A stretch of 64,000 nucleotides of DNA from Antedon mediterranea (lineage: Eukaryota; Echinodermata; Crinoidea; Comatulida; Antedonidae): assembly GCF_964355755.1 (NCBI RefSeq), contig NC_092674.1, forward strand, positions 30,988,001 to 31,052,000, given 5' to 3'. The notes below the pieces were generated by a model, which did not search any database, was not told where the DNA came from, and saw only the letters and a list, made by a program, of their open reading frames with translations. Shown one piece after another: positions 1 to 64,000 of this stretch. The position numbers were made by a program, and so were the translations under genes. Every line of letters starts with the position of its first letter. The stretch's first letter is position 1.

Positions 1-67
1 TTAGACAGTATCGTAGTAAAATTAATGTTGTTACATTAATGATGTTTGATCATTTTTCTATAAATAG

Positions 68-3000
68 ACCTGAAGACATGACAAGAAGCGTTTGGGATTA
101 TATCTTCTTTTCAAATACAAAACTGCCGTCAAAATCCAAGATATCAAAAAAATCACTCAACAAATTACGTCAGGAGTTTCAATACTGGTATCCGGTTGAC
201 CTCCGTGTGTCTGGCAAGGATCTTGTACCAAACCACTTGACGTATTTCCTTTACAATCATTGTGCAATCTGGCCTGACAATCCAGGCCGGTGGCCGCAAT
301 CTATTCGCACCAATGGTCATCTAATGTTAAACAACGAGAAGATGTCCAAATCAACTGGCAACTTCCTTACTCTACAACAAGCGATTGACAAGTTTTCTGC
401 TGATGGTATGTGACTTGACCTTTAACCTCCAGTCCAACATCCCTGGGTTCAGTTATAAATGTATCCGTGTGAGATAATGTCCCAATTGATTGTAAAATCA
501 AAACGTTACAATCAATCAAAGCATTACTGCTCTGAACTAGTTATCCATTCATAGAAGCACAGAAGAAAGGAAGGCTGTTTGTTGGTGACTACTTTAGCTT
601 GACTTCTAAACCTAATCCTCGGTTCAGTTATAACATGCCTAACTGCAAGAAGTTGTGAATTCAATTCTAGACATCTATTTGACAACTATTTTTGTTTTCT
701 TGAAAAACTTATTAAACTTTATATAAGAAAAAATGATGAAATTGATATATTTTGTGCAAAATCCTTTCAGGTATGCGTCTTGCCTTAGCTGATTCTGGTG
801 ACACACCTGTTGAAGATGCCAACTTTGTGGAGAGCATGGCTGATGCCGGTATTCTCCGCCTCTACACGTTCCTCGACTGGGTCAAAGAAATGTTGGAGCT
901 GAAATCAACTCTACGTACTGGACCAATTGATAGTTACAATGATAGAGTCTTTGTACAGGAGATGAATAAAGGAATAATGACAACTGATTCTAACTATGAG
1001 AAGATGTTATTTAAGGAAGCACTTAAGACTGGCTTTTATGAATTCCAGGTGAGGGAGTATGCAAATGACTTGAACCTAATATTATAGATAGATATTGAAC
1101 TTGTTGATAGCAGCTATGTATATGTTCATATTATCACAAACAATTTAAACATTGTATACTGTATTTCTAACAAAACATTTACCATGCATCACAACCTTAA
1201 GCTCCGTCTACTCTATTAAACTAGTTTGACAAAAAAAAGTGTGATGTGCTCAAATATGGTAGTGTTATGATGTCATTAAGTCCACATATGGGCACATAAA
1301 GTTTGATAGTGTAGACAGATCTTTATAATTTTATTGGTTTGGTGGTTATATATAAGGAAATTGCCTTTACTGGTACCAACAGCTAATTGTAGTCCAATTA
1401 TTGAGGCTGTCTTTGAAACCACTGTCCAATTGAGATGTCTTGTGACAGAGCTTTAACTAATAATGTCAGATTTATAGGATTGGTTTTTTTTTCTTCGTAG
1501 GCATCTAGAGATAAATATCGAGAGCTTGCCATGGAAGGTATGCACCACGACCTCATCTTTAGATTCATTGAGATGCAAGCCCTTATTCTGTCTCCCATCT
1601 GTCCTCACCTGTGTGAGCATATATGGGGGCTAATTGGTAAGAAGGGCTCCATAATGAAGGCAAGTTGGCCAACTGTCTCAGAAGTGGATGAGGTCCTAAT
1701 TCGCTCCTCTGAATATCTCATGGATTCGGCTCATGACTTCCGTCTTCGAGTTAAAAATATTGCGCAGCCACAAAAACAGAAGGTAATATACATTAAAAAA
1801 TGGCATATTTTTTTACTTATTTCCATATTTCTTATTATTTATAGGTAAAACTTATGTTTATATCTAAATATAAATCTATAAAAATAAAAAATGTAAAACT
1901 AGTTTTTCTTTTCTAACAGAAAGGCATGCCTCCACCTCAGAAGCCAACTCACGGCACTATATACGTAGCCAAGACGTTTCCTCCATGGCAGAGTACAATC
2001 CTTAGCAAGCTGAAACAGATGTATCAGGTTAGCTTGACACTTGTTTTAAGCTCTGTCTACACTATCAAACTTTATGTGATAAAAAATGTGCCTATATATG
2101 GACATGATGATGTCGTATTACTACCATATTTGGGCATATCACACTTTTTTGACAAGGTAGTTGGATAGTGTAGACAGCGCTCTTGCTTGATTAAAAGCCT
2201 CTTAGTCACATTTTTTACTATCTAGCCTTCTGATAAATTTACTGAATTATTCAATTGTTTCTTTATTGTCTAGGCTAACAATGGAACTTTCCCAGAAAAC
2301 AAAGAAATTGTCAATCAACTGAAGACGATCGATACACTGAAGAAATATATGAAAAAAGTTATGCCATTTGTACAACAAAGCAAGGTAAACTAACTTTACT
2401 GCATTTATTTATCTTTACTACGAAAATAACAGTTGAAAATTAAAATTAGGGAATATAATTGTCCTACAGTATAATAAGAAACTTTTATTTTCTTTTTTAG
2501 GAAAATGTCGCGGTTAATGGGATGAGAGCTCTTGACTTGGAGTTGGATTTTGATGAGAAAAAAGTTCTTGAAGACAATTTGGAGTACTTAACTCAAACTG
2601 TGGATGTAAGATGCTTGGCCTGTATTTTGTTTTCTTGTCTTATTTTCAAGAATTGAAAATACAACCTTAACTCTTGTTATACCCATCACATAAATTTCCC
2701 TTGCTTGTTTTAATATCTAGAATTGTTAATAGTATTAAATTACATTGTATGTGTTACAAATGGTTAATGTTTTTCTTTCTCAGCTTGAAGGATTAGAAGT
2801 GAAATTTTCTGAAGAAGGTGACGCCAAGGTGAAAGAGGAGTGCTGTCCAGGAAAACCATATTCTACGTATTATACTCAGGTGAAAATATAGTTCTTTTGA
2901 TCTCGTAATAATATGGCTTAAGTTTAATTCAGCAACATATCCAAACCAAATGTTGCCTAAGTTTTAAAAACCTGTTAACATTTTTCTGAAATTTTATATT

Positions 3001-4513
3001 AAGAATTTGCTATATCAGAAAAATGTTAAATTTGATAATTAGATTTGTTAATTCAATATTTAGATTTGTAGTATTACTTTACCAATCTTCTTTTTTCAGC
3101 CTTCTGTATCTGTTACCATGGTGAACCCTCAACCAGGAAGTGGTTTCTTTTCATTCTCTTTACCCATAATGCAACATGACACCTTACCTAAGATTACTCG
3201 TCGTATGTGCAAGCAAGAGAGGAATATTAAGAGTAAGAACTATTTTATATTTGGTGATGTGCCCATATAAGGTCATGATGATGTCATATTACTACCATAG
3301 TTAAGCATATTACCACCATATTTGGGCACATCCATTTTTTAAAAAACTAGTTTGATAGTGTAGACAGAGCTTAGGATCTATTTCATATTTTCAACTCATA
3401 AATCGCAACTCTAACACAACAAGCTCAATTTTCACGCTCTTATTTAGAAGATTAAATGACGTATTACAATTGAAACTTTTGTGGTTGTACAATCTTAAGC
3501 TCTGTCTACACTAACAAACTAGATAGCTTAAGCTCTGTCTACACTATCAAACTAGATAGCTTAAGCTCTGTTTACACTATCAAACTAGATAGCTTAAGCT
3601 CTGTCTACACTATCAAACTAGATAGCTTAAGCTCTGTCTACACTATTTTCATTTCATTTCATCAAAATCACAGCCAATGGCTGAATTACATGATACTTAC
3701 AAATATGAAAACATTTAAAACAGGCGTAAAACAGTATATAAAATGCACATAGAAATCAAAGAACAAATAAAAGTGGAATCAAACATATTGCACAAGAAAA
3801 ATACATAAAAATACAAATTTAGCTAAAATTTATCTACAAATTTAAAAATTAATTAAATAAGGGAAATATGGAAATTGATTATTTATTTACAAGATTATGA
3901 AATTTGATAAAATTAGAAAATGTGAAAATTATGGAGTTATTAAGTTATTTACAGTAGTATTATATTTATTTGTACATATTCACATATTATGTTTAATTTA
4001 TTTATACATCTTCAAAAAATGTCTTTAGTTTTACTGAGTTAAAGTCTATCTCTCATTAAGGAGGCGTGTAAGATAAAGCATAGGGCTATTATAGTATCGG
4101 TTTGTTTTACATAGGGGCTAAACAAATTCTTTTCTTTTCCTAAGTCTAACAGAAAGCTCAGGATTTCTAGTAAACCAATCCTTGAATTTATTAGATGTAA
4201 TACAATCTGTAGCAAATTTACGACATATATTTTCGCGGCGTTCATCTAGTTGTTTAATATTCAAAATGTTAAGGGAAGTGTTATTGTTATTCACATTTTT
4301 CTTACAGATCCTAATAAAGTTACTCTTTACTACTACGACAACCCAGAGCTCGGCCCACGCAGCATGCCACGTTACGATCAACCCACAGCAGGCAAAACAA
4401 CCATACCCATGAATGGCATATTCAACATTGATGTCAACAACAAGCTTGTCACCATGACACAGAATGGATCCAGTAAAAGTATTGGAACACAACTTGTATA
4501 TATTATTGAATAA
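68..4513 (+). CDS. LARS1: Cytosolic leucyl-tRNA synthetase, 3' half (nine exons, 5' part outside window)
   Basis: Class I synthetase that charges tRNA-Leu with leucine in the cytosol; the vertebrate enzyme also acts as a leucine sensor for mTORC1 (family knowledge). Coding exons read by joining frames at GT-AG sites: 68-405, 771-1048, 1501-1782, 1920-2027, 2274-2384, 2501-2605, 2784-2879, 3100-3232, 4308-4513. They encode the last 551 residues, matching roughly the C-terminal half of the about 1,176-residue human protein. Exon one contains [18 protein letters not shown] and the catalytic KMSKS signature (339-353). Exons two and three hold the anticodon-binding region ([27 protein letters not shown]). 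The remaining exons form the eukaryotic C-terminal extension, including VNPQP and the end YIIE-stop. The last intron is the longest (1.1 kb) because MITE and LINE debris is inserted in it. The catalytic 5' half lies before base 1. No break is seen in the visible frame. Confidence 0.95.
1199..1323. mobile_element. MITE copy 1 of the main family (LARS1 intron 2)
   Basis: It starts with AAGCTCCGTCTACTCTATTA and ends with the inverse of the same sequence (AGTGTAGACAGATCTT). The interior has CAAATATGGTAGTG and a GGGCACAT segment. This is the family found about 15 times in the window. Confidence 0.75.
2048..2183. mobile_element. MITE copy 2 of the main family (LARS1 intron 4)
   Basis: Terminal AAGCTCTGTCTACACTATCA and an inverse right end (GGATAGTGTAGACAGCGCT). 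The interior has CTATATATGGACATGATGATG and CCATATTTGG. It sits 20 bases after the exon 4 donor. Confidence 0.8.
3251..3373. mobile_element. MITE copy 3, left end missing (LARS1 intron 8)
   Basis: It retains the interior (TGATGTGCCCATATAAGG, CCATATTTGGGCACATC) and the right terminal repeat TTTGATAGTGTAGACAGAGC. The left terminus is absent; only 18 bases separate it from the exon 8 donor. Confidence 0.7.
3495..3647. repeat. Tandem array of MITE terminal repeats
   Basis: About five copies of a 33-bp unit, each holding the MITE terminus AAGCTCTGTCTACACTATCA followed by AACTAGATAGCTT. No MITE interior lies between the copies, so only the terminal repeat was amplified. Confidence 0.85.
3641..4290 (-). 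mobile_element. LINE (non-LTR retrotransposon) 3' end, antisense, degraded
   Basis: Read on the minus strand, about 4270-4118 encodes a segment with [19 protein letters not shown], a typical C-terminal block of many non-LTR reverse-transcriptase ORFs. After a shift of frame it continues as [18 protein letters not shown]-stop (about 4095-4038), the usual end of such ORFs. A 3' UTR of about 400 bases follows, ending in an ATGAAATGAA-type tail at 3645-3660. The element is 5'-truncated, frameshifted and inserted opposite to LARS1. Clade not determined (inference from short motifs). Confidence 0.65.
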
Positions 4514-4590
4514 ATCTGTCGAAAGGTGTATAAACATTGTTTGATGGATACGATTTGATATACGGGAGTTGGTGGATGTGCCAGAATCTA

Positions 4591-4596
4591 AATAAA
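4591..4596 (+). terminator. Likely LARS1 poly(A) signal
   Basis: A canonical AATAAA lies 78 bases after the LARS1 stop codon (4511-4513), a normal distance for a short 3' UTR. Inferred from position and motif only. Confidence 0.5.
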
Positions 4597-5051
4597 TATT
4601 TTAAAATTGAAGTTTGGGTTAGTGAAAGCAATACATAAAACAAATGAATAGTAGTGTCAATTATGCTAAATCATTGTGTGCTTTAAATAGCAATTTAATT
4701 GGCAGAATCGGGTATTAATTTAAGTACACCTACATTTCGAAACAATTGTAAAGTAAAAGTCTAGATTTAATTTTCTTTTTCACTGAACTTTACAAAAGTA
4801 TTCGTCTGACTTCTGTTCTTTTTCAATCAATAGTATTTATAAATCATTGTTTGGGATAATCTATATTAGAAAAAAAAGTTTAATTTTGACCAAGACACTT
4901 CAACTTTAAGACAGAAAAGGACATAATTATACAGGTTATATGGCATGCTATAAAATTAACTTTTCTGATTACTTTTGGAGTAAAATAAATATAAATGGGA
5001 TCAATAGTCTTCGTATAGTATATTATACAGATATTGCCTGCTTAGAGGTGA
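4597..5051. other. Intergenic, LARS1 to hairpin
   Basis: AT-rich sequence after the LARS1 poly(A) signal. No open frame, RNA gene or clear repeat seen. Confidence 0.5.
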
Positions 5052-5195
5052 AATATAAGATTTGACATCCCCGAGGGAATGATAATATTATGTTCGAGGA
5101 AATATATACTGTATATCCCGAAGCAGCAGCTGAGGGATATATAATTCCCCGAGAACATAATATCATCCCGAGGGGATGTTAAATCTTATATTCTG
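5052..5195. repeat. Imperfect palindrome (hairpin element)
   Basis: The left arm (AATATAAGATTTGACATCCC, then CGAGGGAATGATAATATTATG) is the inverse of the right arm (CATAATATCATCCCGAGGGG, ATGTTAAATCTTATATT). The two arms meet around GAAGCAGCAGCTGAGG, giving a potential hairpin of about 70 bp. It resembles a MITE or foldback element; no second copy is seen in this window. Confidence 0.7.
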
Positions 5196-5393
5196 TAATA
5201 TTTCATAATGTATTATTTGTTCTTTCAAGAATAAAGTGGGTTTTTTAGAAATGGAAATGTATGTCAAGCTTACGCAAGAAAAGGACAAAACAAAGCGAAA
5301 TTATTTAGGCATCATAAATTTATTATATTTTTTAAATATACTAATTTTTGTAAATCTTTCAGTATATAACTGAAAACGTATAAATGTTGTGAT

Positions 5394-6821
5394 TTATGTT
5401 CTCCAATGTAGATTATCTGGGAAGGAGAGTTTGATGGCACTCTCCGGGCTGTCGTCATCAAAGTCATCAAACCTAAGTCCAAGCCATTCTGTGGACATCC
5501 CAATAGTTTTAATCTTGTGGGTAACCTTCTCGCTTTCTTTTATAACACGTTTACATAATAACTGTAGTGAAAATGGCTGATTGATATAAACGTCTAATGC
5601 CTCTAGCAGCTTTCTTTCCGTTCGTTTCTGGTTAGTTCGTCTTAAAATTCTTGGTACCCACTCGTTAGGTTTATAACGTAAATTTAATCTGTTCATTGTC
5701 TTTAAAATTTCACAAAGTATATGAACTCTGTTATAACATAAGTACCCCATGTATGAAATAAAAAGTTGGAAAGCCGTCTGACGTTGTCTGTTTGGCAAGT
5801 CGGCGCGCGCGCCTTTCTTGATCAAATAAAGTACAGCGGATGGGTTAGAGTTCCTTGCGGCAATGTGCAGCGGAGTATCCAACATCGAATCCAAGTCGTT
5901 AATGCCTAAATACTTCCCTTGAGTTGATCTAAAAACCATCTTTAAAATATACTGTTTTGTTGCAAAATCTGATCTGTGTATAAATGTGCTGACTGCATGA
6001 TGTAGTATCGTCCTCCTATCCAGTGATCTTGTTAACAGATCACTGCCAGCATTCAAAAGTATTTTAAACATCCGCCCGTTTTCCTTTTTCGCGGCATAAA
6101 ATATCGGGAGCATTCCTTTGTCGTCTGGTGCGTTCACGTCTGCGCCGCGTTTGAGCAAGAGTTTTGAACAGACGATGTTGTCTGCGCTTACGGTAATATG
6201 TAGTGGTGTTACCCCTTGCCGATGATCGTGAATCTCCTTCTTTAATCTGCTACCCTTTCTGAGCTGAAGACGCAATGAACAAGTGGCGCATTTTGATGCA
6301 ATGTTTTCATAGCTTGAACGACCGCAAGGAAGAAAACCAACCGTTGTGTATTTCTTATCCATTTTCTTGTGATTCAGACGTTTTCCACGCTGTGTAAGAT
6401 TCAATTCATCTCCATATTTCAGAAATAACTCCAAGATGTTTTGTTTTCCGTGAGCAGCTGCGCACATCAAGCCAGACGTCCAAGATAATGTCAGCAGCCG
6501 GGTGGTGACCTCATCCTTGTGAAAGGAAACAATCACAAGATCTTTAAGAACTTGCTCCACGAAGTCAACGTTCATTTTGGGAATTTCATTCTTTAGTAAC
6601 TGAATTGACCTGAACAGTAACTCGTGGTCAATGGACTTTTTCTTAATGAGACTGGTATAACTGCGACTTTGTTTAACGTCTTGCTGGACATCGGAATCCT
6701 GTGCGTCTTTACTTTCTTCTTCAGCTACGGGAGCAGCAGCCGCCACAACTCCTGCTTTCGCTGCATCGGACTGCTGATGTTGACGTTGTCGTTCAAGTCG
6801 GTTTCCCATTATATTGTCCAC
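5394..6821 (-). CDS. Intronless ankyrin-repeat protein with SOCS-box-like C-terminus
   Basis: One uninterrupted 475-codon frame from MDNIMGNRLE to HWRT-stop. Residues 1-60 are polar and Q/A/E-rich. Ankyrin repeats follow, with good matches at GVTPLHITVSADNIVCSKLL and the next helices (LLKRGADVN), DKGMLPIFYAAKKENGRMFK (LLNAGSD), RRTILHHAV and DTPLHIAARNSNPSAVLYLI (KKGARAD). Residues 418-427, SLQLLCKRVI, fit the elongin-BC box pattern of SOCS boxes (S-L-x3-C-x3-I). An LSFP motif nine residues before the end resembles a degenerate Cul5 box, though it lies farther away than usual. This suggests an ASB-type substrate receptor for a cullin-5 ubiquitin ligase, by inference. It lies tail to tail with LARS1 and head toward 7 kb. 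It could be a retrogene or a lineage-specific single-exon gene; no exact orthologue is recognised. A minus-strand AATAAA at 5319-5324 could end the transcript. Confidence 0.85.
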   Translation of the reverse strand: MDNIMGNRLERQRQHQQSDAAKAGVVAAAAPVAEEESKDAQDSDVQQDVKQSRSYTSLIKKKSIDHELLFRSIQLLKNEIPKMNVDFVEQVLKDLVIVSFHKDEVTTRLLTLSWTSGLMCAAAHGKQNILELFLKYGDELNLTQRGKRLNHKKMDKKYTTVGFLPCGRSSYENIASKCATCSLRLQLRKGSRLKKEIHDHRQGVTPLHITVSADNIVCSKLLLKRGADVNAPDDKGMLPIFYAAKKENGRMFKILLNAGSDLLTRSLDRRTILHHAVSTFIHRSDFATKQYILKMVFRSTQGKYLGINDLDSMLDTPLHIAARNSNPSAVLYLIKKGARADLPNRQRQTAFQLFISYMGYLCYNRVHILCEILKTMNRLNLRYKPNEWVPRILRRTNQKRTERKLLEALDVYINQPFSLQLLCKRVIKESEKVTHKIKTIGMSTEWLGLRFDDFDDDSPESAIKLSFPDNLHWRT

Positions 6822-7108
6822 GTATTTTTTACATTATTAGTTACTTATTTATTTTAATAGTCCCTACAAACCGTACTAAAAACAACCTGGTCGGATGCAT
6901 TGCTGCTAACAATTTCTGTGTGTTGTTTTGTTCAATCTATTATTCGCGCGTTCAAGAACATTGTGTTCGAAAATCACTGGCTCAAGCGCGCGATCTCAGT
7001 TCAGACATGTTTGCGCGCTAAAAAAACATGCTTTTAAAGAACTTAAAAGTGGTTATAGGACTTATAGGAGGCAGTATGCGAAGACACGGGTTATAGTCTG
7101 ACTTTTGA

Positions 7109-7280
7109 CCAATCAGATCACCGAATGTTTATAAAGTAAACGTTGTATTGTGGCACAGTGTTACAGTCAGACTGTTAATTCCAACCTTTATATGCAAATT
7201 AGCTTGCTTAACGTTTAGGTATGCAAATTAGCTTGCTTAACGTTTAGGTATGCAAATTAGCTTGCATAACGTTTAGGTAT
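7109..7280 (-). promoter_or_regulatory. Candidate promoter of the ankyrin gene: octamer repeats, TATA and CCAAT
   Basis: Three copies of a 29-bp tandem unit each contain the POU octamer ATGCAAAT (7192-7199, 7221-7228, 7250-7257). A TTTATAAA palindrome lies at about 7128-7135 and CCAAT at 7109-7113. Octamers about 60-120 bp upstream of a TATA box would suit minus-strand transcription starting near 7.1 kb, 280 bases before the ATG. A CpG-containing stretch at 6950-7020 may be 5' UTR. Inferred from motifs; direction is not proven. Confidence 0.4.
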
Positions 7281-8700
7281 GAAAGTTTAGTATGCCGAAT
7301 TGTCATTCAATGGAATTGGAATAATCAAAATAACACAATAAAATGAGAAGAACCTGATGTTTCTCTGGAAGTATTTAATGGCTTAACAGCGTGGGTAAGT
7401 GTTTTGCTTAATTTTGGAAGTTTCATTGCTTATGTTGTCACCTTTTTATGAAAAAGTAGTTAGCTAAGTGAGTATAGGCTATATTCTAGCATGGTGGTAT
7501 CGGATGAAAATATGACTGCAAACAGCTTCAGAAAGCAAATGTGTGAACTCTAGTATGATAGCCCTACTTAATCGAAACATTTTAAGAATTTTCTCTTATG
7601 AAGAGCTAGGGTTATAATTTCAATTCAGGCCCGGATTGTATATTTTAGCAACTCAGTAGGTATATATATATATACTGACATAAAGTAGACAGGCAGTTGA
7701 AATAGAATTGGAATAATAGTTTGAGTTTGAATATTTGATCTTATTTGAGATACACTTTTCATTTGGCATTTATTTTAACGGTCACCGTGACTATTTCAAC
7801 GATCGCCGTGGTTATTCGGCCGATTATGTATTATATATTTAGTGAATTAGAATTGTAAACATTTCATGTTGTATGTAGTGTTTTTCGTATTTATTACTTT
7901 TAATTTTCTCAGTCGGTAAATGCGTTTTTACGTCACTCACACATCACTCATGTCAATCTGTCGACTCACAATCATGTTTAAACAATGACAACAAAATTCA
8001 ACGAATACATTATTTGTGACGCATAATGTACTATATATTAATAACATTACAATTTAATATTAACTAATATGTTGTTGATTGATGAGCAAACTCCCAGATT
8101 ATGAGTTAAAATCAGCCTGTTTGTTATTGTGTTTTTGTCAATTCACAATAAAATATAAAAACTATATCAAAAATGTAAGATACGAAAGACTATTATGAAA
8201 ACCCTCATTAAAAAATACTCATTAGTTATACTAATTAAAATACTCATTAGTTATACTAATAATTGAGAACAATAATTAAAAAATACATGTACTTATATTA
8301 GTTATCATAATTGAGAACAATCTTATTATATTTGAGAACAATCTCATAAGTGAGATAAATTCAACACTTTTAAGTAATTCTATATTTTTGTTCTATAATA
8401 GTACTGAAAATAATTATTACGATAGAAACAAATGGTATGCGTCCCTTAAGTCCCTTCTTAATGTAGCTTGATTTTTTTCATCTTTGTAAACAGTTATTTT
8501 TGACAATAGAAAAACAAGCACAAGTTGTGTTGAATGTCATTGTCATGTTGATAGGACCGTATTCCTTACATAGCTATGGTTCTATCATCAAGAAAACACT
8601 TAAATTTATCTCAAACTGATTTTAATTTCCATTTAATAATTAAATGATTGCATAATATTACTATATTTCTATAGTATATATATATGATATGAAATATGAA
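7281..8700. other. Intergenic, AT-rich
   Basis: No gene recognised. It contains a short TA run near 7660 and small direct repeats of ACTCATTAGTTATACTAA at 8217-8265. A good splice-donor-like GTAAGTG at 7394 on the plus strand has no open frame before it. Confidence 0.4.
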
Positions 8701-8703
8701 TAT

Positions 8704-8800
8704 TTTATTTATACTGGGCGACCTCTTCAGTCAAAGACTCACAGAGGGCCCAGTTATGATCAGTCAATATAATACTTTAATACATAATGCGATTGTAACA
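8704..8800. mobile_element. Possible LINE-like 3' tail in the CORO7 3' UTR region
   Basis: The segment ACTGGGCGACCTC...GAGGGCCCAGTTATGATC resembles the short self-complementary 3' ends seen at 26585 and 56220. A minus-strand AATAAA at 8704-8709, about 160 bases after the CORO7 stop, may serve as its poly(A) signal. Confidence 0.35.
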
Positions 8801-8862
8801 CAAATATAAAATAAAATTATTTGATTATATTTCTCTTGATTTCCTAGTGAGTTCCACTTGTT

Positions 8863-11800
8863 CTAGTCATCCTGTAAAAAATAAATATCAAATATTCATG
8901 TATGTAGCTTTGCTATGACGTAGGAGTAGGATAGTCATGTTAGTTTACTGTGTATGGACATGTTGCTGATTCTAGGTCAAGTGGATGACTACCAAAGACA
9001 CATACTTGGGTCTTAAGTTGTTACAAATTGCTTAAGTCCTTGTTAAGTATTTGCAAACATTAATTAGGAATGACTCTGATACTTAAGAACATTCTTAAAA
9101 TAATTAGGTTACTCACCCACTCATCATCATCAACTCCTTCGAATTCTTCTTGAGGTAGTGGTTCATCTTCTCTGTTACCCAGCTTACCAACCATTGCTCT
9201 CAGTAACTATAACAACAAAATTCATTAGTTCAACAAATGACAAATATATTTTTAAGTAAATAAACAATTTAATCTGAAATCATTAGTTGTATTAAACTAA
9301 GAATGTTACCTCTTCCTTTTTCTGTTCGTCTGTTTTTCTTTCTAATTCTCTATGACTTTCATATTTTTTTGGTGCTGGTGCAGACTTCGGAACTGAACTT
9401 ACTAAAAAAAAACATAAAAAAGCTACTATCTAAAAAGGATTTCATAAAATTCTGCATTAATTAATTAAATTTCTTTAATTTTGGTGGTACAGTATAAAAA
9501 TTCCTTAAAGTTGTACTGTTTTCCTGAATACTTACATGGCTTCATACCCTCTGGGCAAAGTGGAATGGTCCGGTGTTGACTATTTTGTCCATTCAACCAC
9601 TGATCACATGACAGATTTGATTCCCATTTGACCTTGGTGTCGGGGAAGATGTCATCTTGAAAGTATTCCATCTAAATAAATATGTAATTTTTTAATTTCA
9701 TGTACTGTAAACAAGTCAATGTAATAAAACTATTAGCTTTTATATCAGAAGATCTATTCAATCAAGAGTCATTATATGTTTGGGTATTGAATTCTCGCAT
9801 TTCCAGGAATTTAGTTGGAACAGGAAATATGTCTGCCTTGATCCATTTAATGGTATATTTAGTGACTTAGACAAAGTGATCCATCTCCTTCTTTTGTTAA
9901 TGAGGGATAAGTAAAAAAAAAGATATATACAGTACTGATACTGAAAGTATAATACTGTAAATCATAATCAAACTAACCTTAACACGAGGGACAGTAAATG
10001 AAATTGGTTCAATATTCATTTTTGTCAAGACAACAGCACGAGCAAACTCCACATCCTTTACAACACATACGTTCTTTGGCAAGAATGACACGGCCTAAAA
10101 GAAATTAAAAAGTTTACAAAACAAATACCCCTAAAAGAACTATTCAATTGCTTTTTTGACAGCATTATTATTTGTGTTGGAATGACAGAGTATTCACATA
10201 ATATTCCATACTTAAATAGGTAGACAAATACTTAAGCCTTTACCTGGTAAATACTGTTTAGCTTAAAATTTGAGCAGTCAAATATGTATGGTTGTTGTGC
10301 TGAGACTTCAACTATGTAGATCATTGACTCACCCTGTAGACATAACAATTAAATTGTGATTACACATTTCTATCACTGCAACCAACATTGAGTGAAACAA
10401 CTTTCGTAAGAAAAAAATCAAATAAAAACATGATTACCTTGCCAGATAAAAAGACAACGTTTGTATCTTCGTCATAATATGGAATTAGGATAGAGGGCGA
10501 CACATCAAATTCTACTTCGTGTAATGGTTTTGACAAATCAGTCAAACCATAGACACTTATTTTACGTTGGCCATTACTGTAAATAAAAACATAGCAGATT
10601 ACAAATTATACAAATAATTTGTAGCTTATGTTACGTTGGCCATTACTGTAAATAAAAACAAAGCAGATTACAAATTATACAAATAATTTGTAGCTGTTTT
10701 TACAATGTAATTCTTAACTGATTTAATGCCATAGATGCTTAATGCAGAATACTTGTATAATTCCTACATCTACACTATAAGATGGAAAACTAACTTGTTT
10801 CTCCCTACTGAAATGAGGCAATTAAATGGAACATGGAAACGTTGATCATTTTATTCTATACCCTTTAAATACACACACCAATCTTGTATTTTGAACAATG
10901 TGTTATCTGTATTTTCCCACTTTTAACCTCACTTTTGTATTTTTTTGTGAATTTTTAACCTTTTAACTCTGAACAAACAAAAATAATTTTAAACCATGTA
11001 CTGTATTTTACTGCGTGAATAATCTGTTGCTTTTCATTCTCTAGTTGTAAAATAATAACTGGTATGATAAAACAGTATTTACGTCATCTATTGTATATAC
11101 TGTATATAATGACAAAAATGTATTGAAGAGTATTTGTTGATATGTTACCTATTAAAGCCAGACACAAGAAGGCACTTATCCTGACAGACCCATACTATTC
11201 TACCACAACGACCGGGGTTCACGCCACTAACTTCCTGAAAAAGACAGATTATTACATCAAATAGGTCTCTTTTTAAATGAATAGAGAAACCTTTGATAAC
11301 ATTTGGATATTGTAAGTATTTTGTTTTTGTTTTTGAACTGTACTTTAAATTTGTAACGTGTCTCTCATCAGTGAAACCTTACTTTTGTTGGCGTGTCAGA
11401 CTGTCGTGGGTCATATATTCTCAAAATCTTGTCTTTGCATAGAGTAGCTATTCTTGTTCCATCTAGGCTCCAAGCAGCCGCTGAAATCTATGATAAAACA
11501 AAGAACTTAAATATCCTGCCAAAAGAAGACAATTTTAAAAAATTTTCACACTTTGGACAACATTTATGTATATAAATTAATCTGCAATAAATGAAAATAA
11601 ACTTATATAATTACATAAAATTATTACTTATAGTTTGTATTACAGCATGATCTTAAAGTAAGAATGAACTAAATCACTGACCTGATCAGTATGACCTTTG
11701 AGGGTCATGACCTCTTCTCTTGCTTGTAAGTTCCAAATCCTGATGGTGAGGTCAAGTGCTGCAGACAGCATGAGATCTCTCGTCAACGGATGGAACAACA

Positions 11801-14800
11801 GGAAATGGATCTTTTCCTGGTGACCTGTGTAAGAAATCGTATTTTATTCAGTACATAAAACTTGATGACATTAACAAAACTAATGACATAAACAACTCTT
11901 TATATGCAAATCACTAATGAGTTGCATACCAAATATGGTGCTTACCAAATATGGTGCTTACCAAATATGGTGCTTACCAAATATGGTGCTTACCAAATAT
12001 GGTGCTTACCAAATATGGTGCTTACCAAATATATGGTGCTTACCAAATATGGTGCTTACCTAATATGGTGCTTACCTAATATGGTGCTTACCTAATATAG
12101 TGCTTACCTAATAAGTAAAATGTAGGTTCATCCAAGGAATCCTCCAGACCACCTTTTGGTAAATCAAAAACATTAATTCTGCAGTTTTCACCGGCAACCA
12201 CGAGTCGGCAGTTATTGAATGGATCCCAACGGAAGTCTTGAATCATGCTTTTGTTGTGCACTGCAGGAATCTCACTTTCTGGTTGTCTTCCAGGCTTGTC
12301 AAGCTGTATGAAATATAACACAAATCACTTCAGATTCTGCACAGTACTTCCTTTCATCACACAAAATTGACAATTCTGGGATCAAGCCCTGTTTTAATGG
12401 CTCCTATGGCATTATTTTTAACTGTTTCACTGTTTAAGAACCTAAATTCCTGTATATCAATGAAAAAAAAATGGTACTCACCTCAAATACACCAATCTGA
12501 CCACCAGGTCCAGCAAAGGGAACAGCAGCCCTTGCAATATTGGCATGAAACCCATCACATTCACCGAAAATGATGTTACCCATATTACGAATGTTTGTAA
12601 TGTATGTTGAAGCATGCCGATGTGAACCTTTCGCATGCCGGAACTTTGAAGACTTCGCTGCTACAAATGTCTTGCCGGACGATTTCCTAACCATGCCTGA
12701 TTCGCCACTAGCTGCTGCACCTTGAAGATTTGGCTTGTTGTCTGGGACGACTGAATTAGGTGTTAAGTTTTGATTTACAGGTGGTTTGTTTGCAGGAATA
12801 GATGGATTTGTTTCAGGTGCTGAAGAACTTTCACTCTAAAATTAATATTTATTCATATATAAATCTTGTATCTGTATAATTAACAAAATAAAACAACAAA
12901 CGTTAAATCATTATGAAACTACAAACCTTTACGTCTACTGATGTTGAATCGGATCCACCTTGTGTCTTTGTACTTTTAATCACTGATTGACGTTTAGAAG
13001 GATCCAATGAAATTTTAGCAACCTGTATATAGAAATAGAGTAATTATTACAGTTCTAAATATTAGTATATATATATATATATAGTATTTTGTGTACATAG
13101 CATCCAAGAAAGTGATTGATACAGTGAGTGAGAACAACATTTACTTACTTCTTTGTTCTGGCCATCAAACCATTCATCTACTGTCATGGCCGACACGTTT
13201 CCAGGTGTGTCTGGGAAAAGTTCACTTGCAAATTCTCGATGTGACTAAAAATAAAAAACACCAAAATCAGAATAAAAAAACAAATTACGAATTTGTTTAA
13301 TTATAATATAGTATACGTATTCTATGATAAATATCAAGTAAAAACTAACCCTACGAGGGACTTCGTATGATAATGGTAGAATTGCATTCTGGGTAAGCTG
13401 CAGTAGACGATTGACTTCACAAGATATGACATTTAGCGCCCTCTTTGGTACCATTGCAATACCTCTTTGCTGAGCAGTTCCCATGTAGGTGGCATCTATT
13501 TGTTGGAACAAGAAAAGCAATTATACAAAGCATTTAATTAACAATATTATACTACATTAAATATTTTATAAAGCGTCAAAGTTTAAGTTACAAAATGTCT
13601 GATTATACATACTGCTTGTAAGGTAAGGCTGTTTATCTGTTACTTCCATGTACAATACTGTAGTTGCACCCTGTAAAACACAACAACAATCTCATCTTGT
13701 ATACAATGTAATGACATAATGATAAATACATTATTAAAAGAGAAAATAGTTTAATATCTCTAACAAAGTAGTCATTTGAAAGTACCAAAAAAATAAATTT
13801 CAAACTTAGAGGCTGCTCAAAAGCACATGCAACTAAATAAATCAATTCTGTTCTTTATAAACAATAATTATTGAATAATAATAATTATAACAAATTACCT
13901 TAGAAGCAACAAATAACATCTTGGTGTCAGGATCATAAAAAGGCATAAGTGCACTGGAAAAACAAAACAAACATTATTAAAAGGCATAAGTGCACTGGAA
14001 AAACAAAACAAACATTATTATATTATTATTGTTTCTCTCACAACTTTATCTTAGTATTTGTATTTCCAGTATCAACTGGTATTTAATGATGAAAGTGCTT
14101 ATTCTGTCTATCAATATGATTTTATACACTATACTGTACCTTGTAGCAGTTCCTAGGCTTTGACTCGCCAGACTGCAACCTAAATTCCGTGGATCCCAGA
14201 TGCATAGTTCACTTTGTCTTCCCTGAGTGGAAAAGAAAATTTAATTTAGTAAATTATAAATTCAAATCTAATTAATGAATCTACTATTTCTGGCTGGCTT
14301 ACACAACACAAAACAATTTTTGACCAAAAAAATAACAGAGAAAATTGGAATAAAATGGTGAAAAGCGTCATGTCGCAAAACGACGTAACTCATGATCTGA
14401 CTGGCTGTCTAATAAATAAACGTATTTCAATAAAGATTAGTTACATACCGCATCAAAACCACTGGACAACAGAAGATCTTCATTGCCAAGCCAACAGACC
14501 TTGGAATCTTTATGGTTGTTATGTCCACCAGTTACCTATAATACAAAATTAAAAACAAATATGTAAAAAACAAAGAATAACTCAACAATTTAAAACCATA
14601 TAATTGATTCCTAAATGCTGCAAGAAATATTGAAAACCATACTGCAATGGAATACTAGATGAGTGATTCTTTACCGGTGGGCTGTTGCTAGGGTTTCTAG
14701 GATCCCAAATCTTGATTGTCTTATCTTTGCTGGTAGATGCCAGAAGGGAGCCATCTTGTTTCCAGCTAATGCCAAGAAGCTGATCATTGTGTGCTTCCCA

Positions 14801-16175
14801 TGCTTCATTAAACAAACATAAAAATACAGTTAATAATAAATAATATTTATTGGTTACTCTCCTTTAAAATGGAGGAACACTCTTGTAACAAAAGGTTTGA
14901 CACATACAAAATATACACATAGTTAAAATATAAATACAGATACAAAATGTATAATATTATGAACCTTTTTTTAGCGATAATGAAGGAAGTATTGAAATAT
15001 TTTTGCTACAAAATCAATGTTTTACCAAGTTTTTCCTGTCCAGTTGAAACATCCCAAATCTGTATTGATTTAAACACAGTAGAAGCCAGAATATTTTCAG
15101 CAGCAGGGTGGAAGAGAACTGTTTCTATTCGCCTTTCTTGCATTGGTAGTGTAAGGAAAGCATTGGTTATATCTTCTGTCAAGCCACCCTCTGGTAGATC
15201 CCAAAGTTTAATCTGAGGAGAAAACAAACATTGGTTTTGGTATACACATAGAAATATAGGATTAAAGTACATCTTTTGAACAGTATATAATGATATTGAG
15301 AAATGGGGATTATGAGAAATATTTACAGTAGTCTAGAGCTATCAATGCTTGGTTGTTACAAACAGCATAATAATTTTGTTTTGCCAATTAATACTATATC
15401 GCCTGATGGTGGCAGTGTAGTACTAAGCACTTACTGAACAATCTTGAGAACAGGTAGCCAGTAGGTAATCATTGAACGGTGAGAAGTCCATGTCAGTGAC
15501 CAAGTCCGAGTGAGCTTTAAGGCACGGCAAATCATTATTGCTACGACCACAGAAGTCAATGGGAAGTATGCAAATATTACAACCAGCTAAAAGAGAAAAA
15601 CATTAAAAACAAATTAAAATTATATAATTGTATGAAATTTTATCAGAATTAGAAGAAACCTAAATTTACAAATTGAATTGTTGTTTCTTACCTCCACCAC
15701 TGACATTAAAAGCCATGAGGGCGCCACTTGCTTTTATTTGGTTGCCACACGACTGGAATGCACCAATTTTGAGGTCCGAAATACAATTCTGCAGAAGAAA
15801 AGAAGAATTAAATTTATGTTACAAGTCTAGCCTAAAACAATTTGAGGGAGATCTCCACTTGTTACTCAAAATAAAATTTTGGCAAGTATGGTAGGGCTAC
15901 TTGCTTCATTTGTTTACAAAGAAAAAATCGGTTCATTAATAACTTCTCAAAAAAAATACAAATTTGTATATTTATGGGCCAAAATATCAACATAAGCCCT
16001 CTGTGGTAATATTTTGCCAAATACTTCACTCAGTTTCTGAGTGCTTTCATTTTATGGTTTGTGTGTGGGGAAGCCTTTCTTGCAAACTTGCTAAAACAAA
16101 GTACAGGTCGTTCACCTCTTTCTTTGGTTGCTTTGCTTGTGCATTCTTGTACTTTGATGTCTTGAATCGATTCAT
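8863..16175 (-). CDS. CORO7: Coronin-7 (tandem-coronin WD40 protein), complete, 24 coding exons
   Basis: Long coronin with two beta-propellers; family members act in Golgi trafficking and actin control. Coding exons in transcript order: 16116-16175, 15692-15788, 15435-15586, 15026-15212, 14675-14802, 14449-14535, 14140-14222, 13899-13953, 13613-13670, 13350-13495, 13149-13244, 12927-13022, 12482-12835, 12108-12303, 11682-11824, 11383-11487, 11149-11234, 10438-10576, 10244-10333, 9978-10094, 9536-9671, 9310-9401, 9117-9206, 8863-8871. They sum to 2,802 nt, exactly 934 codons with the stop (human protein about 925 aa). The protein begins MNRFKTSKYKN. Propeller one spans about residues 1-385 (IKLWDLPEGG at 104) and a polar linker follows. 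A second coronin signature, SKFRHAKG, is near residue 478, then propeller two. The acidic tail ends GVDDDEWDD, as in vertebrate CORO7. All junctions are GT-AG. Several splice sites are duplicated (see findings). Confidence 0.95.
10564..10697. repeat. 69-bp tandem duplication over the CORO7 exon 18 acceptor
   Basis: Two near-identical copies start at 10564 and 10633 (ACGTTGGCCATTACTGTAAA onward). The first includes the last exon bases and the real 3' splice site (exon edge 10576). The second puts a decoy acceptor 69 bases upstream in the intron; reading from the decoy meets a stop codon. Confidence 0.9.
11925..12107 (-). repeat. 16-bp array repeating a CORO7 5' splice site eleven times
   Basis: On the transcript strand the unit is GTAAGCACCATATTTG, repeated eleven times (one unit has two extra bases), and begins exactly at the donor of exon 14 (edge 12108). 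Each unit is a good donor (G|GTAAGC). The first three units carry ATTAG instead of ATTTG, matching the exon end. Using any downstream copy would add 16n bases and soon reach a stop (frame ...GKHYIR-stop). Confidence 0.9.
13940..14018. repeat. 41-bp tandem duplication over the CORO7 exon 8 acceptor
   Basis: The sequence starting AAGGCATAAGTGCACTGGAA at 13940 repeats at 13981. The first copy carries the exon 8 start and its acceptor (edge 13953). The second is intronic and holds a decoy acceptor 41 bases upstream, whose use would shift the frame. Confidence 0.9.
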
Positions 16176-16893
16176 GGTGTATTTTAAATCTTTCTCTTGA
16201 TCATTGAATCTGTAATAGTAAATACAAATATAAAATCTATATTAAAGAATTCAATAAAGTAAAGAGATCATGTGGATTGTGGGTAAATTGGGTCTTGCAG
16301 TAATTGAAATTACTAGTCCAACACAACAAGAAGTCTCTAAAAAATATTTCCACTAAGGGACCTTCATTCAGTACTACTACTACTAGGCTAGCTAGCTAAC
16401 GTAGTATTGCATTTTGAAATGCTATTAATGTCTCACAGTGTAGAAACGCATTAGTTCAAACAAATTATGCACCCAGACAAGCATACACCTATTACTATAT
16501 TTAGTACTATTAATGACAATATGCTGACTGCAGCTGCAGCATGCATGTGACAATGCCAGACACAGTACACAGTGGCAGTGCCTCCTCCTACTCTACCTAC
16601 AGCCACAGACAGTACACATTCAACAGCTGTGTGACTTACAATATCAAGTTTATTTCTAAGAATTGTGAGAATATATGCTGACTTACAGGTAAATTAAGCA
16701 GTTACTTAGCAATTCAAAACAACCGATCAGCTGGCAAAAGATTTGACAGTTTAAATAATAAACACACCACTTTTATAAACACAAAAAGTTCTTGAAAAGA
16801 TAAACACGGAAGTAGGTACCGCCCTCTTTTTCTTGACACGACGCCGGTGTTTGTGGAGGTCAATGGTTGGGAAGTCAAGCGTGAAAAATGAAA
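16176..16893. promoter_or_regulatory. Shared divergent promoter region of CORO7 and DNAJA3
   Basis: The two ATGs face away from each other 718 bases apart. A minus-strand acceptor at 16210-16211 shows that CORO7 has an upstream 5' UTR exon. Donor-like sites at about 16636 and 16684 would end it, leaving its start within about 200 bases of the DNAJA3 ATG. ACGGAAGT (16806-16813) is an ETS/GABP-type site, and AAAATGGCAGC over the DNAJA3 start resembles a YY1 site. Both kinds are common in mitochondrial-protein gene promoters. Start sites are inferred. Confidence 0.5.
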
Positions 16894-19800
16894 ATGGCAG
16901 CCACGAGGGTTGCATGGAGAAATTTGCAAAAAGTTTCTCGATCAAAATGTACACTTTCATCAGAGGAATTGGCAACTAACGTTGTCTGTAAACGTTATTT
17001 AAAAACATTTCCAAATTATACAAATAGCATTTTATTAAATCGACTTTCTAATGTTGCAATATATAAAGGATTACTGTGTAAGTTTTAAAAACATGATTGA
17101 TCAGGACACGCTAAGGCCTAGCCTAGCTAGCTAGTACTAGGCCTAGGCCTGTAGCCTAGCCACTCTCTCTCTCCCCGCAGTAGGCATCTACCATAATAGC
17201 TAGGACTATTATAACCTAAGCCCTGCCAGGCCTAGATAGATTAGGCCTATAAACTAAGCTTAGGCCCTGGCTCAGGTTAGTTCTACACTAATTTTTAGTA
17301 GCTAGCTAGGCCTAGGCCTACTAGTAGTAATACAACAAGAACAGACATGCCTATTTATAAATAAAGTATAATTTATTTGTAATTAATATGCCAAAACAAA
17401 TGTCCATCTAGGCCTAGGCCCTCTAGTATCTGCATTACGGTCGCTGGGTAAATTGGCCATGATGATTGATTTTATTATGATTTATGATATCGGTTGCATT
17501 TATTTTGGTTGCGATAAAATCAATTTCCTTTGAAGTGTCCCCTACCTATTACTACTACTATGATGCATAATATATGCTTTTTTGAAATTTTTTTTTTTAA
17601 TAATTGTATATAATATATATAAGTATTCTACAGTGAATTAAATGATAATTTTGTGTTTTACAGCACCAAGTAGTTCATATCACCTAATAGATCGGAATTT
17701 TCACACTTCACAACATTTAGAATCAAAAGATTATTACAGAATCCTTGGTGTGCCAAAAAACGCATCAACGAAGGAAATCAAGAAAGCGTATTATGAGGTT
17801 CGTAAGACTAGGATCAGATGTTAGCATTGGAATGACACTTATCAATTTGATTGCAGACGACTATAACTACTAAACATTGAGCACTAATACTCTTTTCACA
17901 TCTGCAAAATGTAACAGGAGATCAAACCTGGCAGGGGCAGATTTAGGGGTCCGGCCCCCCCTTTTGTAATATATATATTATTGTTCCATTTACATACGAT
18001 TTTATCAACGATTTTACAGGAAAGGGGGTACAAATCAACATTAAAAATCGTTAAAATCAATTTTTTTTCAAGTTGAACAGAGTTCAACTTCAACGTTACG
18101 ATCGGTAAAACTGACTGACCAATCAAATAGTTCATAAATTACGTCATCATTGTTTGTGACAATTCTTATTTTTTACAACGCGACAATGTTTTTTGTACTC
18201 TTTTAAAAAAGTCTGATATTTCAAAATAACAAGTGTAAGTAAAACTAAATTTTAATATAAAAACAATTAAATTTAATGTTATCTTTAGTGTAAAGACTAT
18301 ATTAAGATATCAGCGAAAACATGTCCTAGGCCGGCTGGGTTGAAGCATTAAAACCTGTAACTTTTTCAATTTTCACACGGGCCCGGCTGCACGTGACCGG
18401 CCTTGGCTTTGCAAAACTTCACATCCATGTGTCCCAGCAACGTCGAAAGAACCAAGAAAAAAACGATCGGGTAAAAAATATGTAAAAATTTGCGACGGAA
18501 AAACATGCTTTAGGCGCAAAAAAAACAGTTCCGTATATTAAATATAGTCTATAAAACCCACTATATTCAGATATAAAACCCACTATATTCAGATAATTCT
18601 ATGAGAAGAATCGAATGGCCTAAACGCCTCAGATGCTATCTCTGGGGGTCAGGGAAAATAATTTTCCCATATCGGTCCCCTCTTTATCAAAATCCTAGAT
18701 CCGCCCCTGCCTGGTTACACCTTGTTGCAAGTTGGAACAATTTATGCAGGTGTGAAAAGGGCATAAAAGCATCCAATACTATACACTACACTTATCCCCA
18801 AAACATTGCCACCCAAACCGCTAAATTCCATAATTTGAATGACCACATGAGATCTCCCACTAGTTGCAATTTCTGCTGATTGCTTTGAATGACCACATGA
18901 GATCTCCCATTAGTTGCAATTTCTGCTGATTGCTTTGGATTATATCCTGAAAGTTATCATTTACTCTACTAGGTCCAAACACTAAAAGTATAAATTGATC
19001 AATTGATTTTATTTCATTCACTTTATTTGAAACAGTCTAGGAAAAAAAACAAGCATACATTTACAATAAGTTAAAAGGTAACAATAATAGGACCTGTTTC
19101 AGGGATCGGAAATAGAAGTAAAAGAACTTGTCTAATACCAACCCACTAAACAGAAAAAAGACAAACAAACTGCTGCATGACATATCATTTGCTAATAATA
19201 AATAATAATTTGTCAATGATTTATATAGCTTGCCAAGAAGTACCACCCTGATAAGAACAAAGGAGACCAGAGTGCATCTACAAAGTTTGCAGAAGTAGCT
19301 GAAGCATATGAGGTATGAATTAATTTTGAGATCTTGTAAAACTTAAGCCTTGTCTACACTATCAAACTTTATGTGAAAACAAAATGTGGTTTTCCCATGG
19401 ACATAATGATGTCACATCACTACCATATTTGAGCATATCACTACCATATTTGGGCATCACATCACACTTTTTTGTCAAACTAGTTTGATAGTGTAGACAG
19501 CTTTGTAGTTGAAACATTGTGTAATATTTATTTTTTTATATTCTCACTGCATTAATGACAGTAAAACAAACTGATCTGATAACATTTTTCTTTGCACAGA
19601 TATTAGGAGATAAATTAAAGAGACAGGAATATGATACCATGGGGACGACAGGATTTGGAGGAGCAGGAGGCGCCGGTGGTGGATTCCAAGGCTGGCAGCA
19701 AGCTGGTACCATAGACCCAGAGGAATTATTTCGTACAGTGTTTGGTGGCAAAGGTGGCTTTAATAATATCTTTGAGGGAGCTGGTTTTGGTGGTGGCATG

Positions 19801-22800
19801 GACAACACAAGAGAGGTGAGATGCAAAAACATTATAGATTGTATTTACCAACTTGGATGTTATTGATCTGAGACATGAATGAAGAGACATGAATGAGGAA
19901 ACATAGGTGGAAAATGGCAAAAGGCTTCCTACTTTCTAGGAGTTTTTTCAGATAATCTATGTTGTTTTGAACAATTCTTGTAACATGACCACAGTGCTGA
20001 TTTTGCAAAACTGATTTATAAAAAAATCCATAGTGTCTAGACAAACTGTGTAGTAGTTTTAAGTTTGATGGGAAAATACAGTATCACAGGCATAACCACT
20101 AAAGTTTTAAGTAAGTTAGCTTTATATTTGATCATTACATGAAAAATGAAAGACTTACGAAATACAGAGTACATACAGCATAGCCTCTGTTGACTTAATT
20201 GATTAATGACACATGTTTAAGTAACTTAGCTTTATCACATTTACCATCATTAGTATTCACTTCTTGTTTTGATCTTTGTCTACTTAAGTACATGATGGAT
20301 TTGACGTTTAGTGAGGCAGCCCGAGGTGTCAACAAAGACATGGAAATTGTCATAGATGATACATGTCCACGATGTCATGGGGCAAAAGCTGAACCGGGGA
20401 CAAAGACGTCGCAGTGTCATCGCTGTCAGGGATCCGGCATGGTATGTTTGTGTGGATTATGAACTAGTTTGCTCAGGGACAGGGTAATCATCTCTCACAG
20501 CCATGTGGTTAGGAGTTTAAATCCACAGCCATTTATTTGATTTGTGTTATAATGTGAATAATCATTTCAGCTGTTATGTATAAATTTGTATTACATATTC
20601 TTACAAAGACTTCAGCCTAATTATTAAAAATAGAAAGTACTTAAAGTTAAATTTGTTATTTTATTTAGGAAACAATCAACACAGGTCCATTTATGATGCG
20701 TTCTACATGTCGGCAGTGCAGAGGTCAAGGTTCAATCATCAGTGTTCCTTGTATTATGTGTAAAGCGACAGGCCAGACAATGCAACGCAAGAAAGTAGTT
20801 GTTCCCATACCAGCAGGTATGATAAACCAAATAAAGTTATATTTTTTGTAAAACTATACTTTTAGAAATCAAGGATTAATTTTTTTTTTACATAATGTAT
20901 TAAACCTGACATATTAAACATAATTAATTCTAGTGGTGCCTGTATCCTCTCTGGGCTGGCGGGATTTCGCTGTATTGCCTTTGTGGGTTCTCCTGAACAG
21001 ACGTCCTTGTAGTTGGTTTTTGTTCTCTCTTGTACCTTTTACAATAAATATTCTTGCTTATTATAGGAGGTATCAATTTCTTTAAATTTCATATTTTACA
21101 GGTGTGGAAAATGGTCAAACTGTTAGGTTACCTGTGGGTAGTCGCGAAGTGTTCATCACATTTCGTGTCGCTCGTAGCAGTACATTTAGAAGAGATGGAG
21201 CAGACGTGCATTCGGATGTCGCGGTGACGTACACACAAGCATCTCTAGGGGGCAGTCTCCGTATAAAAGGAATATATGATAGTATTCACTTAAATGTAAG
21301 TACTATTGAATGTACTACTCATTTTATTGCCAGATTTAGTTCCTCTTCCAAAATAATTAGGGTACACTTTCAGGAGTGAACAATGGGCCCTCTTGATAAG
21401 GTGTCCACTGAGGGGTGGGGGGGGGGGGGTGGCTATACCCTTGATAGAAACTAATAAATGTTGAATTATTATTATTATTAATAAAGGATATATTGCCACA
21501 GTCAGGTCACAGGAAAGTTCCTTTTTGATAGTGGTGACCCAAAGAGGAGTTCTAATGTATCTATATAAATTATTATATTGTGGAAATTTAAGATTAAATC
21601 TTGCATTTTATTCATACAGATACCAGCTGGCACACAGTCACATGCTAGGATACGATTACCAGGCAAGGGAATTCAACGTGTAAATGGCTACGGCAATGGG
21701 GACCACTTTGTACATGTGAAAATCAAAGTACCCACGTAAGTACACTTGCTCAGAAAGGGGGCTTTTGTATTTAAATGTCCTACCAAATATTATCATTATC
21801 ATTACCTATGATTTAGTTGAACAAGTTTACAAACGTCATAGCACATCATATTCAACTTATTCACTCATTAGATGCTTGTCTAGATTTCAGTATTTTCAAC
21901 TAAAATAACAATCCTTCAAAATAGACACTAGAAAAAAAATTAGTGTGTATTTTCACTTAGGTAGAACGAAAAGCACAAGGGCGACTTGTTTATGATATTG
22001 AGGATGTTTAAAAACATTCTTAGCCTTATGTCTGTAAAAAAGATTTTTGCAACAGAAACAAAAGGAATAGAAAATAAACTGAATGGTTTCATCAGGTCAA
22101 TGACCTGTATCAATATTTTTATTATCGGTTGAAATCTGTTAAATCGAGCAATTTTTTTGGAAGTTAGCAGCTGATATTTTTCTTAAACCTGAAGATGGAC
22201 AAGTAGTCGCCCATTAGTGTAAGTCCATCTTTTAAAAAATTAGTTTGTTTATCAAAATGATGATTTAACTGGAATTATTTTAAATTACTAGTTAATAAAG
22301 TGCATTCCAGATTGGTTTTGCCTTGGTTAATTAATTAATTTATTTGTTATTGCAATTGGTCAGAATTTCTCAAGTGGTTTTTGTGTCCAATTAGAGTAGA
22401 TTGAGATTACTCTGCTAGAATAGAACGCATTATTATAATTGGTATTTTTAAACATAGAATTTATTCCATTATCATAATTGATAATTTGACATTAGAATAT
22501 CGTCCATTAATGTAAGTGATAGCTGTGTATGTAGAGTCTAGTATCTTTAGTTATTCTTAGATATAAAGAATTAGAATTATGCCTTTTTAACTTGGGTGTA
22601 GTCCACGTTTACAGTCATGTACAGTTATAATTTGTATAAATTGCCAGATTTTGCCAAATTATTATTATTAGTTTGAGAATTCCTTGTAATCTTTTAGAAC
22701 CTTTCACAGAATGTTATTTTTAAGTTTGTTATTTTTCTTAATGATTGACAGAACACTTACTGATAAACAACAAGGGCTTTTACTTTCCTTGGCTGAACAG

Positions 22801-23118
22801 GAGGAGGATGTTGTAGGAACCGTAAATGGTGTCAGCCAAACACAAAGTGGTAAGTATGCTTGACTTTATGACCTTTGACCGCATTCTAAAGGAAGATAAA
22901 TGTTCGAATTGAAAAATTGGGAAAATCCAAAATCAAATCGTTGAAATGTGTATAAATTTACTTAAAATTGACAAATTTTAGAAAATGTTTAAATGTTTGA
23001 AAAAAATGAATTTACAGGGCACACCTCTGAAGATGTTCATTTCGATGAAGAAGAAGAGGTTGAAAAAAAGCCTGGATTTTTGGAGAGGTTGGCCAACAGG
23101 GTATTTGGACGAAATTGA
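16894..23118 (+). CDS. DNAJA3: DnaJ homolog subfamily A member 3, mitochondrial (Tid1), ten exons
   Basis: Mitochondrial Hsp40 that delivers clients to mortalin and stimulates its ATPase. Exons: 16894-17077, 17664-17797, 19229-19312, 19600-19815, 20289-20441, 20669-20816, 21102-21295, 21620-21735, 22752-22849, 23018-23118. Total 1,428 nt = 475 aa plus stop (human about 480). I chose ATG 16894 (MAATRVAW) over 16888 because it matches the family start and a YY1-like context. Residues 1-80 are basic and suit a mitochondrial presequence (RNFHTSQ). J domain is about 84-149 with HPD at 112-114. A Gly/Phe region follows ([12 protein letters not shown]). The zinc region from 232 has four C-x2-C pairs ([32 protein letters not shown]); the first and fourth deviate slightly from C-x2-C-x-G-x-G. 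The C-terminal substrate-binding domain includes [20 protein letters not shown]. The tail is acidic then basic ([20 protein letters not shown]). Confidence 0.95.
17100..17430. repeat. CTAG/TAGGCCT-rich simple sequence in DNAJA3 intron 1
   Basis: Many copies of TAGGCCTAG, CTAGCTAG and AGGCCTAGGCC in about 300 bases. No regular period; probably a degenerate low-complexity repeat. Confidence 0.55.
17932..18709. mobile_element. Non-autonomous DNA transposon with CAGGGGC termini (DNAJA3 intron 2)
   Basis: The left end is CAGGGGCAGATTTAGG and the right end is the inverse, CCTAGATCCGCCCCTG. Identical 5-bp direct repeats CCTGG flank it at 17927-17931 and 18710-18714. Internal sequence (778 bp total) has no transposase frame. 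CAG-type ends suggest a hAT-like element, but the 5-bp target duplication is shorter than the usual 8, so the superfamily is uncertain. Confidence 0.7.
18838..18937. repeat. 50-bp tandem duplication
   Basis: GAATGACCACATGAGATCTC and the following 30 bases occur twice, at 18838 and 18888, with one substitution. In DNAJA3 intron 2. Confidence 0.85.
19347..19504. mobile_element. MITE copy 4 of the main family (DNAJA3 intron 3)
   Basis: Left AAGCCTTGTCTACACTATCA and right TTTGATAGTGTAGACAGCTT. The interior has two CCATATTTG-type segments and TGATGTCACATCACTACC. Confidence 0.8.
20930..21066. mobile_element. Possible retroelement tail in DNAJA3 intron 6
   Basis: A locally GC-richer block (CTGGGCTGGCGGGATTTCGC ... 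ACAGACGTCCTTGTAG) ending TTTTACAATAAATATTC. It looks like a LINE 3' UTR end but has no coding part; weak evidence. Confidence 0.3.
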
Positions 23119-23336
23119 TTTGAGGTAGGCTAGCTTGGCCCTTAGTTACCAAATTCATTGTACAGTAATTTGCCTACCTGAAGAATCTCATGTCCATTAT
23201 TAGTTGGCCAATCTCATAACATACACTGATATCATTTTAACCAGGGGTTTACCAGCAACTTTCTCTAAATATGTTTTATGACCTCACACACATCCTCCTA
23301 AACATTTTTTCATATATTCTCGTTTTTATTGCATAG

Positions 23337-23674
23337 GTAAAAGAATTGCAGTTGATGATGCAAGCGGAATAGTTCATGGTATACGCTACATCTTAGATAA
23401 CCCAAACCCTACCAGTACAGATCCACAAGACAACCCTACCAGTACAGATCCACAAGACAACCCTACCAGTAGAGATCCACATGACAACACTATCAGTAGA
23501 GATCCACATGACAACACTATCAGTAAAGACACCATAGAAACATCCTCCAATACAGATGATACACCTAGTGATGAGGGAAACAAAGGGGCAGATGAGGGCA
23601 ACAAAGGGGCAAAGAAAGTGGCAGATGACATCCAAGACCAAGAAGATGACACTAAACAAGAGGATAGAACCTGA
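23337..23674 (+). CDS. DNAJA3: Alternative last exon of DNAJA3 with minisatellite-encoded acidic tail
   Basis: It follows an acceptor (TTTTTATTGCATAG) and is open for 111 codons. Exon 9 ends in phase 1 (AGTG); joined directly to this exon it reads SG-KRIAVDDASGIVHGIRYILD, in frame. Exon 10 also ends in a donor-like GAG|GTAGGC at about 23124, so this exon could instead be 3' UTR of the main form. The tail is hydrophilic and D/N/T-rich. Five 9-residue repeats (DNPTSTDPQ type) come from a 27-bp tandem repeat at about 23400-23528. The human short isoform, as I recall it, replaces the same C-terminus with a peptide starting KR after SG, supporting homology of the splice choice. Expression is inferred. 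Confidence 0.6.
23400..23528. repeat. 27-bp coding minisatellite (about five units)
   Basis: Unit AACCCTACCAGTACAGATCC plus ACAAGAC, drifting to AACACTATCAGTAGAGATCC plus ACATGAC. The 27-bp period preserves the reading frame of the alternative DNAJA3 exon. Confidence 0.85.
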
Positions 23675-24017
23675 AATAGGATTTCTTCATAAATATGGGG
23701 AAAAATTTATTGCAAAAATAAGTAATTCATTTTATTAAGAAAAATGGGCTGATATGTGTGGATTTTGATATTTTTATGACATTTCAATAATGTTTCTTAA
23801 ATATGACTATATTACCACATTTTATTATTTGTGATGGCTTCACACAGACAGAACCTCACAAACCATCTCCAAACTTGGTAAATATTTGGTTTTTATTTTG
23901 TTAGTTGGTAAAAGAAGGCTACAGACTAAATAGCGTTGCCGTCTGCGCACAGTAGTATATATGTTGCAGTCGTACATGGTAAACATACATATGCATAGCA
24001 AAAATAAGTAAAATTAA

Positions 24018-24023
24018 ATAAAG
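24018..24023 (+). terminator. Possible DNAJA3 poly(A) signal
   Basis: First clear AATAAA on the plus strand after the alternative last exon. A second lies near 24272. Motif and position only. Confidence 0.3.
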
Positions 24024-24380
24024 CAGGTCCTATAATAAACCAAATTATAAAATGTGACACATCTGGGTATATTAATATGTATGAAAACGAGTCATGAGTT
24101 GATAACCTACATTGCACCTTGTATTGCCAACATTCATTAAACAGATATTTTTAGTTTGCTTATACGATGTGACCCAATTTATAATAAAATTGCAATGGTG
24201 TTTCCAACTAGAACTATCGTCTTGTTATAATAATATTAATATAAAAAAGTTATGACAATGTATAAACTAATTTAATAAACTTTTATGTAAGTAATGTTTA
24301 CTTTTGTTTTCAAAGCTCACAAATTTTGGTTTAAAAACTAAATCCTTTGTTTTTTCCCAAATAAGGTAATATCAATATCA

Positions 24381-24518
24381 TACAGTCGGCGCTCCAAATA
24401 CTGGCACCGTTAGGCTGGTCTAATATGTCTGGTTTTTCCAGAAAGTACTGCATTAAAAACCTGATTTTGGGAGATTTCAGGTTTTAAATGAGTCCAGTAT
24501 TGAGAGAGTTGACAGTAC
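24381..24518. mobile_element. Pogo/Tigger-like MITE, copy 1
   Basis: The left end TACAGTCGGCGCTCCAAATA is inverted at the right end (TATTGAGAGAGTTGACAGTA). The interior has TGTCTGG...CCAGAAAG and AAACCTGATTTTGGGAG. TA at both borders suits a TA target site. Confidence 0.65.
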
Positions 24519-26584
24519 TAACCAATTTAAATGGTATGCATATCAAACATTTTGGTGAATAATAAATTGGGCTACCAAACCATACAGTTAAATAAACATG
24601 TTTTCTCATGAAAAAAATGTTATGTTGATAATCATTAAAAAATTCTGTTCATTTTTTGCTGTTATTTATAACTAAGTATACAAAAACAAAATGTACAGAT
24701 TACTAATCAATAGTATGTTGTTATTTATATTATAATTTATTCAACAGTGCATGAAAATGTAACTATTTCTACTAAATAGCAGAGTAATTCAACATATGTG
24801 GTAACTGTAATGTAAAAATGTACGCTACTCGGTGAATAACCTGTACTGCTAGCTCAGTTTAATTTTGTCACTTTTAATGTCATTTGGTTAAAAGACGACT
24901 AAAACACAAAATAACACTTTCTAACAATGCAGTCAGAAGATTTCTTTTATCGGGTTAATTATTCTGGTGGATTCAGCTTGAGGGGATCACTGGCAATATA
25001 TTTGTTTCTTGGGTAATGTAAGCAACAATACTAAAACGATTTTACTTATTATGATTAAGACTGGCTCTCCTTGCGTTGTTTGTGTTTGTAACTATTAAAA
25101 ACAGATTAAAATTATAATAAACTGAATAAATTAAAATTATAAAATAAATATGTTGTTTCAATTAATACAAATCTTGAGTCCAAATTTTCTAATTGATTAT
25201 AACATGAAATATTATTTTAACAATTAAAAATCTTAATAATCAAATAATTTAATACAGTATTACTTATTTTGGAAACACAGCATATGTTTTGCACTTTTAA
25301 TTTTATTATACTGTCGGAAGTTCAGCAACATTATTCACAACATCACCTCACAACACTTCGGTGTCAACCAAAGCTCTGGAAAAAAATCTGTAAAAGCAGC
25401 AGCTGATATAAACTAATTTAAAAATTAGTTTACAATGTTATAAGTAATTTTCCCCACTGACAAAAACTTGAATAATATTGATGAGTCGAATCATGAAAAT
25501 GATTGAAAATAGTGCACTTCGATAGCATTCACATCAGTAAAAAAGATTAGGAGAATTTTAATTTGAGACGATCTGATGATTACAAATTACCATTGACGTC
25601 AGTAGAGAACAAATTCAATGTAGTTTAATCTGCAGTTCCCAGTAAAGAACAACAAGATTAAATAATGTTGTTTTATTGTGATTTAGTCGTCACCATTTTT
25701 GTTAAATTTAGTTTAGGCTAGATAGAAAAATAACTCATGAAATAACAAAAAGGTGTTTTGACGTTACTTGTGAAATTTTTCATTAAATTAATCAAAGCAT
25801 GTGCTTTACAGTAAGTTAGTACTACCATTACCAAAACGTCATCCGTTTGTCTTGTCAGTATTTGTGCATTGCTAGTAAAAGACGTTATTAGTATGTTAGG
25901 TGCGTTTAAGTATCCACCTTTCTTACTTATTTATTCTCGCATATCATCTGAGCGTGATAATAAGTCGGTGGTGATTAAGTATATTCTTTCAAGTGGGACA
26001 GGAACTTCTTTTGGTATCTTTTAATTTGACTAATGAAGCTAGTGCTGACGTGGATAAAGAAATAGAAATTCATTAAGAAGCTTTAGATATATTGTACAGT
26101 TTTATTGGTTTGATAATGTAAACTACGCACACACAAAATGTCGTAATTATTTTTATCTCGATGCTATTTTAGGTTTGTTCTGTCTGGCGACAGAAATAAC
26201 CTAAATATATCTGTGCTGTATTTGGTGAATGACAGTTTTTATTTGGTCTTGTTATTTCAAGTACATGAATCCTATCTATGTAAAGGCAGCTGAGATGAAG
26301 ATATTAGTTTACAATGAAATATATCCGAGAAAATAGACTTTCACGGTATGAGAGAACTAGGGTATTAGGAGGCATATAGGAAGACAATATTATTGAGGAT
26401 AGTTAATATTATAAAGGCCAATTTACACAGACGAGCAGTAACAGTAAGCGGAAACTTGCTTAGCTTCTGTGTGAATTAAGTAAGCGTATAGTTTTGCTTG
26501 CAAAAGGGCATGTGGGCTACTAAAAAACCTAAACTTCTCATATTGTACTTGTTCAACTTTTTCATTACTTTATATTGCTTTTGT
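24519..26584. other. AT-rich non-coding stretch downstream of DNAJA3
   Basis: No convincing open frame, RNA gene or named repeat seen. Possibly 3' flank or intron. Confidence 0.4.
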
Positions 26585-26665
26585 TATACTGGGCACTGTG
26601 GGAGACCAGTAATTTACTGCTGAACATACTCCCCAGTATAAAGAATAAAGAAATAAATATGAAAC
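26585..26665. mobile_element. LINE (CR1/L2-like) 3' tail
   Basis: TATACTGGGCACTGTGGGAG ... ACTCCCCAGTATAAAGAATAA followed by AAATAAAT. A short inverted match (ACTGGG / CCCAGT) before an AT-rich tail is typical of L2/CR1-type 3' ends. No coding part. Confidence 0.45.
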
Positions 26666-27203
26666 CTACTGACTATCTCAGTGTCGGTGCCTGATACACA
26701 GTACAAGTAACTAGATTTAATTGTTGCAGGCATGTGCATACAAGACACGGCGCCAAGAATTAAACTTTATGAATCTTCTACATATCGGATTGAAATTCAA
26801 TCCATACACCATGCTTTCACACTCAGGCTCAAGAAATGTGCATGAAGTTTTTTTGTCAAATTTAAATTATGGACAATCCAAATACTGTAGGAACCTCGGT
26901 CTGCACAGTGGTCTGGTTTTAAATTGCTAACATTAACAGAAGCTTGAAGTAAAAGCAAGTATATTATATTTCACCACTAAATATTCTAGATAGGTTTTCC
27001 AGCTCACTATCCTCAATCAACTTTTTTTTTTCCCCTATTTTAAGAAGTTTTGAATCGAAAACAACATGGTATCACTTGCGTATCCTTACGAATACAGTGT
27101 TATGCAAGATTGAATTTTAGCAGATGTTGTGATTATTTGATAGGCTACTGACCATGTATGTTGACACATTTAGTTGTTGCCTTACTGATACTCTTGTTTC
27201 GTC

Positions 27204-27270
27204 GTCTGCTTCTCTTAAATTGTCGTCTGCTTCTTTTAAATAGTCGTCTGCTTCTCTTGAAAAAAGTCTG
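27204..27270. repeat. 21-22-bp triplicated repeat
   Basis: Three copies of TCGTCTGCTTCTCTTAAAT with small changes. Elsewhere between 26666 and 29500 nothing certain was seen apart from a possible CTCF-type site (27812-27826). Confidence 0.65.
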
Positions 27271-29693
27271 CTGTCATGGGTGTAGATTTTATTTATCATA
27301 CTTATATTTTGCACATTCGAGTTCACAGTTTTGTAGTGCCATAGGATAGTTTAAAAAAATAGAGATATTAAATATAATACAGATTTCTGATGGCCATAGA
27401 GAAAGCCAACTGCTACCTTTTCTGCAGCCCCTCTTTCTGTCTGAAGTCATAAACATATATTCATTTATTCTAGCTTCGTGTATTTTCATTTTATTTAATT
27501 TATTTTTCACACATGGAACAAAATAAAACGGAGCTCAACTAAGCTATCAAACCAAACATATATTCATAAAATTATATCAGAAATGTTGTATTAATTTCAG
27601 TGTTGATGAGCACTTTCATTAAATGATTAACAGTTTAAATTTAGAATCCTATCCATCGACGTAACATGATCATCTACAAAGGAAGCGAGAGTATTGTAAA
27701 AATTTGGAAACAAATTAAGAAATAACATATTCTAGCATTAAATTACTTGAATAGACAATCCTGTGCATGTGTTTGCGGAAGATTGATCACCCAAAGCAAT
27801 CGATAAATCTGCCTCTAGGTGTCGCTTTACTCATTACCGTAACTTGACCGAAACGCTCGTGTATGTTTCCCTTATCAATGTGTCCTGGGCCTGCCTCCAT
27901 AAATCATACAATGTTTAAGTCGATACGTAGCCTAAGCATCAATTTTCACCAGTATTGATATTTGTATCTATCTCAAGGTTACTGTAAATTATGAATCTAA
28001 ATGAAGGCTATGACGATTGAAATTTGAATTTTTTTTCCTAAATAACCTGCGTTTAGTTAAGTTTATTAGTAAGATTGCCTTAAGGGAAAGGACTTAAGTT
28101 TAGTACAGTATACCATTTAAGTTTATTTTAGCGGTAGAAAACTATTCATCTATACCACTCTTTATGAATGCTGCCATCATTGTTGGAGACCGTCACTATA
28201 CCATACACATATATGACAGGTCTTCATTGTTTGGCCATTTCTATGGTTTTTTCTCTTTTCTTGTTCTTTTCTTTCTCAGTTTTGTGTTTTTTTTATGATT
28301 TAATTTTATCGATTCATGTTCTGTGCAAAAGACATTTAGGATGACAGTTGTTAAATAATTTTAATTTTAAATCTGCTTAGCTTTTGGTTTTACAGTAAAA
28401 AAAATATTTAAAAGCATCAACTTACATTTACTAAATATCAAGATTAGATTTATCACAACTAACCTTTTACAAATTCCTTTTCTATCGGTAATAACAATTT
28501 AAACAGTTGCATTTCAAGTAAAAACTTGTCGTTGGGAAGCACGAAGGCGTAACTATCAAGATCTCTTGAAACTGTACCTCTTAATAAACACACGGAGCAA
28601 TTCATTCTGTGGCAATGTCTCCCTCGATAATTTAAGCCATTTCCTATTCAACACGCTGAAAATAAATGTGTGTTTATTTTTGGTTTGCAAAGCATAGTAT
28701 AGACATATTAAATGTGCTAATATGTTAAACATTTATGAAAATTGTCTTTTTTTGGTAATATATGAAGATATTTTTTGAAATAAAACATTACTAAATTTCT
28801 TCCTTATGAAGTGGATGTATTTTAATGCATGTAAGCCAGAGGTGTTGGTGGGAGTAACCTACCCACTTTTCACCAGTTTACAATTATCATATTTAATTTT
28901 TTTGCTCCTTTAAATTTTATTCTCACATAAATATTAAATAAAATATCACTTTTGTTTGTATGTTTTACTATGGAGCAGTACTGTAGCCTTAAGTATGATC
29001 TTAAATCAACTTCTCAAAATTAAGTTCTATTTCAGAAGTTTTTAACTTTATCTTGGTTCTTTTTTTTATTGACATTTAATAGATTCTATTTATTTTATTA
29101 TGGTTGATTTTCTATTTAATTTAGCCTTTTTATTTACTCTGCACTAGGCGTATTTTTTATGTTTTGTATTATACTGAGTTTCAGGTTTATTAGGTAATAT
29201 TTTGATAATTTTTTGCAAGATATTTGAAAGTATTTTGTTTGGGGTTTTTCTCAGTCAGTGAAACGTTAATTAGAACGGCACTATATATTAAGTGAATCTT
29301 AAGTTAAATATGTAACTGTCTGAAAAAAATAGTTATTAATAGCTCAGATATAATCCTTGATGTCATTCTTTGGTCTAGTGCTTTCCCAAGTCACTTCACT
29401 TTGACACAGTTAACTGGACGTACAGATAGAAAGAGCATAGGCTTGTGAATTACATAATTCCTTTAGTTTTAAATCATTTAATACTAGAAATCATGTCTGT
29501 CGGATACTAACATCTAACTGTAGACATACTTTAAAAAAAAAGAATCTGGCAAGTAATACAATTTATGCGTACATATTTTAGCCAAACGCCCGAGGCAGAC
29601 AATCGCATCATTGTAGAGAAGAATTTAGAAATAGTACGACACATCAGAGGCATACAGGAGATAGCATTAACAAAGTACAGTACTGGAAAACAT

Positions 29694-29800
29694 ATGTCTG
29701 GATTTATATGTTTCACTTTTAATCTTCTGTGTTTACTAATGGCTGTCGGTTTTGATTCTTCTGATGGATGTAGCGGACTCCACGTCCCTGAAGCTTCCAT
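29694..29800 (+). CDS. Candidate signal-peptide first exon (unproven)
   Basis: ATG at 29694 opens MSGFICFTFNLLCLLMAVGF, a short hydrophobic run like a signal peptide, then DSSDGCSGLHVPEAS. The frame meets GTGAGA at 29801, a plausible splice donor leaving two bases of a split codon. No matching downstream exon was found: joining to 33599 or 36346 gives early stops. The start context is weak. It may be chance. Confidence 0.2.
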
Positions 29801-30082
29801 GTGAGATGTTTCACTTCTAAATCATCTCCGGCATTTAGTATTCATGTTTGCATACTCAACTATAATCATTCACTCATAAAAGAATTGTTTTACTCTTTAT
29901 TTTACACGCACATTTATTTTTTATGACATTTTTATATCACGCTTTTATTCTTCATAAAATCAGAAGTAGATTAACATGGCTGTTCAGACTCTTCATTTTT
30001 AATTGGTTCTTAAAATGGTAATTTGTTAAGTGCGACTAATTTAAATTATTTGGCTGCCATGTATACATATTTCTTAGATCTA

Positions 30083-30239
30083 AAGCTCTCACTTCACTAT
30101 CAAACTAGTTTGACAAAAAAAGTGTAATGTGCCTAAATATGGTAGTGATATGCCCAAATATGGTAGTGATATGACATCATTCATCATGTCCATATATTGG
30201 CACATCACGTAAAGTTTGATATAGAGTAGAGAGAGCTTT
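30083..30239. mobile_element. MITE copy 5 of the main family
   Basis: AAGCTCTCACTTCACTATCA on the left and AGTTTGATATAGAGTAGAGA on the right. The interior has two CCAAATATGG-type segments and CCATATATTGG. Termini are slightly decayed. Confidence 0.75.
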
Positions 30240-30639
30240 ATACAGAATCTGAACTGAGGTTTAGTTCTATACTCGGACAATTTATCCATTTTCCTTGATT
30301 TTTTTTGTGGAAAATTCAATTATATTCTCGTCATGCAATAAAGCAAATGAATTACTCTCTTGTGATTGCTGGCTATCTTTCATCAATTTCAATCAATGTG
30401 CAACAGGGAATTATCAAAATCAGTCGCCATAGCGATATATCGTCAATTTTAATGAATGTTGATTGATTTTTAATTACACAATATCAGATTAACTTTTTTT
30501 TATCTGTGTCCACTGTGAATACAAAACAGAAGATTTGAATACTAACAAGATATCGTAATTTTATTGGCCGACAAGGTGATGAACAAGTCTTCTAGTCTAA
30601 GCACTGTAAAATGTTACCTATTAGCCATTTAAACAACTT

Positions 30640-30732
30640 ACTTAATATTTTTTCTTTTTCGTTTTTTACTTATATTATTGTTAATTGTTTTATACAGTTT
30701 TTTCTTTTATGTATTTCTGCATATTTGTATTG
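30640..30732. mobile_element. Candidate LINE 3' UTR leading into the 62-bp array
   Basis: T-rich sequence ending TTTGTATTGTTGGGGCCCTC, of the kind seen just before L2/CR1-type 3' ends. It flows directly into the first unit of the tandem array. Confidence 0.4.
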
Positions 30733-31402
30733 TTGGGGCCCTCATGAGACAAGCTATTGTCTAGTGCAGGCCCCAGTTATTATTGTTATAACTGAAGGCC
30801 CTCATGAGACAAGCTATTGTCTAGTGCAGGCCCCAGTTATTATTGTTATAACTGAAGGCCCTCATGAGACAAGCTATTGCTTCTAGTACAGGCCCCAGTT
30901 ATTATTGTTATAACTGAAGGCCCTCATGAGACAAGCTATTGTCTAGTGCAGGCCCCAGTTATTATTGTTATAACTGAAGGCCCTCATGAGACAAGCTATT
31001 GTCTAGTGCAGGCCCCAGTTATTATTGTTATAACTGAAGGCCCTCATGAGACAAGCTATTGCTTCTAGTACAGGCCCCAGTTATTATTGTTATAACTGAA
31101 GGCCCTCATGAGACAAGCTATTGTCTAGTGCAGGCCCCAGTTATTATTGTTATAACTGAAGGCCCTCATGAGACAAGCTATTGTCTAGTGCAGGCCCCAG
31201 TTATTATTGTTATATTACTGAAGGCCCTCATGAGACAAGCTATTGTCTAGTGCAGGCCCCAGTTATTATTGTTATAACTGAAGGCCCTCATGAGACAAGC
31301 TATTGTCTAGTGCAGGCCCCAGTTATTATTGTTATAACTGAAGGCCCTCATGAGACAAGCTATTGTCTAGTGCAGGCCCCAGTTATTATTGTTATAACTG
31401 AA
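30733..31402. repeat. About 62-bp tandem array, eleven units, derived from a LINE-like 3' end
   Basis: Unit GGCCCTCATGAGACAAGCTA plus TTGTCTAGTGCAGGCCCCAG plus TTATTATTGTTATAACTGAA. GGCCC...CAGGCCC flanks are partly self-complementary. Units three and six carry GCTTCTAGTACAGG, giving an early three-unit higher-order pattern; unit eight ends TATATTACTGAA. The array ends AACTGAATAAATGTG, like a polyadenylated tail. Its open frames are products of the period, not genes. Confidence 0.9.
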
Positions 31403-31425
31403 TAAATGTGTATATGATGATGACT

Positions 31426-31580
31426 TGAGTTGCAGTGCACACATCTGGCTTGTGTGCAAAACCTGGTGCATCAAAAGAAGGTTACCCCGGTGTACTGGTC
31501 TATGAGTTGCAGTGCACACATCTGGCTTGTGTGCAAAACCTGGTGCATCAAAAGAAGGTTACCCCGGTGTACTGGTCTAT
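31426..31580. repeat. 77-bp tandem duplication of a SINE core fragment
   Basis: GAGTTGCAGTGCACACATCT ... GGTTACCCCGGTGTACTGGT occurs twice (31427 and 31504). It shares TGTGCA...CATC...GGTTACCCCGGTGTACT with the full SINE at 62924. Confidence 0.8.
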
Positions 31581-33598
31581 CTCAACACATGTCGTTTGAT
31601 GGTCTATGACTGATGATCTATTAGACTAGATGTTTAACATCAAGTCCCCTGCAGTTTGAGATGGTATTACTTTAAAAGACCGCATTATACTAATCAATTT
31701 GTAGCCAAAAGAACAAAGTAAAACAAAGAAATAAGAACATGGCAATTAGCATAGCAAAATAAGTTTGTAATCCTATGATTATATTCATGCTTACAGGTAT
31801 ACTTGTGTTAGCCACAAAGCAAACATTACAGTGCATATTAACAAATACATTCAAATTCATAACAAATTCTAAACATTACAGATGAATACAAAGTGTTGAT
31901 TTTCTTGCTGCCAGTCCCTGGATAGCATACAGCATTAGTTTCAACCCTTGCCGATAGATTTCAAAGCTTATAATATATTCCTCATACATATTTCAATTTT
32001 GCCATAGGGACGTTCTGTAACCCTTCTGTTTGATTCAATTTTTCATACACTTATCTATAATGCAAAATTAATTACAAACCTCATTTTGTTTTTCTTTCGG
32101 AATTGATCACTGAGTTGGGAAGTTTGTCGAGCAGTGTGTTTTGAACGAGTAATTAATGCAGAAGTTAACAGAATGAAACTAGTCGGGGATATATAAAGAT
32201 TATGTTTGCTCTGGTTGAAGAGAGAATGCTAGAAGTAGTTTAAATAACTATATAAAATGTCACATTACTCACATAACGATAGTACAAATATAAAACAGCC
32301 AATTTGTCATTCTATAGAAAAGGATGTTAGAATTGTAGAAGTATTTAAAACAATAATAATGAATGCTGTATTGGAAAACGCTAATCAAAACATTTTCAGA
32401 GAAATAAAGAAATTATAGGTTAATTTCTAACTACTTGAAATAAATTACAGCGACAGAGGAACGCTATAACATACAATACTTATAGGCTGTATATATCAAA
32501 AAGTAATTTATAATTTTAGTTGTCAAATTACTTGTTATTGTCTTGATGTAAAATAGTTGGAATACTTTATAATGCAAATTTTTATATTAGATAAATATAG
32601 AAATTGCAGAGTACATCACAATTTGTTTTAAATTTTGTTATTATAACATTTTATAAATATTCATTTTGCTTTTTATTTTTTGCTGGGTGTCTCTCATCTA
32701 CCATGTTATCTTGTATTGTTAACATCGTATTCCTTTCGTATCAATTTGATACTTTCAAATGATCTAATCAGACAACGCTAACTTTGTAAATAAGAACACT
32801 TTCAGTAATTCTTAAACAATGCTGTATGAATTACTAAGCAAATTGTTGTTTTTAAATCAACATATTAATTTCTATTTAAGCAGTGTTGTTGGTATCTGGA
32901 ATCATCGGTAATTCCTACCTTTAAAACTTTACTTGTTTTTGGATGAATGAGCACAGCAAACACACCTTAATATCTGGTGATACGGCGTGCAATTATTAGC
33001 CATCTGGCCGTTAAAATTCATTCACAAGGTACAAAATTAACTCTTTTGTGACTAAAAACTATTAAATTGTATATGAATAGATAACAAATGATTGGTTTTA
33101 TGAGTTAACATAATAAATTGTTGTATTGTATGTGTTATAGTGTTCATTAGAAATAGTATTATGTGTAATCGATAAAATATTGCCTATTGTTCTTTTGTAG
33201 TAGCATAGTTCATGGCTTATTATCATAATAATAGTATTACTATAATACTGTAAATGTCATACTAATAAAAACAGGGGTGTATATCGGTATAAAACAAAAT
33301 ATATGCGCATTTTTAAAAAATGTTTGCAAGAGGGTAACCTACAGGAAACCCACAGCTTGATTCTGATAATAATTTATTCATAAAAAAGCGGGTTAGTGTA
33401 CATTGTAATTATTTTGAAGAATATTATTTTGCTTTTCGCTACTAAATAAATTAATTTTCTTGTCATTTTAACCAAACTAGGCTAAATTGTTGTTCATGCA
33501 TTCTATGTTTCCATTTTTAAAATTAATTACTTTATCCTATTATGTATGAAAAACAAATTGATTGCTTTTAATGCATGCAAATGTGTTTATATATACAG
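31581..33598. other. Non-coding AT-rich stretch
   Basis: No gene or clear repeat recognised. Confidence 0.4.
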
Positions 33599-33658
33599 TA
33601 CCCAGGAACATTAAAAGAAGCCAGTCATCAAGTCATACCAGGCAATTCATTGTTTTAA
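33599..33658 (+). CDS. Exon-like terminal segment (unproven)
   Basis: After TTATATATACAG the frame reads YPGTLKEASHQVIPGNSLF-stop, nineteen codons with ordinary composition. The polypyrimidine tract is poor and no partner exon is known. Chance is quite possible. Confidence 0.12.
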   Translation, partial: YPGTLKEASHQVIPGNSLF

Positions 33659-34143
33659 TTAATTCATGTAACCCCTCAGGTTTTATTATATCAAATACAA
33701 AAATATGCATATTATTACGTTTCTTTATGGAGATTGATTCTTTGAAGTTATTAAGATTATCCGCCGTGACTTTTGAATCTCGATCAAGTTACAAGTTTGA
33801 TGTGTACATTATATCGTGCTTATTTATGCATGAATGACCAAATTAAACTTTTTAATTATGCGTGTAGTTTATGCAAACAAGTAGGCCTTCTGTGTGTCAG
33901 CTATAGCTTATTCTTTTTGTACTGCATTTGAATAGAGGGTCATTGTACTATAATACTGGTTCACTTTATACTTATGCTCACTTGAAATGGATAATCTATA
34001 TATAAGAATTCCACATTTGAAGTATGCACATTATTCAAATCAATTGATGAATATTCAAATGAATCGGCAATCATTTTATTTTATCACTGAGTGTTTGAAG
34101 AAGCTAGAACCCAGATCCTCTCCCTACTGTAGGACTAGGCATT

Positions 34144-34304
34144 GAGCTCAGTTTACACTATCAAACTAGTTTGACAAAAAAGCGTGATGTGCCCAAATAT
34201 GGTTGTGAAATTTCCAAATGGCAGTGATATGACATCATAATGTCCATATATGGGCACATCACATTTTTTTGTCAGATAAAGTTTGATAGTGTAGACAGAA
34301 CTTT
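34144..34304. mobile_element. MITE copy 6 of the main family
   Basis: Left GAGCTCAGTTTACACTATCA, right AGTTTGATAGTGTAGACAGA. CCAAATATGG and CCATATATGG (both CArG-type) are inside. Confidence 0.8.
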
Positions 34305-34601
34305 AGGAGTGGTAGTTTGAACCAGACCAGATTTGGCCACAAGTTGTGATGTTGTGCTTCATTGTTTTGAGTGAATCAACAATTCTGGAATTAGGCAAAC
34401 AACTATTAATATTATGTTTACATATACCATTACTGTTCTAACTGGTATTTTATATTATTAAAGTTAAACCAGCTATTTGCTATTCATCCCTGCTTGAACC
34501 CCTACCAAGTCATACCTAGGTCATGGCTTATTAGTATCCTTGCTGGAGGCGTTCTTGCCTTAATGTTATCCCTTTTTAAATATTCAAGGTTTATTATCAC
34601 T

Positions 34602-34768
34602 TAAGCTCTGTCTACACTATCAAAGTGTATGTGATAAAATCATGATGTGTTCATATATGGACAAGATGATGTCATATCACACTACCATATTTGGGCATAT
34701 CAATGCCATATTTGGGCACATCACACTTGTTTTTGTCAAACTAGTTTGATAGTGTAGACAAAGCTTTA
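34602..34768. mobile_element. MITE copy 7 of the main family
   Basis: TAAGCTCTGTCTACACTATC on the left, TTTGATAGTGTAGACAAAGC on the right. The interior has ATATATGGACAAGATGATG, CCATATTTGG and CCATATTTGGGCACATCAC. Confidence 0.85.
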
Positions 34769-35369
34769 GAATGAATTCACGTTTCTTTCATTGATTCTAA
34801 TTGTAATTTTATTCATTAAAATTGATTTGAAAGCTGCACATTTTACATTTATTTATTTAATTAATTTTAATTTGTTCATCAAGGTTAAGTTTGAATTCAA
34901 GACATTTTCTATATTTTACATCAATAAATGAATCGAAAAATCTGCATATATCAATAATTGTATAAATTAATAATTTTTCTAAATGTTTGCTACTTTTGTT
35001 TCTGAAATGGTTTTTAATAAAATCTCTTCTATGTCAATTTCAGATATCTGCTTTTTATATTAAATGTGAATGATAAACATGCTTTATTTATTAAAGAAAT
35101 TGCATAACTAATAAACCTAAAAAGAAATTATTAATGATTAACTGGGGATAGATGGATAAGATTGTTGTTGAACGGTGAACATCAAATAAAACACTTAAAG
35201 TCAAATAGTTTGTCTCAAGTGTCGTTTATTGATGCAGCTTTTTTACAATGACAATAAACTTAACTATCCTGATACCAGACGTGTCTCCATCATTTTATTA
35301 TCATTCAACTCCCTATTTTTAATATCAATATTCTTTGCATTGTTTTTATTTTTTTTTACTTTGTGATCT

Positions 35370-35485
35370 GATTTGGCTGAATTAATCACCCTTGTTAAAG
35401 ATTCATGTTGAAGGTTCTGAGGGTCCCAAATGATCAGCAATTGCTGGATGGATCACCCTCATTAAATATGATTCAAATAAAACTA
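35370..35485. mobile_element. LINE-like 3' tail
   Basis: GGTTCTGAGGGTCCCAAATG ... GATGGATCACCCTCATTAAA followed by TATGATTCAAATAAAAC. The GAGGGT / ACCCTC inverted match and AT tail match the style of the tails at 26585, 40240 and 56260. Confidence 0.45.
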
Positions 35486-36029
35486 TTTTGTTGTATTTTC
35501 CTAAGGTACTTTAAGTAAGTTTCTGTTTTGGATTCATATCTGTTTGCTGCCACCAATTGTACGCATCCTCGTCAAACCTAAAGACAACGTTCAGACGCAG
35601 ATTTCAAAGGTTCGATTCTACAGCTGCGTAGGTGTATCATTCAATATTGTATTTCAATTCTAACGATTACCTCAGATTGATTTTTATGATTTATAATGGG
35701 TACACATACTTTGCTTGATTTGTGATAGTTTTTAATAAAAAGAAAATGGCAATTTTTGTTGTCATTTGTCAGTAGAATGAGTTTTTACTGTTTTGATTGT
35801 TTTATTGATTTTTAAATAAATATACTAAAATAAAATAAAATGTAAAAATAATGTATATTAAAGAAAGACAAATTCAGGACAATAAAAAGATCAGAAATTA
35901 TTCGTAATTATAATAAATTAGTTGAATTTAATTATCATAATTTAGTTGAGTATATCTGAATATATGTTATAATGAATGATTGCCTTTTTAAATATCAAGC
36001 AATTGTAATTAATTATATTATTTAATAAT

Positions 36030-36310
36030 AATAATAATAATGAGCATTTATAAATAATAAACATTTATGAATATTAATGAGCATATGAATAATATAGTAA
36101 TAAGTATTTATGAATAGTAATGAGCATTTGTGAATAATAATAAACATTTATGAATATTAATGAGCATATGACTAATACAGAAATAAGTATTTATGAATAG
36201 TAATGAGCATTTATGAATAATAATAAACATTTATGAATATTAATAAGAATATGAATAATATAGTAATAAGTAATTAGGAATAATTATGAGCATTTATGAA
36301 TAATTAATAA
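36030..36310. repeat. Irregular AT-rich tandem repeat (GAGCATTTATGAATA units)
   Basis: Repeated words AATGAGCATTTATGAATAAT, AATAAACATTTATGAATATT and ATGAATAATATAGTAATAAG recur with a longer period near 105 bp over about 280 bases. It lies 35 bases before the candidate microexon. Confidence 0.7.
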
Positions 36311-36345
36311 AAAGCATTTATATTAACTTATTTTTGTTTTTACAG

Positions 36346-36394
36346 CTAAATTAGCTCTGAAGAAAAAGTCTGGAAAAAGAAAGAGATTGTTTGG
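36346..36394 (+). CDS. Candidate 49-nt microexon encoding a basic peptide
   Basis: TTTTTGTTTTTACAG precedes it and G|GTGAGT follows, both strong splice signals. Only one of three frames is open: (x)KLALKKKSGKRKRLFG, with a KRKR run that would fit a furin or nuclear-localisation motif. It would join a phase-1 intron upstream to a phase-2 intron downstream. The parent gene was not recognised. Confidence 0.35.
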
Positions 36395-36670
36395 GTGAGT
36401 ATTTCAATACAAGAAATGAAAATATGTTAATTTTATTATTACTTTGATAGTTTTTCTATGAATAAATAAATATTTTGCATATATTCTGTAGTGATATTGA
36501 ACAATAATGAATATTTAGAGTTTACATCGTAAAGTGTAATCATAATACTATTAAGCAAGACCGACTAATGATATTTTAATGCCAAAATATGTATTTAGAT
36601 TAATTTAGTTGTGATGTGGTTTACAACTTGTATGTGTACACCACAATGAGGTTATGGTTCACTTCCCTGT

Positions 36671-38655
36671 CACGAGTCCTCCCTCTAACCTAAATATAAG
36701 CTAATTGATGTTCTTATGTAGAATAGGTTTGGAGGGTCTAGCCTAATCTATATAAACTCATTGGTGTACTCAATGTTAGGAGTCCTTCCTCTAGCCTAAT
36801 CTATATAAGCTCATTGGTGTACTTAATGTTAGGAGTCCTTCCTCTAGCCTAATCTATATAAGCTCATTGGTGTACTCAATGTTAGGAGTCCTTCCTCTAG
36901 CCTAATCTATATAAGCTCATTGGTGTACTTAATGTTAGGAGTCCTTCCTCTAGCCTAATCTATATAAGCTCATTGGTGTACTTAATGTTAGGAGTCCTTC
37001 CTCTAGCCTAATCTATATAAGCTCATTGGTGTACTTAATGTTAGTACTGTAGTACTCCCTCTAGCCTAATCTATATAAGCTCATTGGTGTACTTAATGTT
37101 AGGAGTCCTTCCTCTAGCCTAATCTATATAAGCTCATTGGTGTACTTAATGTTAGTACTGTAGTCCTCCCTCTAGCCTAATCTATATAAGCTCATTGGTG
37201 TACTTAATGTTAGTACTGTAGTCCTCCCTCTAGCCTAATCTATATAAGCTCATTGGTGTACTTAATGTTAGTACTGTAGTCCTTCCTCTAGCCTAATCTA
37301 TATAAACTCATTGGTGTACTCAATGTTAGGAGTCCTTCCTCTAGCCTAATCTATATAAGCTCATTGGTGTACTTAATGTTAGGAGTCCTTCCTCTAGCCT
37401 AATCTATATAAGCTCATTGGTGTACTCAATGTTAGGAGTCCTTCCTCTAGCCTAATCTATATAAGCTCATTGGTGTACTCAATGTTAGGAGTCCTTCCTC
37501 TAGCCTAATCTATATAAGCTCATTGGTGTACTTAATGTTAGGAGTCCTTCCTCTAGCCTAATCTATATAAGCTCATTGGTGTACTTAATGTTAGGAGTCC
37601 TTCCTCTAGCCTAATCTATATAAGCTCATTGGTGTACTTAATGTTAGTACTGTAGTACTCCCTCTAGCCTAATCTATATAAGCTCATTGGTGTACTTAAT
37701 GTTAGGAGTCCTTCCTCTAGCCTAATCTATATAAGCTCATTGGTGTACTTAATGTTAGTACTGTAGTCCTCCCTCTAGCCTAATCTATATAAGCTCATTG
37801 GTGTACTTAATGTTAGTACTGTAGTCCTCCCTCTAGCCTAATCTATATAAGCTCATTGGTGTACTTAATGTTAGTACTGTAGTCCTCCCTCTAGCCTAAT
37901 CTATATAAGCTCATTGGTGTACTCAATGTTAGGAGTCCTTCTTCTAGCCTAATCTATATAAGCTCATTGGTGTACTTAATGTTAGTACTCTAGTCCTTCC
38001 TCTAGCCTAATCTATATAAGCTCATTGGTGTACTTAATGTTAGTACTGTAGTCCTCCCTCTAGCCTAATCTATATAAGCTCATTGGTGTACTTAATGTTA
38101 GTACTGTAGTCCTCCCTCTAGCCTAATCTATATAAGCTCATTGGTGTACTCAATGTTAGGAGTCCTTCCTCTAGCCTAATCTATATAAGCTCATTGGTGT
38201 ACTCAATGTTAGGAGTCCTTCCTCTAGCCTAATCTATATAAGCTCATTGGTGTACTTAATGTTAGTACTGTAGTCCTTCCTCTAGCCTAATCTATATAAG
38301 CTCATTGGTGTACTTAATGTTAGGAGTCCTTCCTCTAGCCTAATCTATATAAGCTCATTGGTGTACTTAATGTTAGTACTCTAGTCCTTCCTCTAGCCTA
38401 ATCTATATAAGCTCATTGGTGTACTTAATGTTAGTACTGTAGTCCTCCCTCTAGCCTAATCTCTATAAGCTCATTGGTGTACTTAATGTTAGTACTGTAG
38501 TCCTCCCTCTAGCCTAATCTATATAAGCTCATTGGTGTACTCAATGTTAGGAGTCCTTCCTCTAGCTTAATCTATATAAGCTCATTGGTGTACTTAATGT
38601 TAGTACTGTAGTCCTCCCTCTAGCCTAATCTATATAAGCTCATTGGTGTACTCAT
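36671..38655. repeat. 53-58-bp satellite array, about 35 units
   Basis: Two unit types alternate. One has GTTAGGAGTCCTTCCTCTAG, the other GTTAGTACTGTAGTCCTCCC; both continue CCTAATCTATATAAGCTCAT and TGGTGTACTTAAT (or CTCAAT). The order of types partly repeats after about ten units, suggesting block duplication. TAGAATAGGTT occurs just before and just after the array, so the flanks are diverged unit relatives. Confidence 0.95.
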
Positions 38656-40064
38656 GTAGAATAGGTTGGGTGGAGAGACATAAACCTGTAGTGGCTTAAC
38701 ACCCAAGTTTACGCATCATTTACCCCGATACGCTTCAGCGAACAGTCTAGCGCAGATTATCCTATGAGTTGGCGCCAGGATGAAAAGTAATGAAATAGAA
38801 ACAAAATATGTAACCTATATGTTGTGTATTCTCAAAGACAAATACGAACATATGGATATGAAATTAAAGTGGTAAAATCCCTCCCCTATGACTTTTCTTT
38901 AAAATAAATATTATTTTTGAACATTACGAACATTCCCCGGATGCGTTATTGATAGAAAAATGTAAAATTCAATATGTTTGACTTGTATTGTTGTTTGTGA
39001 TTTAATCTGAAGTGATTCACATTTCCTATTATTTTTTTCCATCCTTCAGATTTGAAACATCTTGCTGTTAATGCAAATTTTAGTTATCTCTGTAAAACTT
39101 ATTTATATTAAGCAAAAAAAAGTTCAGAAACTTGTATCAAAAATTAACAATAGCTTAAACATTCACTATTGTCAAAAATTTTAAACTTTTATAGACTTTA
39201 AAATTCAAGGATTGTTTTATGTTTTATATTCAATGTTGAAATAAAGATACTGATATATATAAAAATGACAGATACAATAGTATAACCCCTCCCTTGTGAC
39301 ACCCTTTTACATGAAACATATGATGTGAAATATATGAATTAACACCTCGTAACTGCCATCACCTGTAAATTCGTTATAAATGTTGTTCATATTTTTGTTG
39401 TGTACAAATGTAAGGTGTGTATGCAATTGTGTATATATTATCACATAAATTTTTAAATAACGTTAAGATCAATATTTCAAATGTAATTTAAAGTGATACA
39501 GACAAATATCTTATGGTGAGTTTGCATTGTTTTTGACAACAAAATTAACAAGAAAGGTAAATAATTTAAACTTTAATTCAGAGAGTGATGTAACAGTGGC
39601 TTCAAGTTACTATGCATAACCTGCTTATTTTGTATTCTTTTGTTAAATACATTTTTAAATATTCTATTATTTTAACTTTAGAAATATCAGAAAAATAAAA
39701 AATTTAAATGTAATTCAAACAATGGGATTAAATTACACCAGTGTCGTGTGTTAGAATGGTATGGCTTGTAGTGTTGTTGATACTTAAATCTTTCACTGTG
39801 TTTTCACCGTACACTTTCAAGTCTCTGGAGTGTATAGAATCTCTTTACTAAAACATAACTTGTGGAACTTTAATGTTTTTAAATTGGATTCTGTTACCAG
39901 TTTTCACATTTGTTAATAATAGTAATAAGATTTTAGCACTTATTGCTGTATTGTACATGAGTATAAAGCTTAATTTACAAATATTGGCAACGGATCACAT
40001 TATGCAAATCACAAGTGTGAATTTTGTTTTCAAGAGTAATTTTAAAAATTCCAATCAAGTAGCA
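38656..40064. other. AT-rich non-coding stretch
   Basis: A short GC-richer segment (38690-38780) follows the satellite; nothing else recognised. Confidence 0.4.
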
Positions 40065-40265
40065 CGTTGAGTGTATGACTGGCATACATCTGGCTCATGT
40101 GCACCTAGTATATCTTTTAAGAACCTAGTATATCTTTCAAGACGAGTAGGGTTACTCCGGTGTAGTAGTGTTCACACACCCACTGTCACACACAGGCAGA
40201 CCATCACGAGGGCCCTTGATTGTCAGCATATGCTGTTTGGGGTCACCCTCTATAAATAAGGTTGA
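40065..40265 (+). mobile_element. 5'-truncated tRNA-SINE with LINE-type tail
   Basis: Shares ACATCTGGCTCATGTGCACC, CCTAGTATATCTTTCAAGAC, GAGTAGGGTTACTCCGGTGT with the full SINE at 62924, and ends GGGGTCACCCTCTATAAATA then AAGGTTGAATAAAA. The tRNA head is missing and CCTAGTATATCTTT is duplicated. Confidence 0.65.
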
Positions 40266-41445
40266 ATAAAAAAAACCAAAAAATTTAAAATGATTCTATA
40301 CCACACTATGACGATTTATTCAGTATATTTGTATTTTTACTTTAAATATATCTAACTGTAAGTTTATCATGTCAGATACCCTGCGTACGAAACTAGACAA
40401 AGAAATAATTTACGTGTACAATGGGGAGATGTGGTGACAATATCGAGTTACTTCAGTAGCGTTGTTCAGATCACATCTTTACAGATAAGTCATCTTATGA
40501 TGAGACATTGTGTTATTGTTTTGCACTATCTGTTCTCTTGGGGCTAGATTCTTCACAAGCGTTGTCTTCTCGCAATAAAAATAACCTGAGTTGAAATCGT
40601 AAAATGTAATGATTCCAATTACAGTAGTTCTCAACTTTCCACACTTGAAAATAATTCTGATGGCAATCACGTTTTTTTTTTCAAATTACCTCTAAGTACG
40701 GTAAGTTGTTTTTTTTTGGCGTACAATTGTGTTTGATTGATTTGAATAGTGCAGTTGTGGCCAAACCTTACTTTTACTTTTTAAACAATTGTTATAAAGC
40801 CAAATTGTCAATACTTGTCATGTGAGAGGCTATACTTGTCAATGAATCTGGGTTCCACATTAGGAACCTTTCAATTTCTAATGACCTACAATCTTTGTAT
40901 ATTGTGTCGTAGGTCATCACCTGGACATATAACTCTTCAAAACTGTGTCATTGAATCAAGCAATAATGGAGCTTAATATCCCAATACCCTCGCATGCCCA
41001 CAATGAACAAGATCTTAGGTCTTATCAAATCAAACGCTCCCTTGTCCAAATGACATAACCTGCTATTGGCGGCTTTTTCATTATTTTCATTAAATGCTTA
41101 TCTGCTTCGAATTATGCTGAATTAAGTACACATGTTCTTATAAACCATCAAGTCATTGCAATGATTACATTAGCAAAGCATATCATATTATATTTATTTC
41201 ATTATAATGCTATCATAACAAATGTATTCATAAATTTGATATCAATTCCTTATGAGTTTTATCAAAACAACCGCTTTGATGCATTTATGTTTATCAGGGG
41301 GAAAGAGGTAGAACTAACACTAATGTAGTATAACAAATTCTATAAATATTAATATGAAGGAAAAAGTATTGATGAATAATGATATATAATAAAATGAAAT
41401 ATAATGAATAAATATAAAAAGATTTTGCTATGAATGAGATTTACA
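40266..41445. other. Non-coding stretch
   Basis: No gene or defined repeat seen. Confidence 0.4.
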
Positions 41446-41640
41446 ACAAATTCAGAAAGCTGGCTGTTTTACTTTTATCGTTTTGATTACCTTTTTGCTT
41501 ATTTTATTTTGTATCTCCATTCATATCCAGCCACTGATACCCACAGCATTGTCATTTTGTATCTCCATTCATATCCAGCCACTGATACCCACAGCATTGT
41601 CATTTTTTTCAGTAATTAAATTTGCCTTTTGATTTACAAC
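41446..41640 (+). mobile_element. Penelope-like 3' segment fragment with 48-bp duplication
   Basis: GCTGGCTGTTTTACTTTTAT ... CCCACAGCATTGTCATTTTT ... CAGTAATT ... TTGCCTTTTGATTT matches the segments at 51407 and, inverted, 53403. A 48-bp part (TTTTGTATCTCCATTCATAT onward) is present twice, at 41507 and 41555. Assignment to Penelope-like elements rests on the hammerhead-like core beside the 51.4 kb copy. Confidence 0.45.
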
Positions 41641-42577
41641 AAATACCTTGATAGAACGATTTGTTTCAAATCACATATTTTTAACATTCTTAATAAAGTG
41701 TTTTTTTGCATAAATTTGCATAATATTTGTTTCCAATTACACAAATATTTGATTTATTGATAAAGCATTTGGATTTGATTGACAGTGATGTTTATGTGAT
41801 AATAACAGGTGCTGATACAGATACTGTGTTTCTTAATGACTTCTAACATGAATATTACAGTGTAGTCTGATGAACAGGTGCTAGCTCTTGTTGTTATATA
41901 ATACATAATGTATAGTTCAGTCAGTCAGTTCTTGTTATGCCATGTATGGCAAAATATTAAACAGATAACATGTATAGGTAGGCCTCACTGGTAGTCCCAT
42001 GTTGACTGTTCTAACAAACACGTCATGCAAAAAGACCACCAGACATTTGCAATGATCTGTAAAACTGTCATTAAAGTCGGTCCCATTGGTTAAAAAAATC
42101 AGGGTTTAATCAAATGTTTGAATTTCGAAGGTGCAATTCTGTTTTTGATTCTCTACCAGAATTTGCTTGAATGACTTTTTAATATAGTAAAGAACTATAG
42201 GTTAAATTTACTTAAGTCTTTACTATATTATGGTTGCGTGTCTATAACTTAAATGAAAACTAGAATCACCATGTTTTTCATTGTATGCTAACTTTTTGAT
42301 ATATTATGTGTTTTAGATTGTCTTATGATCAGGTCATTGGATCTAGTGATAATGTATGCTCATGGTCATAATAATCTTTTCTCAAACATTAATGTGTTAA
42401 GTTATTCATCATTTTTTACATTGTTAGTAATTTTTTCTTCACTTTCTACAATATTTGAGCCGTTTGAAATTGTATTGTAACGATTTTGATTTACAATTTG
42501 CAGTTCTATAGTATTTGATGAATATTATATAATTATTATACCATGTATATTGTTCACTATAATATACAGACCACTTT
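41641..42577. other. Non-coding AT-rich stretch
   Basis: Nothing recognised. Confidence 0.4.
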
Positions 42578-42737
42578 AAAGCTCTGTCTACACTAACCAG
42601 TTTGACAAAAAAAGTGTGATGTGCCCAATTATGGTAGTGATATGCTTAAATATGGTAGTGATATGACATCATCATGTCCAATATGGGCACATCACATATT
42701 GTTGTCACATAAAGTTTGATAGTGTAGACAGAGCTTT
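42578..42737. mobile_element. MITE copy 8 of the main family
   Basis: AAAGCTCTGTCTACACTAAC on the left, AAGTTTGATAGTGTAGACAG on the right. TATGGTAGTGATATG occurs twice inside. Confidence 0.85.
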
Positions 42738-43194
42738 CAGAAAAATGTCTGTGTGTTAATTTGACATCCAAGCATGGATCATTGAGACCTATTGAAATAT
42801 ACTATTGCCAGAATTGTTACTCTGTTTGTTTGCAGAACCCCAGAGATTTTTTAAATTACCAAAATGTGAAAAACACTGATACATTTTAACATTCTTAAAG
42901 TGAAAGATTACCAGTTCATGATGATAGCTAAATATCTTGCTGAAAGATACGACAAACGACAACGAATGACAACAATGCACATAACCTACAAATTTCAACC
43001 CTATAGTTGTATGAACTCAGTATACTGTCAGTATAATGTATCCTATGTACTTTGTAATTCTTTTGAAGTATGTATTTTAAATTGACAGCCAATTGCTAGA
43101 ATGATCATAAATGGGAAACCAGTGAAATTGTTGACTACCTCCTTTTCTCTCTATTTTGATCTCCACTTCTTTTGCAATGCTGTTATTCATGATT

Positions 43195-43285
43195 ATTGTT
43201 TAATGATGGGGTTGAGGCTGTAGATCTAACAGCCTTTCTTCTGTCGGGATTATGTTTTCAAGTACATAAATATTCATTAAATTAC
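43195..43285. mobile_element. LINE-like 3' tail
   Basis: GGTTGAGGCTGTAGATCTAA, CAGCCTTTCTTCTGTCGGGA, then TTATGTTTTCAAGTACATAAATATTC: a short self-complementary block (AGGCTGT / ACAGCCT) before an AT tail. Confidence 0.4.
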
Positions 43286-43368
43286 TTTTCCCAACAATTT
43301 TTTTAATGAGTAGATTTTCTGGATGTTTTAGAGGGAGTCAATCTGAATTTCCTTGTTGTAATGCTTAG

Positions 43369-43572
43369 ATTTGGACATGATTATGTCATATCACTTATAC
43401 TTTATTTGGGCATATCACTACCATATTTGGGCACATCACACATTTTTTGTCAAACTAGTTTGATAATGTAGACAGAGCTTAAGGGGTGGCAAACCACTAC
43501 CATATTTGGGCACATCACACCTTTACATACAATGTAATTCCATTTTGTTTTTGTGAAGACAGAGCTTAAGAC
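43369..43572. mobile_element. MITE copy 9, left-truncated, plus duplicated flank
   Basis: Interior CCATATTTGGGCACATCACA and right end TTTGATAATGTAGACAGAGC, followed by GGGGTGGCAAACCACTACCA and TTTACATACAATGTAATTCC. The same flank follows copy 10. Confidence 0.75.
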
Positions 43573-44766
43573 ATTTTCATTGGTTATTCCGTTTACCTGC
43601 TGGATTTTTCTTTCTTTCTTTTTTTCTTCTTTATACCTAAGATTTTATAAAAATGTTTTTTACTGTTAAATAACTAATTTTCTTCGTGATTGACAGATTT
43701 AACTAAAATCACCAATATTGATTTCATGTATGTAGGTCTATTTTTGTGTATTCATCACTGGAAACAAGAATATGATTTATTAATGTAATGTACTCTAAAA
43801 TAAAATGATTGCAAGCAGTAGTGAGCTGTAGTACTTAGCATTGTATAAACCTCTTGGGATCCTTGGGGGATTGTTGATCCGTCATAAAGCACTAGGCCTG
43901 TCTTGCTGATCCCTCCTAATTGATTCATATGGGACGTACAAATTATGTTGGGTGATTAAATTTGTGTAATTGTAGCATCATGCTCTGTGTGTTGACAACT
44001 TGTTCTTTTTGAAAATCCTGTTTGAACGGAATGTAAAATAGACTAAAATGAATGTTTAAAAAAAGGAATAGAATTGAATAAATGGCATAATAGACATTTA
44101 GATATATAATTGATTGTTTTCAAGAAGCTATAGAGGCAGGTAAAGGGGATTCTTTGACAGGATTGGTGATGTTTTTAAAGGACCCCATTGGAATTCAGTT
44201 GATTTTTCTTTCGACTTCATGGGCTATCCTTGGTTTCTAATTTAATGTATTTGCTTGTAAATTGTTTGTATTCACATTGTATTGTAATCTTACAACATCC
44301 CAAATGTGATGTAATTATTCAATAATAAAAATACTTGATCATTTGTTTTGTTTATATTTCTAGTACTGGATGTTCTAAATAAATATATACTTGGATGAAC
44401 AGGGGGTTTCTACTTTTACCAATCGTTTAAAGGTTACCACGGCGACTGGGTAATCTTACCTGAAGCATGATGGGATTTTAGTTAATGATGAAGTAAGTCT
44501 TTAACAATGAAATGATTGAGAATCCACCTGCAGCAGTCAAGTTTAATAATTATGTCAAGTTGATCCAAATTGGGTCAATGCTCTTTTCTTCTTCCCAAAA
44601 TACCTATTATATAAAATGAATAAAAATAGACATTTTAACACAGAAAACATGGTAGTTTAATCATGGAGATTTGGTATACAAAAACGTATAGATGTTAAAA
44701 GATTTTGAGTACACAAGCACTTCCTCTTCTTTAAAAAATAATTAAATCCATTTAATCAGACATAAC

Positions 44767-45003
44767 GCTCTTTCTATACACTATCAAACTTTATGTGACA
44801 ACAAAAATGTGATGTGCCCATATATGGACATAATGATGTTATATCACTACCATATTTGGGCATATCACCACTACGACATTTGGGTACATCACACTTTTTT
44901 GTCAATTTGATAATGTAGACAGAGCTTAAGGGGTGGCAAAGCACTACCATATTTGGGCACATCACACCTTTACATACAATGTAATTCCATTTTTTTTTTG
45001 CAG
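44767..45003. mobile_element. MITE copy 10 plus the same duplicated flank
   Basis: GCTCTTTCTATACACTATCA on the left, TTTGATAATGTAGACAGAGC on the right, then GGGGTGGCAAAGCACTACCA and TTTACATACAATGTAATTCC as after copy 9. Both copies share the DATA-like substitution TAATGTAG in the right terminus. Confidence 0.8.
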
Positions 45004-45658
45004 AATTGTGTCGATAGTCCTACTTCTCATGCATGCAGTACAAGAAAAATTAAATTAAAAGTTTAAATTGTAATTTAAACCTATTAATGGTAAGAGATGA
45101 TTGACACTTTGTGACAGTATCAATAATGTTCAATATTTTAATGTCATTAGAAATAATCCTGTAAAAGTAGATGAAAAATGCTAATTAATTTTCAAGCTTG
45201 TACGCAACTTCATTGTAATCCCCGTCTGTATAACCATGTTACTACATCAATCTACTCGCGTATAAATTTCCAAAACTATATTTTATTCATGAGTACAAAA
45301 GTTCAAATTTATGAACCGATTTTTAAAATGCTGTGTATTCGGTAGTCTACATTTGTGGCGTTTACTGACATTTTGATGTGTTGATGAAGTGAGAGATAAA
45401 CCTTATGAATGATTCATGGACCAATTCATTATTTATGTTTTGTTCTGTTCTGTCGCGACCTTTTAAGATTAATGTTGAAGCAATGCCTATAGTGTTACTA
45501 CAAGTGCTTATGGTTCGAAATGTGGTTTGTCTAATCACCGAAGCATTTGTAAATGTCGACTAGTATGATATCATCAACCAGCTTCTGCCAAACCAACATA
45601 TGTAATTCATATTTCCAATACTGAAATTAACATCATGAAAATATATTATGAACATTTT

Positions 45659-45760
45659 TTAGTCGTGTGCAACGCGACTTCTACACCTCACTATGTCGGT
45701 TGGTTGGTCAGTTGGTCGGTCGGACGGTCTCAAATTTGAGCAAGCGACTGCAGTCATGTA
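45659..45760. mobile_element. Possible transposon end
   Basis: TTAGTCGTGTGCAACGCGAC followed by a TTGG/TCGG-rich stretch (GGTTGGTTGGTCAGTTGGTC). AGTCG..CGACT is a short palindrome. It looks like an element terminus; family not identified. Confidence 0.3.
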
Positions 45761-45777
45761 TATGGCCTTGTTAAGAA

Positions 45778-45942
45778 AAAGCTCTGTCTACACTATCAAA
45801 CTAGTTTGACAAAAGAAGTGTGATGTGCCCAAATGTTGTAGTGATATGCCCAAATATGGTAGTGATTTGACATCATCATGTCGATATATGGGAACATCAC
45901 ATTTTGTAGTCGCATACAGTTTGATAGTGTAGACAGAGCTTT
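45778..45942. mobile_element. MITE copy 11 of the main family
   Basis: AAAGCTCTGTCTACACTATC on the left, AGTTTGATAGTGTAGACAGA on the right; CCAAATATGG inside. Confidence 0.85.
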
Positions 45943-46655
45943 ATATGAAATATAAAATAGGCCTACTTAGCTAATTTAGATTCTATTCATTAAATCATGA
46001 TCTTGTCATGTTTTCATAATCATATTGTAATTATTACACATGGTGGACCACATTATACCTGACTACTTTAATTCTGCTTATGCACCATATGCAAACCTCT
46101 AAACAATATTATACTATCATTATGATCACAATCTCTTCATTGATTCACATGTTATAATATTTGAAAATTAATTAAGTTTAACATAATCATATTCATAAAA
46201 TCCAAAAGATAATATTCAATCACTTTTACAATCACAATATTATATGATCACAATATCTTCATTCGCCAGTTATAATATTTGAAAATTAATTAACTTTAGC
46301 ATAATCATATTCATAAATCTCAAATTTAATATTCAATCACTTTTTTTGTCTTCCGCTGTTGCCTAGTAACCTGCACTGTCATCCATAAACCTACTTCTTC
46401 AATTAGTATTACCACATACAGGCTAGTAATTGATCATAATATGATATTATACAATAAACAATAGTTTGACAGTTGGGATAATGAACTGGATAGTAGCATC
46501 AACTCAATCATCATAATCTTTCATTGACTATCTTTGGTCATGTGACATTCAGAACATGATCTTGTTTGTTGTTTTGTTATTGAAAAGATTATTACTGGGT
46601 TACCTGTAGCTGTGCACTGACACTAACTGAAATATAAGATGAAAAAAACAACAGA

Positions 46656-46835
46656 TACAGTCTACTCTCCTAATACCGGACACCTTTAATATGTCTGGGT
46701 TTCTGGAAAGTCTGGTATTCGGAATGTGTTTTTAATGGTAATAATGAATTTAGGACCTTTTGGAACTCAAGAAAAGTCTGGTTTTAGGAGAGTTTCCGGT
46801 TTTCAAAAAGTCTGGTATTGAGAGAATTTACTGTA
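46656..46835. mobile_element. Pogo/Tigger-like MITE, copy 2
   Basis: TACAGTCTACTCTCCTAATACCGG-type left end, inverted at the right (GTATTGAGAGAATTTACTGTA). The interior shares TATGTCTGG and GGAAAGTCTGG with the copy at 24381. Confidence 0.65.
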
Positions 46836-47189
46836 TACTATAAGCTTCTGTACATGCGGCTCCCCACTTTTTCTGGCTTAAATGAAATTAAGCCTACCTA
46901 TTTTTAGCAGACTATGTCAGCGCTCTCTTGTTTAAAAAGTCCTGTATCTTCCTCTGTTTACTTCACCAGTACTTTAATAACTTAAGTTATGAAAGTGCAC
47001 TCTTATATTGAAATGTGGAAAATTGTTATATTCTAGAAAATCTAGACTATTATCTATATTATCACTACTTGAATGTGTATAGTTGGTTGACCTAAATATA
47101 ACTATGATGTACAAATAAGAAATTAAATTGTACATCAAAATATAATATAACTTTAATAATATTTCATAAATCTATTTTATTTTTCTTAG

Positions 47190-47286
47190 CAGCCAGTTAT
47201 GATATCGAAGATCAGTCGTTAGCCATCAAAGCACTCGTTATCATTGTAGGATTGTGATGCCAAACTGCCTCAAGTAACGTCCAGAG
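47190..47286 (+). other. Candidate 97-nt non-coding (5' UTR or lncRNA) exon
   Basis: TTTTATTTTTCTTAG precedes it and GAG|GTAAGT follows: strong acceptor and donor. All three frames contain stops, though one is open for 21 codons from its start. Composition is less AT-rich than the flanks. It could be an internal 5' UTR exon. Inferred from splice signals only. Confidence 0.35.
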
Positions 47287-47778
47287 GTAAGTTTACAGCA
47301 TCATTTTGCCATCTCGGTCATATGTCAATTCATTTAATTCTCAAACAGAAACAAAATTGACAGTCATGTATAAGTTATCATAGAATTTATCTACATTTTT
47401 ATTAATTTGATGTTTTATTTGCTCTTTTCGAAGCAAAGCCATTACACAAGACTCGTAGTTATCGTGTTCAGAATGTTATTGCCGATAAAAACGATGTTAA
47501 ATTTTTCAACGACCTCTGATGAAATTGACGTTTTATGTCATTTAAATATCTTTAGAGTATTTTACTTTGTTTCTTGATAAATTCAAATAATTTATTAAGG
47601 GTTGTGGCTTACATAACTAATATATAACAGCACACTTTAAAATTTATGTAGCAAGTTAGAATATTCCTTTATCCTTTTTTAAATGAAATTTGAAGATGTT
47701 ACCATTTTAAAACAGTAAAATTGTTTACTTAATTTACTCTTTCAATTTTACAAGTTATTCTAACTATATTATTATTAT

Positions 47779-48185
47779 TGTTTACTTTCTGCCAATCAGA
47801 GACATTCTTTCATATCATTCATGTTTACTTTCTGCCAATCAGAGACATTCTTTCATATCATTCATGTTTACTTTCTGCCAATCAGAAACATTGTTTCACA
47901 TCATTCATGTTTACTTTCTGCTAATCAGAGACATTCTTTCATATCATTCATGTTTACTTTCTGCCAATCAGAAACATTGTTTCACATCATTCATGTTTAC
48001 TTTCTGCCAATCAGAAACATTGTTTCATATCATTCATGTTTACTTTCTGCCAATCAGAGACATTGTTTCATATCATTCATGTTTACTTTCTGCCAATCAG
48101 AGACTGTTTCATATTATTCATGTTTACTTTCTGCCAATCAGAGACATTGTTTCATATCATTCAGTTTACATTCTGCCAATCAAGA
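47779..48185. repeat. 43-bp tandem array, about nine units
   Basis: Unit TTTACTTTCTGCCAATCAGA plus GACATTGTTTCATATCATTC plus ATG, with small changes and one 5-bp deletion. Three frames are open because 43-bp units lack stops, not because it codes. Confidence 0.95.
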
Positions 48186-51100
48186 ACATTGTTACAAATA
48201 AAGCATGATTTAGAATTAATTTTGGACTGCATAACATTTAGAAAGCTGAACGTTGATTATAAGGTCACTGACTTCCATCTAATCTCGTCAATTCATCTTA
48301 AAATGATGAGATGTGTATGATAGCTTCCTTTACCATCTTTGTGAATATTGCTATTTTCCCCTGGGTATATTTTACGTCCATTTAAGGTAGATACTGTCAT
48401 CTTCCGCGTCCATTAGTACAAAAAAATGGTTACATTGCCCTTCAAATTTCCGTTGAGATGAAAGAAATTCTAGAAACAATTTTAATCGGTCCTAAAGAAA
48501 TCTCAATATTGATCACTCTTTAAAAAATAATTAACACCACAATTTATTACCAAATAGCTTATGAATATTCATAATATAACTATTTAAAACAACTTTTTGA
48601 TCTCAATTTGAAATTGAATACAAGATTTAAATAAGTTGCATCGGGACTAAAAACTAGTTATGTGAGCTAAGAAAGGAATTTAAAGAAATTTCAGTGAAAT
48701 TTTGTTTTCAGAAATACATTGTACACTGTCAAACAGCAATATTTTATTTATTAATTGTACAATTAAAAATAATTTTAAAGACTTAAAAAGCTTAAAGCTT
48801 TCTTTAGAAATATTAGCAACTGTGTTCAAAAGATATTTTTATTACAGAAACAATGTATAATTATTTCTAGGTTAGGGACACATATATTTCTTATTTAAAT
48901 AACACATTATTTATTTATTGAATAAATATAAGTTCTCATGTTTACCTGCAAGACTAATTTATGTAGAGCTTTGCCGGAATCCATTTATTTCTGATGTAAT
49001 AACGACAACGTAGTACCAAACAAAGAACATCTCACGGGAGACGTCATAAAGTACAGAAAACAAAGTCCGAAATGTAATGTACGCAATTTTATTCAATGCT
49101 AATCTATGTACAACAACGATGCATATTGCGATAGACCTGCTTGTAAGCTCCTAATTTACAACCACCAGGAGTGATAGTAGCACAATGTTACATTATACGC
49201 AGTTTACAAAATAATTCAGTATCATAATGGATTGCGTGTTCCTAATATTTAATATAAATTAAATTATGAATTTTAATTCATCATGGTAATACGTTGCTTT
49301 GTCATATGTAAACAAATTATTTATACCTCACAATTCAATGTAGTAAAAAATATTAATAGTAAAAGCTTTATATTTAGATGCCATGATTAATATGTATTTA
49401 TATAATGGGAATGAATGGGTTTTTAGGGTGCTTAATAGTTGTGCAAGTATCCATGATCATGTTTTTTTAAATGTTTTTTATTTTATTTAACCAGATCCAA
49501 CAACGATAATTACCACCACTTACAGGTTTGAAACATAAAACAATAAAACATCAAAAACAATTAATAAACAAATACAATAGTTTCTGAATACTTATATTTA
49601 ATATAAATTGTTTGTAGTGCTTTAAAATCTGATTTCAACCAGCACTACCCTGGAGAAAGGTGACCAATCATTTAGCCCCTGGATCTTCTATTTGATGCCC
49701 CGTCTTTGTTTCTAGTTTCTAATTCAAACCATTGTGTTGAAAATCATTCCATTTCCACCTTGTACAGTGTCTGTGAATGCGTTTTAATTATCTCCGTCCT
49801 TTATTTCTAATTTCCCACAGGTCATATTTTAATTAAAGACCCAATGTCTTGTATTTACTTAGTAATAATGCACACATTAGTATTGTCTTTGTTTTGTAAA
49901 AGAGAATGAAATTTGATTTTACCTTGTTGACTCCGACATATGTTCATTTCATAGTTAATTCATTTTCAATAACCCACGAATAGATTGTAATACTCTTAGG
50001 GATTTGTGTATTCCTCATGGTTGTCAGATTTAGGTTGAGGTTGGGGTAAAATTGATGGTAATTATTTGGGATTAATTGTATCATATACAACTCAACTCAT
50101 GTGTATGTACTGAACTTTATCCTGTATAAAGATCAAAATAATAGTCTGTAAAAAAGTGTAAGTTTTCTTCCTATGTCTTTGCATGTCTTCTATGCATCTC
50201 AGATCTTATAACAAGTAACATAAATAAAATAAAAAATGTTGTGGGTTTGTAAAATTAAAAATAATATAATTAATAAATCTAAAATTGTCATGGTAATATT
50301 AAATAATGCCAGATAATTAAAAATAATACAATTAAAAAATGTGACTTTTTTAAAAACTGCCTGATGGATAAAAATAATGAAGGCAGCAGAGGTCCAAGAA
50401 AAAGAATGTGGGTCTGTAGAGGACCTATTTCAAATTTCCAATTTCCAGTTAAGCTTGAGGACCAGAATTAATACCTTTACTTTTTGACCACAGCACTCTT
50501 TGCAAAGATAATGATTTTCTTTTCTGTTAATCTTTATACCATGTTGTTAACACTACGCATAATTTATTTTCAACATACTACTACTATTCACAATACATTA
50601 TATGAATATACTAAAAGTTGAGCTTTCATTCAAACAAATTATCAACTATTGTAATGAATCAAATATAGTTACAGTGAGTCATCATTGTAAACTGCTATAA
50701 TGCTGTTCTCCAATGTTTTATAGTCTTTTTAACAGCTTGTGTACAATATATATATGACGTATGTCATAACATATTTCAGTTTGTATATAGTATATTCATT
50801 CTAGCGAGAATAAATAACTAAATCAAGAAATATATTCGAATAAAGTCATTATATACACATTATAAAGCATGAAGTGTAATGTGATTGTAGCATTAGTAGT
50901 ATTTTTTAAACATAGGTTAGGAATATCCAAACCGGAATTCCGATTTTTACCAATTGCTTGATATTTTAATAATTGGTCTTTAAAGCTCTGAAAAAATTGT
51001 TTAAATTAACAAATTTTATTAATATTTCTTCAATCATCACTATGCAATTTGTCACAAACCTAAACTCTAATCTTCTAAAATTCAAACATTTAGAACAATT

Positions 51101-51290
51101 GAAAATATATATTGTATACTAGTCATAGTGCCGAATCCTTTGCTTTAAATTTCCTCCTAAAGCATGGGGCCAATACTCAAGCTTATGTGTTAAATTTCTT
51201 TTAATGGCCAAAGATGACTCCTCAATTTATAAATCTTGGCCTTTTTTGTTTTTACACAACACACATTCTGGCCATAGAAGTTAAAAAACG
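48186..51290. other. Non-coding AT-rich stretch
   Basis: About 3 kb with no recognisable gene. A weak transposon-like tail may lie near 49480-49570. Confidence 0.4.
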
Positions 51291-51350
51291 CCCATCCATA
51301 GAACTACAGTTGTATTGATCAAACAATACAACTGTAGTTCTATGGATGGG
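51291..51350. repeat. Perfect 27-bp inverted repeat with 6-nt loop
   Basis: CCCATCCATAGAACTACAGT plus TGTATTG (51291-51317) is exactly inverted at 51324-51350, with ATCAAA between. Confidence 0.95.
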
Positions 51351-51360
51351 TATATTTGCA

Positions 51361-51500
51361 CTGATGAAGGGCTATGTGTTGCCCGAAAGCTCTGCTAAAC
51401 TTTTCTGGCAGTTTTACTTTATCGTTTTGATTTAGCTTTTCGTTGATACCCACAGCATTGTCATTTTTTTCAGTAATTTGCCTTTGGATTTATATATATA
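51361..51500 (+). mobile_element. Penelope-like 3' segment with hammerhead-like core
   Basis: CTGATGA (51361-51367), then a GGGC/GCCC stem (51369-51372 with 51381-51384), then GAAA (51385-51388): the order of a hammerhead ribozyme core with stem II. Next comes the repeat-family sequence TTTTACTTTATCGTTTTGAT ... CCCACAGCATTGTCATTTTT also found at 41446 and 53403. Stem III is not evident and the first stem II pair is A-C, so catalytic activity is doubtful. Confidence 0.4.
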
Positions 51501-51680
51501 TATTTATATTAAACCTAAACCAAGATGATGGATTAATAAACACAAAACATTAATCGGTACTCATGCAATAATGTTACATTTCCTGAATTTCTTATGTTTC
51601 TCATTAGTAAATGTAATAATATGATTATTATTTTGATATTAGCTGCAACTGTTCTCTTTAGTATGTATATCCCATTCTAC

Positions 51681-52205
51681 ATACAATAGGAATATGATAG
51701 GAATACAATAGGAATACAATAGGAATACAATAGGAATACAATAGGAATACATTAGGAATACGATAGGAATACGATAGGAATACGATAGGAATACGATAGG
51801 AATACGATAGGAATACGATAGGAATACGATAGGAATACGATAGGAATACGATAGGAATACGATAGGAATACGATAGGAATACGATAGGAATACGATAGGA
51901 ATACGATAGGAATACGATAGGAATACGATAGGAATACGATAGGAATACGATAGGAATACGATAGGAATACGATAGGAATACAATAGGAATACAATAGGAA
52001 TACAATAGGAATACATTAGGAATACGATAGGAATACGATAGGAATACGATAGGAATACGATAGGAATACGATAGGAATACGATAGGAATACGATAGGAAT
52101 ACGATAGGAATACGATAGGAATACGATAGGAATACGATATGAATACAATAGGAATACAATAGGAATACAATAAGAATACAATAGGAATACAATAGGAATA
52201 CATTA
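51681..52205. repeat. 11-bp satellite, about 48 units
   Basis: Unit GGAATACGATA. Outer and central units read AATACAATAGG, and single AATACATTAGG units at about 51747 and 52012 mark two similar blocks. The minus-strand frames (repeating Y/S/R/I/P/V/F/L) are artefacts of an 11-bp period. Confidence 0.95.
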
Positions 52206-53400
52206 TAAATATTTGTCTGTACGTGTATGTTTTATTATTCGGTTTTTGTATTTTAAAAACGTACCAGGATTACCTCAATAAAGCTAAAAAGAGGTTATTT
52301 CCAATGGGTCCTTTTTAACAATTTTAAGCAATTAAATTTAATAGAATAAAATAGAAAAAAACATTGAGAAATTTAAATGTTATGGTTTACATTATTTTTA
52401 CTAGTAGTACTCATTTCCAGGTTGAATCTTTATCGCATGTACATACACTCAGTCATTTAAATTTGCACATACACTCAGTCATTTAAATTTCAGTAATAGT
52501 GTCACTGTTTTTGGCTGTTATTTATTTTGTTAGTAACATGTTTGCTTCGTAACGTAGATTAAACTGGAGTTTTGTTTCGTGCTCATTTTTTTTTATATTT
52601 TCATTACTATATTTAAACAATTTCAATTTCTTTTTCTTTTGATTGCCGATATGAAAAGATAATTAATTAGCATAACTGTTCAGGATAGACATGTACAGTA
52701 ACTATATATAAAACATATAGTAACATATAGGCCATTTATGATTTATATGTTATCATAAATGCCATCATCTTTAAAAATATCTCTTCTGTTCTCTTTTATC
52801 TTTGCTTCCGTTTGTTCTGTTTCGTGTCGTACCATCAAATTTTATTTATGGATAAAGTCAACTTTGCCAAAATAGGTCACCGTTGTCACCTCATGTTCAG
52901 TTTGTGATGTCACTCAATGTATATCCCATGTTCGCTCTACATATTCCTTAATTATTCATATTTACTCAAGTGTGCTACTTCAATCATTGTTCTGTTTTTT
53001 TTAATAAAATTTATCTTTAAACTGTAAAATAAAGTTAATGAAATGTAATTTTCAGAAAGCTTATTTCACAGACTTTTAGTGCATGTTAATTACAGACTCA
53101 TTTGTCTTGCCTTAATTAGTTTTTTCTTGTTTATCCCCAGGCAGCATCATTTAGACGTTGATATCATTTAATCCCCTTTTATTGTTTTACCCCACATTTC
53201 TTGATACTCCATATTTTGAAGCAATTATCTGGTGCTAATAAATTCCGAACCATCCGTCTTTATTTCATCTAACCCCTAAAGGGCTAATGTAATTGCGTAT
53301 ATAAAATAGAAATTTTTAGTTATATAAACTGCAACTAATTCTTTTCCCTTCTACAATTTGGTTATTTAAGCAGTAGCACACAATATATGGATGCAAAGGC
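52206..53400. other. Non-coding stretch
   Basis: Only a small direct repeat, ACATACACTCAGTCATTTAAATT twice near 52441-52490, was noticed. Confidence 0.4.
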
Positions 53401-53402
53401 AT

Positions 53403-53575
53403 AATGACAATGCTGTGGGTATCTGTGGAAGGATCTCAATGGAGATAACAAATAAAATAAGCACTGAAAAAATGACAATGCTGTGGGTATCTGTGGAAGG
53501 ATCTCAATGGAGATAACAAATAAAATAAGCAAAAAGCTAAATCAAACAATAAAGTAAAACAGCTTTTGGATGTAC
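53403..53575 (-). mobile_element. Inverted Penelope-like 3' segment with 68-bp duplication
   Basis: AATGACAATGCTGTGGGTAT ... AACAAATAAAATAAGCA is present twice (53403 and 53471), then AAAAGCTAAATCAAACAATA and AAGTAAAACAGC. This is the reverse complement of the family at 41446 and 51407. Confidence 0.5.
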
Positions 53576-53584
53576 AAAGTTGAT

Positions 53585-53670
53585 ATTTTCACTCAGCTTC
53601 GCCTCGAAAATATAACCTATTTATCTCACAAAGTTATTTGTACCATTGCACTCATAAACATTCATTATAT
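53585..53670. repeat. Single diverged arm related to the foldback element
   Basis: CAGCTTCGCCTCGAAAATAT ... ACCATTGCACTCATAAACAT matches the right arm of the neighbouring foldback element at 53818-53973, in the same orientation, with substitutions. Confidence 0.6.
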
Positions 53671-53817
53671 GTGTTTATATAACACCTATATAAATTCCTG
53701 TCATTTGATTGGACGAATGTGGGTCACATGGCGTGCAATAGTACGCACTATTCAACGATCGTTAAATAGTACTTTTTGAAACATTTTTGTTTGTTATTTA
53801 GATGTTATATAAAACAA

Positions 53818-53973
53818 ATAATGAATGTTTTTTTATTCGTGTAATGGTACAAATAATGGCACTTGGTGAATGATGAAAGGTTATATCAACTCGGCTTTGC
53901 CTCGTTGATATAACCTTTCATCATTCACCTCGTGCCATTATTTGTACCATTGCACTCATAAACATTCATTATT
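53818..53973. repeat. Long inverted repeat (foldback element), arms about 65 bp
   Basis: AATGAATGTTT ... GAATGATGAAAGGTTATATC on the left is mirrored by GATATAACCTTTCATCATTC ... AAACATTCATT on the right, with a loop of about 15 bases (CGGCTTTGCCTCG). Near-perfect pairing. Confidence 0.85.
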
Positions 53974-54035
53974 TGTATAATAATATATGGTAATTAAATT
54001 TGATAAAATGATCAAAATTAGGCAAATGTTGCAGT

Positions 54036-54055
54036 GTGCCCCCCCCCCCCCCCCA
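54036..54055. repeat. Poly-C tract
   Basis: About 20 consecutive C bases in AT-rich surroundings. A comparable G run lies at about 21417-21430 in DNAJA3 intron 7. Confidence 0.9.
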
Positions 54056-54469
54056 CCTCTCTATTATGCATTTTTCTTACTTTTTATTTACTATAATTAC
54101 AAGTGAATTTAAGAAAATAATGAAAAAAAAAAGAAATATTAACGAACATCTATAATATGTATTTGTGAGATGACTAACAAATAAAAGTGGTAGTTTAAAC
54201 CAAAAACGAGAAAAAAAAGTTAATGTTCAAGATTTTACAAATTCTACAAAGTTCAATTCTCAATAAAATAGATAAGTTTTCAAGTAGTAAAAGTGTTTTG
54301 TGTGTCTTTGTCCACTTAATAGCTTAAGTTTTCATATTTTAAAACCTGCCAAGGCAAATCCTGTCCTTGAATAATGAAATTAATATAAGTAGAGTATTTT
54401 TATTAAAGCACAAACTAAAACCTTAAAGGGATTTACAATTACTATCCCAGTTAAGTGCTTAACAATTAT

Positions 54470-54625
54470 TTGTCTAATTGCTTTAACCACGCCTGTGAGA
54501 AAGACATACAACTCCCTGGAGGGGAATTTGATATTTTCTTACCTGAAATAAATGAGCTCATTGGATATCAAACCCCTAGGTACCCATTTTACTCCTGAGA
54601 GACAATGAGGATAAAACTATCTGTC
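54470..54625. mobile_element. Possible transposon fragment
   Basis: Contains TAGGTACCCATTTTACTCCT and GAGAGACAATGAGG, similar in style to the fragment at 59800-59990 (GGTTCCCATTTATACACCTG). No coding part; weak. Confidence 0.25.
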
Positions 54626-55900
54626 TCAAGGACAACCAACTTAAGTAGAAACTGTTACCAGTTACTACATCTCATGCTGTTACTGCCTTACTAAAATATT
54701 TAGAATTTGCTCAAGTATACTCATTTAAAATGTACTTAGATTAAAATATAGCAATACATAATTACTATCAATATTTTTAAGATTTTTATATTCGTTTTCA
54801 TTTTACAATCAACAGCCCTTCATTTAAAAATTGGAATACATAAAAAAATGACAATGACAAAAGTACATCAACAAGGTCCACAAGAACCAATTACAAACAA
54901 TTCTTAATTTTGGATTTAAATAATAAAATAATCATTGGTAAAAATACAGAAATCAACACATAAAGAATATAAATAGACATCTAATCTAATCTAAACATTG
55001 ATAGACTATCAATAAAATAGCTATGAGATGATATTTTAACTATTTAATTTTACTGACCATTAGCCTATAGTTCTCCAACTATAAACCAGATATTAAGAAT
55101 TAAATTAAGAGCATCATTTAAACTTTTTAAATTTGTTGATGTGAAATGGGAATTCGTACACCAAAAGCTTAAACACCTAAGTAAATTTGATATGATTTGA
55201 AATATCCTATTCTCCACCTTATGGGATTTAAATCCAATCTTGTCAGTAATGGTATTTTCATGAATGAAACTAAATAATTAGTTCATAATTTGAAACTTGT
55301 TTAAAAAACTTGTGATGTTAAACTTCTCTCCTAGTTTATGCAATTTAGGTGGTAGAATTATACTCACTGAGTCATATGGTAATCAGTAAATTTCAATGGT
55401 GTTCAACCAATCTTAATAATTATTTTAGGTTGTAGGATTTTACAAATCAGTAACTTTTGTAATAACCTTACTTTTACAGCAGTTTTTAGTCTTAATTTAC
55501 AATCTTATTTTAATTAAGGACATCAATACACAACAATTTTAAAGACATGGCTTAATATTCTCCCACAAACATTCATTTCACGCTTTATCAAAAATCCATA
55601 TTGATTCATTTAAAGAAGTTGTGTTGTTGTTTGTAGAGAGTGGATATGAGACGGGTGGGTTCCATCAATGGAAGTTAAGCTCGATAGGCATATGTACAGG
55701 GAAAAATTTCATTTGAAAATAAATTGCTAATCAAACTGATTTTTTAGTCAAGAAAGATAGTTTTGTATTGTATTTTTTGCTACACAATTGTAGAAATGTG
55801 TAGCAAAAAGGTTGTTTTGTATAGCTTTTTGCTATGCTACACTGGCGAAATTATTCCCTGATGTAGTTGCCTTTTCTCTCCCTTCCTTTTTGTCTATATT
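54626..55900. other. Non-coding AT-rich stretch
   Basis: No gene recognised. A short GTAGCAAAAAG / CTTTTTGCTA hairpin lies near 55780-55840. Confidence 0.35.
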
Positions 55901-56024
55901 TCACTATGAAACTTTATGTGACAAAAAAATGTGATGTGTCCATATATGGAAACGATGATGTCATATCATTTGGGCACATCATACATTCTTTGTCAAACTG
56001 GTTTGATAGTGTAGACAGATCTTT
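55901..56024. mobile_element. MITE copy 12, shortened
   Basis: The left end is decayed (TCACTATGAAACTTTATGTG), the right end TTTGATAGTGTAGACAGATC. CCATATATGG is retained inside. Confidence 0.75.
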
Positions 56025-56199
56025 ATATTTATTATTATATATATGATTTTTAGTGTTTACTATATTTCCTTATGGATGAATATAAAAACTTAGAGACCTG
56101 TTCGTGCTATATTGCTTGATGTTTTTTTATTGAATGTAAAGTGTGTGAGGACTGCAGGGTATGGAAGAAATAATTATTTCCTTCATGGTACACCATTAG

Positions 56200-56310
56200 A
56201 AAAAGAGTAGGCCTGCTCATTTTCTGGTGTACTGATCATGGTCTTGTATGGGTCCTCCAACTAAGTGTACTGGGGTCACCCAGTATAAAGAAGAATACAT
56301 GAAATAGATT
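56200..56310. mobile_element. LINE (L2/CR1-like) 3' tail
   Basis: GTACTGATCATGGTCTTGTA ... AGTGTACTGGGGTCACCCAG then TATAAAGAAGAATACATG. GGGTCACCC plus TATAAA-type tail matches the 3' ends at 26585 and 40240. Confidence 0.45.
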
Positions 56311-56970
56311 TTCTTACTTTTCCATAATCACTTTCTCCTTATTAGATCTACTACTGTTTGAGAAGATATTATTCATACATTCTTGCACACAAGTATGTAA
56401 AGGAATATAGCATAACAAATGAAATAATAATTCCATTTTTGTATCAGTCTAGGATATCATAAACAAGAAATGCATTAAAAATCAATATGGATTAACAAAA
56501 GGACACGTTTGTTTAGTATGATATACCTCGAGCCGTTACATAAAAGAACTCTGCAACAAGATATGTTTTATTATTTTACAGCCATTTGATAACTTTTTAT
56601 ATAAATGTTGATTTTTATCATCACAGACGTAATTGTCATGGCAACGGCAATCATCGTTGCAACTCAAGTACATTTTTTGTTAATGGAAGCATAAAAAAGG
56701 TGTTATTCTCATTACCGCACTGAAATATAAGAAAAGAACTTTACTCATAAAAAATGATTGCCGTATGATAAAGTAAGTTTGTAATCAAAATATGTGAAAA
56801 GTTGTATATTTGTCATGCCGCAGCTATGAAATTCCGCATAATGTCACTTACACGGGGCAAAGTATACTTGTGGACAAATTAAACGAAAGCAAGTTTTGCT
56901 TTCCACTTGATTGGAAATCGGTGAATCTTTTGTAATTACTTCGATATATACACGATATGATACTGAATTC

Positions 56971-57138
56971 AAAATGAGCACATTGGAGTTAACATATCAA
57001 AATGAGCACATTGGAGTTAACATATCAAAATGAGCACATTGGAGTTAACATATCAAAATGAGCACATTGGAGTTAACATATCAAAATGAGCACATTGGAG
57101 TTAACATATCAAAATGAGCACATTGGAGTTAACATATC
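56971..57138. repeat. 28-bp tandem array, six units
   Basis: AAAATGAGCACATTGGAGTT plus AACATATC repeated six times with no visible change, so it is recent. Confidence 0.95.
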
Positions 57139-57185
57139 AAATATTTCACTGCTTACAACATTTTTCAAATTCAGTAGTAGTTTCT

Positions 57186-57350
57186 AAAGCTCTGTCTACA
57201 CTATCAAAGTTTATGTGACAAAAAAGTGTGATGTGCCCAAATATGGTAGTAATATGCTTTAATATGGTAGTGATATGACATCATCATGTCCATATTTGGG
57301 CACATCACATTTTTTTGTCACATAAAGTTTGATAGTGTAGACAGAGCTTT
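57186..57350. mobile_element. MITE copy 13, near-complete and well preserved
   Basis: AAAGCTCTGTCTACACTATC on the left and its inverse on the right. CCAAATATGG (about 57237) and CCATATTTGG (about 57290) are inside, with TGACATCATCATG between. Good reference copy for the family. Confidence 0.9.
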
Positions 57351-59775
57351 ATATGAGACAAAATATTAGGGAGTTTTCAATTTTCGATGACCTATGACCT
57401 ACATATTGTGTCATGGTGGTGTCTCGAGGACCTATTTTTTTCAGATAATTTTTAAACTCTTTAATTTCACAACCCTATGTACTTTTAGATTATACAGATC
57501 AAAAATGTTGTACTATAGGCCTACTGTATATATTGTAAAGACTAACTTTTAAAATACTGTATATATCGTAAATGTTTCCATTATTCTTGTGACCATGTTT
57601 TTTGAATGTTATTTTTTATATAGATTTCATTGAATTAGTTTAAGAGAATTTAAAAGACAGGGTGTGATAAGAATGTGTCTTCTTTTGATATGCGATGAAA
57701 AATTGATAGATGTTAAATTAGCACGCATGTTAGTCCTGCTGCCAAACAAGAGGACAAGCGCAATAAATCAACTATAGTGTGACATGAATCGCAATGTAGA
57801 TGTGAATCGACTATACCGTATGAATAACTTATGGTTTGTGGCAGTGTGAACCGACGTTTCCTGTGTGTCTAGATTGTTGCTGGATGACGTAGTCCTGAGG
57901 CTTAAGTTCCCCGATGATGTGGGTGGCTTACTAGGTGCATATCTGCCAAGTTAATGGAAATGTAGTAGAAAGTTTACCTACTTGTGGTGGTAACAATAAT
58001 GTGTTGGCGACATTTTTTGACTGAATGATGGATGAAACCAATCAAAAATGCATAGACTGCTTTTGCCACGGAATAAAAGTATTTCTATCCAATGACAAGC
58101 TTAATAACATTTGATGGAGTAGTGGTCAGATCTGTAGCTAATCATTAGATTACCTAGATTTAAGATAAATGTTCAGTGTTCTAAAAAATGCACATTTTTT
58201 TTAGCATGGACAAAATGTCATAGGCAAAACCAAATAGAATCTAAGACTGCAATATGTGTGCTGTATAAATTATTAAACATCTTTTATCGGTTAGACATAG
58301 TTTGCAAGGACAATTTTTTTTAGAGGTAAGGGTTCAGTAATGTAGCACTTCGGGTGCATTCTCCCTCCCCACTTTTGACAGTTAAAATTAAATTATAAAC
58401 TACTTTTTGATATCTTAACAGATTATTAATATTATATCCGCCCCTGGTGATGAACGAAGATGGATGGTTACTATCAGTTAGCCTAGTATATTATTGTGAG
58501 TACCTTGCCTTGTAGAAATAAAGACTCTTTCAGAATATCTTTTCAGTCTAATTTTATACAACCTCAGATTCTCTCAAAATAGGTTGAAATTTGTTAAAGA
58601 AATTATAAAATTATTCTAGTTATTCATAGATGACATGCATTCTAAGATTGTTTGTCTGTCTCAAAGGTTGTCCAGTTTTAGGATAGTTTACTATCATTAT
58701 TTTCCACGAGGAACCATAAAGAATACGAAGTATTTCACCACTGAGCCACTCTATGTTTTTTGTCAGGAATCCGTGTCTACTAATGTTATCTCATACCACA
58801 TATGTATATTTTGTTGCCACAGAATCTATTTATGTTCGTTCTATTACATCGTGATCAGTCACTTGTCAGTGTGTTAATGGTAATGCTAAAAACAATGTTG
58901 TTTATGTATCATATTATCTGCTAAGTTTGCATACTTAACTGATTGTAAGTTAAGTCAAATCTGATTTCAGCATTTACAACTAAGTGTGATCATTTGATGT
59001 ACTAACTAATTTAACTAAGCATGGTGGTGTAATTAATGGAATGTCATTCAGAAAAAAACAAAGCTTTTCAGTGATTTAATTTGCTTTTAGTAAAAAAAAA
59101 ATATTGCAACTGGGATCTGAAAGGTTTTGCCAAAAGAAAAAGTATTTCTGTTCTGAGAATGATTTTGTTTTAGTGAAATCTTCATCCAATATAAGTAATC
59201 GCATGAAGGAAATATGAATATTGACAATAACTAGGACACACCAATTAAAGAAACTAAATTAGAATAAATATCCAATTGGAATAATTGCCATCATAAATAC
59301 ATATTTCCATTTTTTTAAAATTTTTTTTTCAAAAATACCCACAAAAAAATTGGTGCCTCAAAACCTAGTTAATAAATGAGTGATTATTCACTTATTAATC
59401 TAAAATTAATAGATATGTAGAAGAAAGGTTCGCAAGCTAATGAACGTCTGTTATAATGCTCTCAATATATTTGTTAGGTTGTTGAATTAATAATGAATTA
59501 TGTAAATATAGTTTCAGAATATTAGTTAGAAAATGCTTTTCTATTTCAATAATCTAAGAATAAGAACTTTTTTGGCTTCAGTTATGAATTTCTATTTTAA
59601 CCAAAAGCATTCATTTCTCCAATTCGATGAAAAAAAAAATATAACATATTGTACACCGTATGTTATGTTAACTCATGAAGGAAATATATATATATATTAA
59701 CTTAAGTACTTCTATAGGCCTAAAATATTTAGTTTCAAACATTTTCAATGCATAATTTATTTATTTATTTATTTC
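57351..59775. other. Non-coding stretch
   Basis: About 57700-57960 is locally less AT-rich and free of repeats, but no open frame or splice-flanked exon was found. Small open frames here look random. Confidence 0.35.
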
Positions 59776-59990
59776 CACTTTATTTACCTTCCAGGTCAGC
59801 TGATATCTAGGGGCCCTCTTTAAAATGATAAAATATAAACATCTATTATACTATACACGTATAGAAACGTACTCCCATAATGCAGCTAGCATTCAGTGCA
59901 AAGTTGTGTCTTGATCGAACCGGGTTCCCATTTATACACCTGGGTGGAATGACGGAAAACGTTTCAAGACGGAGAGAGGAAATATTTCCT
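59776..59990. mobile_element. Possible transposon fragment
   Basis: TTTATTTACCTTCCAGGTCAG ... GAACCGGGTTCCCATTTATA then CACCTGGGTGGA. Looks like an element UTR; family not identified. Confidence 0.3.
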
Positions 59991-60902
59991 AACCAAAAAA
60001 AAAGAAGATCTTTTATGGAACAACCTTAAAAGTAGAAGAGGTTGCCATGCAACAGTGGTTATGTCACACTAACATTTGCATCGCCTGATTGCGTTATACA
60101 CGGAAGGCTTGCGCCGCGAGAATTCTTTCCACACAATCATACATCGCGAGAATGTTATTGACGTGAGAATGTTCGTTACGCATGGTTGAAAGGAAGGAAA
60201 ACTGTCATAATAGATTCAAAGAAAAAAACAATTATTTCTGTTGAATTTAATAATATTCACAAATCTTTTAAAAACGTTTTTGCTTTGATAAATACTGTAC
60301 TATATCAAGCAGTTATTTAGATTGAACCTCTAATAGGCTACTAAAAGCTTTTTCTTTATTCAAAAAACATCTAGTTAACAAACTTTATTTAAGCTACTGT
60401 ACGCATTCAGTCAGACATGACATAATGTTTTTATGAAGATGCTGATATAGTTATGCAGACTTCTAAACTGGGATTTGCATAAAATTTGCATCTACAAAAA
60501 AACAATATAATTACAGAGGAGACAGTTTTCTAGGTCTCCTTAAACCTCTGCAGGGGTAAAATTTACATAGTTAGAAAAAATCGAAAGAATGTCACACTAT
60601 TCATGAAATTTCATGTTAATTTATTGTAATTATGAGTTTCAAAGAAATTATTTGTATTCATGTCACGCATTTCCAAGGCTATGTTGCTTTTTTTTTAATT
60701 CATTTTTCATTTTGCTCAAAATATGATTTCTAATTTAAATGTTATATAAAAGCAACAATTGCTATGTTTATACAAATGTTGATTCTAAACCAAGACATTA
60801 GGAAGATAAATTGTTATCCTCAATGTTAAAGAAGTACACCCATTTCCAGGGTTGGATCCAAATTTAAGGAACTATTGGTAGCATCAGATACAGTGTTTGC
60901 CT

Positions 60903-61041
60903 AAAGCTCTGTCTACACTATCAAACTAATTTGAAAAAAAGTGTGATGTGCCAAAATATGGTAGTAGTATGACATCAGCAGGTCCATATATGGACATATC
61001 ACATTTTTTTGTCACATAAAGTTTGATAGTGTAGACAGAGC
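60903..61041. mobile_element. MITE copy 14 of the main family
   Basis: AAAGCTCTGTCTACACTATC on the left, AAGTTTGATAGTGTAGACAG on the right. Shorter interior with a single GTAGTATGACATCAGCAGG block. Confidence 0.85.
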
Positions 61042-61854
61042 AATGCATCGGCAGTCAGAGTTTCCATATAATAATAATATTGATATACCATAAACTTTTT
61101 TTTTTTTCAAAGTTGTTTTATTTTTTCTTCCATAATAACAATGGAAGTCCTGTGCTCATGGATCACAGCACATATCAAAAATAAAAATTGTCAGAGAGAA
61201 TTGGCATGCTCTATAATTTTTTTCCATTTCATTAACAAATTCTGCACATGATCTATCTTTCCATGATGAGATATTTTTACTTATTTACCATAAAGTACTG
61301 TTTCAAATCATTATTTATTATCTATAAACTTATTATAGTCATGTCAGAATTGATTTTAATTTCAAATTTAATTAAGTTTACCATAAGAATGCATGTTGTA
61401 TACAATACAAATGAAATTGATGAATGATGTTATATAGTACACTCTGGAGATATAGAGGAAAAAATAGGTCATCTTCAACTTTTTAAAATTTCATCAAAAG
61501 ATTCAAATTTCAGTAAAGCATTAACTGACATAATTCTACACTATCTTGTCAACTTGTCCATTTGTCAGTTTTACTTATTTCATTCATTGTTCTAGCATTT
61601 TAGCAATGGCACTGTAGGTTTGATGACCTACTTGTTCCATGGCACCAGTTCAAATCTTGTCCTGCTCTCACCATCCTCCTCCCCTCCACTACACTACTAT
61701 ATTGAGTTATTACACAATACAACTTATTTACTTATTTTCATTACAACATTTAAAAGATATAAGAAAGGTTCGTGAAAATTCAACTTTCCTAAATGCTTCA
61801 CAAACTAAGAGACTAAAAGTGTAGAAAACAGTCACAACATAATTTTATATAATT

Positions 61855-61956
61855 AATGTGATGTGTCCATATATGGACATGATGATGTCATGTTACTTCA
61901 CTACCATATTTGGGCATATCACTACCATATTTGGGCACATAAAACTTTAATGTAGG
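61855..61956. mobile_element. MITE copy 15, interior only
   Basis: GTGATGTGTCCATATATGGA, CATGATGATGTCATG, then CCATATTTGGGCATATCACT and a second CCATATTTGGGCACAT. Both terminal repeats are lost. Confidence 0.7.
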
Positions 61957-62815
61957 AATAATTACTGCATTAAATTTTCTCTTATTTTTACATTTCCTTA
62001 TAAATTATCTGTCTGTGATGAATATTTAATTTCATTTACCTTCTCAGGTTTATTGTTCTAATTTATTCCTATTTTGTTGACATGTGCACTTGTTATCATA
62101 CAATACTATCTGTGTAACTAGATTACATAAACTGTATACAACTTACACAATTGCAATGCATTATATTTCCAGTACTTTGCTATTGTTTGCTTCATGTAAT
62201 ATGGCATTATTTCTTATCGATTGCTTTTAAGCAGATTGATCTTATTGTGTTTTCTATTTTATTACGTTCTTACTACACTAAAATACAGCGTTATTGCTCC
62301 ATTACCTGTATTATTAATAATGCTAAGTTAGACGTTGTGTTTTACTGCCTTTGACAAAGAGGTTTTTTATTATTTTTTTAAAATTCAGACAATGATTTCA
62401 ACATTTTATGTTTGAAATTATCAAAATTACTAACATTAAATTGACTTATGTTCATTATGATAAGAATTGCAAATTGCTTTTTGTTTTCTTTAGAAAATGT
62501 TTTAATCAGAAAAAAAAAATTCAGACAGTTTTCATATTAAAGTTTAATTTCACCAATATTAAAGTATGTTGAATCATTTCAATTGTTATGTTATCGTAAA
62601 TTTATATACTTGTCTGGTGTCTGATAGACTTTGTTGCTCATGTTTTTAAATGAGTGCCAATGAGTTTTTTCCATTTCTACCATCTATTTGTTGACTTTCT
62701 TTATAGGGTGATAGATCTACATTGTCCTAGAGTACTAAGAAGCAGATCATGGTTGAAATCTTTGTTGCTTTAAGAGTTCCTTCCTCCTCACATTTCTACC
62801 ATCATTGGAAATCTA
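61957..62815. other. Non-coding stretch before the terminal satellite
   Basis: No gene recognised; the last 110 bases grade into a diverged first unit of the array. Confidence 0.35.
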
Positions 62816-64000
62816 CACACCACTCCTAGAGTAAGAGGTTGCTCATAGCATTGTCTTAGATTGGTCCATTCTATGTGTTAACTTTTTACATAATGATTGT
62901 AACTCTACATACTCCTAGAGTAAGAGTGAGTGGCCGAGCGGTTAAGACAGTGGAACCGTAATTACGTAGCCATAACATCGGCAAGGGTTCGAGGCTCACT
63001 CGCTCCATGGTTCTGGTGGTAGAACGAGTCTTCTCGGATAAGGACTATAAACCGTAGGTCCAGTGTACACATAGCTCATGCGCACTTTAAAGAACCTAGT
63101 ACATCTTTCGAGACGAGTAGGGGGTTACCCCGGTGTACTAGTCCACACAAACACAGCAACTGTCACACAGCCACTGTGCAAATTGGGACTGGACCGTTTT
63201 AGAGGTGTTTACCACCTGTTGGTCCAGATCCTTCACTAACTGAGTTAGTGAGAAATAAAAGAGGTTGCTCAAAGCATTGTCTTAGATTGGTCCATTCTAT
63301 TTGTTAACTTTTTACATAATGATTGTAACTCTACATACTCCTAGAGTAAGAGGCTGCTCAAAGCATTGTCTTAGATTGGTCCATTCTATTCGTTAACTTT
63401 TTACATAATGATTGTAACTCTACATACTCTTAGAGTAAGAGGCTACTCAAAGCATTGTCTTAGATTGGTCCATTCTATTTGTTAACTTTTTAAATAATGA
63501 TTGTAACTCTACATACTCCTAGAGTAAGAGGCTGCTCAAAGCATTGTCTTAGATTGGTCCATTCTATTTGTTAACTTTTTAAATAATGATTGTAACTCTA
63601 CATACTCCTAGAGTAAGAGGCTGCTCATAGCATTGTCTTAGATTGGTCCATTCTATTTGTTAACTTTTTAAATAATGATTGTAACTCTACATACTCCTAG
63701 AGTAAGAGGCTGCTCATAGCATTGTCTTAGATTGGTCCATTCTATTTGTTAACTTTTTAAATAATGATTGTAACGCTACATACTCCTATAGTAAGAGGCT
63801 GCTCAAAGCATTATCTTAGATTGGTCCATTCTATTTGTTAACTTTTTAAATAATGATTGTAACTCTACATACTCCTAGAGTAAGAAGCTGCTCAAAGCAT
63901 TGTCTTAGATTGGTCCATTCTATTTGTTAACTTTTTAAATAATGATTGTAAATCTACATACTCCTAGAGTAAGAGGCTGCTCAAAGCATTGTCTTAGATT
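62816..64000. repeat. 89-bp satellite array running off the window end
   Basis: Unit CTCCTAGAGTAAGAGGCTGC, TCAAAGCATTGTCTTAGATT, GGTCCATTCTATTTGTTAAC, TTTTTAAATAATGATTGTAA, CTCTACATA; about ten units visible, one split by a SINE. Differences are mostly single bases (ACATAATG in early units, AAATAATG later). The array continues beyond base 64000. Confidence 0.95.
62924..63259 (+). mobile_element. Full-length tRNA-derived SINE inserted in the satellite
   Basis: The head has an acceptor-like GAGTGAG (62924-62930), box A TGGCCGAGCGGTTAAGAC (62931 on) and box B GGTTCGAGGC (62986 on), in the layout of a Ser/Leu-type tRNA. The arms pair poorly, so it is not a working tRNA. A core follows (CTCGGATAAGGACTATAAAC, CGTAGGTCC) of a kind widespread in invertebrate tRNA-SINEs (recalled, not searched), then GAGACGAGTAGG and GGTTACCCCGGTGTACTAGT. 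The 3' end is TTAGTGAGAAATAAAA. Satellite sequence continues uninterrupted on both sides. Confidence 0.8.

Follow-up and report, generated by a model that had tools for sequence, protein, structure and literature searches.

Alternative C-termini of DNAJA3 (Tid1) have been reported in human and honeybee. Human Tid1-S is described as ending in GKRSTGN, formed by the joining of exon 10 to exon 12 (PMC9297570, PMC4941349, PMC10940384). Tid1-L is reported to comprise all 12 exons and Tid1-S to skip exon 11 (PMC4941349), whereas another account ends TID-L with exon 11, leaving out exon 12, and names Tid1-S TID-I (PMC11201664); we infer that the stop codon of the human L form sits in exon 11. The unique tails are given as 6 residues in Tid1-S and 33 in L (PMC9297570), and the two forms reportedly differ in their partners and in part oppose each other in effect, in settings that include apoptosis, cancers and frataxin (PMC9297570, PMC10940384); as a peptide, the six residues specific to Tid1-S are reported to be active in cells (PMC10940384). 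In the honeybee, two Tid isoforms of 520 and 489 amino acids were isolated, which are identical over their first 457 residues (PMC9813389).

A DNAJA3 gene with two candidate C-termini

The window (the whole stretch of 64,000 nucleotides that was analysed) contains a DNAJA3 gene with the following features.

16894..17077, plus strand: exon 1, from reading frame and donor GTAAGT; start codon at 16894, second in-frame ATG at 16888
17664..17797, plus strand: exon 2, start of the J domain, splice sites
19229..19312, plus strand: exon 3, HPD motif
19600..19815, plus strand: exon 4, Gly-rich region
20289..20441, plus strand: exon 5, zinc-finger region; partial match to Pfam PF00684, under the cut-off for the exon alone
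20669..20816, plus strand: exon 6, splice sites; spliced protein similar to human DNAJA3 2ctt
21102..21295, plus strand: exon 7, reading frame
21620..21735, plus strand: exon 8, splice sites
22752..22849, plus strand: exon 9, last common exon, ending in phase 1, donor GTG/GTAAGT
23018..23124, plus strand: exon 10, candidate cassette with the standard tail, stop TGA 23116-23118, donor GAG/GTAGGC, weak acceptor
23337..23674, plus strand: exon 11, coding part, candidate alternative 111-residue tail; 3' UTR if exon 10 is retained
24017..24279, plus strand: first AATAAA signals 3' of DNAJA3, at 24017, 24034, 24183 and 24274, from a motif scan

The spliced protein matches 2dn9, the J domain of human DNAJA3 (E 4.2e-26), and exon 3 carries the HPD motif within KKYHPDKN. 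Its cysteine-rich zinc region is of DNAJA3 type and shares 56 of 91 residues with 2ctt from human DNAJA3 (E 9e-35); all eight cysteines are kept, and two of the four CXXCXGXG repeats differ at one Gly. Inspected with a mitochondrial presequence in mind, the N-terminus is basic over 18 residues.

The original prediction held that exon 9 ends in phase 1 and can be joined either to exon 10, giving the usual tail, or in frame to 23337, and both its coordinates and its reading of the frame proved correct. Splicing of exon 9 to exon 10 yields ...TQSG-HTSED..., a protein of 475 amino acids with a 32-residue tail. Joining 22849 to 23337, at the acceptor ...TTTATTGCATAG/GTAAAAG, yields ...TQSG-KRIAVDD..., 554 amino acids with a 111-residue tail encoded by codons at 23339-23671 and closed by the stop at 23672-23674. 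A motif scan found no AATAAA or ATTAAA starting in 22850-24012; since intron 10 thus holds neither signal, transcripts that include exon 10 should extend into exon 11. Nonsense-mediated decay is not expected for a stop 6 bases upstream of the last junction, which is where the exon 10 stop lies.

The exon 9 donor is strong, with only 0.18% of 1623 background GTs scoring higher. Acceptors were scored with a small matrix, on which the eight training acceptors reach 8.9-16.5, high by construction. On this scale the exon 10 acceptor is the weakest in the gene (-1.1, a score that 43.7% of 1359 background AGs surpass), which matches the expectation for a skipped exon, and the exon 11 acceptor, at 6.3, lies below the eight training acceptors. 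The hnRNP A1-like motif TAGG is not enriched in introns 9 and 10: their 380 bases hold a single copy, which overlaps the donor of exon 10, and the background density is 3.2 per kb. We also searched this animal's genome for a DNAJA3 retrocopy that would show the junction. The DNA search returned one match, the gene itself; the protein search returned 18 matches, 10 in DNAJA3 and 8 elsewhere at 36-61% identity, the latter presumably other J proteins. Neither search gave a retrocopy, although such a miss does not amount to absence. A COX1 search of the genome gave no match either, and mollusc haemocyanin and annelid linker families did not turn up, in searches that carry no weight because they gave no signal in any control genome.

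On this evidence we consider it likely that exon 10 acts as a cassette ahead of a last exon, exon 11, that all transcripts have in common, such that skipping would give a Tid1-S-type isoform with a 111-residue tail. Translation of transcripts that retain exon 10 would stop within that exon, giving the protein the standard tail of DNAJA3 and leaving exon 11 as 3' UTR. In transcripts that skip it, the donor of exon 9, a strong one, would be joined to exon 11, presumably through use of the 22849-23337 junction, and would add the in-frame, acidic and predicted disordered tail. With its weak acceptor, exon 10 would leave this choice open to regulation. The probable effect of skipping would be loss of the standard tail and a change of chaperone partners or residence, as reported for human Tid1.

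Comparison with human Tid1-S

Several features of the human arrangement recur at this locus. In both, the branch point follows ...SG, and an exon with the standard tail, skipped in human and a candidate for skipping here, is followed by a last exon in the phase of the last common exon. The original prediction also held that the human short isoform switches to a KR-starting peptide at this point, which the published descriptions of Tid1-S bear out (GKRSTGN; PMC9297570, PMC4941349, PMC10940384); here too K-R comes right after the common SG (SG-KRIAV). The full hexapeptide KRSTGN followed by a stop is absent: past GKR, none of the human residues is kept in the exon 11 tail. That the junction point coincides, that the exons are laid out similarly and that the tails start with the same two residues all speak for a splice choice shared with human Tid1, and exon 11 may be homologous to human exon 12.

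The alternative tail might also be real and translated but independent of Tid1-S, with GKR and the cassette layout having converged. Just two residues agree past the common SG, and since 4146 of 5000 shuffles match KRSTGN as well as the exon 11 peptide does, these two carry little weight alone. Set against convergence are the layout itself and the scarcity of the in-phase entry: counting both strands of the window, G-K-R comes in phase behind no more than 4 of 6729 AGs, and exon 11's alone among the four opens at least 30 codons. We therefore regard independent origin as rather unlikely, and retain the shared splice choice as the preferred reading.

Coding signal of exon 11

Two in-frame tandem repeats, found by a repeat scan, lie within the exon.

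23405..23529, plus strand: 27-nucleotide tandem repeat, 4.6 copies (NPTSTDPQD...)
23570..23611, plus strand: 21-nucleotide tandem duplication (DEGNKGA twice)

We compared the codon score of exon 11 with a background of 5000 windows presumed non-coding. Over its 111 codons exon 11 scores 0.53, higher than all 5000 (background maximum 0.26). With the repeats collapsed, the remaining 71 codons again score 0.53, which none of the 5000 equals; the 108 background windows with a GC content of at least 0.40 score 0.25 or less, and a score trained on the ankyrin frame alone gives 0.49, where the background peaks at 0.27. The first 22 codons are less striking by themselves, since 31 of the 5000 background windows do as well. 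The GC content of exon 11 is 0.43, like that of coding sequence, and that of the flanking DNA is 0.26-0.35. Long openings in the phase of exon 9 are also rare: of the 69 AGs in 23125-24300 only the exon 11 acceptor opens at least 111 codons, as do 32 of 6729 over both strands of the whole window, 23 of which sit inside one ankyrin frame (5394-6833). Taken together, the frame at 23337 looks translated.

These data bear on the possibility that exon 11 serves solely as 3' UTR downstream of exon 10, its in-frame opening and KR start being accidental. The exon 10 donor, 6 bases past the stop, would indeed make exon 11 UTR in transcripts that retain exon 10, and composition contributes to the coding signal, because the other two forward frames, at 0.27 and 0.29, slightly exceed the background maximum. 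An accident would nevertheless have to account for an in-frame score above every background window alongside a negative score on the reverse strand, for the single long opening among the local AGs, and for two repeat periods, 27 and 21, that are both divisible by three; we consider it quite improbable. It is more improbable still, to the point of being very hard to credit, that AG/GTAAAAG at 23337 works in splicing alone, as a 3' site plus donor-like sequence of recursive type, with KR as the by-product of a DNA signal. GTAAAA right behind the AG is donor-like, and retention of intron 9 yields SG-KYA, likewise from donor-like bases, but the coding signal runs on over 111 codons and no exon beyond exon 11 is known to us.

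Nature and age of the candidate alternative tail

In the preferred cassette reading, the Tid1-S-type isoform has an alternative tail that has probably turned into a repeat-bearing, acidic, disordered peptide. AlphaFold2 without an alignment gives a mean pLDDT of 56 and a pTM of 0.11, scores that fit disorder, though they are weak evidence for a lone sequence. No relatives of the peptide were found in Pfam or PDB up to E 1; 16 pattern stretches in viral contigs yielded no confirmed match, and the single match in this animal's genome was exon 11 itself. Within the repeats there is no sign of purifying selection, as each of the four codons that differ from one full copy to the next also encodes a different residue.

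We also compared both tails with a profile of the C-terminal peptide from 31 alphaproteobacterial DnaJ loci. The human L tail fits this profile (1 of 20000 shuffles as good), and GFLSKLKKMF resembles the bacterial GFF.KVKELW type, such that the human standard tail appears to keep a peptide from the bacterial DnaJ end. Exon 10 has GFLERL near its end but does not stand out on the profile. Judged on the sequence of exon 10 itself, direct kinship with the bacterial tail is not significant and was rejected: 1993 of 20000 shuffles were as good on the profile and 84 of 5000 against one single bacterial tail (L083). Its resemblance to the human L tail is marginal (260 of 5000 shuffles as good). The exon 10 tail meets a loose hydrophobic pattern that the exon 11 peptide fails within its last 22 residues, a pattern chosen with the tails in view to replace a first regular expression (29 of 77 matched); on the profile, 677 of 20000 shuffles do as well as the exon 11 peptide, at a site without the FF core.

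Tentatively, the two-tail choice may be a switch of long standing in animals. Its conserved role would be to take off the standard tail, itself derived from bacteria, with the replacement left free (6 residues in human, 111 here) and the layout and G-KR entry persisting. The honeybee isoforms with different C-termini make an ancient splice choice more likely (PMC9813389). We hold this reading at reduced probability, as possible but somewhat doubtful, because exon 10 does not stand out on the bacterial profile. Should the choice be old and the peptide free, work on Tid1-S should weigh the loss of the L tail besides the gain of KRSTGN.

Among the matches listed by our literature searches (the best 8-10 of 52-251 in larger result sets), titles and abstract starts mentioned neither a DNAJA3 tail of about 111 residues nor the DNAJA3 last exon across animal phyla. 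The proposed parallel to the human short form stands in its junction point, similar exon layout and KR, but not in the word 'short': in human the alternative tail, at 6 residues, is shorter than the 33 of L, whereas here it has 111 against 32, and the alternative protein would be the longer one (554 versus 475 amino acids). AccTid-L and AccTid-S of the honeybee, as reported, likewise differ at the C-terminus only, past residue 457, with unique tails of 63 and 32 residues; the latter equals the exon 10 tail in length, by which alone the two were compared and from which we would assign the standard bee tail. As alternative Tid C-termini are published for both human and honeybee, the arrangement found here is of a known kind, and its long tail is a variant of it.

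Two predicted ends of DNAJA3

The window, at 30988001-31052000 of contig C5, carries the following features, the last three of which define the two predicted C-terminal forms of DNAJA3.

746-1848, forward strand: open frames, one with a PF08264 tRNA-ligase anticodon-binding domain
5394-6833, reverse strand: ankyrin-repeat open frame of 479 codons, a training sequence for coding potential
12437-15818, reverse strand: coronin gene, apparently a two-unit coronin-7, with DUF1899 at 12437-12835
From 16894, forward strand: DNAJA3, exons 1-10, encoding a spliced protein of 475 residues
22752-22849, forward strand: exon 9, ending in phase 1 (AGT G, then donor GTAAGT)
23018-23124, forward strand: exon 10, with its stop at 23116-23118 and the donor GAG/GTAGGC 6 bases past the stop
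From 23337, forward strand: coding part of exon 11, with its stop at 23672-23674 and an AG acceptor followed by GTAAAAG

The spliced protein has a J domain matching that of human DNAJA3 (2dn9), and in its zinc region 56 of 91 residues are identical to the human ones (2ctt). All eight zinc-finger cysteines are kept, although a glycine of the CXXCXGXG motif is altered in two of the four repeats (20289-20816). Coordinates and translation bear out the splice arithmetic of the original prediction: exon 9 ends in phase 1 and would join 23337 in frame, giving SG-KRIAVDD... with 111 residues past SG and a protein of 554 residues. Retention of intron 9 would yield SG-KYA only.

Splice sites were scored with a small matrix built from the eight other introns of DNAJA3, and high scores at those training sites are therefore built in. 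By this measure exon 9 has a strong donor (9.9, exceeded by 0.18% of 1623 background GTs) and exon 10 a moderate one (7.6; 1.3%). Among 1359 background AGs, 4.3% exceed the moderate exon 11 acceptor (6.3) and 43.7% the very weak exon 10 acceptor (-1.1), which is 36% pyrimidine as compared with 50-77% at the other acceptors. Such a pattern is what one would expect if exon 10 can be skipped. A sequence scan for AATAAA and ATTAAA found neither starting between 22850 and 24012, and the exon 10 form should therefore run into exon 11 too. The 23337 acceptor also adjoins the donor-like GTAAAAG, an AG/GT arrangement that could double as a two-step splice site.

Upstream, the apparent coronin-7 gene lies head to head with DNAJA3, and a second coronin-like exon set was read by eye at about 14050-15820. 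Human CORO7 and DNAJA3 are also head-to-head neighbours, at 16p13.3; the pair would represent old microsynteny, possibly with a common promoter region. The open frames at 746-1848 resemble cytosolic leucyl-tRNA synthetase. Repetitive stretches with more than one frame open at once lie at 11900-12090, 47711-48208 and 51639-52269 (types TKYGAYQIWCLPNMV, CLLSANQRHSFISFMFTFCQSE and SYRIPIVFLSY).

Coding signal and make-up of the exon 11 tail

An in-phase frame that stays open for 111 codons or more follows 1 of 69 AGs between 23125 and 24300, and 32 of 6729 on both strands of the window, 23 of these within the one ankyrin frame. G-K-R follows in phase after 4 of the 6729, among which only 23337 opens at least 30 codons. 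When the bases of exon 11 were shuffled, the frame stayed open in 0.2% of 20,000 trials.

For the codon log-odds, DNAJA3 exons 1-9 plus the ankyrin frame served as coding sequence, and DNAJA3 introns plus 23675-46000, presumed non-coding, as background. In frame, exon 11 scores 0.53 per codon, compared with 0.26 for the best of 5000 background windows, and its reverse strand scores negatively. Its other forward frames (0.27 and 0.29) also slightly exceed the background best, so composition contributes to the score; the GC content of exon 11 (0.43) equals that of coding sequence, as against 0.26 in intron 9, 0.35 in intron 10 and 0.30 downstream. The 108 background windows with GC of at least 0.40 reach 0.25 at most. 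With the ankyrin frame as sole training sequence the score is 0.49 (background maximum 0.27). None of 5000 background windows equals either the version with repeats collapsed (71 codons, again 0.53) or the 47 codons past the long repeat, which score 0.70 as against 0.36 and 0.51 in the other frames. The first 22 codons alone score 0.41, with 0.07 and -0.07 in the other frames, and 31 of 5000 windows do as well. From this codon signal, some transcript probably has the exon 11 frame translated, and the exon 9 to exon 11 junction would be the simplest route.

The 111-residue tail has a pI of 4.2, a net charge of -15 and one aromatic residue. It is disordered by the charge-hydropathy rule, with its first 22 residues on the folded side, and structure prediction gave nothing confident. 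Single searches of Pfam, PDB, viral contigs and the rest of the genome (354 Mb, 18 contigs) found no relative. Within the tail a 9-residue repeat occurs in 4.6 copies and a stretch of 7 residues is duplicated; both arrays keep the reading frame. Between successive full repeats 4 of 4 codon differences alter the residue, and thus there is no sign of purifying selection within them. The simplest history would be that exon 11 grew by tandem duplication, in a disordered tail that tolerates it.

Origin of the standard tail

We compared 31 DnaJ loci of Alphaproteobacteria, a class assigned from record titles: L083 and L084 (genes also numbered L059 and L031) and L085-L113, from the 29 best-scoring further genomes (56 of 58 searched genomes gave a match). 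All 31 end in a GFFAKVKELW-type peptide by regular expression. A hydrophobic tail pattern, picked with the tails already in view, occurs in 27 of the 31, where shuffled tails would yield 0.9, and in 60 of 78 complete frames from 80 genome-contig loci, largely Sulfurimonas and kin, where they would yield 2.6. The human Tid1-L tail has GFLSKLKKMF at this place and is matched by 1 of 20000 shuffles against the bacterial profile and by 0 of 5000 against the single L083 tail. The exon 10 tail has the hydrophobic pattern; alone it is not significant against the profile (1993 of 20000), L083 (84 of 5000) or the human tail (260 of 5000). The last 22 residues of exon 11 lack the pattern. Where the exon 11 peptide fits the profile best, at KGAKKVADDI (677 of 20000), the FF core is missing and 13 residues still follow. 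From these sequences, the standard tail was plausibly inherited from the bacterial ancestor, with a trace that is clear in human and only faint here. Skipping of exon 10 would remove this tail.

Comparison with human and honeybee isoforms

PMC4941349 describes Tid1-L as containing all 12 exons and Tid1-S as joining exon 10 to exon 12; in PMC11201664 the L form runs from exon 1 to exon 11, and the exon 10-to-12 form is named TID-I. The human tails appear in PMC9297570 as GGSTMDSSAGSKARREAGEDEEGFLSKLKKMFTS and GKRSTGN, and PMC10940384 places KRSTGN at residues 448-453 and reports that this peptide has an effect in cells. The window shares with the human short form the branch point, the skipped exon and the KR start; the peptide past KR is unlike KRSTGN, with 4146 of 5000 shuffles scoring as well.

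PMC9813389 describes two honeybee isoforms of 520 and 489 residues, with 457 in common and differing tails. On those figures the shorter form has 32 unique residues, the same length as our exon 10 tail, a hint, short of proof, that it is the longer bee form that carries the alternative tail. Taken together, this gene probably has a Tid1-S-type alternative C-terminus, with a long tail that the human form lacks, and great age of the splice choice is plausible. In layout and in the first residues the parallel with human Tid1 is real.
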